Below are positions 1 to 64,000 of a DNA stretch of 64,000 nt, in pieces (positions within the stretch are counted from its first letter, which is position 1; the number at the start of each line of letters is the position of its first letter). The stretch is from contig NC_087074.1 in assembly GCF_026151205.1 (NCBI RefSeq), positions 6,386,001-6,450,000 of the forward strand. The letters are read 5' to 3'. A model generated the notes under the pieces. That model saw only the letters and a list, made by a program, of their open reading frames with translations. It had not been told where the DNA came from and did no database searches. This DNA is from Bolinopsis microptera. Its lineage: Eukaryota > Ctenophora > Tentaculata > Lobata > Bolinopsidae. The translations under genes and the position numbers were made by a program.

Positions 1-59
1 TAAACAGAGACTGTACAAATCAAGAATGTAGAGGCGTAGGAGCTCGGTGAAACTATAGC

Positions 60-180
60 GCTGAGTCACGCGCTGGGTCACGTGTTACGTTACGTCACGC
101 CGCTCTCCACCAATGAGCGAGCAGGATGAGCGTGGTGAGCAAGAGCGGACGAGACATGTAATAGCGGTCACGTGAAGGTC
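60..180. promoter_or_regulatory. Promoter-like cluster of GTCACGTG, CRE and CCAAT motifs
   Basis: GTCACGTG E-boxes lie at 77-84 and 167-174, a CRE-like TACGTCAC at 91-98 and a CCAAT box at 110-114. The stretch is more GC- and CpG-rich than its surroundings. USF/MITF-type bHLH factors bind CACGTG and CREB/ATF factors bind TACGTCA in animals. The promoter reading is inference; its gene would lie outside the window or be unrecognised. Confidence 0.35.
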
Positions 181-2209
181 ACGAGGGTCGTTGTGTACTC
201 GGGTCCTCTATGAAGCGAGCATGTTAACAAACTCCGGGCCCAGGGAACAGTGAAGTGCGCTTTCCAGTTAATTGAGCCGGCCTGACCAGATCCCCCAGAT
301 AATTTTAGCACTTGTTTAGAAGTCCCACAGTCCCATCCACAACAACACTGCTAAAAAGAAGGTGGTTAAGTGGCTTCTGATTGGTCCGATGAGCTGTTTC
401 CAGTGTTCTGATTGGTTGCAATTAGGACAACTCCGCTTGCCCTCTCGTTAAGTTTTTAAGCAACAAAATATCTCCCAGACAGTATCCGTTAGTATAGGGA
501 TGTAATAAAGAACAAATGTTCCATAGGTCCAGAATTGTTCAGAAAATATCAATATCAATGAATATGGTCAACAGTCATTCAACATGGCATGTTTCCTTCT
601 GTTATCGAGTTACATGATATGTTTCCTATTTATCTTAATTAAAACGCAGTTCGATGTTAGAGTTCTGATTATTTGGAATCCGAAGTTTTAAAGTCCTCTG
701 AGTCCTCTGAGTAGGAGTTTGAGTTTGAGTCCTATTCCTGCCAAAGCTGATCAGATTATCTTACGATCACGTCCTGGAAGGTAAGGTCACCGTTTAAGAA
801 TACTAGAAGATTTTGCTTAAAATTGTTCAATAGTAAGAATGAAAGGAAATCTATCGATTTCGCGAAATTGTAATTCCTAAAGTCCTTTTAAAAATGGTAA
901 ACAAATTTGCACAATTTTACTAAAGGTTAAATATAAATTAGAAAAGTACAATATGAGGATAAACTGGAGTGGTTTCCTCTGCAGAAGAGAAGTAGGACTA
1001 ACCACATGTTGAGAATACCGATCTACTGCAGTGTGGGTGTACAGTGCATGCAGGCCGCTAAGGACCAGTCAGGGGTACTAGCACCATCCAATAATATCCA
1101 TCTGAAAACACAACAACTTATCATATGTTAATAAAATCTCATAAATTCAATATGGAGTTTCGGGTGCATTTCCAAGAATTTATTTTTAAATTCTTAATAC
1201 AATATACATTTGGTATAAAATAAGGTTAAGTTCGTGACCCTAAAATATAGTTGTTAGTCAGACATAGCCTAAACCAGCAACCTTGTCCAGACAAGGAACC
1301 AACTCAGACTTAATAGAAACAGATTGATTGCAACCTAGGTTCCGGCCTGGAGTTAATAGAAACATATTGATTTCAGGCAAATTGTGCTGACGCTGTGGGG
1401 AGGGTCCTGAGAGTGGAGAGCGTCTCTCCAAACCGAACAAATCACTCACTTTCGGAGGAATCCGACTACAAACTTAATGATCTGTTACCCTTAGTCTAAA
1501 GATGAGCATCCTAATTGCATTCTTATAGTTTATTCTGAACTTTTTCTTATTTTAGTTTCAGGATGGAAATATGTCGACAGGTCTGACAGGATGAGTTCAT
1601 CTCAACTTAAATTATTTCTACTGTACAAGGTGGCTTCCAGAGTCCACCCAGACAGTTCATCTTGAAGAAAAATGAGTCCATTTTCAAAATATAATAAACA
1701 AGAAAACATAGTTTAAGAATTTGTTGCTCCAACATCACATACTAAAAACCTTAAAATAGCTATGAATTTTCAGAGAAGACTAGAGCAAATATTTCTTGAT
1801 CCCGATATCATCTCCTAAAGACATGTGATATCATCTATAAAACATCGACTAATAATTCACCTCTATCACTATTTATTTATTGTATTTTTCATTTAAATAC
1901 TATTTATTCAAATCTTTGTAATACTTTAATGTTTTTTCTCCACAACAATACTGTATTTATATTAAAAGTATTCGAAAAAATGAAAGCTCTATTGAAAAAT
2001 ACATTGTTGGAATTATCTGAGTAAACCCTATTGAATAGCTTCACATATCTGTATTTTTATCTCCATTATTTCGGTGCCAATAAGTACAATGATCAAACAA
2101 GTCGATCTAACGCTAATTCTCGCACCTGTGTTTTATCTTAAACAGCTGCCCTCCCCCGTGTTTTAGCAAGCTGCTCACCATCTCTCCCGGTCTGTATAAC
2201 GCCATATAC

Positions 2210-2260
2210 GGTCATGTCACGTGAGTTCTCTCCTTATATGGTCAGGTCACGTGAGAAGTT
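2210..2260. promoter_or_regulatory. Paired GTCACGTG E-boxes
   Basis: Two GTCACGTGAG sites lie exactly 30 bp apart (2216 and 2246), within a partly repeated TATATGGTCA context. The same octamer occurs at 77 and 167. This fits a bHLH-bound regulatory element; no target gene was identified. Confidence 0.3.
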
Positions 2261-3554
2261 GCGCCTCTTGTTTGTAACAAGAGGTCAGCTGATGCTATCT
2301 TTGCTTGCCTCCGCGCTACCTGTTTCCAAATCGCTCGCTCTCGTTGGCATGGTTATCAATCTTTTGACTGACCAGTGCGATCCTTGATGCTTTAAAGCCT
2401 TCATTCTAGAACAAAATATCGTGGTTAAAATTCAGCAAGGAAAATAATAGTTCCAGATCAGATCATGATTTTTATCATGAATTCCAAATATTTCAATATC
2501 ATTCCAGGAAATCAGACTAACAAAGACAAAGCATAAAGTAATCAGTAAATGAAAATGTTGAGGGGTTATACTTTAGACTTAGTACATAACATTCCATCAT
2601 TCCCAGAGCTGTGTTCACAATTTAGCCATTGTATTGCCAACTCTGACCCAAATTTTCCAACAAGGTCCCCCATCTCTGGTTGTTGTTGTACGTCACAAAA
2701 TACCACAACTTCCTCAAACACGGCCCCTCAAAGCTCATAATACTAGTTTTGTTACGTCACAGGATCCCACCAACATCGTCTAGCTTAGGGTACGAGTCTC
2801 TGTGTCCTACAATGACGTCCAGTCACTATCTTTAGTTCCTGCGAGCTGCACTGTTTGCAGCAGGACTTGTATTTCTACTTTCCAGACGATGAGGTCCCCC
2901 CAATACACGGGCCAAACAAACTCAATAACACGTGATGGGGAGAGGAGGAGGAGGGGTTGTCGTCTGTAAACTATTAACAACATTACACGACGTGATCTTA
3001 TCTGGCTGGATATATCTCACAGCTTTATGAATCCAGCTCAGTGATTATACAAGGTGTCGGATGACTTGGTGTTTACATACTTGTAGGTGCTAATAACGTC
3101 ATGGTGATGTTAGTTTGCTTTATTTTATATCAATTTTTATTAGTTTGACTGGATTTCCTAAAACTCCCTCTCGTCTGACAGTTGTGTAATGAAATACAGT
3201 GGTGAGTGGTGTGGTGAGTTCCGCTATCTGAGTATCAGTCATTACAAAGTTACAATAAGGTGTTCTAATGAAGTAACAAAGTTAACTTACAACTACAATA
3301 TAGCAGTCAGCTATCTGAGTTGGCCGTCAGAGTACAAACACAGGCGGCTATCTCAACGAAAGGGAGAAGAAAACAGAACTAGTAATCCCAAACTAAAAGA
3401 GGATCGCGTGGACAAAGAACAGTGAATCCAGATCACTCCTAATGTAATTACCATCTATCAACTAACTACCTTGTTAGGCTTTTTGAAAGAATGATGCGAT
3501 TTTTGAACAAAACACTATTGAGAGAGATCGTTAGCGACCAGTACATCTTACAGT

Positions 3555-3750
3555 ACTTCACAGATCCCATTGCAGCAGAGTACGCTTCATGAATAGCAGT
3601 ATTCATGGAGTTACAGCGTATTTCCAGTGTAGTGCAGTGCAACTGTAGTATATTGAGGTAGTCAGTAGTGTTGATCTGTTCAGTTTCATTAAGCCTGGCA
3701 CTAGTCAGTGTGTTGTAAACAATCGTGTTTAGTCTCCACATCGCACCCTG
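3555..3750 (-). other. Possible orphan exon, function unknown
   Basis: A minus-strand open frame of 91 codons starts just after an acceptor-like ATATCAG near 3750. It encodes a probably helical stretch, for example NTAIHEAYSAAMGSVKYC, followed by GTAAGA, which could be a splice donor. I recognise no family and found no partner exons. It may be chance. Confidence 0.2.
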
Positions 3751-6348
3751 ATATTTTCCAAATAGTCCGCTGCTTAAAGGGTTCTAATATATTGTGGTCT
3801 CATCACTATCATCGGACACTCAATAGCTTTTAGCCGGTTCATCAATCTCTAGTGGTTAAATATCATTTCCAATCAGGTGGTATGAACTCTGATCTCCGTG
3901 TCACAGAACTTAACCAGAACTTCAAGGACGAGGTTGAGAGGCGAGAGCAATAGCTGTATTTTAAGAGAGCAATAGCTGTATTTTAACCTTATTTGCGCAA
4001 AGCTTGTAGCCGATGGGGTTCCTGGCCCCCTACTCCTTTTTTAGCCCTGAGTTTTGCCAAATTTGAAATATTGCAAAGTAATGTTATTTTTTAATTATCT
4101 TTTGGCTCATGACAATTTTTATAAATTTGAGCCAAATGACGATGGCGTAGAGAATGTCTTACATTTCGTTTCCCCGATCCTAATCATTGGCGCTGAAAAC
4201 GAATATGGGACAGAAAATATAGAAGGAAAGGAAAGTGCGTTCGCATGTTCTATCAATTCACTTGATTGCCTGACTAGCGATTACTGAACTATCATTTGTA
4301 GAACAAATGATTACAATCAACTAACATAACAGAATTCCAATACTCAAGACTGAAAGTTGGAACTATGAGTATGACTCTACAAGAACTCTCCACTGAAGGA
4401 CCTAACCAGCCCCTAAATCCACTACAACAACTCTCAACTCTACCTGAGCTAGCAAGAACCACACACGAAAGGGAACGATCAAGCTAGTGAAGTAGTGAAA
4501 CTGAAGAATACGATCATTGTATTATAGAGTTGTGAGAAGTGGTCAATGGGCTATTGTCAACAACAATAGCAACAATACGAACACTATTAGCTAACTCACT
4601 GTCTTATTCTATAGGCATTGAAACTACGTACACATTAACACATATTACTTACTAAACTCCCCCACCCACGCGGGGGCAGGGTTGAGTCTCTCTCAATGCC
4701 TCCTTTGTCATCCCCCTGCCTCCTCTCAATCAGACCATTGTGCCCACGTGTTTAAACCTCTTATCTACCTTATCACTCTCATCTACACGCTCTACCATTG
4801 TTAAACCTGGCTGACACTCACACGCTCTTATCATGAGTCATGAAGAGGCGCCGTCTATCAGCCCGCTTTTAAATACGCACAAATAATCGCTATCAATTAC
4901 CCATTGAGCTGGCCTACAGGATAGTTTTAACTAGCATTGCGTGGGCTACTTGATGCTGATATTCAATTAATCGACAATGTTCTATCAGTCAGCTATTCTA
5001 TCAGCTTGCTGGCCACGTCAATTGCTCATACAAATGCCCAGATCTGAGTCAGTTAAACAATTCTCCGATAGTTTCAACTCCATCTGCTGATATTAATGCC
5101 AAGCAATGACAAAAATATCAACCACTTAAGATTATCCTTTTATTAACGTTAAAAACCTAGAGAATACCTTTTAACCGTTTTCAAAGTTTGGAAAGTTTAA
5201 GGGATCATCTTGGAGAAATCAATTCCGATATCTGAGCTAAGGGTGGTGTCTGAGAACAGAGAAGCGGATAGATTAGACACGATTTGAACAGTGACACAAC
5301 TGTGTGATAAAAAGTGTGGTCAATGGTAACATGGTTAACATGGTAACAATGGTAACATATCAACAACATGATCAGAATAATATAGAAAATACATTAAAAC
5401 CTTGACTTACAAAAATATAACTAGAACCATGAACTCGTGGCAACTGGGCACCGGCTATATTAAATAATCGAGAGAGAAATTCAAAATTGTAGAAGATGGG
5501 CCAACTTTAAGTTTTCATATAGTTAAACCAGAGGGTTTTTTGAAATCCTGGCCTCGATTCTAACCTAACCTTTTCCCATCGTTAACACTTCGTGATTAAT
5601 ATCATTGTTTATTGTTAAACCGTATATTTTTATCATAAAATAGTTTTCAAACCTGGCTGGGAAAATCAATAAAGAATATTTATTTTAACATATTAAACCA
5701 GTATGATGAAACATTCCATTCTTTATAAATATTGTACTTCTTTAACCAGAAAATTATCATTATCAGATTATAAAGAGATTTCCCAGTTTATACAAACTAT
5801 ACCAGACAATTATATGATACAACATCTTGGACGTTTTACTTAACATCTTAAAGCATGGAAATGATCAGAGGCTTATTTTTTATCAAAAACACTGTACTAA
5901 GAGATCAAACATTAAATATTAACAATTAACTTAGACACACATCATAGATTTAACTGGATGGAAATATCACCTATTATAAACTATTAAACATCAAATAAAA
6001 TTATTTATATCTAGAAGGTGAACCCAGTAAACGCCGCTTATACATCACGTGATAAGCTCTTTAATCAGCGAACCACCATTACAGTAAGCCTGAATGAAAC
6101 ATTACTGTGCGATTAGGCTGACGCCTGACATGTTGTTACCACTGCAGGGAATCAATGCTGCATCATGTATAAAAGTATCTTGTAGTCCGAATGAGCACTG
6201 AGATTGCGTCTAGTGACTTGTAGGGTGGAGGGTGAACTAAAGCTAAGTAAGATGAGTAGCTCCCTTATTCAGCTCTCAGAATAGAAGCTAAACTAGCTGC
6301 TAGGTAGCCTCACAGTATCTCAAATTAGAGTAATGTCTACAGTTCACA

Positions 6349-8543
6349 TTATTGATCCTTATTTAGCTCCGCAATGAAGAGTTCCAGTTTGTCCTGTATA
6401 CTTCTAACTTTCCTCAACTCCTCCGCTAAGTCCACTCTCTTTCCGGTTATCAGACGCTTCTTGTTCTCTTCGTCACGTGACAGTTCATCTAGGTACTGCT
6501 TCACTTCCTGTTCTAGTCTCTGAGCTGCGGGGGAGAGAGGATTAATTAATGAGGGGATTATAATAGGGGAGGAGGGAGGGTAATAAGGTGTGAATACTGA
6601 ACACTATGATGTTACAATACACAGAATAATGGCAAACCCTCAGTGTTCATGATCTGTAGTCTGAGCGCGTTACTAGTAGTCTCCAGCATGCGGGTAGCTC
6701 TCCAGAATAACACCACATCGTTACACTCCACTGCGTTACACGCAATACTGCGGTGGTAGAACGCTTTGCGGCACTGCTGCGCACTTGATAGTGCGCGGGT
6801 CAGGAACGTTACTGCGTACAGCTTCTCCCACACAGTGCAAATCTGAAGATTTAAGGTATCAGAACAGATCGCGGTAATGAGATCGAACGGCAACTATTTC
6901 ATCTATTGAACTATCAGAAACAAATATTTTCAAAGAGTTGCAGACAACTATAAAAACAAAAACCTTTTCAATATTGTTTTTTTATCAACTGCAACAAATA
7001 AGTTTGAAAGAATTAACTAACATTAAAAGCAGTTCCCAACTACTCACAATTTCGTAAGGCACGTCAACACCCTGGGTCTGTAGGTTTCTCCTCACTGTGG
7101 TCAGCTCATCATTCTCAAGGTGCTTACTATGCATCTCATCTGCTACTAGCAGTTTCTGTAGCTCGTTCTTAGCAGACACACACTGAGATTCTAGAGGAGA
7201 CCTGCTCCTCCAACCTGTCCATCTCTCTGTCCAGGACGGGCCTGTGGGAACGTTGGTTAGTTAGTTACCTTATATGGACATATCACATCTCACGTGGTTT
7301 AGTTAGTTACCTTATTTGGGCATATCATATCTCATACAGTGGGTTAGTGATAAACCTTTATTTGGGCACATGGTATAACATAACTCCATTGAAACATTTT
7401 TGGTGGTACAGAAACAGCTTCAAATGATTTAATCTTTTACTTTACACAGGCAACATAGAACTTTGTTAAGATTAAATAAATTGTGAAATTACAGGACATA
7501 CCAATACATCTCTCCAGATTATCGTTAGCTAAGTCTATCCTCTCTTTTAAGATACGTTCCATAAAGGATATAGAGTTATCCCACTGCATTTTATTGGTCA
7601 CTGCAGTGTCCTCTAATGCGTTCTTCTGTATCACACTCTAAAATATCACCTTATTAATTACTTTATTAGTTAATACATGCTTCTTGTTCTAAAGTTTTTG
7701 AAAAGCTTCCGAAAAGTTTACAAACTTAACTGACCAATGATTGACTTCGGACTAAGCTTTGATAATAAAACTAGCAATTTATGAGATTGAAGTGACTTTA
7801 TTTTCTGTTCACCAAGTTAAATTTTCTTACCAATCGTTTGAGAGCGGTGGATTGCCAGGCATGCTGAGCCTTGACAGTCTCCAAAATATTGGCTTTCAGA
7901 GGTTGGAACAAATCTCCAATCTCTCTGTCAGCTTTCTTGGTAGTCATGATGGTCTCCAGCTGCTTGAATAAAGTCTGCCACCCGACGTTGATAGCCATTT
8001 GGGGGAGTTTGTCGTCTGTCCAGTCTTTAAGGGCAATATCCACCTGCGGTACATACTATTTAACATTAATTTGGGCTGGACATAACAGAGGTAATATTGG
8101 TTTATCTGATTGCTGTATCAAACGGATGGTCTATTCTACAATAACAGAATACTCATCGTATCAGAGACATCCGTATACATATAGGGTTAATACAATTACT
8201 TCTTGACCCACACTAACCGATACCATCTCAGTGTATGGACATTTAGGAGCCGTTTGTGGATTGAAAATATCATGTGTCGCACAGTCATAGTACTAAACAA
8301 GGATAATCCACCAAACACATAACAAACATCAGATATATTGTGACCAGCTATTCATACTTTAGTGTTAAAGTTCGAACTGGAAGTGCACTCCGCAGCTCCA
8401 AGATAAATATCATCCACCACTTTTGGGTGGATTTCTTCCCACAAGTTTTCCTGCAGTAACGTCTCCCATTCAAGAGGTGTTGACTTGTGTAGAGCCGCTA
8501 TGTCGTCTAATATGTCATCTTTAGCTTTCTCAAACAGGTCGTT
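6349..8543 (-). CDS. OPA1: OPA1 exons 18-23 (stalk and C-terminal region)
   Basis: Exons in gene order: 8358-8543, 7831-8043, 7502-7637, 7048-7241, 6638-6842, 6349-6524. They encode the part from NDLFEKAK through [69 protein letters not shown] and [20 protein letters not shown] to the stop. All align without gaps to recalled human OPA1 sequence except short spacers. Introns here are short (about 100-350 bp), in contrast with the rest of the gene. The end of the OPA1 family (paddle/GED coiled coil) is complete, so the stop at 6349 is native. Confidence 0.93.
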
Positions 8544-11500
8544 CTGAAGAATATAGACGTTAGGATCACGGATCACGGGATGAATGTAGAGAAATCGAAT
8601 ATGGGTCGAATTGGGTTTAAGCATCAACATAAGTAATTAAGGGGTCGCATAGATGAGTGTATTGGTTACAGGATTTCACAGTCAATTGTTATTAAAATAA
8701 CTGGGTAGATTGGGGCAATAGTGTGATAATCGGGGTGTAACATAGGGGGTTTCCATCATCTTAGCTCGGGGGTAAATAGGATATAATATGTATGCACGCT
8801 CGGAGTTGATGAATCCAGATTTTTGGAACATTTTTGGAACATTTTTGGAACATGTGCCAAAATTGTGCCAAAAGTGTGCCATGCATTTATTTGCCCTAAT
8901 GAGCTCAAAATAGTGCCAAAAATAATTGTAAATTATGGATATATTTGCAAGCTAGGTCTAGGGGCCATCGAAAGTAGCATAACATTACCCAGGTTCATGG
9001 AATGAACGAAAATGAACAAAAATGAATATTGTCCTAAAAATGCTCAGAACGGTTTAAAATTGGTCGGAAAGTGTTTATATTAGTCCTAGGACCACTCAAA
9101 CCAAGTTTGGGAATCACTGCATGTCTAGAACCGATGTTACCAATGTTCCAAAATGTTCCAATTTTGTCACAATAATCCTCCTGAGAATCCAGATTTTTGG
9201 AACATGGGCACATCGAAGTATTGGCTGTATTTAAGTGCTGGGAAGCCTCAATTCGGTTTTCTAAGATGGATATAGGTAAAAACTAGGCCTAAGAGCCATC
9301 AAAACTCAAATAACATTACCCAGGTTCATGGAATGAACGAAAATGAACAAAAATGAATATTGTCCTAAAAATGCTCAGAACGGTTTAAAATTGGTCGGAA
9401 AGTGTTTATATTAGTCCTAGGACCACTCAAACCAAGTTTGGGAATCACTGCATGTCTAGAACCGATGTTACCAATGTTCCAAAATGTTCCAATTTTGGCA
9501 CAATAATCCTCCTGAGAATCCAGATTTTTGGAACATGGGCACGTCGAAGTATTGGCTGTATTTAAGTGCTGGGAAGCCTCAATTCGGTTTTCTAAGATGG
9601 ATATCGGTAAAAACTAGGCCTTAGAGCCATCAAAAGTCAAATAACATTACCCAGGTTCATGGAATGAACGAAAATGAACAAAAATGAATATTGTCCTAAA
9701 AATACTCAGAACGGTTTAAAATTGGTCGGAAAGTGTTTATATTAGTCCTAGGACCACTCAAACCAAGTTTGGGAATCACTGCATGTCTAGAACCGATGTT
9801 ACCAATGTTCCAAAATGTTCCAATTTTGTCAAAATAATTCTCCTGAGAATCCAGATTTTTGGAACATGGGCACATCGAAGTATTGGCTGTATTTAAGTGC
9901 TGGGAAGCCTCAATTCGGTTTTCTAAGATGGATATAGCCGTAAGCTAGGCCTAGGAGCCATCAAAGTCGTATAAAATTACCCATGGAATGACCAGAAATG
10001 AACGAAAATGAACATTCTTCTCAAAGTGCTCAGAATGGTTTAAAATTGGTCGGAAAGTGTTTATATTAGTCCTAGGACCACTCAAACCAAGTTAGGGAAT
10101 CACTGCATGTCTAGAACCGATGTTACCAATCTTCCAAAATGTTCCAATTTTGTCACAATAATCCTCCTGAGAATCCAGATTTTTGGAACATGGGCACATC
10201 GAAGTATTGGCTGTATTTAAGTGCTGGGAAGCCTCAATTCGTTTTTCTAAGATGAATGTAGGTAAAAACTAGGCCTAAGAGCCATCAAAAGTCAAATAAT
10301 AATACCCAGGTTCATGGAATGAACGAAAATGAACAAAAATGGATATTGTCCTAAAAATTATCAGAACGGTTTAAAATTGGTCGGAAAGTGTTTATATTAG
10401 TCCTAGGACCACTCAAACCAAGTTTGGGAATCTCTGCATGTCTAGAACCGATGTTACCAATGTTCTAAAATGTTCCAATTCGAGTGGTCTTAGGACCAAT
10501 ACAAACACTTTCCGACCAATTTTAAACCGCTCTGAGCAATTGCAAAGGGTTTACGAAAGAGTCATAAGGCCAATCAACAGACTATTCATTTACTGTACTG
10601 TTAAGATGGTTCGGTATTCTGCACCCCTCGTATCGGTTCTGGGCATGCAGTGATTCCATAAACAGTCAGACAGTCACACAATGTACACCCTATATTTAGA
10701 TCACATCAGTTTCATTTGTATCACATCACTTCGTGTAATAGATGTGTGGAAGCAAATAAAGATGTGATCTGAATAAGGTGATCCGAGCGTAGCAAGGTTA
10801 TCCGATCTTATTTGGTGTGATCGGATGTAGAGGCGTAAGATCAGATCAGGTCATCAGCAATAGGATTAACTTAGCAAGCTTGTTAATGAATAAGAAGAGA
10901 ATAAATAGATAATTAAGTTATACAAATCATTTTCCCTCTCTGTTAACCACAACAACTACAACGACAATGAATCCCTTCACTAAATTGATGAGCCTACCTC
11001 TTTATCTACCAGTTCAAAGAAGCACCAGCAGTCCACCTCACTCAACCAACCCCTTCACCAGCAACCTTCATCCCTCAACCAACTCATTCACCACCAGCCT
11101 ACCTAACGCAACCAACCCCTTCACCAGCAACCTACCTCGCTCAACCAACCCTTTCACCTGCAACCTTCATCCCTCAACGAACAAATACAGCTAATGATGT
11201 CAAAAATGTATATCAATATATTGGGGGATTATTAAAACCAAAATAGTTGCCCAATAAAATAATTTCTGCCTTCTCTTGGAGGTACGTGTGCTAATTGTAC
11301 ATAATTCTGAATGCAACTTTAAGACTCTGTTGAACGTAAATATTGACTCTTTGCCACCATTTTCTTACCATTCAGAGCGCTTTAAGGAAAATTTTAATTT
11401 TTGTTCATTTTCGTTCATTCCATGAACCTGGGTAATGTTATTTGACTTTTGATGGCTCTTAGACCTAGTTTTTACCTATATCCATCTTAGAAAACCGAAT

Positions 11501-14500
11501 TGAGGCTTCCCAGCACTTAAATACAGCCAATACTTCGATCTGCCCATGTTCCAAAAATCTGGATTCTCAGGAGGATTATTGTGCCAAAATTGGAACATTT
11601 TGGAAGATTGGTAACATCGGTTCTAGACATGCAGTGATTCCCAAACTTGGTTTGAGTGGTCCTAGGACTAATATAAACACTTTCCGACCAATTTTAAACC
11701 GTTCTGAGCATTTTTAGGACAATATTCATTTTTGTTCATTTTCGTTCATTCCATGAACCTGGGTAATGTTATTTCAGTTTTGATGGCTCTTAGGCCTAGT
11801 TTTTACCTATATCCATCTTAGAAAACCGAATTGAGGCTTCCCAGCACTTAAATACAGCCAATACTTCGATGTGCCCATGTTCCAAAAATCTGGATTCTCA
11901 GGAGAATTATTGTGCCAAAATTGGAACATTTTGGAACATTGGTAACATCGGTTCTAAACATGCAGTGATTCCCAAACTTGGTTTGGGTGGTCCTAGGACT
12001 AATATAAACACTTTCCGACCAATTTTAAACCGTCCTGAGCATTTGTAGGACAATATTCATTTTTGTTCATTTTCGTTCATTCCATGAACCTGGGTAATGT
12101 TATTTGAGTTTTGATGGCTCTTAGGCCTAGTTTTTACCTATATCCATCTTAGAAAACCGAATTGAGGCTTCCCAGCACTTAAATACAGCCAATACTTCGA
12201 TGTCCCCATGTTCCCAAAATGGTTACAAAAATCAAAATTGGAACCACCTTCACATCGGTTCTAGACATGCAGTGATTCCCAAACTTGGTTTGAGTGGTCC
12301 TAGGACTAATATAAACACTTTCCGACCAATTTTAAACCGTTCTGAGCATTTTTAGGACAATATTCATTTTTGTTCATTTTCGTTCATTCCATGAACCTGG
12401 GTAATGTTATTTGAGTTTTGATGGCTCTTAGGCATAGTTTTTACCTATATCCATCTTAGAAAAACGAATTGAGGCTTCCCAGCACTTAAATACAGCCAAT
12501 ACTTCGATGTGCCCATGTTCCAAAAAATCTGGATTCTCAGGAGGATTATTGTGCCAAAATTGGAACATTTTGGAACATTGGTAACATCGGTTCTAAACAT
12601 GCAGTGATTCCCAAACTTTGTTTGAGTGGTCCTAGGACTAATATAAACACTTTCCGACCAATTTTAAACCGTCCTGAGCATTTTTAGGACAATATTCATT
12701 TTTGTTCATTTTCGTTCATTCCATGAACCTGGGTAATGTTATTTGAGTTTTGATGGCTCTTAGGCCTAGTTTTTACCTATATCCATCTTAGAAAACCGAA
12801 TTGAGGCTTCCCAGCACTTAAATACAGCCAATACTTCGATGTCCCCATGTTCCCAAAATGGTTACAAAAATCAAAATTGGAACCACCTTCACATCGGTTC
12901 TAGACATGCAGTGATTCCCAAACTTGGTTTGAGTGGTCCTAGGACCAATGTAAACACTTTCCGACCCATTTTAAACCATTCTGAGCACTTTGAGAAGAAT
13001 GTTCATTTTCGTTCATTTCTGGTCATTCCATGGGTAATTTTATACGACTTTTGATGGCTCCTAGGCCTAGCTTACGGCTATATCATCTTAGAAAACCGAA
13101 CTGAGCCTTCCCAGCACTCAAATACGGCCAATACTGCGATGTGCCCATGTTCCAAATTTATGGATTCATCTACTGCACGCTCGCCGTATATATTGTGCGC
13201 GCCTGCGCGCAGCTTAATTGTCATTTTTGCGCGGAGATACTATAAAATGAACTCCCGCGTCTTACCAATCCCATATCAAGTAGACCGTTTTCATGCACCA
13301 ACGGCGTTTTGGGCGTTGTCCAGCAATCAAGACTTACAGATTTAACAAATTATTCTAATAACAGTATAACAAAGGAACGAACCCTGTCCATTTCTCGGAT
13401 CCCAGAGAACGTGTTCCTCCATTCTGCCTCAAGATTATACCTCGCCGCCTTGAAATTATCAGCCTGCTGCTCCACCGAATCGCTCACCATTTTCCAGAAA
13501 CAATCCGATACGGCTAGCGACAAATTGTTAGTCGACATCTGAGATGCTCTCATTGCACCTGACCTGATGGAAAGTTATTTAGTAGACTTGCACATCCGAT
13601 ACGTGACGTCATTATAAATAAAGTGGGACAGTCAGAAACAATTACAATGGTTAACATAGGGGGAAAACCGTATGCCCGAACTGGGTAAACTGTACAGTTT
13701 CAATATAGAATTGATAAAACGACACAAAACTATCGTTATGCTATATTCTTGTTTTGATAATAAGTTGATACGTTAGTCGTTAAGATGACAAAAGTGAATA
13801 AGATCACTTTAAAAATAACCTGAATAGTTTAGATCTACTAAAGAAGTCCTCCTCGTACGCTCGAATAGTTTCAATACTGTCATCTTGAGGTCCCCTGCCC
13901 GTTACTACCGCATAGTAACCCAGCGCTTTCATCGGAAACAGCTTCCCCTCCAGAATCTTCTTAACCTGTTGAAATTGTACATAATGCATATAGTTCAAGT
14001 AATATTCATACTCGTTAAGAGAGGCATACTCTATAAATTATAACATATTCCCAAGGTCTCCGATATGAACAAATATGTAAATCTCTCATAAGACAGTAGA
14101 CACAGTTTAAGACTGCGTCTCCTCTCATTTTATTTATCAAATCTCGTATCAAATCACGAGAAATTACTAATGTAAACTGATATAATATGAGTTTCTATAT
14201 TGTGTTTAGATATTTTACTAGATTGAAGGGTGCCGCGTTTCCGCAGCACCCGCTACCACAAATTATATGCCCAGAGTAGGACGATTTGTCCTAACTGCAG
14301 ATTTCATCTAACCGCTGTGCAATGGAAAGACTCCGCCCGGAGGAAAACCCAAGATGATCGGTTTTAACCTCGACATCAGGTAAGTATGCTTCAAATAGAG
14401 CAAAGTATAAATACTATGTTCGTCTTAAAATATTTCCTTGTGTTTAGAATTAGATATTAAGATTGCCATATTTTGTAGATGTTATATCGTCCAAAACATT

Positions 14501-17500
14501 CTGATAAGAAATAAGTACTGGATCGAACCAATACAAGTACTGTTGTTATATACCAATTACCAAACGTGATCCATAGTAGGGTTTATCTTAAGGGGGGTTC
14601 AGTGTTCACCCTGATCTTTTTGTGAAACTTGATTTTGAGATAGCAGTTGACCAACAAACTAGGACCGGTGACAGACATTTTTAGGGGGTCCCGGACCCCA
14701 ACCGCCAAACGGTGCCCGCGGGGCAGCCACGCCCATACTTGGCGGCCAAATTCTAAAATTTGCAGTGCATTTTTCAGAATTTGACGGCCAAATTTTTTTA
14801 AAGGCCTAACTCAAAATTCCACTACAAAACTTAAGGTCGAAATGCGATTCTACGTTGATTCTGAAAATTTCATGAAAAAATATTGAAAGCCTATTGAGTT
14901 CTATTGTTTTGAGCGAAATCAGTTTCGTGAACTGAGATATGGGCGATTTTGTTCATTTTTTACGATTATTTGAATACAGAATCCACAGTTAGGTAGATAT
15001 TGAGCTGATAATCGTAAAGAAAGTGTACTTTTTGCTTACCTTTTATATAAAGTTGGTTTCATTAAAAAATATTGATATTTGACCAATACAATTTATGGGC
15101 CAAAATCGATCAAATTTGGTGGCATATAGTTTTTAGCTCATAACTCAGTCATTGTTTGTCCAATCTTGGGTTTTGGGCATGTTCAGGGTATTTTTGTTTA
15201 AATCAGGGTGAACCCCCTTAAATAGAAACCGGCCAATACTGAGTATTGTGCTAGAGCATTGTGCATGAGCATTGAGCATTGTGCTCAAGCTCAGAGTACA
15301 CTAGTAGTCACTGTAATTACATTATCTTGCCTAGTTGCCTGGTCAATATCCTCAACCATTGAGTAACGAGACGAGAATATGCACTAAGACTAACGAGAAT
15401 CTGCAGTAAGACTAACGCGAACAATGTTAGCGTTCAACGCAACGATGAACAATGTTGCGAATTCCTTATCTTACTATAAGATTAAATTCAGCAGGCAATC
15501 TCTCACTTGTTGGAACAAAGGAATCTGCTTAACATCGGCTTACTATTCTAATTTCTATATAGTTATAACGCCAGGTTTACTGAGTTAATCGTCGATTACT
15601 GTTAAGAACAATAGAACCTCTGAGCTACTTTTCCTCCACGTAACTACCACGTGATACACGGTTCGAAAGAGGGAGCATGCTCTCTTTGTAGCCACAATAC
15701 AAGCCAACGGTTTACCTTGCGTTCGTTTTAAAGTTTTTGGAAAAGAAGTCAGGAAGGAGAGGATTTGTATCGACAAAGACAGAGAAATGATCCTCTTCTT
15801 GCTCATCTCTCTTTTTGGAGAAGCACACACGACCGATCGTGATGGTGAGCTCTCCATGTACTGTCTATCTTCATTTTAACAGTTGAAGTCCACAATTCAT
15901 AGCTTGTACTTGGGTCTTGGGTCTTGGGTGATTAGAGACGATAGCTGGCAAGCGTCATGTCTTAAAACCTATAATCCATTGCAATAATCCATAAAATATT
16001 GGTTTTTCAGGTCAGTATATATATATATATTAAGTTGCTCTTTTCAGATTACAAGGATTGTTATCTGGACAATATTGATCTGTATGGAGGTGATATTGAG
16101 CAAATCATAATGGAAAACAAAAATTGGAAAGATAGCACGGAGTGCTATCAGACATGCAAAGACAATCAACAATGTGTTGTAAGTTTCACGTTCATTTTCA
16201 CTTTCACTTTCTTTTGAAGTTTCATTGTTAAAGCTGTGTATTCAATATTCATACATGTATTTTAAAGCACAGGTCACAAATGAAAACTCTATATCAATAA
16301 CTCACTCGCAATTTAGGTATTTACGTTAGACAAGGTGAATGGTGTATGCTACTTAAAGCAATCTGGATATGAAACTTTGGAAGATTCTAATTTGATTTCA
16401 GGGAAAATGGACTGTTTTAATAATAGTGAGTTAACATCAATTAAATGCTAGAAGTACTTTCTAATAGTTATGTCGTGAATCTGATGTTTCCATTTTAAAG
16501 TGGACCGGCATACCAAATTAGATTTAATGCAATTCGAAATTCTACCTTTAATTAATGAATTAATGCATTTGAAATAGCTTGAGCCTTGAATATAATCTGT
16601 ATTTTCAGTCCAGTGTACAGAACTACCAGAAGATATTCCCAACCTGATAACGAGCACGTCACTACCAGTGAAGTACCGAGTTAGCGTGGAAGTGAGCTGT
16701 GAACAAGGTTACAGTCTGACGGGAAGCAGTGTTATCACCTGTATCACCTACAGGAAGTGGGGCTATCCCATTGTAGACCCTCCTGTTTGTACACTAGGTG
16801 AGTTTGTGGCTGTTTTGTCCTGGTGTTACTTTACTTTATCAGACGTTATTTGACCGGACATTGCGTGAACGGACATTAAAATCAACGCTCGAAGGCAATC
16901 AACATCCGACATTTTTCCATCTTTTTTGGCGTTTCTCAATTGATACCGGAACTAAACATTCTTGTTATTTCTCGTTCTCCCATATATTATCATTATTACA
17001 AGTTTTTGATGTGCTATATACAGTGCCAGGTTTCACTCCAGTTCCTAATCATGGGTACCAGATCAAGATGCTGGATGGGCCTGCCTCTGGTTACTCCCTG
17101 ACTGCAAATGATGAAAGAAATAGTGACTCCCGCTGGGTACATACCGATCTCAATGATGAGAGTAATCGCTGGGAGATTATCTCTAAACAACACAACAGTC
17201 AACACTGCTTCAACATCAAGTCTAAATCTGGTATTTCAAAATAACAAATTCCGTTTTTTAATGATATCAAATAATCGACGCGACGGTAGCTAATTCTTCA
17301 AATCAAGTAAAGGAAAAACAGTTTTGGTACAATGTTATATCAACAGTTCCCTTTCAAGGTGCTGGTAGTGGCAAGATGCTAGTTGTGCACGGCGACAAAC
17401 AACCTAATGGAGAAGCAAGGGCTCTGGTCCACAAAACTCCCCACAAAGCTGATGACGAGTGTTGGAGTATAGAGACTGTGAGTGTGGCAGGAGGGGTCGG

Positions 17501-20500
17501 GTACAGGTTTAAGAAGTCTCAGGGTCGCTCGAAAGACACGTACTTGGTCTCCAGGATTAAGAGGGGAGAGGGGTCTTACTGGGTGGACGTGACGTCAGAT
17601 ATGTCTGCTCCGATCTTGTGGCAGATTGATGGTTCGGCTTCTAATTCAAATGGTAAGTTTCGGTTGAAAACTAATTTCTGTTTAAATAAAGTCTGGTAAG
17701 GTATGCTAGGTGGGTTTGTGGCTGTTTTGTGATATCATCATACTAAAGTCTAAAACATGTAACTAAGAAGAAGACACCATTACCAGGTAATGGTAATTAC
17801 CCAGTAATCGACCGGGACATGATTCCAGGCCTGACCGGGACCGGGACCGGGACCGGGACCAAGAATCCTGAATTAACCGGGACCGGGACCGGGATCATAA
17901 ATCAGCATTTGACCGGGACCGGGACCGGGATGAAAAATGTGACTTGACCGGGACCGGGATAGCTCAAAATTGCCAATCCCGGTACCGGGATTCCCGGTAC
18001 CGGGAATCCCAGTCGATTACTGGTTAATTCATGATCATAATTTATTACTCAAACTTGTTTAGCAATTTTAAACATTGTTTTATTTGGCTCAGAAGATGTT
18101 TAAAGATGAGATTCACAATGAATGAAAGTAAAAACTTAAATTCACAGTGAATGAAATTATGTAACAGATCCCGGTAAAAATCCCGGCAAATTTGAGGGAT
18201 TGACCGGGACCGGGACCGGGACCAAGAATCCTGAATTAACCGGGACCGGGATCATAAATCAGCATCTGACCGGGACCGGGACCGGGACCGGGATAGCTCA
18301 AAATTGCCAATCCCGGTACCGTGAATCCCGGTCGATTCATGTAATTACCAGGGTAATAATTACCCAGATTTATATTTCTAGATAAGTGTACGGCATTACC
18401 AGATTTATATTTCTAGATAACTGTACGGCATTACCAGACGGTATCTCTAATCATTACCCAGGTTTATATTTCTAGATAAGTGTACGGCATTACCAGATGG
18501 TATCTCTAACCAGATGACCAACGATACCCCACTACCTGTGAACCCCGGAACTAGGATGGAAGTGACGTGGTCTACAACTGAGTGTGTACCTGGGTACCAC
18601 CTGATAGGGACCAGTGTTATCACCTGTAACAGGAATAGGAACTGGGACTATGAGGCGGAATGTAGTTTAGGTGAGTTTGTTGGGTGATGTGGGGGTGATG
18701 CGGGGGTGATGTGGGGGTGATGTGGGGGTGATGCAGGGGTGATGCGGGGGTGATGTGGGGTTGATGTGGGGTGATGTGGGGGTGATGTGGGGGTGATGTG
18801 GGGGTGATGCAGGGGTGATGTGGGGTTGATGCTGGGGTGATGTGGGGGTGATGTGGGGGTGATGTGGGGTGATGTAGGGGTGATGCGGGGGTGATGTGGG
18901 GGTGATGTGGGGGTGATGTGGGGGTGATGTGGGGGTGATGTGGGGGTGATGTGGGGTGATGCAGGGGTGATGTGGGGTTGATGCGGGGGTGATGTGGGGG
19001 TGATGTGGGGGTGATGTGGGGGTGATGTGGGGGTGATGTGGGGGTGATGTGGGGGTGATGTGGGGGTGATGTGGGGGTGATGTGGGGGTGATGTGGGGTG
19101 ATGTGGGGGTGATGTGGGGGTGATGTGGGGGTGATGTGGGGGTGATGTGGGGGTGATGTGGGGGTGATGTGGGGGTGATGTGGGGGTGATGTGGGGGTGA
19201 TGTGGGGGTGATGTGGGGGTGATGTGGGGGTGATGTGGGGGTGATGTGGGGGTGATGTGGGGGTGATGTGGGGGTGATGTTTCTGTTAAAGTTTTAACAT
19301 ACTGTACCACATCGTGTGAACAGTTTACCGTATCTTATATCTTTACAGCTAACAGTCAAATCTTTGGTCAATTTGACTGTTCAGTATTGTGTGAACAAAA
19401 CCTTGCATCTGAATTATACATTTTTTTAAAAGTCTGAACCAACGAGTCTTCATCTATGATTAATGTTTTCATCATCTAAAATTACAGATAGATATTTGTC
19501 ATATTGTGAAGATCGCGGAATGGTGATAGCAACGAATTTAGTGATCTCTCCTTCTGTTGACATGAAGACAGTGGTCAAAGTATCTTGTTCAAATCCTCGA
19601 CGCTACGCGGTGATGGGCGGAAACTTGGTCACATGCAAGTCTGATTGGGGCTGGCTGTCACAGATAAAATGTGAAAAATGTGGTACGAAATCTTATATAC
19701 TTTTTATATAATATAGAGCTAATTAAAACTGACACGAAACTGACAACAACTATAACTGACTACTAGTTTTGTGCGCTGCATCCAAAATCAGCGCACTTAC
19801 TATTTTCTAAAAGCATTCAAAACTAGCCCTACACTCTTTGAAAATTAAACTTGGTTTGTAATTGAAGCCAAGGTCCTGAAAGCAAATGGTAATGCATTTC
19901 CTTAATAAGTCGCAGTTAAAATACGTGATTATCATGCCTTATAAAGCAAAACTGGGGTATTATTACTATTAGCTTTATAAGGCATGATCCGCGCAGCGAC
20001 CAATAACAGCCCCTAGAAACAGGAGAGCCGAGGGGGGTTCCAGTACTCAGAGGAAATGAAGGATGAACTGAGAACTAAGAATCTTCCTCTCAAGTAACAG
20101 TTATTCCTGTGGTTACCACGCGGTAAGATACTTGTTCCCCACTTCTTTTCCACCTCTCTTGTCAGTAACTTTTACGATTAAGAATAGCTGCAATTTTTAT
20201 AGAATTATTTCACTCCTTTTTTCTGTTTACGTTTTCTATTAATTTTTAGGGTAGTCCCATAAGATTAGTTCAAACAACACCATGTCGCAGCCAAAAAAAT
20301 CTTTAGAAGTCTGAGCAAGTGTACTTAAATTTCAAGTGACAACTCATGAGACAACTTTCACGCGAGGTTACTTTAGCTTTATGTTTAGAGACTGTCTTAT
20401 AGAAAGGTGCCGCGTTTCCGCAGCACCCGCTACCACAAATTATATGCCCAGAGTAGGACGATTTGTCCTAACTGCAGATTTCATCTAACCGCTGTGCAAT

Positions 20501-23500
20501 GGAAAGACTCCGCCCGGAGGAAAACCCAAGAAGATCGGTTTTAACCTCGACATCAGGTAAGTATGCTTCGATTTGTGCAAAGTAGGCATACTATGTTCGT
20601 CTTAAAATATTTCCTTGTGTTTAGAATTAGATATTAAGATTGCCATATTTCGTAGATGTTTTTTCACCTAAAACACCCTCACAAGAATTAACCACTGAAT
20701 CGAAATGAGTGCCGTTATTATATAAAATTTACAAAAAGTTATCCACAGTTAAGATGATCAGATAGTCTTTAAAATTAGATTTTAACAGGCACATTACAAA
20801 TCGTTACAAATCGTTACAAATAACATAGTGCAGTTCGCCTTTATATCACTATCATGATCACAATGAACACTCAAGGATGGAATTTATATAGCATGCTAAT
20901 TGCTAGCCTTACAGCTCGAAAAATTAAATAGTTCAGTTTTAGCGGCAAATTTGAAATATTATTACCGTCTATTATTATCACTACATCTACACAAACTAAC
21001 TTAAACATTGTTTTTAGAATGTAGTAGCCCGTCGTTTTCGCCTAACCTGATAACTTCCCTAAAATGAAGTTTTAAAACATATCTTTGTTCATTAATAAGC
21101 TTTTTTCCCAGCCAGGATATCATCAGAAACGCTGTCGTCATCTGAATACTTCACAGCACAGCCAAGCTATCTGTTTGGCTTTGTTATACCTTGTGACTAG
21201 CAGTGATTGCTACAACTAATAGACTTCTTTCTAGAGGTGTGTTTATTGTTTAGTAAGTTATGACAATTTAGGGTTTTATAGGTTGTTTTAATGCTCCAGC
21301 CGGCAAGTATTATGACGAAATTTGAAAAATTCCACTGCTTTCAGAAAAAAGTTGAGGCAGTTTGTCTTCAGAACTCAAGTGACATTCGAACACTTCACCT
21401 CTCACCAGACAGCTTTAGTGGGTAATCAGACCATTTTTAAATCCAGACAAAGACACCGCAAATAACTCTGCTTTTGAGGACATTTTTGTAAAAAGCTTTT
21501 CTCATTGTAATCAGTCATAATTCACAATATTAACTTTCATTGTTGTAGATCGGGACCTGATTTAGTCGCGTACTACTATTTGTTGATTCTTTCAAGTAGA
21601 ACTTTTTATTATTTCTTTTCTTATTGTTTCTGTCAGATAAAAGTTCGAGCCTCGAGGTTTAACTAGCTTTTAAGGATTTTACGGGATAACTTGACCAAAA
21701 GTTATAATTTGTGACGGTCACAGGTCACAAGCAGCCTACGTGAACGTAACATTGTTTTAAGAGTTGTGATTAAAATAAGATAATAGAAATGATATTTATG
21801 ATACTATTGCATTGTATAGTATAGTACGGCAAACAACGTAATATCCATACTCTTAATAAACCCAACAGATGTATTCGATTTATAGTGTTGTATTTTATTA
21901 ATGTGTTTTCAGCCATTAACATTCAAGTGCTTGTTGGAATTCCCAGTACAGTAAAAGCCCGATTAACTGCAAACCCCGAAGATAAAAGTGACTTTTTCTG
22001 AAAATTTAATTTTTAACCTGACCCGTACAGCTCATGTACTGGACTCAATGTAAGCTCGTTACTGCCTCTCCAATCACATAAGTATGTTCTCGTATAACGC
22101 CTTCTCTATTGTGATGCTAGACAGAACTTTCCTATGACAGATACGCTGCTAATTAAAGACAGCAAGAATTTAATTTCTGATATTTTTATACTATTAAATA
22201 ACCGAATGTTATCTTGACACTATCAAAAATATCACTTAAATGGATCTCAGGCCTTCCTTACCCACTCTTCTTTGATCAATTTTGGACCCGAAAACCGAAT
22301 CCCCGAATTTACCGCGGGTTTTTCCTTTCCCCGAAATCGGGGTTTAACTGTACAAGTTAAAGTTTTATTCGAATTGTAACTCAGTAAATTCTTTAAAATT
22401 AAAATGTTAGGATGCTCACTAATCTGCTTACAAATTAGTGAGAGTTATTTCCGGAACTTTTCCGGAACTTGTCCAATACAGTTCGGTTCAAGTTAAAAGG
22501 AGCTGTTCTTAACATGAGAAGTGAATGTTATCTACAATTATTAAGGAATACAATTTTAACATAAAACTATCAACTTGTCGTCAATTTATCTATTTACATA
22601 ATATGTCATGAATAACTTAAAATTTATATGAATTATTTCAATTTATATGAAATATCAATGCATGACTTAGCGTTGCACTGTTAAAACTAGTACCTAAGAC
22701 GGTTAAAAACAAATAGGGATAATAACATCAATGGAAGATATGATAATTAACCAGTACCTAAAACTATCCCCCGCACGTTAACGGATAGTATAATAAGTAT
22801 AATAGTGGTACCGTGGTTAATAACAGTGCAGTAGTAGTTTAACACTTAGTAATATTTTGGTACAGACTTGTTATCGCTTCATAGCACGCTCAATGGTTCG
22901 CTTTAAAACTGGTCACTTTGCTTAGGAGGGGCCGGCGTTAAGTTTGCTAATTCTTGCAGAACATCAAATTTCAAATTTTGACGATAAACTTAGTCATTTT
23001 ATTTTAGGTATTATTGAATGGGTTACTCCACGCCATTTAAATAAGACAGAAGATTTCTTTGATTCTAAACCTAGATCAGATATTTTAAGTATTTATCTAT
23101 GATATGCTTGCAACTAGATAGTAGGCATACTTGTAAGGCACTGCACACCACCAGTGCGGTTATGATTCTGTTTGTTTGTTCATTTAATGTTGCTTATACT
23201 GTTTGGAAATTATCAGTATCCATTGACCTTGCTTGTCTTTGTTATCTTATAATTTACTTAAGTTAACACGACAGATAATTAACGTAGCAGCTAGTGAATA
23301 AGTTGAACTGTTGTACGTGCTATTTGATTCTGATTATTTACAGACAAAGCTCGTAATCTTTCTGAGTTCAAGAAGCAACGTAATCAGAATAATTTGCAAT
23401 CAAGCTAATAGGTAACATAAACAAAAGCTTATTCGTGCTATTTAACTCTTATTAATTAGTCCAGTATATTTCAAGTTACACTAAATTTTTTAATTAGTCG

Positions 23501-26500
23501 AACTAATTTATGCAGATATGAACCAGAGGCAACATGTATTATATGTAGGTGCGGCAATATTTTGTTAATAGTGCGATTCCGCACCTCCCCAATAAGTTTT
23601 TATGTACGGCAAATTTAGAGACAAAAACACCGAACAATTCGCCAAATTCGCAGCCTTTAAGTACTCTCAGGTTGGATTATTCAATATAGCGTAGTATATA
23701 ACGTTGCGATTGTTATGTTTAACACGACAATTTATATTAATCTAAGACAATTAATTTACAATGTGTCTTAGTAATGTCTTACGCTGAGTTTTGTGCCAAT
23801 TCAAGATGTATGAACAAGCTTGTGCTGAGCATATTTGAAGTAGAGTATTCAATATTATTATAACTTTATAACTTTACAAAATATGTGTATATTGTACAAA
23901 CGACTAAGGTGAGACAAAGTGACTCAATTTCAATCTGGTTGCGATCCATCTTGACGAATTATTTATTTGCCTAGATTCGCCCTCATTTGTTTTTTAAAAT
24001 TAAATATCGATAGTATATTGTTTTTCTTGATTTTTCATTCTACATTCCGATGTTTTTAATGTTACATCATTACATGAAAAAAAGTTTGGCCCTAACCATA
24101 CTTATGGGTAATCCGATAATGGGTATGTCGATCACTGTACACAGCAATACCAAGTTAAAGTACACAAATCTGATAATAAGAATAACGGCCGATGGTGTAA
24201 CAACGGTTCAGTATTAGTTCAATAGTGCGATTCCGCAATCTGTACCCATCGCACTTATATGTTGTCTTTGAAATGAACACTGTATTTGAACGAAGGCGGT
24301 TTATATCATCTGCAAGAGAGAGAGAGAGAGAGATCATCTGCAAGCACATCAAAGCTATTTGATAGTTCATTTTTTGAGTCTTCGCTTTAAAAAAGTTAAC
24401 TCAACAAGATATTTTATATATGCGCATGAAGCTGAGCTTGCTCTTCACGCACATTATCACGCAAACCTACAAACATTGAGGCAGTTAACTGTTAACTGTA
24501 TCGTATTTTGTTTTCAAACTGATAACTGGCAACTGCGTCAGATACTTTACTTCAGTCGTCCCTGAAACATTCTAAAACTATTGTTTTGTAATGACAGATC
24601 CCAACAATGACGCTGATATGAGTGTAACACGTGACCTCCAAAGTAACCCTGGAGGACCAGAAGAACTGTCAGACTTCATCCTCCCCGATCTGATAGACTC
24701 CCCAGTGGACAACTACAGAGTGGCTATATCAGGAGCTCTGGTTATAGACCAGGGAACGCAAACTACAGCAGCTGATCCGGTGGCGAGAAGGGGGGTTAAA
24801 ACAGCTACCCCCACAAGTGTAAAGGGAGCTACCCCGACAAAGGGGGCTACCCCGACAAAGGGAGCTACTCCCACCAGTTTGAAGGGGGCTACTGACTCGG
24901 ATATAGCTACATCAGCCCTGGAAAGATGGGCAAAGAAGTGAGTTAGTGTATCACAATGGGTGCCATATGTTTTCGTCATTCCTTTGTGATAAAGCGGCTA
25001 TATCTTTACAGTTTTATCGTATTTATATTATCTTTAGTCCAGTCAATATATTTGGAAGACAATTAGTCTATTTGAAAGTACCACTGATTTCTTATCTACT
25101 CAATTTGATTGGTTTCCATTGATTTATATTGGAGCTCAACTTTAATAATAGCATTCATTAACCTTTCCTTTGTTAAAATTACGGTACTTGAGTACTTTTT
25201 GAACGGTGATAATAATAGAACAATACCTGCGTGTCGACTGAGTACTATCTTTGAAACTTAAATAACTCCTAACCTGTTCACTAATATAATATGTCTACTG
25301 GTGAGTGTACCTTGACAATCTCAGCAATCTTTCTTTGGTACTGTGCTTTGTATGTTGCCGTTTCAAAAAACAAACGTACATTTTACGCACTATTGTCTAT
25401 TATATAATATCCGCATGATTTGCTTACTTCTTAATCACATTTTTATGTAAAGAAATATTATTCAGTCAAAGTCAAACATATTAACAAACTTTTAGTAGAA
25501 GTTGTCATAAACTTGTTCTGCCTTCAGTTTTTATGTTCCCTTAAAAAATTTTGAAGCAGCTCTATTCACTGAAGCTATTACAAGCCAAGTGTCCAGCAGC
25601 TTGTGTAACGCCACACTTGACAGCAGCTTGTGTAACGCCACACTTGACAGCAGCTTGTGTAAGGGGAAATGGCGGATTCTAGGAAGGTTGCCCACACATT
25701 ATACAGAAGTTACAAGAGTTCTGCTCCAAGGCGCTCGAGTACCCAAAGTAAACCCACACCAAAAGAACCATCAGATTTTATTCTACCCGACCTGATAGAC
25801 TATGAAGCAGTTCATCCAGTAGTTAAAGAAAAATCTGTACTTAAAAGAGCACATCATAGATTATTCTATTCTAGTGCTGACAACGCTTCAGCTACCTCAG
25901 CCTTAGCTAGATGGGCTAGATTGATAACTATGTCAAGGAAGTTAGTCATATAACAATATAATATTCATTATTACCATTAATTAGTATTATTAATTAGTAT
26001 TACTAATTAGTATTATTAATTATTACTATTAATTAGTATTATTAATTATCAGTAATATGAACAGTATTCGTGTTATAGTATTAGAATGTAAAGGGGGTGG
26101 TGGTCATGGTAATTAAGGGGGTGGTGGTCATGGCCATTAAGCCCCCAATGTCGGTGCAAAGATTTCAGCATCATGATTAAATATTTGAAAGTACAAAATA
26201 CAACCCTCAAAAGTAAGTTTTCATGGTTCCGTCAAATAAAGAGAGAGAGAGTGAACAGGTAACTTTCTCAAGGTCCTCCACCTTTTTTATGCAGCCAGTT
26301 AATTGCATTTCAAGTTTACTTCAGATATCAGACATCTAAAAATACACCAACAGCAAGACACAGTGCCGACCACAAACCAACAAAAGGTATGCTATTTGGG
26401 ACCATCTCGTGTCACCATGCAATGTCTTCCATCTTTTAGTTATCATTGACAACTAACCTTATTCTTCTAGTTATCATTGACAATTAACCTTATTCTTCTA

Positions 26501-29500
26501 GTTATCATTGACAATTAACCTTATTCTTCTAGTTATCAGTGACAATTAACCTTATTTATAAAAACATCTTTTGAACTGATAATATAACAAATTATTTGGG
26601 AAGCATTTCTCATTTCTGTCCCATCATCCTGATTTTTTTTTATAGAATTCCTCTTACATACCTCTTACATACCTCTTACACATCGACCTAAGTTAACAAA
26701 CTCTTCTTCTCAGAGAGAAAACAATCCATCGCTGATCAAAACAGTCCAAGACATAGGTAAAAATAACTTCGGTTAGATAATCGGACACTTGATGGTAGCA
26801 TTTATTCTACTGGAGAGGACCTTATTGAAATTAATGACCCTGTTATCTAATATATGCTATCTAATACAACCAATGATTCCCACAGCGCAGGGTCCAGTCC
26901 TGTGAGCACTAAAAGGAGGAATAGTCACCAAGGTAACCATGATGCTAACCTTGGTAAGTCCTCTCCCTGCCCTTCCAACGCCTCCAAATCTGAACAAACC
27001 GGACCGAAAACACTTAAAACCAAGATATACGACATCTTGGAGAATCCGGAGACTGGTTTGGTGAGCAAATCTAAAGATTAAATACTGGAATTTTGATGAT
27101 GAAGCCTATATTGTTATGCATTAGCAGTCAACTAAAATCTGACTTAATTAAAGACATGTTTGATCAGGTAGCTCAGACTTTTAGTTGGGTAAGCATGGGT
27201 CTTATTGTACTCTCCGTGGCAACATTCATTGCGGAAACTATGCCCAAATTCAGAGCGGACCTTAAAAAGGTAAGAATTTTATCAAAGTTCAGCTCAGTTG
27301 CCCAAAATTAAGACACTAAATTAGCTACAAGTACAAGTATAACGGTAACTAGGATATGCTGAAAGTTGATGAATTTAACTTGATCGACTTTGTGTAGCGT
27401 TACAACACTATAATAGTGGAGCTGGATGGCAGTAAAATAATATTTAACTGGTTTCTATCTCCCAGCCCTGGTATACAACTAATACTGGAATGTTCTTCTT
27501 CGGTTCCGAGACGTTCTTTATCGCATTCTTCACTCTGGAGCTGCTCGGGAGATTTCTCTCGTGCCCTAATAAGGTCAGTGGATGGTGGTTCTTAATGATC
27601 TCGTATACGGAATATTATTTAGATAGGACATTGCTTGTGAAAAAAACCTGTGAAATATATTATGATTAATTAATCACAGTCTTCCCAATTCAACGAGATG
27701 TGTCCTTGATTAAAAAACCTAATATACAGCGTAATTTCAGAAAGGATTTGCGAAAAATCCTCTGAACATTATCGACCTGATATCTATTCTACCTTACTAC
27801 GTAGAGCTTATGGTCCCAAAGGTTTGTTTGGTTCCAAACACAATGAGTTTTTTTTTAATAACTTTCTTTTAACAGAAAAATAATTTACCTATCATTTAGC
27901 TGAATAATAGTGACGACTTGACAGTGACGACTTGACAGACTTAAGGTATTTAGCCTCGAACCGCCAATTGTGGAGAAATTTATTTTAAATTTGTTTAGTT
28001 CGATAACTTCAGTTTTAAGTTCAATTTTTTGCATAATTTTTGATTTTGATAAGTTCAGTTTTAAGTTCCATTTTTGTATTTATAGTAAGTTTTCAGTTCT
28101 ACAAGTCTTTTAAGTAGACTTATCAGGTCTTTAGGATGTTCTTAGTAACTACTTTGGATTTGTGTAAAGTTTGATAATAATATAATAATCATTTAGCTAA
28201 CAATTCAGTTATAAGCATTTAAAATCAAACCTTGACAGAGTGACGATGGTGAAGGGGTGAGTTTACGAATTTGACAGAAAACAGATAAGGAGATATTTTT
28301 AATGCTTAATTCCTTTATTTAAACAAATAAATCTTGCAGCTGAAGGCTTATCATACTTTGATTCATGAAAATCATGACTTTAATTATTAACGATCCGTAT
28401 ATCAAACATTGACCTAAGAATCCAGCTGCCTGCTACTCATCATCACAACAACTTTCTAACAATATCTCTAAAAACAGACCCCTTTTCTCAGAGCAGTAGC
28501 TCCATGACGTCATCTCTGGTTGTTCTGCGTGTTCTGCGCTTGTTCAGAGTGCTCAGGATATTCAAGCTAGGTCGCCATAGCAACAACATGATAGCGTTTG
28601 GGATAGCGCTGAGGGGCAGTATGATGGAGCTGATGTCTCTAGGTCTCTTCCTTGCTATTGATATTGTCGTCTTCGCCAGGTTAGTCTTATCTCTAGGTCT
28701 CTTCCTTGCTATTGATATTGTCGTCTTCGCCAGGTTAGTCTTATCTCTAGGTCTCTTCCTTGCTATTGATATTGTCGTCTTCGCCAGGTAAGTCTTATCT
28801 CTAGGTCTCTTCCTTGCTATTGATATTGTCGTCTTCGCCAGGTTAGTCTTATCTCTAGGTCTCTTCCTTGCTATTGATATTGTCGTCTTCGCCAGGTTAG
28901 TCTTATCTCTAGGTCTCTTCCTTGCTATTGATATTGTCGTCTTCGCCAGGTTAGTCTTATCTCTTTACATAAAGGAGCTTTTTCTTTATCAAATAATAAC
29001 AATCATGAGAGACAGTGCAAAGAGCTGGAGGAAGAATTTGTTTTGTAAGATTTTACAGCGCGTGGACGATCAAATCCAAGAAAAGAACTGTACTTGCAAG
29101 AAAATCATATATAATAATGTTTGTGTGTCCCGGTATAAACGATTGTATTATCAGCAAGAGTAAAATAAATTTGTAAATTTGTGGAAGAAACACGTCACAG
29201 CACTCTTGTCTAACCCCCTCCCCACCCCAGCGTGTTGTATTACTGTGAGATGAAGGACGATGGTAGTATTGCTATAGATGATCCCAACAACTTCTCAAGT
29301 ATCCCAGCATCCTGCTGGTGGGCTGTAGCGACTATAACTACTGTTGGTTACGGTGATATGTACCCTCGCACTTGGCTTGGCAAGATATTTGGTAGTTTCT
29401 GTGTTTTTAGTGGCATTCTTGTGATTGCCTTTCAGGTGCCCATCATCGTGGCAAAGGTTTGTTTACTTCCTTCCTCTTTAAAAAACAGTTGTGATCATTA

Positions 29501-32500
29501 TTTTCTTATCTCTTAAAACGATCAATTAGCTTGTCCATCAACAAGGCCATCAATTCCTTACTAAAAAATGATTGTCTAGACATGATATTACAGTAAGTAG
29601 GTTTACGATAGTGATAATATCAAATATCATAATAATAATATGTACTAGTTACTAACTTAATTTTGTACAATATAAAGATAATAAAATAATAATATTCAGT
29701 TCACGTGGACCTACATGCAAGTAAACAAGATGTCAGACGAAGACACAATGGAGTCTGTGGAGGAAGAGGATGACTCAGAGCAAGAAGATAGCAAACCAGA
29801 TCAGTAGTAACACTGTCACTTCCAAACCAGATCAATAGTAACGCTGTCACTTCATGATCTGTCACTTCGGTCATTCTTGAGACGTTATTCAAAACATGGT
29901 TTATTTTGTTGTGGCAGTGCCAAACATATGTTCAGATAACTTTGAAATGGACAGTGATTACAATATGAATAGTGAATACCATTCTTCGCTTCTTCGGGGT
30001 ACATTTAGTAATAGTTGTTGTTTTCTGATATTAATTTTATCGCGTTTACACTTGTTAATTAATTATAATTTCTTTAATCTGAAGGTGAGGCATGAAGAAA
30101 ATACCAGGATTGAATTATTCATTATACAGATTTACGTTAAACTTTTGTTTTTAAACGGATTCTAAAGAAATTTCAGACGAACAGCGAATGAGATTTAATG
30201 AGAAATATACTTAAATTCCGTGTAAAGCATATTTTATTAATGGAAATATAATCGAAAATATAATCGATTTATTTACATTTCAATAAATTAATCGATCAAT
30301 TAAGGTACTTACCCTAGTAGGGTTAAGCATGTTCTGCTCTGCTAGGTCCACTTTGGTTAGTACAAATATCGTCCTCTTCCCTTTAGGGTCATGTGCCTGG
30401 TAACAGACATAGTATCGGAACAGTTTAACATCCAGTACATAGTGCTCGATGAACTTAAAACTTGTGGTGTAGTGCTGCAAATGTTTTACGTCTCGAATTT
30501 TAACATCGATTATAAACGAATTTGTTTTCTTTTTATCACAAGCTAATTGGCCAATTTATGTAGTAAAATGTTATATAATGTACCTGAACGATGTTAGTAA
30601 CATTGCTACGTTCTGCGTCTATACTGCCGTCTTGTACACAGAGTATAATAGCGTTAGGGTTTCTCATGAACATAGCAGCCATCTCCGTGAGAGCTTCCTT
30701 TGTTTTGGGCATCATCCCTCTCGTCTCAGTCTGGAGAGTGAACACGTGATACTCTTATACTACACGTGATACTCTTATACTACACGTGATACTCTTATAC
30801 TACACGCGATACTCTTATACTACACGTGATACTCTTATACTACACGTGATATTCTTATACTACACGTGATACTCTCATACTACACGTGATATTCTTATAC
30901 TACACGTGATACTCTGATACTACACGTGATACTCTTATACTACACGTGATACTCTGATACTACACGTGATACTCTTATACTACACGTGATACTCTCATAC
31001 TACACGTGATACTCTTATACTACACGTGATACTCTCATACTACACGTGATATTCTTATACTACACGTGATACTCTTATACTAACAGTAAAGTTTGTATTA
31101 TTATATTGATTTGTAGAACTAGAACTTAAAATTTGTTAATGTTTTAGAAAAATGGCATGGTGCCAATTTGAGAAATGTCGGTATTAAACAATCCAAGTTA
31201 ATAATACACATTCCTGAGATCATGCGTGACACGTCAAACACCTTCAATCAGTGTACAATATGCCAACTACATACTACAAACTACACAGTACATCTCCCAA
31301 CATAACTACACGGTTAACAGCCAAGAGTAGACACACTAAGCCATGAGTCTCATTTCCAATGTCATGATCTTAAGACGGTTTGTGACCGATCCAAGGTGAG
31401 AATAGAATTAGTGAGACTCCACTTTTACAACAAATCGTCGAAAAAATACTCAATATGTAATTTAGAAGTAAGTTACTGACGCTGATAATGCCAGGAAGGT
31501 CCACAAGCACCATCCTGTGTAGTCCAGGACCCTTAACAGTCAGGGAGATAACTTCAGAGCTGACCGTCTCGCCTGGTTTCAGGTTCTTCGTCATCCGTCC
31601 TTCTACTGCTGCTCTTAATTCTTTTAGCTGATTAAGGGATTGTGGTTTACTTTTGCACACTAGGAATATACCATATTTTGAATTAGAGACCAAAGGTAAT
31701 AATCAATAATTATGTTGTAATTAAGAAATAAAAGGTATTTTAATATGAAAATGCGTGTCTGTACAAACTAGTTTTATCATATATTCTACATCAGAGGTTC
31801 AACAAGTATGTAACATACCTCTGCCTCGGAAGAGAGATCGAATACCCTGTCATCTCCATTGAACTGAGCAGTATGTCGGTTCCCCTCCCCAAGTGTTACT
31901 TGTACTGGAGACCTTGTCATCATCTCACCATGCCCTCTGAGACATATTTATTATTCAGTTTAGTTGGTCATCGTTCAAAAATATTCTATCATCTCCTGAA
32001 CATTCTAAAATATCCTAGCCCTGACTATCATCTCCATAACACTAGTTTTCTAACCTGGGGAATATCCTAGCTCTGACTATCATCTCCAGAACACTAGTTT
32101 TCTAACCTGGGGAATATCCTAGCTCTGACTATCATCTCCAGAACACTAGTTTTCTAACCTGGGGAATATCCTAGCCCTGACTATCATCTCCAGAACACTA
32201 GTTTTCTAACCTGGGGAATATCCTAGCTCTGACTATCATCTCCAGAACACTAGTTTTCTAACCTGGGGAATATCCTAGCCCTGACTATCATCTCCAGAAC
32301 ACTAGTTTTCTAACCTGGGGAATATCCTAGCCCTGACTATCATCTCCAGAACACTAGTTTTCTAACCTGGGGAATATCCTAGCCCTGACTATCATTTCCA
32401 GAACACTAGTTTTCTAACCTGGGGAATATCCTAGCCCTGACTATCATCTCCAGAACACTAGTTTTCTAACCTGGGGAATATCCTAGCCCTGACTATCATT

Positions 32501-35500
32501 TCCAGAACACTAGTTTTCTAACCTGGGGAATATCCTAGCCCTGACTATCATCTCCAGAACACTAGTTTTCTAACCTGGGGAATATCCTAGCTCTGACTAT
32601 CATCTCCAGAACACTAGTTTTCTAACCTGGGGAATATCCTAGCCCTGACTATCATCTCCAGAACACTAGTTTTCTAACCTGGGGAATATCCTAGCTCTGA
32701 CTATCATCTCCAGAACACTAGTTTTCTAACCTGGGGAATATCCTAGCCCTGACTATCATCTCCAGAACACTAGTTTTCTAACCTGGGGAATATCCTAGCC
32801 CTGACTATCATTTCCAGAACACTAGTTTTCTAACCTGGGGAATATCCTAGCCCTGACTATCATCTCCAGAACACTAGTTTTCTAACCTGGGGAATATCCT
32901 AGCCCTGACTATCATTTCCAGAACACTAGTTTTCTAACCTGGGGAATATCCTAGCCCTGACTATCATCTCCAGAACACTAGTTTTCTAACCTGGGGAATA
33001 TCCTAGCCCTGACTATCATCTCCAGAACACTAGTTTTCTAACCTGGGGAATATCCTAGCTCTGACTATCATCTCCAGAACACTAGTTTTCTAACCTGGGG
33101 AATATCCTAGCTCTGACTATCATCTCCAGAACACTAGTTTTCTAACCTGGGGAATATCCTAGCCCTGACTATCATCTCCAGAACACTAGTTTTCTAACCT
33201 AGGGAATATCCTAGCCCTGACTATCATCTCCAGAACACTAGTTTTCTAACCTGGGGAATATCCTAGCCCTGACTATCATCTCCAGAACACTAGTTTTGCC
33301 AGCACTCTGATCCCCGACCACCACTATCCGGGGTAGGTGGTCCTGTATCTTGTACGTGTTATCGTTATCAGACAGGGTGTCCAGCACTTCAGCGTACATG
33401 TCTATTATAGACTTCTGTAATGTTAAATATTATTGTACAATGTATAATAAGTACATGTCTAGTATATAGACTTCTGAGTTCTGTAATGTAAAATATTATT
33501 ATGGCCGACACGAAATTTGGTTATGATTTGGTTATCATAAAAATAAAAATATTTTCACTGATAAGGTCGTCCAAAACAGATAAGTTGAGGATTGTTAATT
33601 TATTGGCTGTTAATGATTGCAGTGTACAGTGGAACTAAACGTGTACTTATAGGCGTGTCTGCTCAATTAGTGTACTTCAATCGAATGTCGGCGGTTACAC
33701 AATAATCAGCTAATTACACAGTGCACATTGAGAACATAGATAGCTACTAAATAAAGCAATTATTAGTCATATATTAGACAAGTTGCAGACATTGTATAGC
33801 CGACCAACTGATTAAATGTACAATGTGCACTGATATAGTATTGTTGTTGTGACTGACCAGCTAACTCTACAGTTGTGCAAACTGCAGATTGTACAACAAT
33901 ATTATTTGCAGATAAAGAGACAAAATACTTTGCATTTTACGTGCGTAAAATGTTTAAATTACATTTTGTGACATAAAGCTGCAAAAATTGACGTGAATCA
34001 AAGCAAAACAAGAGGTAGCCTCTTTTCCCAACAAAGTTCTATGACAACATCTTGATTCTTGAAGGCCTTAATAATTAACAAATAAATTACCTTGACAGAG
34101 CTAGTTTTGAGATTAACAAATAAATTACCTTGACAGAGCTAGTTTTGAGATTAGAGTTCTTGACTAAGAACTTGAGCTGCTCGTTCTCACTACGGTACTT
34201 ATCCAGTTCCCTCTTGTAGCTCTCCTGCAGCTTCAGTAGCTCCTTCCTCAACTCTGTTTCTGTTCTGTGCGAGTCCTGAGGGAGAGAGGAGAGAGAGTTA
34301 GACTTTACTTGGTACTTTACAAGACATGCTCAGAAGAATAGTTCACCAATCAGCATATCATTTATTCGTCATAAAAGAGAAACCCATAAGTGCACAAAAC
34401 GCAGAGCAACTGAGGCAATCACATCACGTGGCGGTTTGAACACTTATAACTTATGTTCCTCAGTGCTATTTACTGTCCCGACAGTGGTTAACAGACCAGG
34501 GTTGAGATATTATCCAATAAGTACTCATTCTCCTATTTCCTAGCTAACAATCCTATCACACACATTATTATAGTTCATACAACAGGGGGGTGTATACATT
34601 ATGTATACATGCTGGGAACATTGTACAAAGTATACATGCTGGGGCAGGGTACTTATAATTAATAGATTAGGTGTAGATACCATTCATTAGGAAACACACA
34701 CCTCATACTTGTACCACTGTGTGGTAAAGATATCCTAGCATCTTACATAATATACATGTCATGAAAAAGTGAATTTATTGACAACAAATTCTTCTGATTT
34801 TGACTAGTTAATCATAAACTAGATGATCATTCCATTTTTATTGCTTAAATCGAAAGAACAATTAATCTAGATTTGAATATCTCTTCAGTTCAAAGAAGAA
34901 AAGGTTCGCTTCAAATCCTTACTGATTTATCAGAATTTATTTTGCTTTTGAGATCTTTATTTTCTTGAAGAAGTTCTTCAATTTGTAATGCTACCTGCCA
35001 GAGAAGTAATCACAAAAAGAGAAAATGAAGCAATTATATGATTATAATTGTTACGTAATTAAGATAAAGAGCGACTCCTGATCCTGCTAAATGCTATTTT
35101 GGGCAATTGATTTTAGGAAAGTAAAGCTAGCTCAAAGTAAAGCTCTCTCAACAGCAAAAACCCGAACGCCAAATTAAAATGAACTAATCTGAACTAATCT
35201 CACATGGAAACTAAATCTCACTTACATTTTGAGCTTCAGCAAGTTCTTCTTTAAGCCTTTCTTTTTCTTCCTGAAACTTTGAATCTTTTTCATTCATAGC
35301 TTCCTCCTTTGCTTTTATTTCTTGAGCAAGTTTTCCTAGTTCTTCTTGGTGCTTCAGATCTTTTTCCTGCAAGGAATAATAAATTCAATATTCAATATTA
35401 TATAGATACCACGCTCATCAGACCCAAAAACGTGTAATTTTAATATAATTTAGGTAGGTTTAAAGATTTTAACACTCCTTAACATACTCTAAATCCGATG

Positions 35501-38500
35501 AAAATATTCTACAAAGTTTATGCTACATGAAGAACAGCAGGCCTGAAAAACGTCTCTCAGCTCACATTTTGCATTGAATCAAGCTCCTCCCGGAGTCTTT
35601 CTTTCTCCTTTAGCTCTTGAGAAAGTATGCCCAATTCCTCTTGATGTTTCAAATCTCTCTCCTGGAAGAAACGTCATGTTCATCTACAGCATCTTTGGAG
35701 CTTTGGAGAGGTGGGGTACATTGTCGTGAGGGTCCGGTTGTGGTGAGGGGTTGTGGTGACTGGTGACGTGAGAACAGTGTATTCAGTAGCATCCCGATTT
35801 ACCGCAAAGTTTGGGGAAAGGAAAAATCCGCAGTAAATCGGGGGTCCACAGACCGCAGTTAATCTGTTAATCGGGGTTTTGTTTGTTTACAGGGGGGTGT
35901 CACGTCCGTCTATGTCCTGTCCTTTTTGGATTCTATGAGACAACGGACATTGGTGGACATTAGCGGACATGGGGTAGCTTAAAACATGAATAGAAATAGT
36001 TTCCAGAAAAAGTTTGAAAATTTTTGACTTGGAAAAATTTCAGTCCGAGTCGATCTCGATACGAACCTTAGAAGGCAGAGCTCCCGCTTCCGAGCTCGTG
36101 TTACAAAGGGGAAGCTTGCCTTCCGAGATCGCATAACAAAGGGGAACCCTCGAGTCCTAAATTGTAAATCGAACGGTAGGTGGGGACTTTGAAAACCGAA
36201 AAAATATTTTTGGCTCATAATGATCAGGGTAGCTTAAAACATGAATAGAAATAGTTTCCAGAAAAATTCCGGAAAATTTTCAGTCCGAGTCGATCTCCAT
36301 ACGAACTCGGACTGAGTCCGAGCCGGGTAGGTGCGGCCGGACTTTGAAACCGAAAAAAATTGTTTTTGTCCGAATAATTTTTAAGAGGTCTAAAGAATAA
36401 ATATCTCACCAATATTCCCAATATTTAACTAAATCCAGTCACTAAATCCGGTCGCTAAATCCAGATCTCTATTTGTGTCGTCAACATATCTTTGAAACAG
36501 TTACACACTACACAGGGTACACACTACACAGTAGGCACAGTACCTATTTAACGAAATATAGGGAATATAACAGCAAAAATTGAACATTTTATTTAGCAAT
36601 TTAGGTGTCCATTAATGTCCGCTAATGTCCGCCAAAGTCCGTCTATGTCCGCCAAAGTCCGTCTATGTCCGCCTATGTCCGCCTATGTCCGCCTACGTCC
36701 GCCTATGTCCTGTCCTGTCCTGTCCTGTCCAGTCCTTTTTGGATTCTATGAGACAAGCGGACATTTACACTAAACATGTTAAGCCCTATTAGGGGGGAAG
36801 GATGTGGCTGCAGTGAATCAGGGTTTTACTGTACTTAGTGAAGCTCATGGTGGTTTTAAAGATTTGTGTAGTTCTTCTAGGACTTTACCAAGATACTGAG
36901 ATCATGAGTCAGCTTGAAAGTGATCATATCTATTGAAGACGATAATGACGTTGAAAATGGTGACGTTAAAGATGATGACGTCGAGGATTAACGTAAAAGA
37001 GCAGATGTATCCTTTACACATAGTGAGTTTTGAAATCGAATAATAAGTTTCTAGCGAATAAGTATTCTAGCCCCTGGCAGCTAGAGGTTATTTACTCTAA
37101 TGAGGTTAAATAACAATCCACCTAGACAATGTAAACAAGTACAGATAACAAAAGATTACTGAACATAACAGTCATGTCTAGGTTGAATCAATTGAAACAA
37201 TTCTCAAAACTCACATTTTGTGTTGCATCAAGTTCTTCCATGAGTCTTTCTTTCTCTTCTAGCTCTAGAGACAGTTTTTCTAATACTTCTTGATGTTGTA
37301 CCAGTGTCTCCTGTAATCACATATCAATATAAAGAAGAGTAATTCAAATTTAAAATGTATTGAATATAATATTTCTATATTTTAATTAAATATATAAACA
37401 TTAAATCAGGAATAGGATACATACATCAGGGATTGTACATTGAGAAGGCTCAGACTCAAGCTCAGGTAGTGGTACTTCCAACAAAACTGGACTGTCCATA
37501 ACTTCTTGTATTTGTCTCTGAATATCTTGTGCTTCTTCGTCTATCTCTGGCTCTTCAATCTGGAGCTTAAGATTCTTGAATTGACATTTTTTAGCAATTC
37601 AACTATGTGTGAAAATTACTTCTTGTTTGACATAAACTGGCGTGAGACATATTAGATATAAAACTTGTAAGCTAATACAATATAAACAGAATCATTCCAT
37701 TAGGAAAGAAACAGCTGAATTCTTGAAGTTATTGACAAATCTTTGAAGTAAGTTTTACAAAATGTCTCACAGGTTTGAGTGGTTGAAGGGGTGGTATAGC
37801 AGGGGTAACCTCGTCACCTGCGTTAGGGAGCAACATGTAGTTTCTGTGTAATCCTAAAGACATGGTGGGAGATAGAGCTTATGTATCTAACACACTATAC
37901 ACACAAACCTTATATAAACCTCTAAACATTACACGCATACAAATATTATATCACACAATGTTCATAGAATTATTGTAGTTAAGAAATATTTCCTCATGAC
38001 ATGCTCAGTCAAATTAAGATAAGCCACAAAAACAGCATAATGTTACAAAAATTATGTAGTGATTCTGCTAGATAATTTTACCTCCATTGAGAATGTCATT
38101 AAAACCAGCAACACTATCTCCGAATGAGTTTTTAAGCTCGTCAATTTTATCCAAGTAGCTCCTTCCTGTCAGGTATAAAGTGAACTCATGATACTGACAC
38201 AAAATTGAAATACAATCTTCTTAATAAAAACCTCCAAAACTGAAAGTCTGACAACACAACGTCAATAGCCTTTAAAGTTTAAAATAAAATATTTGAAAGA
38301 TGTCACACAACATTTAGAGATTTAGAAATCAAAATCTGTATCATGTGTACCGTAATGAGAGTAAGATCTAGCCGACATTGCAAGAGAGTTTAGTCCATCA
38401 GCCATTGTGTCATAGGGTAGGCTCAAGTTCTTTGAAACTTCACCATGCGTCTCATCAATCTTGTTGCTTACCTGTGAACACGATAAGATTTATAACCCAA

Positions 38501-38796
38501 ATGTTATATAATATATTGCTTGATTAGTTGAATAAGTACATTGAAATATTTGCATGATATTACAAATACACTAAGCCATACAAGTACAACAGTAAGCGTT
38601 TCATTAAAAAGTGCTTTCTATAATTCAAAAATATAAAATTACAAACCACTTTCATGGCTCCAATTCCAGATGCAGCAAGGAAAACCCATTTCGATCCCTT
38701 CGTAGCTACTCGTCTAGAAAATGTTGAACCCTGCCTGCTCATTGCCAGCTGGCAGTTACGACCTTTGCCCAGCGATCTTTTGGCATTACAGTACAT
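6349..38796 (-). CDS. OPA1: OPA1/Mgm1 dynamin-like GTPase (23 exons)
   Basis: This is a mitochondrial inner-membrane dynamin-family GTPase that drives inner-membrane fusion and cristae shaping. Spliced exons run from ATG at 38796 to TAA at 6349-6351. The exon lengths sum to 3222 nt (1073 residues plus stop), with every junction in phase; human OPA1 has 960-1015 residues. Order: basic mitochondrial targeting sequence and membrane segment (about 1-50), linker, expanded coiled coil (about 190-375), GTPase with GDQSAGKT (409-416), [12 protein letters not shown] (512-515) and TKVD (581-584), then middle/stalk and GED-like C-terminus. Many stretches match the human protein as I recall it, e.g. [14 protein letters not shown] and [10 protein letters not shown]. 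The gene spans 32 kb; its introns host other genes and transposons. Confidence 0.95.
7759..8206 (+). other. Antisense open frames over OPA1 exon 19 (not genes)
   Basis: Two plus-strand frames (7759-7971 and 7871-8206) overlap OPA1 exon 19 and its introns. They show no family resemblance and are explained as antisense shadows of the conserved exon. Confidence 0.7.
8793..13183. mobile_element. Foldback-type DNA transposon in OPA1 intron 17
   Basis: The 10-bp direct repeat TGCACGCTCG at 8793-8802 and 13174-13183 flanks an element at 8803-13173. Its ends are imperfect inverted repeats (left begins GAGTTGATGAATCC, right ends GGATTCATCTAC). The left arm (to about 10490) carries about five direct copies of a unit of roughly 330 bp. 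The right arm (from about 11395) carries the same unit in reverse complement about five times. The arms can therefore pair into a hairpin. Long inverted ends made of subrepeats with a 9-10-bp target duplication are the hallmark of foldback (FB) and some Mutator-like elements. No transposase is visible, so it is non-autonomous. Family assignment is inference. Confidence 0.8.
10490..11395. repeat. Central spacer of the foldback element, with minisatellite
   Basis: Unique-looking spacer between the two inverted arms. Around 11020-11190 it holds a degenerate tandem repeat with units like CAACCCCTTCACCAGCAACC, which gives an open frame of 75 codons (10967-11194) rich in TNPFTSNL. I regard this as a repeat-driven frame, not a gene. 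It could act as the loop of the foldback structure. Confidence 0.55.
13383..13965 (-). CDS. OPA1: OPA1 exons 16-17 (GTPase end and start of stalk)
   Basis: Exon 16 is 13820-13965 and encodes [25 protein letters not shown] and the [11 protein letters not shown] region. Exon 17 is 13383-13563 and encodes [39 protein letters not shown] and REMDR. Exon 16 ends in AG|GTTATT and exon 17 begins G after CATCAG, so the split codon is arginine. Exon 17 uses the donor GTTCGT. Both match OPA1 over their whole length. Confidence 0.92.
14228..14387 (-). ncRNA. U1: U1 spliceosomal snRNA, copy 1
   Basis: Read on the minus strand, this 160-nt sequence starts ATACTTACCTG, the universal U1 5' end that pairs with 5' splice sites. 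Then come stem-loop I with loop GATCATCTT, the U1-A-type loop CCATTGCAC of stem-loop II, a stem-loop III (GTTAGGACAAATCGTCC), the Sm site ATAATTTGTGG (14256-14266) and a terminal GC-rich stem-loop. Human U1 is 164 nt with the same order. It lies on the OPA1 strand inside OPA1 intron 15. A second copy 6177 bp away differs in its body at one visible base and has a slightly different 3' end. Confidence 0.95.
14411..14486 (-). promoter_or_regulatory. U1 copy 1 upstream element (PSE candidate)
   Basis: This block about 25-100 bp upstream of the U1 start is almost identical to the block upstream of copy 2 (20588-20663) and has identical spacing to the start. Sequence further upstream diverges, and so does the stretch of about 20 bp just before the start. 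Animal U1 genes use a proximal sequence element near -45 to -65, which here falls at about 14431-14452. Assignment rests on conservation between the copies and on position. Confidence 0.6.
14592..15217. mobile_element. Non-autonomous DNA transposon with TTAA target sites
   Basis: TTAA at 14588-14591 and 15218-15221 flanks an element whose ends are inverted: left GGGGGGTTCAGTGTTCACCC and, right end reversed, GGGGGTTCACCCTGAT. It is about 626 bp with no coding capacity. TTAA duplications are typical of piggyBac and Kolobok families; which one applies is not decided. Confidence 0.6.
15787..19711 (+). CDS. Secreted Apple-CCP-trefoil-CCP-CCP protein (8 exons)
   Basis: Exons: 15787-15844, 16048-16178, 16317-16425, 16609-16797, 17024-17230, 17359-17652, 18476-18670, 19488-19711; total 1407 nt (468 residues). 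Start [16 protein letters not shown] is a signal peptide. Residues about 24-98 form a PAN/Apple-like domain ([35 protein letters not shown]). CCP/sushi modules follow at about 101-160, 331-394 and 396-460. Between CCP1 and CCP2 lies a beta-trefoil-like region with three W motifs (NRWEI, CWSIE, LWQID). Almost all introns are phase 1, as in shuffled extracellular genes. It is probably an adhesion, lectin or innate-recognition protein; function is inferred from domains only. It is nested in OPA1 intron 15 on the opposite strand. The last exon may splice on at TGT G|GTACGA instead of stopping. Confidence 0.85.
17785..18366. mobile_element. MITE-like element with CCGGGA repeats
   Basis: The ends are inverted: left GGTAATTACCCAGTAATCGA then CCGGGA, and the reversed right end GGTAATTACATGAATCGA then CCGGGA. 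Inside are two related halves, each with runs of ACCGGG and palindromic TCCCGGTACCGGGA, separated by an AT-rich middle (18030-18170). There is no coding capacity. It lies in intron 6 of the Apple/CCP gene. The family is unknown. Confidence 0.55.
18371..18500 (+). repeat. Triplicated 3' splice site before CCP2 exon
   Basis: TTTATATTTCTAG followed by ATAA(G/C)TGTACGGCATTACC occurs three times, giving acceptors at 18381, 18416 and 18475. Only the third leaves the exon open. Exons begun at the first or second acceptor read in frame into the TAG of the next copy. The third acceptor is therefore the functional one. Confidence 0.85.
18676..19280 (+). repeat. 12-bp G-rich minisatellite after CCP2 donor
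   Basis: About 50 copies of GTGATGTGGGGG begin roughly 10 nt after the splice donor of the CCP2 exon (GTGAGT at 18671). Each unit holds a run of five G on the gene's sense strand, so G-quadruplexes and R-loops are possible. The long minus-strand frame of repeated PPHHPHIT is a product of the repeat, not a gene. Confidence 0.9.
19712..20405. other. Spacer between Apple/CCP gene and U1 copy 2
   Basis: No coding signal. A short repeat pair (ATAAAGC/GCTTTATAAGGCATGAT) near 19930-19990 can form a hairpin. The 3' end region of the U1 gene lies at the right edge. Confidence 0.5.
20406..20564 (-). ncRNA. U1: U1 spliceosomal snRNA, copy 2
   Basis: Same structure as copy 1: 5' ATACTTACCTG, CCATTGCAC loop, Sm site ATAATTTGTGG and terminal stem-loop. 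Within the shared 159 nt I see a single substitution, in stem-loop I, where GATCATC of copy 1 becomes GATCTTC. The U1-70K protein is known to bind a loop beginning GAUCA, so this copy may be a variant or a weakened gene. The conserved upstream block is present at the same spacing, which suggests it is transcribed. Confidence 0.93.
20588..20663 (-). promoter_or_regulatory. U1 copy 2 upstream element (PSE candidate)
   Basis: Matches the block upstream of U1 copy 1 almost base for base over about 75 bp, at the same distance from the start. The intervening 20 bp are diverged, so conservation looks functional instead of a simple recent duplication. Confidence 0.6.
20665..24590. other. AT-rich spacer upstream of Kv gene
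   Basis: No gene is seen. It contains a pogo-like MITE (21947-22352), a hairpin near 23549-23587 (AGGTGCGG paired with CCGCACCT), a dispersed copy of AATAGTGCGATTCCGCA at about 23566 and 24219, and a GA microsatellite at 24315-24332. The Kv promoter should lie toward the right edge; no TATA or known motif could be assigned. Confidence 0.5.
21947..22352. mobile_element. Pogo/Tigger-like MITE
   Basis: TACAGTAAAAGCCCGATTAA on the left is the inverted match of the right end (reversed: TACAGTTAAACCCCGATTTC). It is flanked by TA on both sides, as in Tc1/mariner-pogo elements, and lacks coding sequence. Its inner right part resembles the element at 35795-36833 (GGGGAAAGGAAAAA, CGCGGTAAA). Confidence 0.5.
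24591..24937 (+). CDS. Kv alternative first exon 1a
   Basis: Starts with ATG at 24591 ([12 protein letters not shown]) and ends in AA|GTGAGT, phase 2. It contains [10 protein letters not shown], three to four copies of KGATPT, and ends with [11 protein letters not shown]. The same [10 protein letters not shown] and ATSAL-RWA landmarks occur in exon 1b, so the two exons are related by duplication. Both end in phase 2, so each can splice to the exon at 26325. The sequence is predicted disordered; no function is known to me for the motif. Confidence 0.7.
24591..29807 (+). CDS. Shaker-type voltage-gated K+ channel without visible T1 domain
   Basis: Exons: 1a 24591-24937 or 1b 25669-25940; then 26325-26386, 26714-26756, 26886-27060, 27168-27269, 27466-27573, 27741-27821, 28492-28679, 29231-29456, 29700-29807. 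With 1a it gives 479 residues, with 1b 454, all phases matching. S1 is [21 protein letters not shown]2 [21 protein letters not shown]3 [15 protein letters not shown], and S4 has the arginine ladder [20 protein letters not shown]5 ends [15 protein letters not shown], the pore is [15 protein letters not shown], and S6 is [20 protein letters not shown]. The tail is acidic. About 209 residues precede S1 but none resemble a T1 domain; they are Ser/Thr/Pro-rich. The usual S6 PVP is QVP. The gene is nested in OPA1 intron 15, opposite strand. Confidence 0.9.
25593..25662 (+). repeat. 27-bp triple repeat before Kv exon 1b
   Basis: CAGCAGCTTGTGTAACGCCA and the following seven bases are repeated, with two full copies and a partial third, ending just before the ATG of exon 1b at 25669. 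It lies in the presumed 5' leader or promoter of the 1b transcript. An overlapping frame here ([10 protein letters not shown] repeats) is not in the channel frame. Confidence 0.7.
25669..25940 (+). CDS. Kv alternative first exon 1b
   Basis: ATG in a good context (GAAATGG) follows an in-frame stop, so this is a genuine first coding exon. It encodes [16 protein letters not shown], then [10 protein letters not shown] and [10 protein letters not shown], and ends AGG AA|GTTAGT in phase 2. It parallels exon 1a, but is more basic and lacks the KGATPT repeats. Two promoters giving two channel N-termini is the simplest reading. Confidence 0.7.
26430..26560 (+). repeat. 31-bp tandem repeat with decoy 3' splice sites in Kv intron
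   Basis: Four copies of a 31-bp unit containing CCTTATTCTTCTAG lie between the exons at 26325 and 26714. Each unit ends with a pyrimidine tract plus AG, like the true acceptor CTCTTCTTCTCAG at 26713. Confidence 0.7.
28626..28961 (+). repeat. 54-bp tandem array of Kv S5 exon end plus splice donor
   Basis: Six copies at exactly 54-bp spacing, with CAG/GT junctions at 28679, 28733, 28787, 28841, 28895 and 28949. Each unit carries the last 40 or so bases of the S5 exon followed by GTTAGTCTTATCTCT. The unit is in frame and encodes [18 protein letters not shown]. The third donor is GTAAGT, closer to consensus than the GTTAGT of the others, and its TAA closes the frame. The first donor gives the normal channel; the second and third would add 18 or 36 residues. 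Confidence 0.95.
29808..30312. other. Spacer between Kv stop and OPA1 exon 15
   Basis: Presumed Kv 3' untranslated region. A 27-bp stretch ending the Kv frame (AGCAAACCAGATCAGTAGTA) is partly duplicated at 29824-29842. AATAAA-like signals occur near 30288 (CAATAAATTAATC). No other gene. Confidence 0.45.
30313..33414 (-). CDS. OPA1: OPA1 exons 11-15 (GTPase domain)
   Basis: Exon 11 33251-33414 encodes [19 protein letters not shown], then GDQSAGKT and [12 protein letters not shown]. Exon 12 31819-31936 encodes [24 protein letters not shown]. Exon 13 31481-31627 encodes [20 protein letters not shown] and [13 protein letters not shown]. Exon 14 30584-30730 encodes [14 protein letters not shown] and [19 protein letters not shown]. 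Exon 15 30313-30396 encodes [20 protein letters not shown]. All G-motifs are intact, so the enzyme should bind and hydrolyse GTP. For exon 13 I chose the acceptor AATCAG at 31628, because it restores phase and the exact spacing to human OPA1. Confidence 0.94.
30741..31082. repeat. 20-bp CACGTG minisatellite next to OPA1 exon 14 acceptor
   Basis: About 17 copies of ACACGTGATACTCTTATACT, with small variants, start 11 bp from the 3' splice site of OPA1 exon 14. Each copy contains the palindromic E-box CACGTG (one has CACGCG). Confidence 0.9.
32000..33296 (-). repeat. 52-bp tandem array of OPA1 exon 11 end plus splice donor
   Basis: About 24 copies at exactly 52-bp spacing fill nearly all of OPA1 intron 11, plus one degenerate copy at the far end. 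Each unit holds the last 44 bases of the P-loop exon (encoding [14 protein letters not shown]) and the donor GTTAGAAA. Reading past the first donor gives R-L-E-N-stop, so only the first (exon end at 33251) preserves the protein. Copies differ by two common C/T variants. Confidence 0.95.
34072..34148 (-). repeat. 38-bp duplication of OPA1 exon 10 splice donor
   Basis: The exon end TCTCAAAACTAGCTCTGTCA with AAG|GTAATTTATTTGTTAA occurs twice in tandem. The donor at 34128 keeps frame with exon 11. The second, at 34090, adds 38 nt and reads into a stop after a few codons of exon 11. Confidence 0.9.
34091..35661 (-). CDS. OPA1: OPA1 exons 7-10 (coiled coil)
   Basis: Exon 7 35566-35661 ([20 protein letters not shown]..), exon 8 35226-35366 ([20 protein letters not shown]..), exon 9 34923-34994 ([20 protein letters not shown]..) and exon 10 34129-34275 ([20 protein letters not shown]..). 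The sequence is highly charged, heptad-like and breaks only at splice junctions. Exon 10 leads directly into the KSIIDMY of the bundle-signalling segment. A second copy of the exon 10 donor lies 38 bp further into the intron (34091). Confidence 0.88.
35792..36835. mobile_element. Pogo-like MITE interrupted by a GTCC-repeat transposon
   Basis: Left part CCCGATTTACCGC..GGGGAAAGGAAAAATCCG and right end GAATCAGGGTTTTACTGTAC match the ends of the MITE at 21947-22352. The middle, about 35892-36770, is a different element. It starts GGGGGGTGTCACGTCCGTC, shares TGTCCTGTCCTTTTTGGATT at both ends with the element at 46744-50763, and has many GTCCGCCTAT subrepeats. Inside it a stretch of about 250 bp (AGCTTAAAACATGAATAGAA..) is tandemly duplicated. 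All lies in OPA1 intron 6. Confidence 0.55.
37215..37559 (-). CDS. OPA1: OPA1 exons 5-6 (acidic linker and first coiled-coil exon)
   Basis: Exon 5 37425-37559 encodes an acidic linker ([20 protein letters not shown]..). Exon 6 37215-37310 encodes [29 protein letters not shown], a clear relative of exon 7 and of most of exon 8. Exons 6 and 7 are both 96 nt with identical phase, so they arose by exon duplication. The extra coiled coil explains why this OPA1 is longer than the human protein. Confidence 0.85.
37771..38796 (-). CDS. OPA1: OPA1 exons 1-4 (targeting sequence and membrane anchor)
   Basis: Exon 1 38647-38796 begins [20 protein letters not shown] and continues with [24 protein letters not shown], i.e. 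a basic presequence and a short hydrophobic segment. Exon 2 is 38351-38471, exon 3 38082-38165, exon 4 37771-37853. Residues here are poorly conserved in the family, so these exons rest on phase, splice sites and open frame. Import into mitochondria and anchoring of the long form in the inner membrane are inferred from the family. Confidence 0.75.
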
Positions 38797-41393
38797 CTTT
38801 TATGATGATTATTGACATTGATCCCCTTTCCTGCTAATCTTTGGTTTAAACATATAATCATCAAATCAACTTATGTCAGGAAAATGAATTGCCTAATGAG
38901 TTACCATTTAACATTTTACTTCAAGCAGTAGATTTCAGAAGAGTTAGCTGAAAAGAAGACAAGATTCTATTATAATTTATTGATTATTATATTTATTGCA
39001 ATAAACATATAATATCCATTACTCCAGGAGTGATGACAGGATTATAAAAAGCAGTAGATTTATCAATATCAAATAACTAAATTAGCTAATACTCTCTCCT
39101 TATCATGTAGAAAAATAAGCAGAATTTTAATGTTCTTTGTTATCTTGTTCTGCTAATTTAAAGTGAAATCGAAGTGTACTTAAAAATCTATTGGATTTTT
39201 AATTATGCTTACAATAACAATATAATTTATTGCCCTAGCCAACTAGCTCTATTTGAAAAGTACGATTCATCCCAGTCCAGTAGGTGTGAACAGATAACAG
39301 ACCACACATTATCGTCAATCAATTCTGCCAGTGTTTCTGTTCTAGGCCATGAGTTTTTCAGTGACTTTCATGAGCAAGGCTGTCGACTTAAATATCAAAT
39401 AACATTTAGGCAAAGCTTTTGCATTACATTTTATGTTAGAGGTAAGAGGACAGCACTATCAGAAAATCGTAACAGCTATATACACCTGATAATTCAGCCC
39501 ATTTCACATTTGTTTAACTGCAGGTGACAGTTTGCTGGGTTGACAATGCCAACCTTCCATGCCAGATTGTTACTCTGTAGTGTATGTACTGAAACGATTT
39601 ATAAATGGACTCGTAAATGGACTCGTAAATGGACTTGTAAATGGACTAGTAAATGGACTTGTAAATGAACTTGTAAATGGACTGACTCGGCGCATGCTAG
39701 TTCGTAGCACTTGCCTCAGGCCAGTGTAGTATTTCTTAGCTGGGGACCCCAGGCTATTATATTTATGTTCATTATAGAGATTCGGCGGAATGACAGGCTG
39801 AGCGCCACCCAGTAAAGTATTTCGAGAAGAAAGTGACAAGCTACTTTGAAGAAATTTAAACGTATATCATCCGTCAATAAGCAAGAGCATCAACTTGAGG
39901 GTGAACATTTAATGTCCAACACCCCGACATTTTATAGCTTGTTGGAAATATTTTATTGAGTACCAGAGTCGCCTAGTACCAATTTTTGGGCAAACGACTT
40001 TTACTGCTTTTATCGAAAGTTATAACCCGTCAAAGTCTCATAAATACTTAACAGGTGATACTCGTAGAATATTTGTTAACAAATATCCCGTTGTGGGGGT
40101 CACAACGGGATACAATGCTATTTTGGGAATGTAAGCAGCTCTTTTGCAACACCGAATTTGTGCATACCCTTTGAAATGATTAGTGAGTTTCGCTTAAGTG
40201 CCATATTTAATGACACGCGGCTCTCGACGAAATTCGTTTATTTTTGTTGTATTATTTCGTCATATCTTCGGTTCCTGGAATGGGGTCATTTTGAAAATTT
40301 GTAAGTACCTTCTTATTCATAATTGAACTTAAGAAACTTTTCGGAAAAGTTGATGGATATCTTGTCATACGTTGTATGATCCGCCGCGCACGATGCACGA
40401 AGTGCGCGGCTCCCCCTGTATCGTTAGGCCAGGACGATAAAGTTAAACAACCGTTAGGGGTCGCAACGTGATACAATGGATATCGGAGTCGATATAATAA
40501 TGAAAATTGCATTGGGCAAAAGGTAATGCTTTGAGTTTAGTTTGAGTTGCAATACACACTGCAACCCCTTTTGATCGCGCGCGATCAAAAGGGGCCGCGT
40601 GCACGAAAGAGGTATGCAACGTGTAGCAAAGTTTGAGTTGTAGCGCTATGCGTTACTGTGCCGCGCCGCGCACTCAATGGGGCTTCTCGCTTAACGGGTG
40701 ATACTCGTAAAATATTTGTTTCAATTATTTTGTAGCGCGATGCACTACTGGGTCGTGCGCGCATCCAATAACGCTTCTTGCAACCACTTATGCAGATCGG
40801 CAAGAAAACAACAATTTCAAGAAAACAACAATTTTATTTAGTATCAGTTAAAGCAGACAAAAACATATTTTATAAATATAACTAGTGTAAACTTGAGACC
40901 ATTTATCTGAGGGGACTTGGAGTAGCAAGAGAGTGACCAGAAAGTATATGTATACTTTTACCAAAAATATGTCGAAATGAATCCAGGGTGATACAGGCTC
41001 TGAGAGTGCAGACCATAAAGTTTACGCACCCACCCTTGCCTCCTGAATTCTTGGTTGGATAGACAATTATGCAAAATTGGTCGTTTATACTCCAAGTCCC
41101 TTTGTTAATAGAAGTAGTATTATTTATGTCTGGAGTTAGTTTCATTCATTAATAACAATATCAATATAATCAATATTAATATCAATATCAGACTAAACTA
41201 TCAAATAAATAAATTATCAAATATCAATTATTAATTCACTCTGATTAAAAAGTTATAAATTAGGATATCTAATATTTAAGAATTACAACTACAAGTTGTT
41301 AAAAACGCCCAAAATAGATCTGAGATATTTTCAATCTGTAGTACAATAATGATAGCAATAGTTTAAATTATGTGCCGCTGCAATTAGATTAAA
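38797..41393. other. OPA1 upstream region with repeats
   Basis: The OPA1 promoter should lie just right of 38796; no diagnostic element was found. Frames at 39174-39527 (plus) and 39570-39839 (minus) are unsupported. The latter is driven by a 12-bp AAATGGACTNGT repeat at 39600-39685. A 30-bp palindrome lies at 40565-40594. Segments such as TGATACTCGTAAAATATTTG (about 40047 and 40696) and GTAGCGCGATGC- are shared with 53850-55000, marking dispersed GC-rich repeats. The LINE 3' region begins near the right edge. Confidence 0.5.
40565..40594. repeat. Perfect 30-bp palindrome
   Basis: Arm CCCCTTTTGATCGCG is followed exactly by its reverse complement with no spacer. It lies in a GC-rich dispersed repeat. 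Confidence 0.9.
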
Positions 41394-41539
41394 TTACTGT
41401 AACTTAAAATTGTTTGGAGTCCAAGTATCTTTTAAGTCAGCAGCCTGTGATTGTATTAATAGTGCTTTCGTTCTCAATTTTATCAAGTTAATGGAAGTTT
41501 CTAGACAATTGCTTGAAGTTAAAATTTTTTTATGAACAG
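41394..41539 (-). mobile_element. LINE 3' coding part (other side of Copia insertion)
   Basis: On the minus strand this encodes about 47 residues ending at the stop at 41394 (..TKALLIQSQAADLKDTWTPN..). It is the continuation of the LINE whose main part lies at 51356-53790. The 5 bp at 41535-41539 (AACAG) repeat at 51356-51360, which shows that a Copia element landed inside the LINE. The LINE's 3' untranslated part should extend left of 41394; I could not find its end. Confidence 0.75.
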
Positions 41540-41807
41540 TGTTTGTAGGTAATAAGCAATGAAACCCAGTAATCGTATAACCAAGCTGAAATGATCTATA
41601 TCAATGTATAGTAAATAATACCTTTAGTCAATCTGAATAACTCACAATACTTCTATAAAGAGTAAAAGGGATAAACCCATAAACACTTGACGGAGAGAAA
41701 GTAACTCACCAAGAAAGCTCCGTCAAGGATCGTAAGCTTAAGGAAAACATGGGGTTACATAAAGATATATCCTAATATAGGAAATCTAGAGAAAAGGATA
41801 TATGACA
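41540..41807 (-). repeat. Copia 3' LTR
   Basis: Begins TG and ends CA in sense. It matches the 5' LTR at 51047-51355 almost perfectly, apart from one length difference of about 41 bp. The flank at 41535-41539 is AACAG. Confidence 0.88.
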
Positions 41808-42408
41808 ATATCCCGCCTAACAATATCCCGCCTAACAAAGTTAGAAAACTAGAAACGATTAAATCACCCAGAGGAAAGACAAAGCATTCTTGCTTGATTA
41901 AAATATTAAAATGGGATACTCAATATCTCTCACTATAAACTCTAACAAATATAAAAGCATAATTAAAAATACACTCTCATAATATTATCAAATAAGTAGA
42001 ATAAAAAACCCCGCAAATTATAAGTTCATCAAATATAATAAATAAATCTCAAGTAGTCACCAATGCCAATTAAAACACAGCATCTCTTACAATAAATGTC
42101 TTTTACAATACAATACAAAAGTCCATGGCCAATTCAGTTTTGAAGATAGCAGAGTAGAAGAGTAGAGAGAATCATCCACCAGAAGCATACACAAAGAAAA
42201 CTTACAGCAGGAGAGAAGAGCAAGACACTTCAGCCATCATACACACCAGATGACTTACTTCAGATCATCGGGCACCTTAAACAAGCCCAACTGTCCAATA
42301 AGAAGGTTAACTCAAGTTTTTTTTCTGGGAAAGACAACACCCTCTCTACTCAACACGCCAACAGTCAAAACACCGGTTTAGAATAGGACCAGGCATAACC
42401 AGGAAGAA

Positions 42409-45400
42409 TTAGTGTTGAATAGGATGAATATTCAGCTTTCCAGTCTGAATAACAGCCAGTAAATTTTCCACTGGATCTTTATTCTTTGGACTTTTGGTAA
42501 GACAGTCAGCTAGTTGCTGAGGATCAGGAATCCATACAACCTTGTTTATCTCCTCATCGTCTATAATCTTTCTGAGATATGCAACTTGTACTCTCATCTT
42601 TAAGTCAACAGATGGATTAGTAGAGTAGATGTTCTCTTTTACAGATAAATTGTCAGTTAAACCAATGATAGGAACAGTGTCTTTTGTCTTATTTTGAGAT
42701 AGACATAGAGCGGTGATGATAGTCTCTCGTATCAGATAAGCTTCATCCAAACATTCACCAAGAGCCATGGCTTCTGCATAACTGATGGTCTTGGTAACTT
42801 TTTTGATCTTTCTTGAGCACCATGATAAAATTCCTGCACTGTCTCCACTAACGAGAAATATAGCGTGCCCGCGTGCACTTGATGTCCTACCAGGGAGCAT
42901 ATTAAGCGAAGCATCAGCATAAGCATAGATCTTTAATTGAGAGATGTCTTTAGACAAGGATGGAAGCATTATGGTTACCGTTTGCTTCTTTAATTTCTTG
43001 ACAATAGCATTTAGATTTATTAAATCAGAAACTCTAGGCTTTGCTGCTTTCATACTGCTTTCGAGGACTTTGTAGCGTAGGTCAGGGCGGCTTTGAGATG
43101 TTATCCACTGAAGCTTGCCTAGTAGTTGTTGAAACTCAGTCTTCTCAAGATCGCTCAGTTCATAATCAGGTTGGTTTCTCCTTCCTGAGCTTATACTTAC
43201 AGGGCTAATTTTAGTTTCTTGGTAATCTATTTGATCAATAGTCACGGTATTATTAGATACAGCAGATTGTTTTATGTTCCAACCAACATAGGTGAAGTCA
43301 CCGTACTCCTCTGTTCCAATCTGAAACTTCTCTTTCAATCTCCTTAAAACTTTTTCATGGAAGTCCTTATTTCCCGCCGCTAAGAAATCGTCCACATGCA
43401 CATTTAGGAAACCCGAGAATTCTTCATTGGGTTGGTACACAAAAACTGACTTGTCAAGTGGCATCTGAACACAACCATAAAGAATAAGCTCTTCTTTCAC
43501 CGTCATATACCATGCCCTGGCAGCATCATTCAGGCCATATACAGGCTTCTTGAGTCTCCAAACCATGTTGTTATCAGTTCTCTTCTCCTTTGGGGGTTTA
43601 ACCAATATCAACCTATCCAAAGGCTTGGACTGCAAAAAGGCAGCACGTACGTCAATGCACAATAGTTTGTACTCAAACATGTTAGCTAGCATGATGAATG
43701 TTCTTGTGACACATTTACCAGCTGTAGGTGAGTCAGCTACCTGAGGATTGGACTCCTGGAATCCTCTTATCACAAGGCGAGCTTTGGTGCATAAACCCTC
43801 TGGTTTCTCCTTTTGATTTATAACCCAACGACATGATAACACTTCTTGATTTGGAAATTTTCTTTTATCAACTTCTTCGTAGACGTCGAACTTCTGCCAT
43901 TGTTGCATTTCCTTTTCCATTGCAATTTCTTCTTCGTTGGATGATGGTCTAGCTATGTTTAACCAAATCTTTTCGTCTCCAATTGCATCAGCAAATAATC
44001 CTGCATCATCATTTTTAGCAGGCATCTCTTTGGTTCGTAACCATTCGACCAATTCTAGGTCAACAATGAAGCGTTCACCTGAATTGTTGACAACTTTCCA
44101 TCGTTCACCTGCCAGTCCTTCTTTTTCAATTAGGCTGCATGACACCCATGTGTTGAATTCAATGTTCTTAATGTAGATGACATCTCCTCTTGTCATTTGA
44201 GTCGATGAGCGTGATCTAAGTCTGGAAGATATTCCATTGTCCTTTTCCTCATCTATGGAATCCTCAGCATCAAAGAATTCCTCTGTGTTGACTGGTTCCT
44301 CGACTGTTGCTTCTATCTCCATAGACTCAGGCTGTATTTCTGGTGTCTCATTTTGCACAGTTTCTTTCTCTGCGTCAACTTCGATGTTGTTATGCTCTGT
44401 GCTTGCAGCAGTGTCTTCTGTTACCTGTTCTAATGGAGGAATGACTGGTCTAGGTTCATCATCATCAGAATCACTGTCGGTGTTATCAGGGATTGTCTGT
44501 TTCTCAGGACTCTTATTAGTCTGTTCAATTTCTTCTGCTTGTGTCTGATCTGGTGAGTTCATCTGTTTTTCAGCAGTTTGCTTTAAGATTAGCTTACAAG
44601 GATGGACTTTTATTAAGGTTCTGGCTCCTGTTTTGACCAATACCTGCGCACCATCTTGTCCAAGTACTTTTCCTGGTCCTTGCCATTGTTTTAAGTCTCT
44701 CTTCTTGTAATATACAATATCCCCACTGAAGAACCTTTGGTGTGTTCCAGCATAAACTCGTCCTCTCATAGCACGAGCCACTCTTTCTGCATTCTCTGCT
44801 TTGATGTAAGCTTCTCTAGACATTCTCAAGCTGTTTAGGTGATTTGCAACAGTTTGACTGGATGTGTACGATGACATTGCTGGTAATTTATTGGTACTAT
44901 TTCCTGGAATGTTTGGATTCTTCCCAAAGACTAACTGGTACGGTGAGAAACCTAGTACGCTAATAAGAGAATTTTTAGCGTGTATAGCCCACATAAGAGC
45001 AATTTCAATCTTGCATTTAACATCCTCCATTACCTTTTGAGTCATGTGACCAATCAAGTCATTGTGACGTTCGCAAATACCGTTCTGGAATGGTGCTTCT
45101 GAAGCAGTGTCTTTGTGTAGTATGTTGAAAGCTGCAAACATTGACTGCCATTTGTCATTGACAAATTCTCCGCCGTTGTCTGTAAGAATCTTTTCCGGTG
45201 GCCCGAATACTGAAATCCAGCATTCAAAAAGTTTTTCCATCACCTCATCTGAGTCTTTGCTCATCAGGACCTGTGCAGATGAGAACCGGGTTACATAGTC
45301 ACAGCAATGAAGGATCCACGTTCCATTTATCTTCTTGAGATCCATGGTTACTAATTCATTGAATTGGTATGCAAGAGGTAAGGCAACTGTGGGTCTTGGA

Positions 45401-46701
45401 TGAGCACGTTTATGTTTAAGGCAGTAGTCACAAGAGGTATCTAAAACTATCAGCTCTCTCTCAACTTCTTTATTGGACATATCTGCATTCTTCAGAAGTT
45501 TAATTACTCTCCCTGAACCTGCATGTGCAAAGCGCTTATGAAGTTTAAGGGCTTTCTTCTTAGCTTCAAGTACGCCTGTATGATCTTCATTGGCAATCAT
45601 AATCTCACAAGTGACATTGTTGACATAGGATGGGTCTCTCTCTTTTGCTAGTGGTAAGGCATAATGTCCTGTACTTGTTGTTGTTAAGGAGAATGAATTA
45701 CCATCAATCTTAGCTTCATCGGTCTCAAAATCAATATTCATTCCTAAAGCTTTCATAGTCTGTAGTGATATGAGGAGGGGAATATCCGTGGCTACCACAT
45801 CTACCTCTAATCTGATGTCACGTTTGCATATCGTCACTGGGATAAGAACTCTCTTTGATGCTCTCATAGTGCCGACCCCAAACCTGAACATGGTGTCGGA
45901 AGGGTATTCAGTCACTTGTTCTCTAACCTTTTCAGGGAGTGAGTCTAGGTAAATAGTGTACCATTCTGTGCCACATACGGTACGACTGGCTCCGCAATCA
46001 AGAACTGCTTGATTGATTGTTTCGTCAACTAAAAGTATAGTCTCAATCTCGCTTCCAATATTAGATTGGAAGAATATAGGTATCCCACTTACATCAGATG
46101 AGCTCTGTTGGCTCTCATAAAACTGATCATCATAGCTAGCTTCTTCAGAACATAAATAATTATTATAGCCTCTGCTATTGTTGTTGGATCTGCTATTGTT
46201 GGATCTGCTATTATTGTTGGATCTGTTGTTGGATCCAGTCATTCTTTGCCGCAATTCACGTACATGAGGGCAGTCTCTAATCATATGGTTCAGGTCACCA
46301 CATCCATAACACTCACGGCTGTAGGTAGTGTTTCTTTGATCTCTGTTAAATGGGGGTCTTTGATTTCTTCTGTCTCTGTTGTACAGTACCTCCTCTTCTT
46401 CTTGATGACTCCCATAGAAGTTTATCTCTTGCTCCTCTTTAACAACGGGTCTAATCTGAATCTTGGAAGAGTCAGACGTGATTAAGGGGGTGTTAACATG
46501 TGAATCAGTTAATCGCAACAGTGCTTTTTTGGAGTCACTCATAGTTTTATTAGTACATGTTGCATTAGCGATGCGCTTGTCACTTTCACTGAGCTGCGCT
46601 CCTTCAATAATTAGATATGAAAGAATTAAATCTGGAATTTCAAGTCCACCAGTTTTCAGTTTAGCAACCTTGCTTTCGTAAAAGTGAATATACTCTTTCA
46701 T
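42409..46701 (-). CDS. Copia gag-pol frame (retroelement fossil)
   Basis: A 1430-codon frame of a Ty1/Copia element. In order it holds the end of gag with a CCHC zinc knuckle, an aspartic protease, a zinc-binding plus catalytic integrase, a basic/acidic linker, reverse transcriptase and RNase H. Integrase before reverse transcriptase is the Copia order, opposite to Gypsy. Plus-strand frames within this interval are antisense shadows. Because the surrounding element is interrupted, this is annotated as part of a recent fossil. Confidence 0.93.
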   Translation of the reverse strand: MKEYIHFYESKVAKLKTGGLEIPDLILSYLIIEGAQLSESDKRIANATCTNKTMSDSKKALLRLTDSHVNTPLITSDSSKIQIRPVVKEEQEINFYGSHQEEEEVLYNRDRRNQRPPFNRDQRNTTYSRECYGCGDLNHMIRDCPHVRELRQRMTGSNNRSNNNSRSNNSRSNNNSRGYNNYLCSEEASYDDQFYESQQSSSDVSGIPIFFQSNIGSEIETILLVDETINQAVLDCGASRTVCGTEWYTIYLDSLPEKVREQVTEYPSDTMFRFGVGTMRASKRVLIPVTICKRDIRLEVDVVATDIPLLISLQTMKALGMNIDFETDEAKIDGNSFSLTTTSTGHYALPLAKERDPSYVNNVTCEIMIANEDHTGVLEAKKKALKLHKRFAHAGSGRVIKLLKNADMSNKEVERELIVLDTSCDYCLKHKRAHPRPTVALPLAYQFNELVTMDLKKINGTWILHCCDYVTRFSSAQVLMSKDSDEVMEKLFECWISVFGPPEKILTDNGGEFVNDKWQSMFAAFNILHKDTASEAPFQNGICERHNDLIGHMTQKVMEDVKCKIEIALMWAIHAKNSLISVLGFSPYQLVFGKNPNIPGNSTNKLPAMSSYTSSQTVANHLNSLRMSREAYIKAENAERVARAMRGRVYAGTHQRFFSGDIVYYKKRDLKQWQGPGKVLGQDGAQVLVKTGARTLIKVHPCKLILKQTAEKQMNSPDQTQAEEIEQTNKSPEKQTIPDNTDSDSDDDEPRPVIPPLEQVTEDTAASTEHNNIEVDAEKETVQNETPEIQPESMEIEATVEEPVNTEEFFDAEDSIDEEKDNGISSRLRSRSSTQMTRGDVIYIKNIEFNTWVSCSLIEKEGLAGERWKVVNNSGERFIVDLELVEWLRTKEMPAKNDDAGLFADAIGDEKIWLNIARPSSNEEEIAMEKEMQQWQKFDVYEEVDKRKFPNQEVLSCRWVINQKEKPEGLCTKARLVIRGFQESNPQVADSPTAGKCVTRTFIMLANMFEYKLLCIDVRAAFLQSKPLDRLILVKPPKEKRTDNNMVWRLKKPVYGLNDAARAWYMTVKEELILYGCVQMPLDKSVFVYQPNEEFSGFLNVHVDDFLAAGNKDFHEKVLRRLKEKFQIGTEEYGDFTYVGWNIKQSAVSNNTVTIDQIDYQETKISPVSISSGRRNQPDYELSDLEKTEFQQLLGKLQWITSQSRPDLRYKVLESSMKAAKPRVSDLINLNAIVKKLKKQTVTIMLPSLSKDISQLKIYAYADASLNMLPGRTSSARGHAIFLVSGDSAGILSWCSRKIKKVTKTISYAEAMALGECLDEAYLIRETIITALCLSQNKTKDTVPIIGLTDNLSVKENIYSTNPSVDLKMRVQVAYLRKIIDDEEINKVVWIPDPQQLADCLTKSPKNKDPVENLLAVIQTGKLNIHPIQH

Positions 46702-46743
46702 AGTTTGATCTTTACTGCGTCTAAATCGGTAAAATTGATCAAA

Positions 46744-49700
46744 GGGGGGGGTGTCATGTCCGTCTATGTCCGCCTATGTCCTGTCCTTTTTGGATTCTAT
46801 GAGACAACGGACGTGTTTTTTGGGACATTGGCGGACACGGACGGACATTGGCGGACTCGGACGGACATTGGCGGACTCGGACGGACATTGGCGGACTCGG
46901 ACGGACATTGGCGGACCCGGACGGACATTGGCGGACTTGGATGGACATTGGTGGACATTAGCAGACATTGGTGGACATTAGCGGACAAACATTTTGAGGA
47001 CTGAAGAGTACTGAAGAGTACTGAGGAGGATGGCTGAGAAGGATGGCTGATGAGGATGGCTGAGGAGGATGACTGAGGAGGATGACTGAGGAGGATGACT
47101 GAGAGGGAGGAGAAGGATCAGGAAGACCCAGGAGGAGGAGGAGGAGGAGGACCCAGAAGGAGGACCTAGGAGGAGGAGGAGGAGAACTGAGGAGGATTAC
47201 TGAGGAGGAGGAGGATGGCTGAGGAGGATGACTGAGAGGGAGGAGGAGGAGGAAGAGGAGGAAGAGGACTGAGGAGGAGGAGGAGAAGGACTGAGGAGGA
47301 GAAGGAGGACCCAGGAGGAGGAGGACCCAGGAGGAGGACCCAGGAGGAGGACCCAGGAAAAGGCCCCAGGAGGAGGAGGAGGACTGGGGAGGAGGAGAAC
47401 TGTTGAGGACTGATGAGGAGGACTGAGGACGGGGAGGAAGAGTAGGAGGAGGACTGAGGAGGGGAGGAGGAAGAGGACTGGGGAGGATGGCTGAGAAGGA
47501 TGGCTGAGGAGGATGGCTGAGGAGGATGACTGAGGAGGATGACTGAGGAGGATGACTGAGTGGGAGGAGAAGGATCAGGAAGACCCAGGAGGAGGAGGAG
47601 GAGGAGGACCCAGAAGGAGGACCTAGGAGGAGGAGGAGGAGAACTGAGGAGGATGACTGAGGAGGAGGAGGACTCAGGAGGAGGCACGAGGAGGACTGAG
47701 GAGGACCCAGGAGGAGGACCCAGGAAAAGGCCCCAGGAGGAGGAGGAGGACTGGTGAAGAGGAGAACTGTTGAGGACTGATGAGGAGGACTGAGGACGAG
47801 GAGGAAGAGTAGGAGGAGGACTGAGGAGGGGAGGAGGAAGAGGACTGGGGAAGATCAGGAAGACCCAGGAGGACCCAGGAGGAGGAGGAGGAGGAGGACC
47901 CAGGAGGAGGAGGAGGACTGAGGAGGACTGTGGAGGAGGACTGACGATGACTGAGAAGGAGGAGGACTGAGGAGTACTGAGGAGGATGGCTGAGGAGGAT
48001 GGCTGGGGAGGATGGCTGAGGAGGATGACTGAGGAGGATGACTGAGAGGGAGGAGGAGGACTCAGGAGGAGGACTCAGAAGGAAGAGGAGGAGGACTCAG
48101 GAGGAGGACTTAGGAGAAATGAGAAGGAGGACTGAGGAGAACTGAGGAGGAGGAGGAGGATGAGGACTGAATAGGAGGAGAAGGAGGGGGACTGGGAGAG
48201 GACTGGGGAGGAGGAGGACTGATGAGAAGGATGAGGAGGAGGACCCAGGAGGAGGAGGACTGAGGAGGAGGACTGAGGAGGACTGAGGAGGATGGCTGAG
48301 GAGGATGACTGAGAGGGAAGAGGAGGAGGAGGACCGAGGAGGACTGAGAAGGAGGAGGAGGAGGACTGAATAGGAGGAGGATCAGGAGGAGGGGGACTGG
48401 GGGAGGACTGAGGAGGAGGATGGAGGACTGAGGAGAAGGATGAGGAGGAGGACTGAGGAGGACTTAATAGGAGGAGGAGAAGGAGGGGGACTGGGAGAGG
48501 ACTGGGGAGGAGGAGGACTGATGAGAAGGATGAGGAGGAGGACCCAGGAGGAGGAGGACTGAGGACCGAGGAGGAAGAGGAGGAGGATGAAGAGGAGGAG
48601 GAGGACCCAGGAGGAGGAGGACTGAGGAGGACTGAGGAGGATGGCTGAGGAGGATGACTGAGAGGGAAGAGGAGGAGGAGGACCGAGGAGGACTGAGAAG
48701 GAGGAGGAGGAGGACTGAATAGGAGGAGGAGGAGGGGGACTGGGGGAGGACTGAGGAAGAGGATGGAGGACTGAGGAGAAGGATGAGGAGGAGGACTGAG
48801 GAGGAGGATGAAGAGGAGGAGGAGGAGGACCCAGGAGGAGGACTCAGGAGGAGGAGGAGGACTGGGGAGGAGGAGGACTGTTGAGGACTGATGAGGAGGA
48901 CTGAGGACGAGGCGGAGTAGTAGGAGGAGGACTGAGGAGGGGAGGAGGAAGAGGACTGAGGAAGATCAGAAAGACCCAGGGGGAGGAGGAAGAGTAGGAG
49001 GAGGAAGCATCTAAATGTTATTTCCATTTTTGAGGAGGAGGAGGAGGACCCAGAAGGAGGACCTAGGAGGAGGAGGAGGAGAACTGAGGAGGATGACTGA
49101 GGAGGAGGAGGACTCAGGAGGAGGCACGAGGAGGACTGAGGAGGACCCAGGAGGAGGACCCAGGAAAAGGCCCCAGGAGGAGGAGGAGGACTGGTGAAGA
49201 GGAGAACTGTTGAGGACTGATGAGGAGGACTGAGGACGAGGAGGAAGAGTAGGAGGAGGACTGAGGAGGGGAGGAGGAAGAGGACTGGGGAAGATCAGGA
49301 AGACCCAGGAGGACCCAGGAGGAGGAGGAGGAGGAGGACCCAGGAGGAGGAGGAGGACTGAGGAGGACTGTGGAGGAGGACTGACGATGACTGAGAAGGA
49401 GGAGGACTGAGGAGTACTGAGGAGGATGGCTGAGGAGGATGGCTGGGGAGGATGGCTGAGGAGGATGACTGAGGAGGATGACTGAGAGGGAGGAGGAGGA
49501 CTCAGGAGGAGGACTCAGAAGGAAGAGGAGGAGGACTCAGGAGGAGGACTTAGGAGAAATGAGAAGGAGGACTGAGGAGAACTGAGGAGGAGGAGGAGGA
49601 TGAGGACTGAATAGGAGGAGAAGGAGGGGGACTGGGAGAGGACTGGGGAGGAGGAGGACTGATGAGAAGGATGAGGAGGAGGACCCAGGAGGAGGAGGAC

Positions 49701-50763
49701 TGAGGAGGAGGACTGAGGAGGACTGAGGAGGATGGCTGAGGAGGATGACTGAGAGGGAAGAGGAGGAGGAGGACCGAGGAGGACTGAGAAGGAGGAGGAG
49801 GAGGACTGAATAGGAGGAGGAGGAGGGGGACTGGGGGAGGACTGAGGAGGAGGATGGAGGACTGAGGAGAAGGATGAGGAGGAGGACTGAGGAGGACTTA
49901 ATAGGAGGAGGAGAAGGAGGGGGACTGGGAGAGGACTGGGGAGGAGGAGGACTGATGAGAAGGATGAGGAGGAGGACCCAGGAGGAGGAGGACTGAGGAC
50001 CGAGGAGGAAGAGGAGGAGGATGAAGAGGAGGAGGACCCAGGAGGAGGAGGACTGAGGAGGACTGAGGAGGATGGCTGAGGAGGATGACTGAGAGGGAAG
50101 AGGAGGAGGAGGACCGAGGAGGACTGAGAAGGAGGAGGAGGAGGACTGAATAGGAGGAGGAGGAGGGGGACTGGGGGAGGACTGAGGAAGAGGATGGAGG
50201 ACTGAGGAGAAGGATGAGGAGGAGGACTGAGGAGGAGGATGAAGAGGAGGAGGAGGAGGACCCAGGAGGAGGACTCAGGAGGAGGAGGAGGACTGGGGAG
50301 GAGGAGGACTGTTGAGGACTGATGAGGAGGACTGAGGACGAGGCGGAGTAGTAGGAGGAGGACTGAGGAGGGGAGGAGGAAGAGGACTGAGGAAGATCAG
50401 AAAGACCCAGGGGGAGGAGGAGGAAGAGTAGGAGGAGGAAGCATCTAAATGTTATTTCCATTTTTGTCCGTTTTTGTCCATTTTTGTCCGTTTTTGTCCG
50501 CTCTATTTTTTGTCCGTTTTGAAAATATAGGGTACCGAACGGACAAAAAACATGATCCCCCTATAACAGAAAAAATTGAACATTTTATTTAGCAATTTAG
50601 GTGTCCATTAATGTCCGCCTATGTCCGCCTATGTCCGTTTATGTCCGTCTATGTCCGCCTATGTCCGCCTATGTCCGCCTATGTCCGCCTATGTCCGTCT
50701 ATGTCCTGTCCTTTTTGGATTCTATGAGACAAGCGGACATAGACGGACGTGACACCCCCCCCC
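46744..50763. mobile_element. GTCC-repeat DNA transposon inside the Copia element
   Basis: ATCAAA flanks both sides (46738-46743, 50764-50769). The ends are inverted repeats: GGGGGGGTGTCATGTCCGTC on the left and, reversed, GGGGGGTGTCACGTCCGTCT on the right. Subterminal arrays of GTCCGCCTAT and GGACATTGGCGGAC units follow, and both ends carry TGTCCTTTTTGGATTCTATG. No transposase is seen. Most of the interior is a purine array. A related element lies at about 35892-36770. The family is not known to me. Confidence 0.75.
47010..50440 (+). repeat. 3.4-kb GGA-rich purine array with 1434-bp duplication
   Basis: Nearly all purine on the plus strand, in units such as AGGAGGAGGACTGAGGAGGA. A segment of about 1434 bp is repeated in tandem: about 47595-49028 recurs at 49029-50462, each ending with AAGCATCTAAATGTTATTTC. 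The long frames (Ser/Pro/Leu on minus, Glu/Gly/Arg on plus) are products of the repeat. Such tracts can form triplex DNA or quadruplexes. Confidence 0.9.
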
Positions 50764-51012
50764 ATCAAATTGGTCCATAAGATCATTGTCGCTTTCATAA
50801 ATACAGTCCAATTTTTTAATGATTACAGCTACGCTAGTGTCTGCTTCATCAATTAGTAAATCTGACGCCTTGTCAGCCATGTTCATGATAAGTAAAACAC
50901 CCTGTTTCTTAGTGTCATCCTCTTCACAAACTGTCGCCCACATGGTGACTAGCTTCTTCCATTTGCTGTACTCACTGGCCTTCCCACTGAAGGATGGAAC
51001 TTTGTTCTTCAT
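50764..51012 (-). CDS. Copia gag, N-terminal part (retroelement fossil)
   Basis: Begins MKNKVPSFSGKASEYSKWKK at 51012 just downstream (in sense) of the primer site and 5' LTR. It is typical of Copia gag N-termini (UBN2-like: a short F-G-Y-W region, then KLD). It belongs to the element at 41540-51355 and is separated from the rest of the frame by the inserted DNA transposon. Confidence 0.8.
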
Positions 51013-51046
51013 CGTTGAGTGTAGTCTGCTGTCTTCCTGCTACCAA

Positions 51047-51355
51047 TGTTTGTAGGTAATAAGCAATGAAACCCAGTAATCGTATAACCAAGCTGAAATG
51101 ATCTATATCAATGTATAGTAAATAATACCTTTAGTCAATCTGAATAACTCACAATACTTCTATAAAGAGTAAAAGGGATAAACCCATAAACACTTGACGG
51201 AGAGAAAGTAACTCACCAAGAAAGCTCCGTCAAGGATCGTAAGCTCTAGTAGGTCTCTAGAGTCTGTCATATAAAACAACCATGCTTAAGGAAAACATGG
51301 GGTTACATAAAGATATATCCTAATATAGGAAATCTAGAGAAAAGGATATATGACA
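51047..51355 (-). repeat. Copia 5' LTR
   Basis: In sense it starts TGTCATATATCC and ends CCTACAAACA, immediately followed by a primer-binding site TTGGTAGCAGG. It is nearly identical to the 3' LTR. AACAG at 51356-51360 is the target duplication. Confidence 0.88.
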
Positions 51356-53154
51356 AACAGTGTTCCAAAGCTTGGCTGCATTAAACAAAAAGGTATTTGA
51401 TTTATTTAGAAGAATAACCGTTAGACTCGTTGCACGGTTTGAAATGTTGATAGCCTCATAAAGGGAGTATGGGCAGTGGTACTTGATAATCTTAGAGAAT
51501 TCTAAAATACAGTGATATTTGTACAAGTTTTGAGCCGTAAGAATTTTTAACCTATTAAAAATGGGTTTCGTATGCTCCTTTTCAAAATGTTTATGGCCTA
51601 GTATTTGCATGCCATATGGTCTAGTTCTTGCACATGTTGATTGTTTATCTAGATATGAGTCGAGATCACCAAAAAGGATTCTTATACAGTGCTTCTGTGT
51701 GATAAAAAGACTATCATTTGACCGTTCTTTGAGGACAACTCCCCAAACACTTATACCATAACTTAGATGTGATTCAAATAGAGCATTATATATTTTTAAA
51801 TATAGTTCAGCAGGTATCGAGTGCCGAATTCTACAGATTGCACCAGTCATGGACCTCAGTTTTTTACGGATGTAGTGCATGTGGGCAGTCCAGTTTAGCT
51901 TACTATCTATAACGACACCTAAGAATTTGGTATCCTTGACTTTAGTGATAACCTTACCATTGATGAATATTGATCTAGATTCATCTAGCAGGGTAGCAAA
52001 TGGTCTAGTCCGTGCACAAGTGTCATCATATTCAGAGGCAGGTTTAAAATGGATGTAGCAGCATTTTGACATGTTGATATGAAGTAGATTACATTTCATA
52101 TAAATCGAGACATGTTTAAGCACTAAGTTGGCTTTTTTGTATGTTGCTTCTCTAGACGGTCCTGATATGAAGATATTAGTGTCATCAGCATAAAGTACAA
52201 ATTTCACTTCACTGTCTGAAAAACAGTTTACTATATCGTTCATATACAGTAGGAAGAGTAATGGCCCTAGAATTGATCCTTGAGGAACCCCGAATTCCAC
52301 ATCCATTGTTTCTGATGGTACATCGTTATACATCACATACTGCTTTCTGTTAGTCAAGTAGCTTTTTAGTAAAGTTAGTGCTGTGCCCCTAATACCATAG
52401 GAATTTAGCTTGCTTAGAAGAATATTGTGATCAAGGGTGTCAAAGGCTTTGCTCAAGTCAATGAATATGCCTAGGACATGTTTATTGCTAGCCAGGGACT
52501 TTGTAACAGAGTCTATAGATTTGTGTAGAGCATGGGCGGTAGAATGGCCTTTTCTAAATCCAAACTGCGAGTCTGTTAGTACACCTTTAGATGTGAAGAA
52601 ATTATAGAGCCGTTTGTAAATGACCTTCTCAAAAATTTTTCCAAATAAAGGTAATATTGATACAGGCCGATAATTTTCAATACATTCCTTATATATATAT
52701 TATATATATATTATTGTCTTTCTTGTAAATAGGAATAACTTTACCAGTTTTAAAAATACTTGGGAATGTTCCTTTTTGTATACATATGTTGTAAAGCCTA
52801 GCCAAGGTACCAGCGATGAGCTTTGCCGATTTTTTTACAACGATTATAGGTATGTCACTTGCCTTGCCATTTTGAAAATCTTTGATGACCTCGATAATCT
52901 CATCTTTATTAGTTTCTTCCAGGTATATGGAGTCAGATACTGAATTAGACATGAATTGAGCAAATGATTCTACTGGTTCCAGAGAAATACTATTGTTCGA
53001 CAATACATTTCTATTGAGATTGCTTGCAAGAGATGTAAAGTATTCACAAAATTTGTTAGCAATTATTCGTCTGCAAGTAATTCTCTGGCCATCTATGACA
53101 AAATCGTCCTTACATCTAGACATATTCTTACCACGGAGTTCAGTGATAACTTCC

Positions 53155-53186
<32 letters not shown>

Positions 53187-53790
53187 GAGTTCATGCTGTA
53201 CTTCTCGAATTTTCTAGTATAGCACATAGCTTTTGCCATATTTATTGAGTTTTTGAGAAACTTGTCGAATTCCTTGTAGCAGATGTGCTTGTTTTGATCC
53301 CCGTCAGGTAGTTTTAATGTACAAGTCTTCTTCCATTCGAAATACAACCTAGCTTTCTTGTCTATGGAATTAATTAGCCCCTGGGTAATCCAAGGGTTAG
53401 TTATGCTGTTGCGTTTAGTGGTTCTAGGAGTAAGAAGTTTGCAAGACAAATCTATCTTTTCTTGAAATAACTGCATGAAAGAGTCAAATGTGTCACAGCT
53501 GTGCTGGAACCTATCTATATCGTTTTCTATTTCAAGACAGAGCTTCTCTAGGTTAGCATTACTATAGTCGTAGTGTATGGTAATTTTGTCTGGTGAATTA
53601 GGTTTAGGCACAGAGTTAGGGGGAAGCTCAACAAGAGTGAATACAGGGTGATGGTGGGAGATATTATCAGATATCACACCAGAAATAAGGGATTGGTCTA
53701 CTACATTGGTGTGGATATTGTCAATACAAGTCCTGGAACAGCCAGGCATTTGGTGTGATGCGAAGGATTGACATCGTGAATCAACAATTA
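51356..53790 (-). mobile_element. CR1/Jockey-type LINE, 5'-truncated, split by Copia
   Basis: Minus-strand non-LTR element. At 53755-53110 lies the end of an AP endonuclease (SGVISDNISHHHPVF). Then come reverse transcriptase blocks: FRKGHSTAHAL near 52540, IDLSKAFDTLDHN near 52450, GVPQGSILGPLLFLLYMNDI near 52280, YADDTNIFIS near 52170 and FLGVVIDSKLNW near 51910. The frame is disturbed by a (TA)n tract at 52688-52712 and a T/A homopolymer at 53160-53186. It starts within the endonuclease domain, so it is 5'-truncated. Its last coding part is at 41394-41539. It is inactive. Confidence 0.85.
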
Positions 53791-54060
53791 TTAGGACCGT
53801 CGACGAGTCCAACTCGGCGCGCGTCCTGGTAGGTTGTAAACCTACAACTTCTCGCTAAATCGGTGAGATGCGCTCCTGTGTTGAAGGATGTTACTCCTAG
53901 TCTAAATTTCTTCGAAGTAGCACGCGCCGGGCCAGACCATTAACAATGGTCAAGCTACTGTGTCGCGCCGAACTGCAATGAATTGACATCGTCAATTAAG
54001 ACCGTCGACGAGTCCATACCAACTCGGCTTGATTCACGATGTCAATCCTTCGCATTTCGC
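53757..54060. repeat. Inverted and direct repeats at the LINE 5' junction
   Basis: TGCGAAGGATTGACATCGTG and six more bases at 53757 recur inverted at about 54029-54055. GACCGTCGACGAGTCC occurs in direct orientation at about 53802 and 54000. The segment can form a hairpin of about 300 bp and marks the truncated end of the LINE. Confidence 0.6.
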
Positions 54061-55050
54061 CGATCTGCATAAGTGGTTGCGAGAAACATTAATGGATGCG
54101 CGCGCGATTGCTCTAACCAGAGCCCTCTCGCTTGCAGTAGCGCGCGACCGCTTGCAGTACGCGTAGACACATGGATATGTGAACGAGCGCGACCCAGTAG
54201 TGCATCGCGCTACAAAACTCGGCGCGCGTCCTGGTAGGTTATAAACCTACAAGCAATAGCGCGCGACCGCTGAAGATTCATGGCTAAGCTATGTCATATG
54301 TGAATCCGAAATTTGCGCTAAAATACCGAATCCTACAGTCGGCACGCGCGGTTCACTGTTGCGTCAATGGTTTACTGCCTACGGTATTGACAATTGAAAC
54401 CACAAGTTTGATTTGCGGCTTGATTGTGCGCAATTGGACTAATATATAACATTTGCCCTTTTCAAAAATAACTAATCATTCATTATTTTTTAAATCTTTT
54501 GATGCGAAATTTAGCATCAGCGCGAGAAGCACATTAAAATTTTATTTTATTCCTTGTTCAGCTTTGCGAAGCTTTTATCGGACTGTACAGTGCACGTACG
54601 GAAGTACATAAAAATGGTACACTCAAGTCAAGAGTCTCATGAATTTTGACTTGGTTGTAGTTGTACCATAATATTTATGGTGCTTTCGCCATTTGCGCCA
54701 CTGCGGGCGGGCTTGTTTCACAAGTCAAGAAAACCGCCGTGAGGCGGGCGCGCGCTACTGCAAGCGCAAGGGCTCTGGATAGAGAAACCATAATATTTCC
54801 ATAATTTATACGATCTGCTCAGTCATGTGTTTGAATTATAAAAAAAGGTTCGGCTTTGAACTTCATTCTAAGTTCATGAATCACAAATCATGGCTCTAAC
54901 TTTATATTGTACACTTATAGTTATTATTTGTAGCGCGATGCGTTACTGTGCTAGATCGGCGAGATGCGCTACTGTGCCGCGCCGAGCTGCCATGAATTGA
55001 CATCGTCAATTAAAGTTATTATTAGTCAGTGTAATAAGCGCCAAGCGCGA
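53820..55050. repeat. Mosaic of GC-rich dispersed repeats
   Basis: Repeated modules include GTCCTGGTAGGTTGTAAACC at 53824 and its variant at 54229 (a hairpin around GTAGGTTNTAAACCTAC), GCGCGCGAC-CTTGCAGTA, and GTAGCGCGATGCGTTACTGT. The same modules occur at 40370-40800. No coding sequence was found. Confidence 0.5.
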
Positions 55051-55684
55051 GCACAGAACTTTTTTTTCTCCGATTTCGATAAATTTGGTACCAAAATTTG
55101 TCTAAAAATGTGAATAAAATAAATCCACCGTGTAGCAATTTTTGCTAAAAATGCTACACCGACACGGCGCTTGTTCGCCGCGCGTGCTTTTTTCGCGCAA
55201 ATTTTTAGTTTTTGGCCTATATGCTATAACTTTCACATTTTCAGTTATTATCACATAATTATTATGGCCTGGCATCGTAATCAGCTCATCGAGACGAAAC
55301 TTTTAGTTCTAATATTTAAAAATTTAAAGGAAAATTATTTTCAAAATTTTTCAATCTGAACACAAGGGCGTGAAATTTTGAACAAATTTTTGAAAAATTT
55401 GGTGCTTCAAATATTATAATTTTGGTACCAAAAGTTGCGTCTGACTACAGACTAAGCTCATTACGATACTGTAATAATTATTTCAAAATATTCAATATTT
55501 TAGGAGTTATAGGCATTTTAAGCAATAAATTACCCATTTTTCGTCCTTTGTACATTCTTGTAATGCACAGGAGGCCCACATATAGCTCGACGTTATTTTA
55601 CTACACGGTGAATTTGCATTATTCACACTTAGAGGCAACTTTTGGTACCAAATTTATCAAAATCAGAGACAAAAAATTCTGTGC
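55051..55684. mobile_element. MITE with GGTACC-containing inverted ends
   Basis: About 45-bp imperfect inverted repeats run from GCACAGAACTTTTTT..GATAAATTTGGTACCAAA on the left to their complement ending TTCTGTGC at 55684. Another TTTTGGTACCAAAA palindrome lies in the middle (55420). There is no transposase. The open frames in this region are chance. Confidence 0.55.
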
Positions 55685-56335
55685 CAACTCATGGCTGTTA
55701 TTACATAGACTATAAGTATATATTAGTATTACATTGAAAAGACGAGTCCAGGTATGTATAAATGTTTTAAGTTTGAATGCCAAATTACAAGCGGATGTTT
55801 CAATTACAATTGGGTTACAATTCCAACGATAAAACAACGATAAATGGATAAAACTGACAAACAACAAAGCATAAACTTGTCGAACCGTAAGTGGGACATG
55901 TAATGTTGAAAATTGAATCAACTCCATAATTATCATTTATATTTATTCCCTAGGAAACTTGGCGGCACAAACAAAAATCATTGTTTTCGAAGTTTTCATA
56001 CTAACCCATTACCATTTGCCATGAACGAATAACGTTAAACCTCGTTAACTTAACAAGTGCAAGTGGTAATAACCGTTAAATGTTTTATCATAACCAATAT
56101 TAGTTTAAATTATGTTCCCAATTAGGTCTGCTTGGTACAGACTACAGCTGCGATTATTCTTCGTTAAGTTGAACCAATTTAGATATTTGGCGAGCAAGTA
56201 TAACTAAATTATTAATTAAGAAATAAAAAATCTATAAACATTAAACAATGAAGACCAACTTTATATTGGCGATAATCCAGACGGTAATCAGCCTATGATC
56301 GCAAAAGGTGTCCAATTTATTTTGAACCAAATAAG

Positions 56336-56442
56336 AGGCCGTTCACATATCACGCGTAGCTATTGTGTTAAAATTACACTAGCGTAATCATTCAGAAACC
56401 CCCTCCCGTCCCCTATGTGATTATGTAATATGTGAACGACAC
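56336..56442. mobile_element. Small MITE, CGTTCACATAT family, copy A
   Basis: GGCCGTTCACATAT..ACACTAGCGTAATCATT..TAATATGTGAACG has inverted ends and shares its interior (GCTATTGTGT-AAAATTACAC) with the element at 60570-60724. Confidence 0.6.
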
Positions 56443-56740
56443 CTAACCAATAAATAGGTCATCATCAACTTTCAGGTAAGTATTCAAGAAATTTATTACT
56501 TCCTAAGCGATGGCTCCAGGCTGCAACCAGGACAACATAATATATCAATATGGATTATGGAATGACTGCTACAAATCAGACTCACTTGGTCTTCCTAGTT
56601 TAACGGTTATATAAACTGTAACCATTCATTAAGATCTTAATCATGGCAAAGCAAAATTGCATCAAATATACAGTAACTCTATAGGGGGCCCCCCCTCTAT
56701 AATACATGCTAATAAAATAATCCCAGATACGTAGCTAATC

Positions 56741-59700
56741 TCACTGCAAACACTCAAACAGATGGAGGATATCAGTAAAATCAGGGTCGTTTAACATAAC
56801 CATATCAAACTTAGATTTGTACAAATCCAACCTGTCCTCTACTCTATCGTTTAAAAAGCCAATAGTTAAAACGTTTCTAGAGTAGTTCCTGACACACGCT
56901 GCCATCTGTATGTCCTCAATGTTGTCCCCCAGAAGAATGCTATTAACTCGGTTTATGTTAGAGTTGAAGTACTCTTTCTCCTGAGCGGCCACTTTGGATT
57001 TGTTCCCGGTGGTGATAAGTGGGGGGCGGAATTGCACGGCGGTGTTCTCGGAGTTGAATTCCAGCATGTTGGCTATCATTTTGACGTTTTTCGTTGAGAT
57101 TTCAGCGTTTGAGAGTACCTATAGGAGTGTTAGTTTAAACTTCATAATATGTTTCAATTTAAGCTCCCTGTTCGCTCATTTTAAATCGACCGTGGACCGT
57201 GACCCAGTTAATCCCATATAGGCCAATATTTTTAATTTGAAAAGGCGAGATTTGTGTGGGAGGGAAGTTTTGGTGTAACTTATATTGATAGGAAATCAAC
57301 ATAACTTGTTATCAGCAATTTGAGCACGAGGCAATTTGAGCAGGAGGTAAGTGCTGGAAAATGGAAACAAAAACACCATCACGAGTTACTGGTAGAGATA
57401 AGCAAAAGCAAAACCTTGTGATCTGGATATGTTCAGCTATCTAACCCGGGTAGGTGAGTATTATCCATTAAGTCATGGGTTATTTAATTAGATTTCTTTG
57501 ATGCTTGATATACTACCTAACATCTCGCAATTAGTACGTACAAATATTTCAACGGAATCACTTTTACTAGACTTTCTCTTTCACTTTGGACTTTCGGAAT
57601 CCAACTCGCTTATAAGCAGCGCGCATTAAAGTTTACAGATGTCACAAGAACCCCGCTATTCGTCGAGGTGCCTTCTCTTGGTATAATCGTTATTGTGATC
57701 ACATATTAGATAATTATTTAGTCAGTAAACCAGGTTAACTCTACATACTTTTACAGCTTACAGTTGTGTTCTCTCATTTCGTGGATATGCTGTTGTTCTT
57801 TGTCTCAAATTCACACCTTAAGTCATTGTAATTCGATAATATTCTTCTGTTTTCGTTTCACATATTATGAGGTCGCTCAAAGTTCAAACAGGTCATTATC
57901 GTTTAGTACATCGTAAATGTTGTCACCTTTGATGTATTGTGTACTCTCTTCTCTGTTGGTTACAGTAAGCGGTAGAGTAAGCGGTAGAGTAAGCGGTACA
58001 GTGAGCGGTTGGAGCACGATATACACTAAAAGTAAACAGGTGATAGAGAGCTCAGCAGCGGCACTAAGTGAGCGAAAGCCACATCTCTCCTCATCTCCCC
58101 CTTACATATTTACTGAGGCTGGTGTTACACTGATCAATATAACATAATATTCATGCTATGCTAAGTATGTAACTCACGATAATTACATTACCCTACACAG
58201 CTACAGTCCCTTTGTAGACTTAGAATAACATCACTTCGTCAGCAAGCAGTTTATACTTCCAGCATCGTATTTAATACTCAGTTTTGTAAAATATCAAGTA
58301 TTATTTCTTCATATTTAATAACATTCCGTGTTGATTGATAACATTAGTTTCAGTTCGCATGCAAGCAATCAGGATAGTTAAGGATCGATCAGTCCACTCT
58401 CAAAGTAAGCACAGGCTCAAATATCAGATTTTTGTTGGTTGATTAGATTGTGTCTCATTTATAACACGTTAGTTACACAACTACACGGGTGTGTATTGTA
58501 AATACAGTTAATTATCAAGTGTTTATTCAAGTGCGTTCATTCCTTCACTTTCTCTCCCTTGTACTGGTTCTTTACATGCGCATTATAATGTAAAGTAGTT
58601 TTACTGATCAGTACATTTCACAGAATATAAGGTGGTATAATTTATCATAAGTATAATATTTGCGTCATTCTTATATTATTGGCTGTTTAAACTTCCCCTC
58701 CTGCTCCTCCTGCTCCTCCGGCTCCTCCTGCTCCTCCTGTCCTCTCCTGCTCCTCCTGCCCTCCTCCCTCCTGTCTCCTCCTCCTGCTCCTCTCTCCGTC
58801 CTCCTTCCTCCTCCCTGCTCCTCCTCTGCTCCTCCTGCTCCTCCTGCCTCCTCCCTGCCTCCTGCCTCCTCCTGCTCCCCTCCTGGCTCCTCCTTCTCCC
58901 TTCTGCCCACTTCACATCCATTCGCTTTGTGTAACCACACCCAAGATAACAAGATACAAGGCTGGGTCACTCCCGGTGTTGGGATGGCCTGAGGTGCTTA
59001 TCTCATTTTCATTAACCCTAAGCCACTCTGTGCCAAGGCACTATACTAGTATACTAGCTGTAGGGGGGTTAGTCTTACGAGTCCTACGCTCTTGTGTGAC
59101 ACACCACTATTACGTAATATTTAAATGGATTACAACAAAGTGTAACTTAATAGCTTAAGTGTTATTTCTTGTTTTAATGCAGCCACGTTTAATTCTCACT
59201 TTTTCAGTCTTATAGTTTTAGATTTTATAAGAGATGTGACAATTTACACTGTACTTGTATACCATGATATAGAGTGTAATTTCCCTCAATTCTATTTCGT
59301 GTTGTTGGTGTTCTAAGTATTTTAAGTTCGGTCGTTCTTATCGTATTTACACAACATTCTACATTTGTTGCAGCTCAAGGTTTTTGGACAGCTTTGTATA
59401 GCCCCCCCCCCCCCCCCCCCCCCCTCCATCTCACATATAGGTACCAACATTCCGCACATTCAACTTACATTTATTTCTAATTCAGTTTAAATGTAATTGA
59501 TATGACTTATGAGTGATGGTGTGTAAACAAGACAATGTACAGTTTCCAGGAGGCGACATTGGTTATTCAATACAGATTACATAGGGACTTGTAAGCAAAC
59601 TGTTACATCAGCATTAAAATACTACGTAGAACCCAATATAACATATATATATAACCATACTGTATGGTTTTCTTGTTAATATAATATAACAAGAAAACCA

Positions 59701-62700
59701 TATAGTCAACATTTCGTCATACAGTGTGGGCGTAACGTTGCATTTTGGCGCCTGCCCGCTGAAAAGCGCCCCCCTGTTGGCCCCCCCTCCTCCTCTAAAG
59801 TACAGTCGTAAAATTGAACAAATTAGGTGGTTTGGTCCACACTGTGAACACTGGGTTTACAAATATCCGACATTCCAAGCACGCTCAGATACACAGATAC
59901 CTGGGGGGGAGGGGGGGGGGTATGTAAGAGTACTAAGAGTATGTCACTAGCAAAGTATAAACTATAAGGTCTTAGTTTCGGGCCACCCTGTCTATGTTGA
60001 AATGTGAACTGTGATGGTAGTACAGTAAAACCCCTCTCTACCGCGCCTCTTTATTAGACCGGGTACTGGGCTTCAATTAGCCCATGTTTGAAAGTAATTT
60101 TAAGTTCTCACATCGCATTTAGTGGTAATAATAATATGTCATATCGAGCTGTATTTCATCGCTTTACGACACAATACGTACAATGTACATACTGCATATT
60201 CAGTATATATACCAAAAGTGCGGTTGTATATTATTACAGCTGATCAACTCTCGTACTTGTGATTGCCAGGTTATTTGAGAGGCTTCAGATACTAGTCCAA
60301 TAATGGGATCATGCTAACCTCTCTTTTTCTATACCTGGCACTTTTAGTTTCCCTCGAAGAGCCCGGTATAGAGGAGGTTTGACTCTATCTGATACTATTA
60401 ACTATTAACTACTATTACAGGGAGGTATGGATGTTAAAGTGTGCCTCATGGCAGTGATGTTAGTTTCAGCAGCGGCTGCTATACAGTGTTACAACTGCAG
60501 ACTAGAGGTTTGTTATATCGCTAAGCAGGTCCAGGGATTATAATATCATATGAAGGATTTTCTAGGATAGGGGTCGTTCACATATTACGTAATCACGTTT
60601 TGGATTATTTTTAACCCCTCGCCCTCCTCCGTAATTTACACATAGCTATTGTGTCAAAATTACACTAGCGTAATCATTTGGAAACCCCTTTCCCTCGGCT
60701 GATTACGTAATATGTGAACGACCCCCAGTGTGTTCGTCTAAAAAACAAATCAATGTAATAATGAATTAATGAATCATACTCTCCCGTTACCTTCAAAACC
60801 ATAACTCCAAGGTCCCGCCAAGTACAAAAGTAACAACAGAGTACAAGATCTATGAGCTAGAGGGGGACGTTGTGAAGGAAGTGTGTAATAAGACCAAGTG
60901 TGAGGAGAAGTGTGTGACCATTAAAGATACTGGGTAAGTTATTTAGTCACGTGTGGACTTTAGTTGTGGTCACGTGTGGACTTTCACCTAACAATTGAAT
61001 CATTGACAGGTCAAGTGACAAGTGTATTTTTGTGATCGATTTTTCAGATAATCGCTTTGGCAGTCTTTCAAATAACGCTAACTGTTTTATTTCCCAAATT
61101 CATTATTAACGCTAACGCAGATTTAAGTCCTTAGCAACGCTGCCTATTTTTCTAGCAACTTAACTACATATTTGCCCAGTGCCGTGAACGAAACAGGAAC
61201 AGTTTACTACCAGACGTGTGATGGCGAGGATGCTGTTTGTAATTTCTTTGGGATCGAAGAAGAATACTGTAACAAAACAACATGTGCCGTTGACTTGTGT
61301 AACAACAACGGAGAGAGCAAGATAGCGTATACTCTGAGTCTTGTTTCCGTGGCGATTGTTTACTTGTTTTGGTGAAGGAGCAGTCAATGTTCATGTTTGT
61401 GCTTTTTCTGAACTAGCTGTTGACATGATGATTTCAATCAAAGTTTATTTTGAAGTTTACTAAATTGCTATAATGACTTTTCCCCAAAAAGCTGTATTAT
61501 AGTATAAATGTAGTTTTATAGATGTGTTTTTTAAGCTTTTAAGGCATTTTTATACAAAATTGTATGTTTTTTGCGTGATGAGTTTGACTTTAAGCAAGTA
61601 CAGTTTGAATAATTCCACTCGGCAATTTTCTTTGCAGGGATAGGTCAACGGCTTTGTGAACGATATTAAATCAATTATTTGTAATTATGTTCCTACTTAT
61701 AATCAGTACGTCTAAAGTTTTATTTGCATTATCATTGCACTAGTAATTAGTAATTAGTAATTAGTAATTAGTAATTAGTAATTAGTGCCTTCCCACTTCT
61801 ATATAAAGGCTTGATAGAATGTTTCCTTGGGTTTCAAATAAACTAACCCGCTCGATGATTTGTCCAACCCCAGCACTGAAAACCAGCAGTGGTACCTCCT
61901 CCCTTTGTAAGGACTCCACGAACACATCAAACTTGCCCCGGAGTTTAACTTTGGAAGAGTCCGCCGCGCTTGCCACCGTCTCTTTTGTCACCCCTTCCGA
62001 GATTATACAACCAGCTGAATTCGTAAACCTGGAGTTTAATTTGTTAGCCAGGGTTGTGAAACGGTGCTTTTACAACACGGCGATACTACATTATCCGTAT
62101 CGCCTTTCGCCCGTGGAATGCTTCGACATGATTCGTAGACACAGGTCTTGTGGTCAATAACACGGCTTCAATTTGAGATAAAACAGCATAATTTAGGAAT
62201 AGCGTTTAAGCAATGAAAGGCATGGCTTTTATTTATGAGAGGCCATAAAAGGATCTAATCAAATTTATGTCATAATATGACATAGCTTCAAGTAAAATCA
62301 AAATATCACAGCAATTAAACTAATTAATTAATTAACCAATTAAACTAACCACTCAGTCATCAGCCCGATCTTCTCCTCGGCGGGAATAGTAGGATCCACT
62401 TCTAGAGGGTAGAAGTGATCATAGAGAGCCCTTGTCTTGGTTCTGAACTCCTCAGACATCCCTGAGTATCTCTCCAGGGCCCCAAACGAGCTACTCATCC
62501 TCTCCTTCTCAAAACGGCAGTGGGAGATCGTGTAGTCGAAATCTGCCAGCACCTGAAACAGTGAACTGTTAACAGTTTCAGAAAGTATTGTTACAAAATA
62601 GATATGTTTTATGAAATAACATGATCGATAGTGAACAACGTAAAACCAGTGTACATGTATTTTGGTCTAACAAGATTGCAACGACGGTAGAAAATAACTA

Positions 62701-62877
62701 ATGATACGGGACCATTTAAACTATAAGTATACCTACTCAGCTATCTAACCTGAAGAGTGGAGTAGCCATCTTGTTTCATGTTGCATATCTTGTTAGTGAC
62801 ATCCTCCACATCCCTACACTTGATATTCTCACCAGACAATAACTTGCTTACTGCTCCCCGGTCCAACATATTCCAGC
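56741..62877 (-). CDS. NT5C3: Cytosolic 5'-nucleotidase III
   Basis: HAD-family pyrimidine 5'-nucleotidase that dephosphorylates CMP/UMP in the cytosol. Exons: 62750-62877, 62350-62552, 61848-62028, 56741-57118, all in phase. The first catalytic motif is VLADFDYTIS (DFDxT, nucleophile and acid/base Asp). The substrate cap follows with YDHFYPLEVDPTIPAEEK. Motif II is LLVFSAGVG and the last motif is LLGDNIEDIQMA, followed by IGFLNDRVEDRLDLYKSKFD. These match human NT5C3A as I recall it. An in-frame ATG in the first exon (MLDRGAVSKLL) gives about 293 residues, close to the human length, but an acceptor-like GATAG before it leaves room for an earlier exon. The 4.7-kb last intron holds a Ly6 gene on the other strand. 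Confidence 0.92.
57119..60426. other. NT5C3 intron, gene-free part
   Basis: Contains a four-fold AGTAAGCGGTAG repeat (57965-58008), a CTCCTGCTCCTC pyrimidine tract (58690-58915), a run of 23 C (59402-59424), a hairpin with a 16-bp stem TATGGTTTTCTTGTTA (59663-59703) and a pogo-like MITE (60023-60386). Frames on the pyrimidine tract are repeat products. I see no exon. Confidence 0.6.
60023..60386. mobile_element. Pogo-like MITE upstream of Ly6 gene
   Basis: Left end CAGTAAAACCCCTCTCTACC and reversed right end AGAGTCAAACCTCCTCTATACCGGGC are imperfect inverted repeats, as in pogo/Tigger-type elements. It has no coding capacity. It ends about 40 bp before the Ly6 ATG, so it may form part of that gene's promoter or leader. 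Confidence 0.5.
60427..61375 (+). CDS. Ly6/uPAR-family GPI-anchored protein (3 exons)
   Basis: Exons 60427-60507, 60812-60933, 61180-61375; about 132 residues. A signal peptide (MDVKVCLMAVMLVSAAAA) is followed directly by IQCYNC, the classic N-terminus of three-finger Ly6/uPAR domains. Ten or so cysteines follow, and the domain closes with CAVDLCNNNG, the family's C-x-x-x-x-C-N signature. After it comes SKIAYTLSLVSVAIVYLFW, a hydrophobic tail ending at the stop, as in GPI-anchor signals. The protein should sit on the cell surface. Introns fall after the signal peptide/CxxC and in mid-domain, as in other Ly6 genes. It is nested in an NT5C3 intron on the opposite strand. Its partner is unknown. 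Confidence 0.9.
60570..60724. mobile_element. Small MITE, CGTTCACATAT family, copy B (in Ly6 intron 1)
   Basis: Near-perfect 25-bp inverted ends, GGGGTCGTTCACATATTACG and TAATC, enclose about 105 bp. The interior shares GCTATTGTGTCAAAATTACA with copy A at 56336. Confidence 0.75.
61741..61786. repeat. AGTAATT tandem repeat
   Basis: About six copies of the 7-bp unit TAGTAAT lie in the NT5C3 intron just after the exon at 61848 in gene sense. Confidence 0.8.
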
Positions 62878-64000
62878 CTATCAAACAAACAAAAGGTTAA
62901 TCTTTTCTTTTTATTTTGGCACGCAGTTCTGTAGATTATTATCTTCCTGGAGATCCGCCCAAATTTATAGAAGAAAATATGAAAGGGTTAGATTAAATTG
63001 AGATAACGGGAAAATAATGGATATTTAATCACATTTTTATCCTGTCGACGTCATGACAAAATTTGTATAGGCTTTTTATCTTTTATCTCTAAATGAACTT
63101 ACATAATAACTAACAGCATACGAGCCACCTAAATTTACAGTCACGAGGACCACGAGGCTTTACTGAATTTTGATATGTTTGCGATATAACAAGTTATCAA
63201 ATGATAAGTGACCAACGAATAATAAGTAAAAGAATATACGGGACCGGAAAATGAACACATTTTAGGTTCCGTACAGAACAGATGGTTTACGAACAACCAG
63301 CACGAAACTTGGGTCCTCATGTGATTGTGAAAATTGAAATAAACCCCAACTAATCCATTATGTCAAATAGAAATGTTTGCAACACACAGATGTTTATTGT
63401 TTACAAGACTCTATTGTATAATGTTAGGAGGAAAGCAATTGCAAAATTTGCGTGTGTACTATTGTCGCAGACTCGCCAAATACATTTGCCGACGAAACTG
63501 CTAAATTACCGAGAATAAAGATGCATTATAATGTTAAAGAGTTTGTGCGGTACATTTGCAATTTGAACATCTAATGAAATAGTTAGTTTACACATATCGG
63601 CAATCATGTATTGGAAAGCTCCCAAGCAATTAGACATAAGTGATGAAATAACTCAGATTTGGTCATAACTAATCATCGGCACAGTAATTAGGTAGCACAA
63701 ATACTGACTGAATTTCGCTGTAAATCTTGTGAAATTGTTCAGAGTGACGTACGACATCAACGCTAACGACATTTTGATTTAAGACAGTTCATTTACGAAC
63801 AATGACAAAAGCGAAGCGGATATGGTTCACTGGAAAGTGTACAAACTGCAATTGAATTAACATGTTTATACAATTGGTAGGTACGGTTCTCAACATACAC
63901 TATTTTTAATGCTACAAATTGTCTTGGAGTTTATTGAATAGACTGATGTATACAACAGAAAGGCAGGTAATATTTCTAAGAGACTGAATGATTGACTCAA
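62878..64000. other. Upstream of NT5C3, nothing recognised
   Basis: AT-rich, no convincing exon, repeat or RNA gene. It should include the NT5C3 promoter or first intron. Confidence 0.5.

Follow-up and report, generated by a model that had tools for sequence, protein, structure and literature searches.

The window, i.e., the whole 64,000-nt stretch of DNA that was analysed, contains a complete OPA1 gene on the minus strand, modelled as 23 exons encoding 1,043 amino acids, with all introns of the GT-AG type; a Kv-like channel gene is nested inside one of the OPA1 introns. The OPA1 model matched the Pfam families OPA1_C (2e-122) and Dynamin_N (5e-38), and a 745-residue part of it aligned with the OPA1 chain of PDB entry 8eew (3.8e-259); identity to human OPA1 was 55% (385/696 aligned). 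Gene model, Pfam and the 8eew alignment thus agree with the preliminary description, which had named the gene OPA1 and the affected exon its P-loop exon. It is to be noted that the 8eew alignment runs unbroken over the exon 11/12 junction as formed by the first of the repeated donors listed in Table 1.

Table 1. Repeats and gene features around OPA1 exon 11 (window positions; a slash marks the splice junction)
Feature	Position	Strand	Basis
Kv-like channel exon 9 (S4-S5), with the first donor in the 54-bp array at its 3' end	28492..28679	+	
Kv-like exon 9 end with donor CAG/GTTAGT, 54 bp x 6.1	28636..28964	+	TRF, gene model
31-bp x 2 repeat: Kv-like last codons and stop copied into 3' UTR	29792..29853	+	TRF, sequence
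OPA1 exon 12, acceptor CTCAG/AGG	31819..31936	-	gene model
OPA1 intron 11, 1,314 nt, array share 94.5%	31937..33250	-	gene model
Two decayed units without CAG/GT donor, acceptor-side end	31980..32054	-	sequence read by eye
52-bp tandem array; first copy is the end of exon 11 itself	32009..33297	-	TRF, unit listing
24 donor copies AG/GTTAGA; exon ends 33251, 33199 ... 32055	32055..33251	-	minus-strand scan
OPA1 exon 11 (P-loop exon), 164 nt	33251..33414	-	gene model, PDB alignment, tblastn
Diverged duplicate of OPA1 exon 11 acceptor	33394..33500	-	local self-alignment
OPA1 exon 10 end with donor AAG/GTAATT, 38 bp x 2.1, 100% identical	34074..34153	-	TRF, gene model

Tandem Repeats Finder (TRF) assigned the array in intron 11 a period of 52, 24.8 copies and 98% matches, and the unit joins the 47 nt at the 3' end of exon 11 to five intron bases, GTTAG. 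By minus-strand scan, the donor AG/GTTAGA occurs 24 times at 52-bp spacing, namely the exon's own donor and 23 more, copy 2 reading TAG/GTTAGA and the remaining 23 CAG/GTTAGA. TRF and the donor scan therefore agree that the P-loop exon end and its 5' splice site are repeated within the intron, as had been described; the 52-bp unit was also correct, but the shared exon bases measure 47 rather than 44, and the nearly identical splice sites in a row number 24 rather than about 25. Single-base variants aside, the array donors share 47 bases upstream and at least 46 downstream. The variant types are interspersed among the units (ataBBaaCaCaBaBaCaCaaBaBB), and the substitutions in the 24 donor-bearing copies are of three kinds, all synonymous in the OPA1 frame (chance ~0.02). 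The interior is homogenised, and the acceptor-side units, judged by eye, are decayed. Block duplication, as read from the order of unit types, was a weak candidate (45/1000 shuffles match with gaps and 1316/5000 without) and was set aside.

The singularity first ascribed to this array was overstated, since two more donor arrays lie in the window and the class has been described before. In both sibling arrays, at OPA1 exon 10 and Kv-like exon 9, the exon is again the first copy. The ends of the 38-bp exon 10 repeat carry a 4-nt microhomology (TAAT), and those of the 54-bp Kv-like array one of 5 nt. The Kv-like unit equals 18 codons, and among its six copies of exon end and donor the strongest donor is that of copy 3 (CAG/GTAAGT), not copy 1; donors 2 and 3 give in-frame products, i.e., the products of this array are partly in-frame. 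The acceptor of OPA1 exon 11 has a duplicate as well (original at about 33394-33434, copy at about 33451-33500), with a self-alignment score of 18.5 versus a shuffle mean of 8.7, reached by 0/200 shuffles. In the boundary arrays and the stop-codon repeat alike, it is only the first copy that preserves the normal product.

Local copies were sought at 64 junctions, against shuffles in 3-base blocks, and in four of these 64 tests the score was reached by 0/200 shuffles: OPA1 donors 10 and 11, OPA1 acceptor 11 and Kv donor 9. The best local copy of the OPA1 donor 11 region scored 31, where shuffles averaged 9.2. Kv-like acceptor 11 (2/200 shuffles), acceptor 8 (3/200) and donor 8 (6/200) had weaker copies and were not classed as duplications. 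Of the gene span, 20-23% is tandem repeat, and the idea that arrays are enriched at splice sites was rejected: they contain 3/33 donors and 0/32 acceptors, compared with null means of 6.5-7.7 (6.7-7.7 for donors) from the full set of circular shifts. At least 3 donors fell in arrays in 95-98% of the shifts, and at least 0 acceptors in all of them; this null is generous in that exons are not kept repeat-free. The input was 46 arrays, merged by hand out of 72 TRF rows: overlapping rows were joined, and a few with a short period or a position distant from the genes were left out; 31 arrays of period >=10 and 20 of period >=18 fall within the gene span. The 32-kb OPA1 sense span holds 53 GT sites that score at least as high as the array donor, 24 of them inside the array; this donor is of medium strength, 15 of the 31 other donors scoring at least as high. 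Folding of a two-unit RNA was no better than that of shuffles (z -0.88; 34/200 as good), and the whole-array fold, which had no control, was uninformative on donor choice. A search for related loci in viral contigs gave 22 pattern matches and 0 confirmed relatives.

Read-through of OPA1 donor 1 yields RIFPR-L-E-N-stop, and donors 2, 3 and 24, those translated of the 24, each lead to R-L-E-N-stop at residue 403, which upholds the earlier claim of a premature stop just past the first donor. The stop falls in exon 11 of 23, upstream of further junctions. Exon 11 measures 164 nt with donor 1, 216 nt with donor 2 and 268-1,360 nt with donors 3-24; the internal exons of OPA1 span 47-213 nt (n=21), such that the donor 2 exon is 3 nt above the largest of these and below one of 226 nt in the Kv-like gene. 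Splicing from the last intact donor would produce an intron of 118 nt, which makes this donor usable on size, because the shortest introns of both genes are of 107, 113 and 114 nt. In favour of the mirage reading set out below, a changed donor base is seen in copy 2 alone, the copy nearest to the normal exon size (1 in 23, post hoc).

Mirage minisatellites, known from lancelet genes, are described as tandem repeats lying across the border between an exon and an intron, with AG/GT in many, not all, units (PMC3087553). We consider it probable that the OPA1 array is a largely neutral minisatellite of this type, in which the first donor is picked by exon definition. The process may have started with a tandem duplication at the 3' end of exon 11 that carried the 5' splice site along, after which the duplicated exon end and donor would have grown into the intron, presumably by slippage or unequal exchange. 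The slippage origin proposed earlier finds support in kind from the microhomologies at the ends of the sibling arrays; the far end of the OPA1 array, where AAAACTAG would be compared, is decayed. Considered as a candidate hot spot, AAAACTAG occurs 16 times outside the 52-bp array (7 + 9 by strand; about 1.9 per strand expected from base composition); seven of these sites fall in 331-bp satellite arrays, and the 38-bp repeat holds two.

Since the donors share their flanking bases, what chiefly tells them apart is where they lie with respect to the remainder of exon 11. Cells would tolerate the array because exon definition decides splicing: donor 1, at 164 nt from the acceptor, would yield an exon of normal size, whereas donors 3-24 would exceed any other exon of the gene and donor 2 would do so barely, so that the 23 downstream donors may mostly be ignored and the array would largely be a passenger. 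The positional rule of the preliminary description, that the first donor wins, accordingly stands as the best explanation, which we infer from the near-identical donor surroundings; its operation in vivo, like the neutrality of the array, is probable. The mirage reading is favoured because first-donor splicing gives an OPA1-colinear protein, because boundary arrays and a stop-codon repeat recur in the window, because arrays are not enriched at donors, and because lancelet mirages of the same build are reported to splice regularly. Against it stand the human IFI6 gene, in which two downstream repeat units are reported to serve as donors (PMC4526556), such that duplicated donors are not always ignored; the near-normal size of the donor 2 exon and the usable size of the last intron; the Kv-like copy 3 donor, which beats copy 1; and the all-synonymous variants, a pattern not required of an intronic array that evolves purely neutrally.

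The array might instead be a rheostat of unproductive splicing, in which some transcripts use donors 2-24, meet L-E-N-stop and undergo NMD, such that array length or U1/SR levels set the OPA1 level; tuning of this sort had been offered as an alternative in the preliminary description and is not supported. The truncation at residue 403 and the medium donor strength speak for this, as does the fact that OPA1 dosage matters in animals; nonetheless we regard it as unlikely, considering that the stop is not a common feature, the Kv-like sibling giving partly in-frame products, that the donors of the window lack array enrichment, and that lancelet mirages are reported without aberrant mRNA (PMC3087553, PMC3902484). 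Recursive splicing or re-splicing is very unlikely: here TTCCCCAG/GTTAGA of the unit would serve as both acceptor and donor, the intron being removed stepwise, and a wrong donor k would be correctable, as the normal exon end is restored when donor 1 is joined to the AG in whichever copy. The acceptor CCCCAG/G of the unit does score 9.5, at or above 25 of the 32 real acceptors (the latter scored leave-one-out), and the Kv-like array also has the AG/GT overlap (acceptor score 5.9, at or above 13/32), but any CAG/GT exon end after pyrimidines looks like such a site, and the 52-nt unit is shorter than every intron of both genes (minimum 107 nt).

We also hold it quite improbable that the array is a copy-number-dependent, self-correcting element, in which 24 overlapping acceptor-donor sites restore the normal junction by recursive or repeat splicing, escape to a later donor leads to NMD, and array length, which may vary between individuals or cells, sets OPA1 output. 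The all-synonymous variants would then reflect exchange between the intronic units and the coding copy. An assembly or library artefact, with the array inflated and the true copy number far smaller, deserves thought in that minisatellites are hard to assemble and the copy number of lancelet PGBD5 differs between two genome versions (PMC3902484); yet the interspersed unit variants and decayed end units are unlike a plainly copied block, and the window has donor arrays at three places, each with its own period, making this, too, an improbable account.

The locus offers a natural experiment on how 5' splice sites are chosen, with 24 almost identical donors in near-equal local sequence, among which a functional protein is expected from the first alone. 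Counts of donor usage would gauge exon definition (or transcription order) with donor strength unchanged, and the Kv-like neighbour can serve for contrast, in that its donors 2 and 3 lead to in-frame products and copy 3 has a stronger donor than copy 1. Should copy number vary between individuals, a natural dose series would be at hand.

Among known systems, a minisatellite that supplies several splice donors, as the OPA1 array does, was reportedly described by Turri et al. in 1995 for human IFI6 (6-16). The IFI6 unit is of 12 bp. Two downstream units there are reported to serve as donors, resulting in three mRNAs (PMC4526556), whereas the downstream OPA1 donors that were translated (2, 3 and 24) would truncate the protein. 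In the Rogers 1989 model, as retold in PMC4974935, introns are gained through tandem duplication of AGGT segments; the OPA1 array likewise makes extra splice signals from a duplicated AG/GT segment, but it lengthens an existing intron from its 5' edge and implies no new one. The closest likeness is to the lancelet mirages of Adh3, the globins BflGb6/BflGb9 and TnC, together with the similar imperfect repeats of PGBD5, where repeats may occur at 5' as well as 3' boundaries and reportedly leave regular splicing undisturbed (PMC3087553, PMC3902484); homogenised units inside the cluster with diverged ones at its boundary, and length instability between haplotypes or cells, are described for their cephalochordate hosts (PMC3087553). 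The OPA1 array shares with these, as so described, the boundary-spanning unit (47 exon and 5 intron bases in 24 donor-bearing copies), AG/GT in most units (24, two further decayed units having lost the donor), the homogenised interior with diverged end units, and repeats at both boundaries of exon 11. It differs from the lancelet cases in having 24 donors, compared with 6 and 3 copies in two BflGb6 haplotypes, in lying on a catalytic P-loop, and in being one of three donor arrays within 6 kb. Overall, the OPA1 array looks like a striking example of an already known class of exon-edge repeats rather than a new device.

The window was found to hold a complete OPA1 gene, for which the 23-exon model has GT-AG at all introns and a joined frame of 1,043 residues plus stop; its first coding exon was set from an ATG, and the model covers the exons from there on. 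Pfam matched it to OPA1_C (2e-122) and Dynamin_N (5e-38), and the top PDB match of a 745-residue part was OPA1 itself (8eew, 3.8e-259), aligned in a single stretch from upstream of the P-loop to the final residues. The array that fills intron 11 takes up 1,242 of its 1,314 nt, and on the coding strand each 52-bp unit consists of the final 47 bases of exon 11, the P-loop exon, followed by GTTAG. It carries 24 AG/GTTAGA donors at 52-base spacing (the slash marking the boundary), numbered here from the first, which is the real exon 11 donor; CAG/GTTAGA is found in 23 of them and TAG/GTTAGA in copy 2. The preliminary description was therefore close but not exact, having put the donors at about 25 and the exon bases per unit at 44. 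Past donor 24, two more units were recognized by eye, both decayed and with CAG/GT gone.

Donor 1 gives the full OPA1 protein, whereas donors 2, 3 and 24, which were those translated, give RIFPR-L-E-N-stop and end at residue 403; the remaining later donors would end there as well, since the same bases are read into the first added unit. With donor k, exon 11 measures 164 + 52(k-1) nt. Compared with the 21 internal exons of the model (47 to 213 nt), donor 2 yields an exon just beyond the range (216 nt), and donors 3-24 yield exons well beyond it (268-1,360 nt). Donor 24 would leave an intron of 118 nt, and the shortest introns of the OPA1 and Kv-like genes are 107, 113 and 114 nt; thus, this donor is not forbidden by size alone. 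The strength of the array donor is middling, as 15 of the 31 other donors score equal or higher on a weight matrix built from these two genes, which is small and gives rough scores.

Since the local sequence of donors 1-24 is equal save for single-base variants, it is mainly position that distinguishes them. We infer that the first donor is chosen by exon definition, in which U1 at this donor would pair with the exon 11 acceptor factors across an exon of normal size. Among identical donors created by duplication, it can also be the intron-proximal copy that is preferred, and the first-donor outcome is therefore not trivial. The sole altered donor, copy 2, is the one nearest to normal exon size, which fits exon definition, although this coincidence is one event in 23 and was spotted post hoc; its variant makes the U1 duplex weaker by calculation (-5.5 instead of -7.1 kcal/mol) and leaves the matrix score undiminished.

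Other readings of the array were also considered. Its copy number, known from one sequence, could have been inflated in assembly, but the variants interspersed among the units and the decayed end units speak against this. An unproductive-splicing rheostat is a possible but improbable reading. Recursive splicing within the array would use the CCCCAG/G of the unit as an acceptor, and this site indeed scores at least as high as 25 of the 32 real acceptors; however, such a score is a by-product of any exon end of the pyrimidine-CAG/GT type, and the reading is accordingly given little weight.

Slippage at AAAACTAG is proposed as the origin of the 52-bp array, the far end of which has decayed. The 24 donor-bearing copies show three kinds of substitution, namely GAG to GAA (4 copies), AGG to AGA (7) and CCC to CCT (1), none of which alters the amino acid encoded in the exon frame; the chance of this is about 0.02 if transitions hit the 47 bases at random (13/47 synonymous), in a test of just three events that was picked after the data were seen. 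The synonymous variants hint at a possible exchange of array units with the coding copy. A decayed end unit, which lies outside this count, has a non-synonymous CTG to ATG change.

Repeats of the same kind occur elsewhere in the window. The ends of the 38-bp repeat at OPA1 exon 10 and of the 54-bp array at exon 9 of a Kv-like gene bear microhomologies of 4 nt (TAAT) and 5 nt (TCTCT), respectively, such as slippage or microhomology-mediated duplication would leave; upstream of the OPA1 exon 11 acceptor lies a diverged copy of it. The Kv-like potassium channel gene lies on the strand opposite to OPA1; its model of 11 exons and 485 residues matched Ion_trans (3e-44), with the T1 domain absent from the families listed, and a 294-residue part had Kv2.1 (KCNB1) as top PDB match (2e-56). 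Its array unit is 18 codons long, and use of donor 2 or donor 3 would insert 18 or 36 in-frame residues, respectively, in the S5 region. Read-through to donors 4-6 meets a stop codon in copy 3, because this copy is GTAAGT and the others are GTTAGT; copy 3 is also the strongest donor of the six.

A local-copy test of 64 junctions (32 donors and 32 acceptors) placed four above all 200 shuffles, the next best standing at 2, 3 and 6 of 200. Three of these four junctions follow one another in OPA1, a clustering spotted post hoc. Of the 32-kb gene span, 20-23% consists of tandem arrays, which contain 3 of 33 donors and 0 of 32 acceptors. Donor enrichment in arrays was not found: about 7 donors are expected at random, and at least 3 fall inside in 95-98% of all circular shifts, a generous null in that exons were not spared. 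Nothing suggests that splice donors are favoured targets of arrays. The simplest account, we infer, would be a minisatellite-rich genome combined with a filter, by which a duplication would be harmless if the first copy of the donor or stop codon stays put.

Two further arrays lie close to OPA1 acceptors. In the 20-bp array, the branch point of the exon 14 acceptor may be present many times, and the units of the 42-bp repeat contain ACTAACTAA(C/A), similar to a branch-point consensus.

Features of the window, with positions counted within it
Feature	Position	Strand	Remarks
OPA1 gene	38,742 down to 6,349	-	
OPA1 coiled-coil exons 6-8	35226-37310	-	by eye, look like serial duplicates of each other
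OPA1 exon 10 end + donor repeat	34074-34153		38 bp, two copies, 100%
52-bp array	32009-33297		period 52, 24.8 copies, 98% matches (Tandem Repeats Finder)
20-bp x 17 array	30742-31082		ends about a dozen nt from OPA1 exon 14 acceptor
Kv-like channel gene	24591-29807	+	nested in 16.3-kb OPA1 intron 15
Kv-like alternative first exons	24591-24937, 25669-25940		two, related in sequence
Kv-like candidate microexon	28239-28256		18 nt
Kv-like exon 9 end + donor array	28636-28964	+	54 bp, six copies, 99%
Kv-like stop-codon repeat			31 bp; places stop codon copy in 3' UTR
331-bp satellite arrays	8952-10480, 11367-13167		both within OPA1 intron 17; consensus units look like one sequence in opposite orientations
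42-bp repeat	7250-7348		directly upstream of OPA1 exon 21 acceptor
Copia-like retrotransposon frame	42409-46773	-	intact, 1,454 codons; rve match in first 629 residues
GAG/AGG-rich low-complexity repeat	47016-50441		about 3.4 kb
Pyrimidine 5'-nucleotidase exons	56741-62666	-	UMPH-1, three pieces; two likely donors GTTAGT, like Kv-like gene (by eye)

Tandem repeats spanning exon-intron boundaries are known from the lancelet Adh3 and globin genes, where they were named mirages. Their units measure 10-72 bp in Adh3 and 150-160 bp in the globins, and AG/GT signals are present in many of them; the Adh3 data, together with RT-PCR on the globins, are reported to point to splicing that proceeds regularly (PMC3087553). 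According to a PGBD5 paper, the same holds for Adh and for troponin C; two imperfect arrays are described there in addition (PMC3902484). We met no mention of an OPA1 mirage in the literature looked at, where the queries did not carry the OPA1 name, and absence is not claimed. The lancelet precedent, by analogy, points the same way as the first-donor reading, whereas human IFI6 stands against it, since downstream repeat units are said there to serve as donors (PMC4526556). The OPA1 array is a real, extreme case of a known kind.
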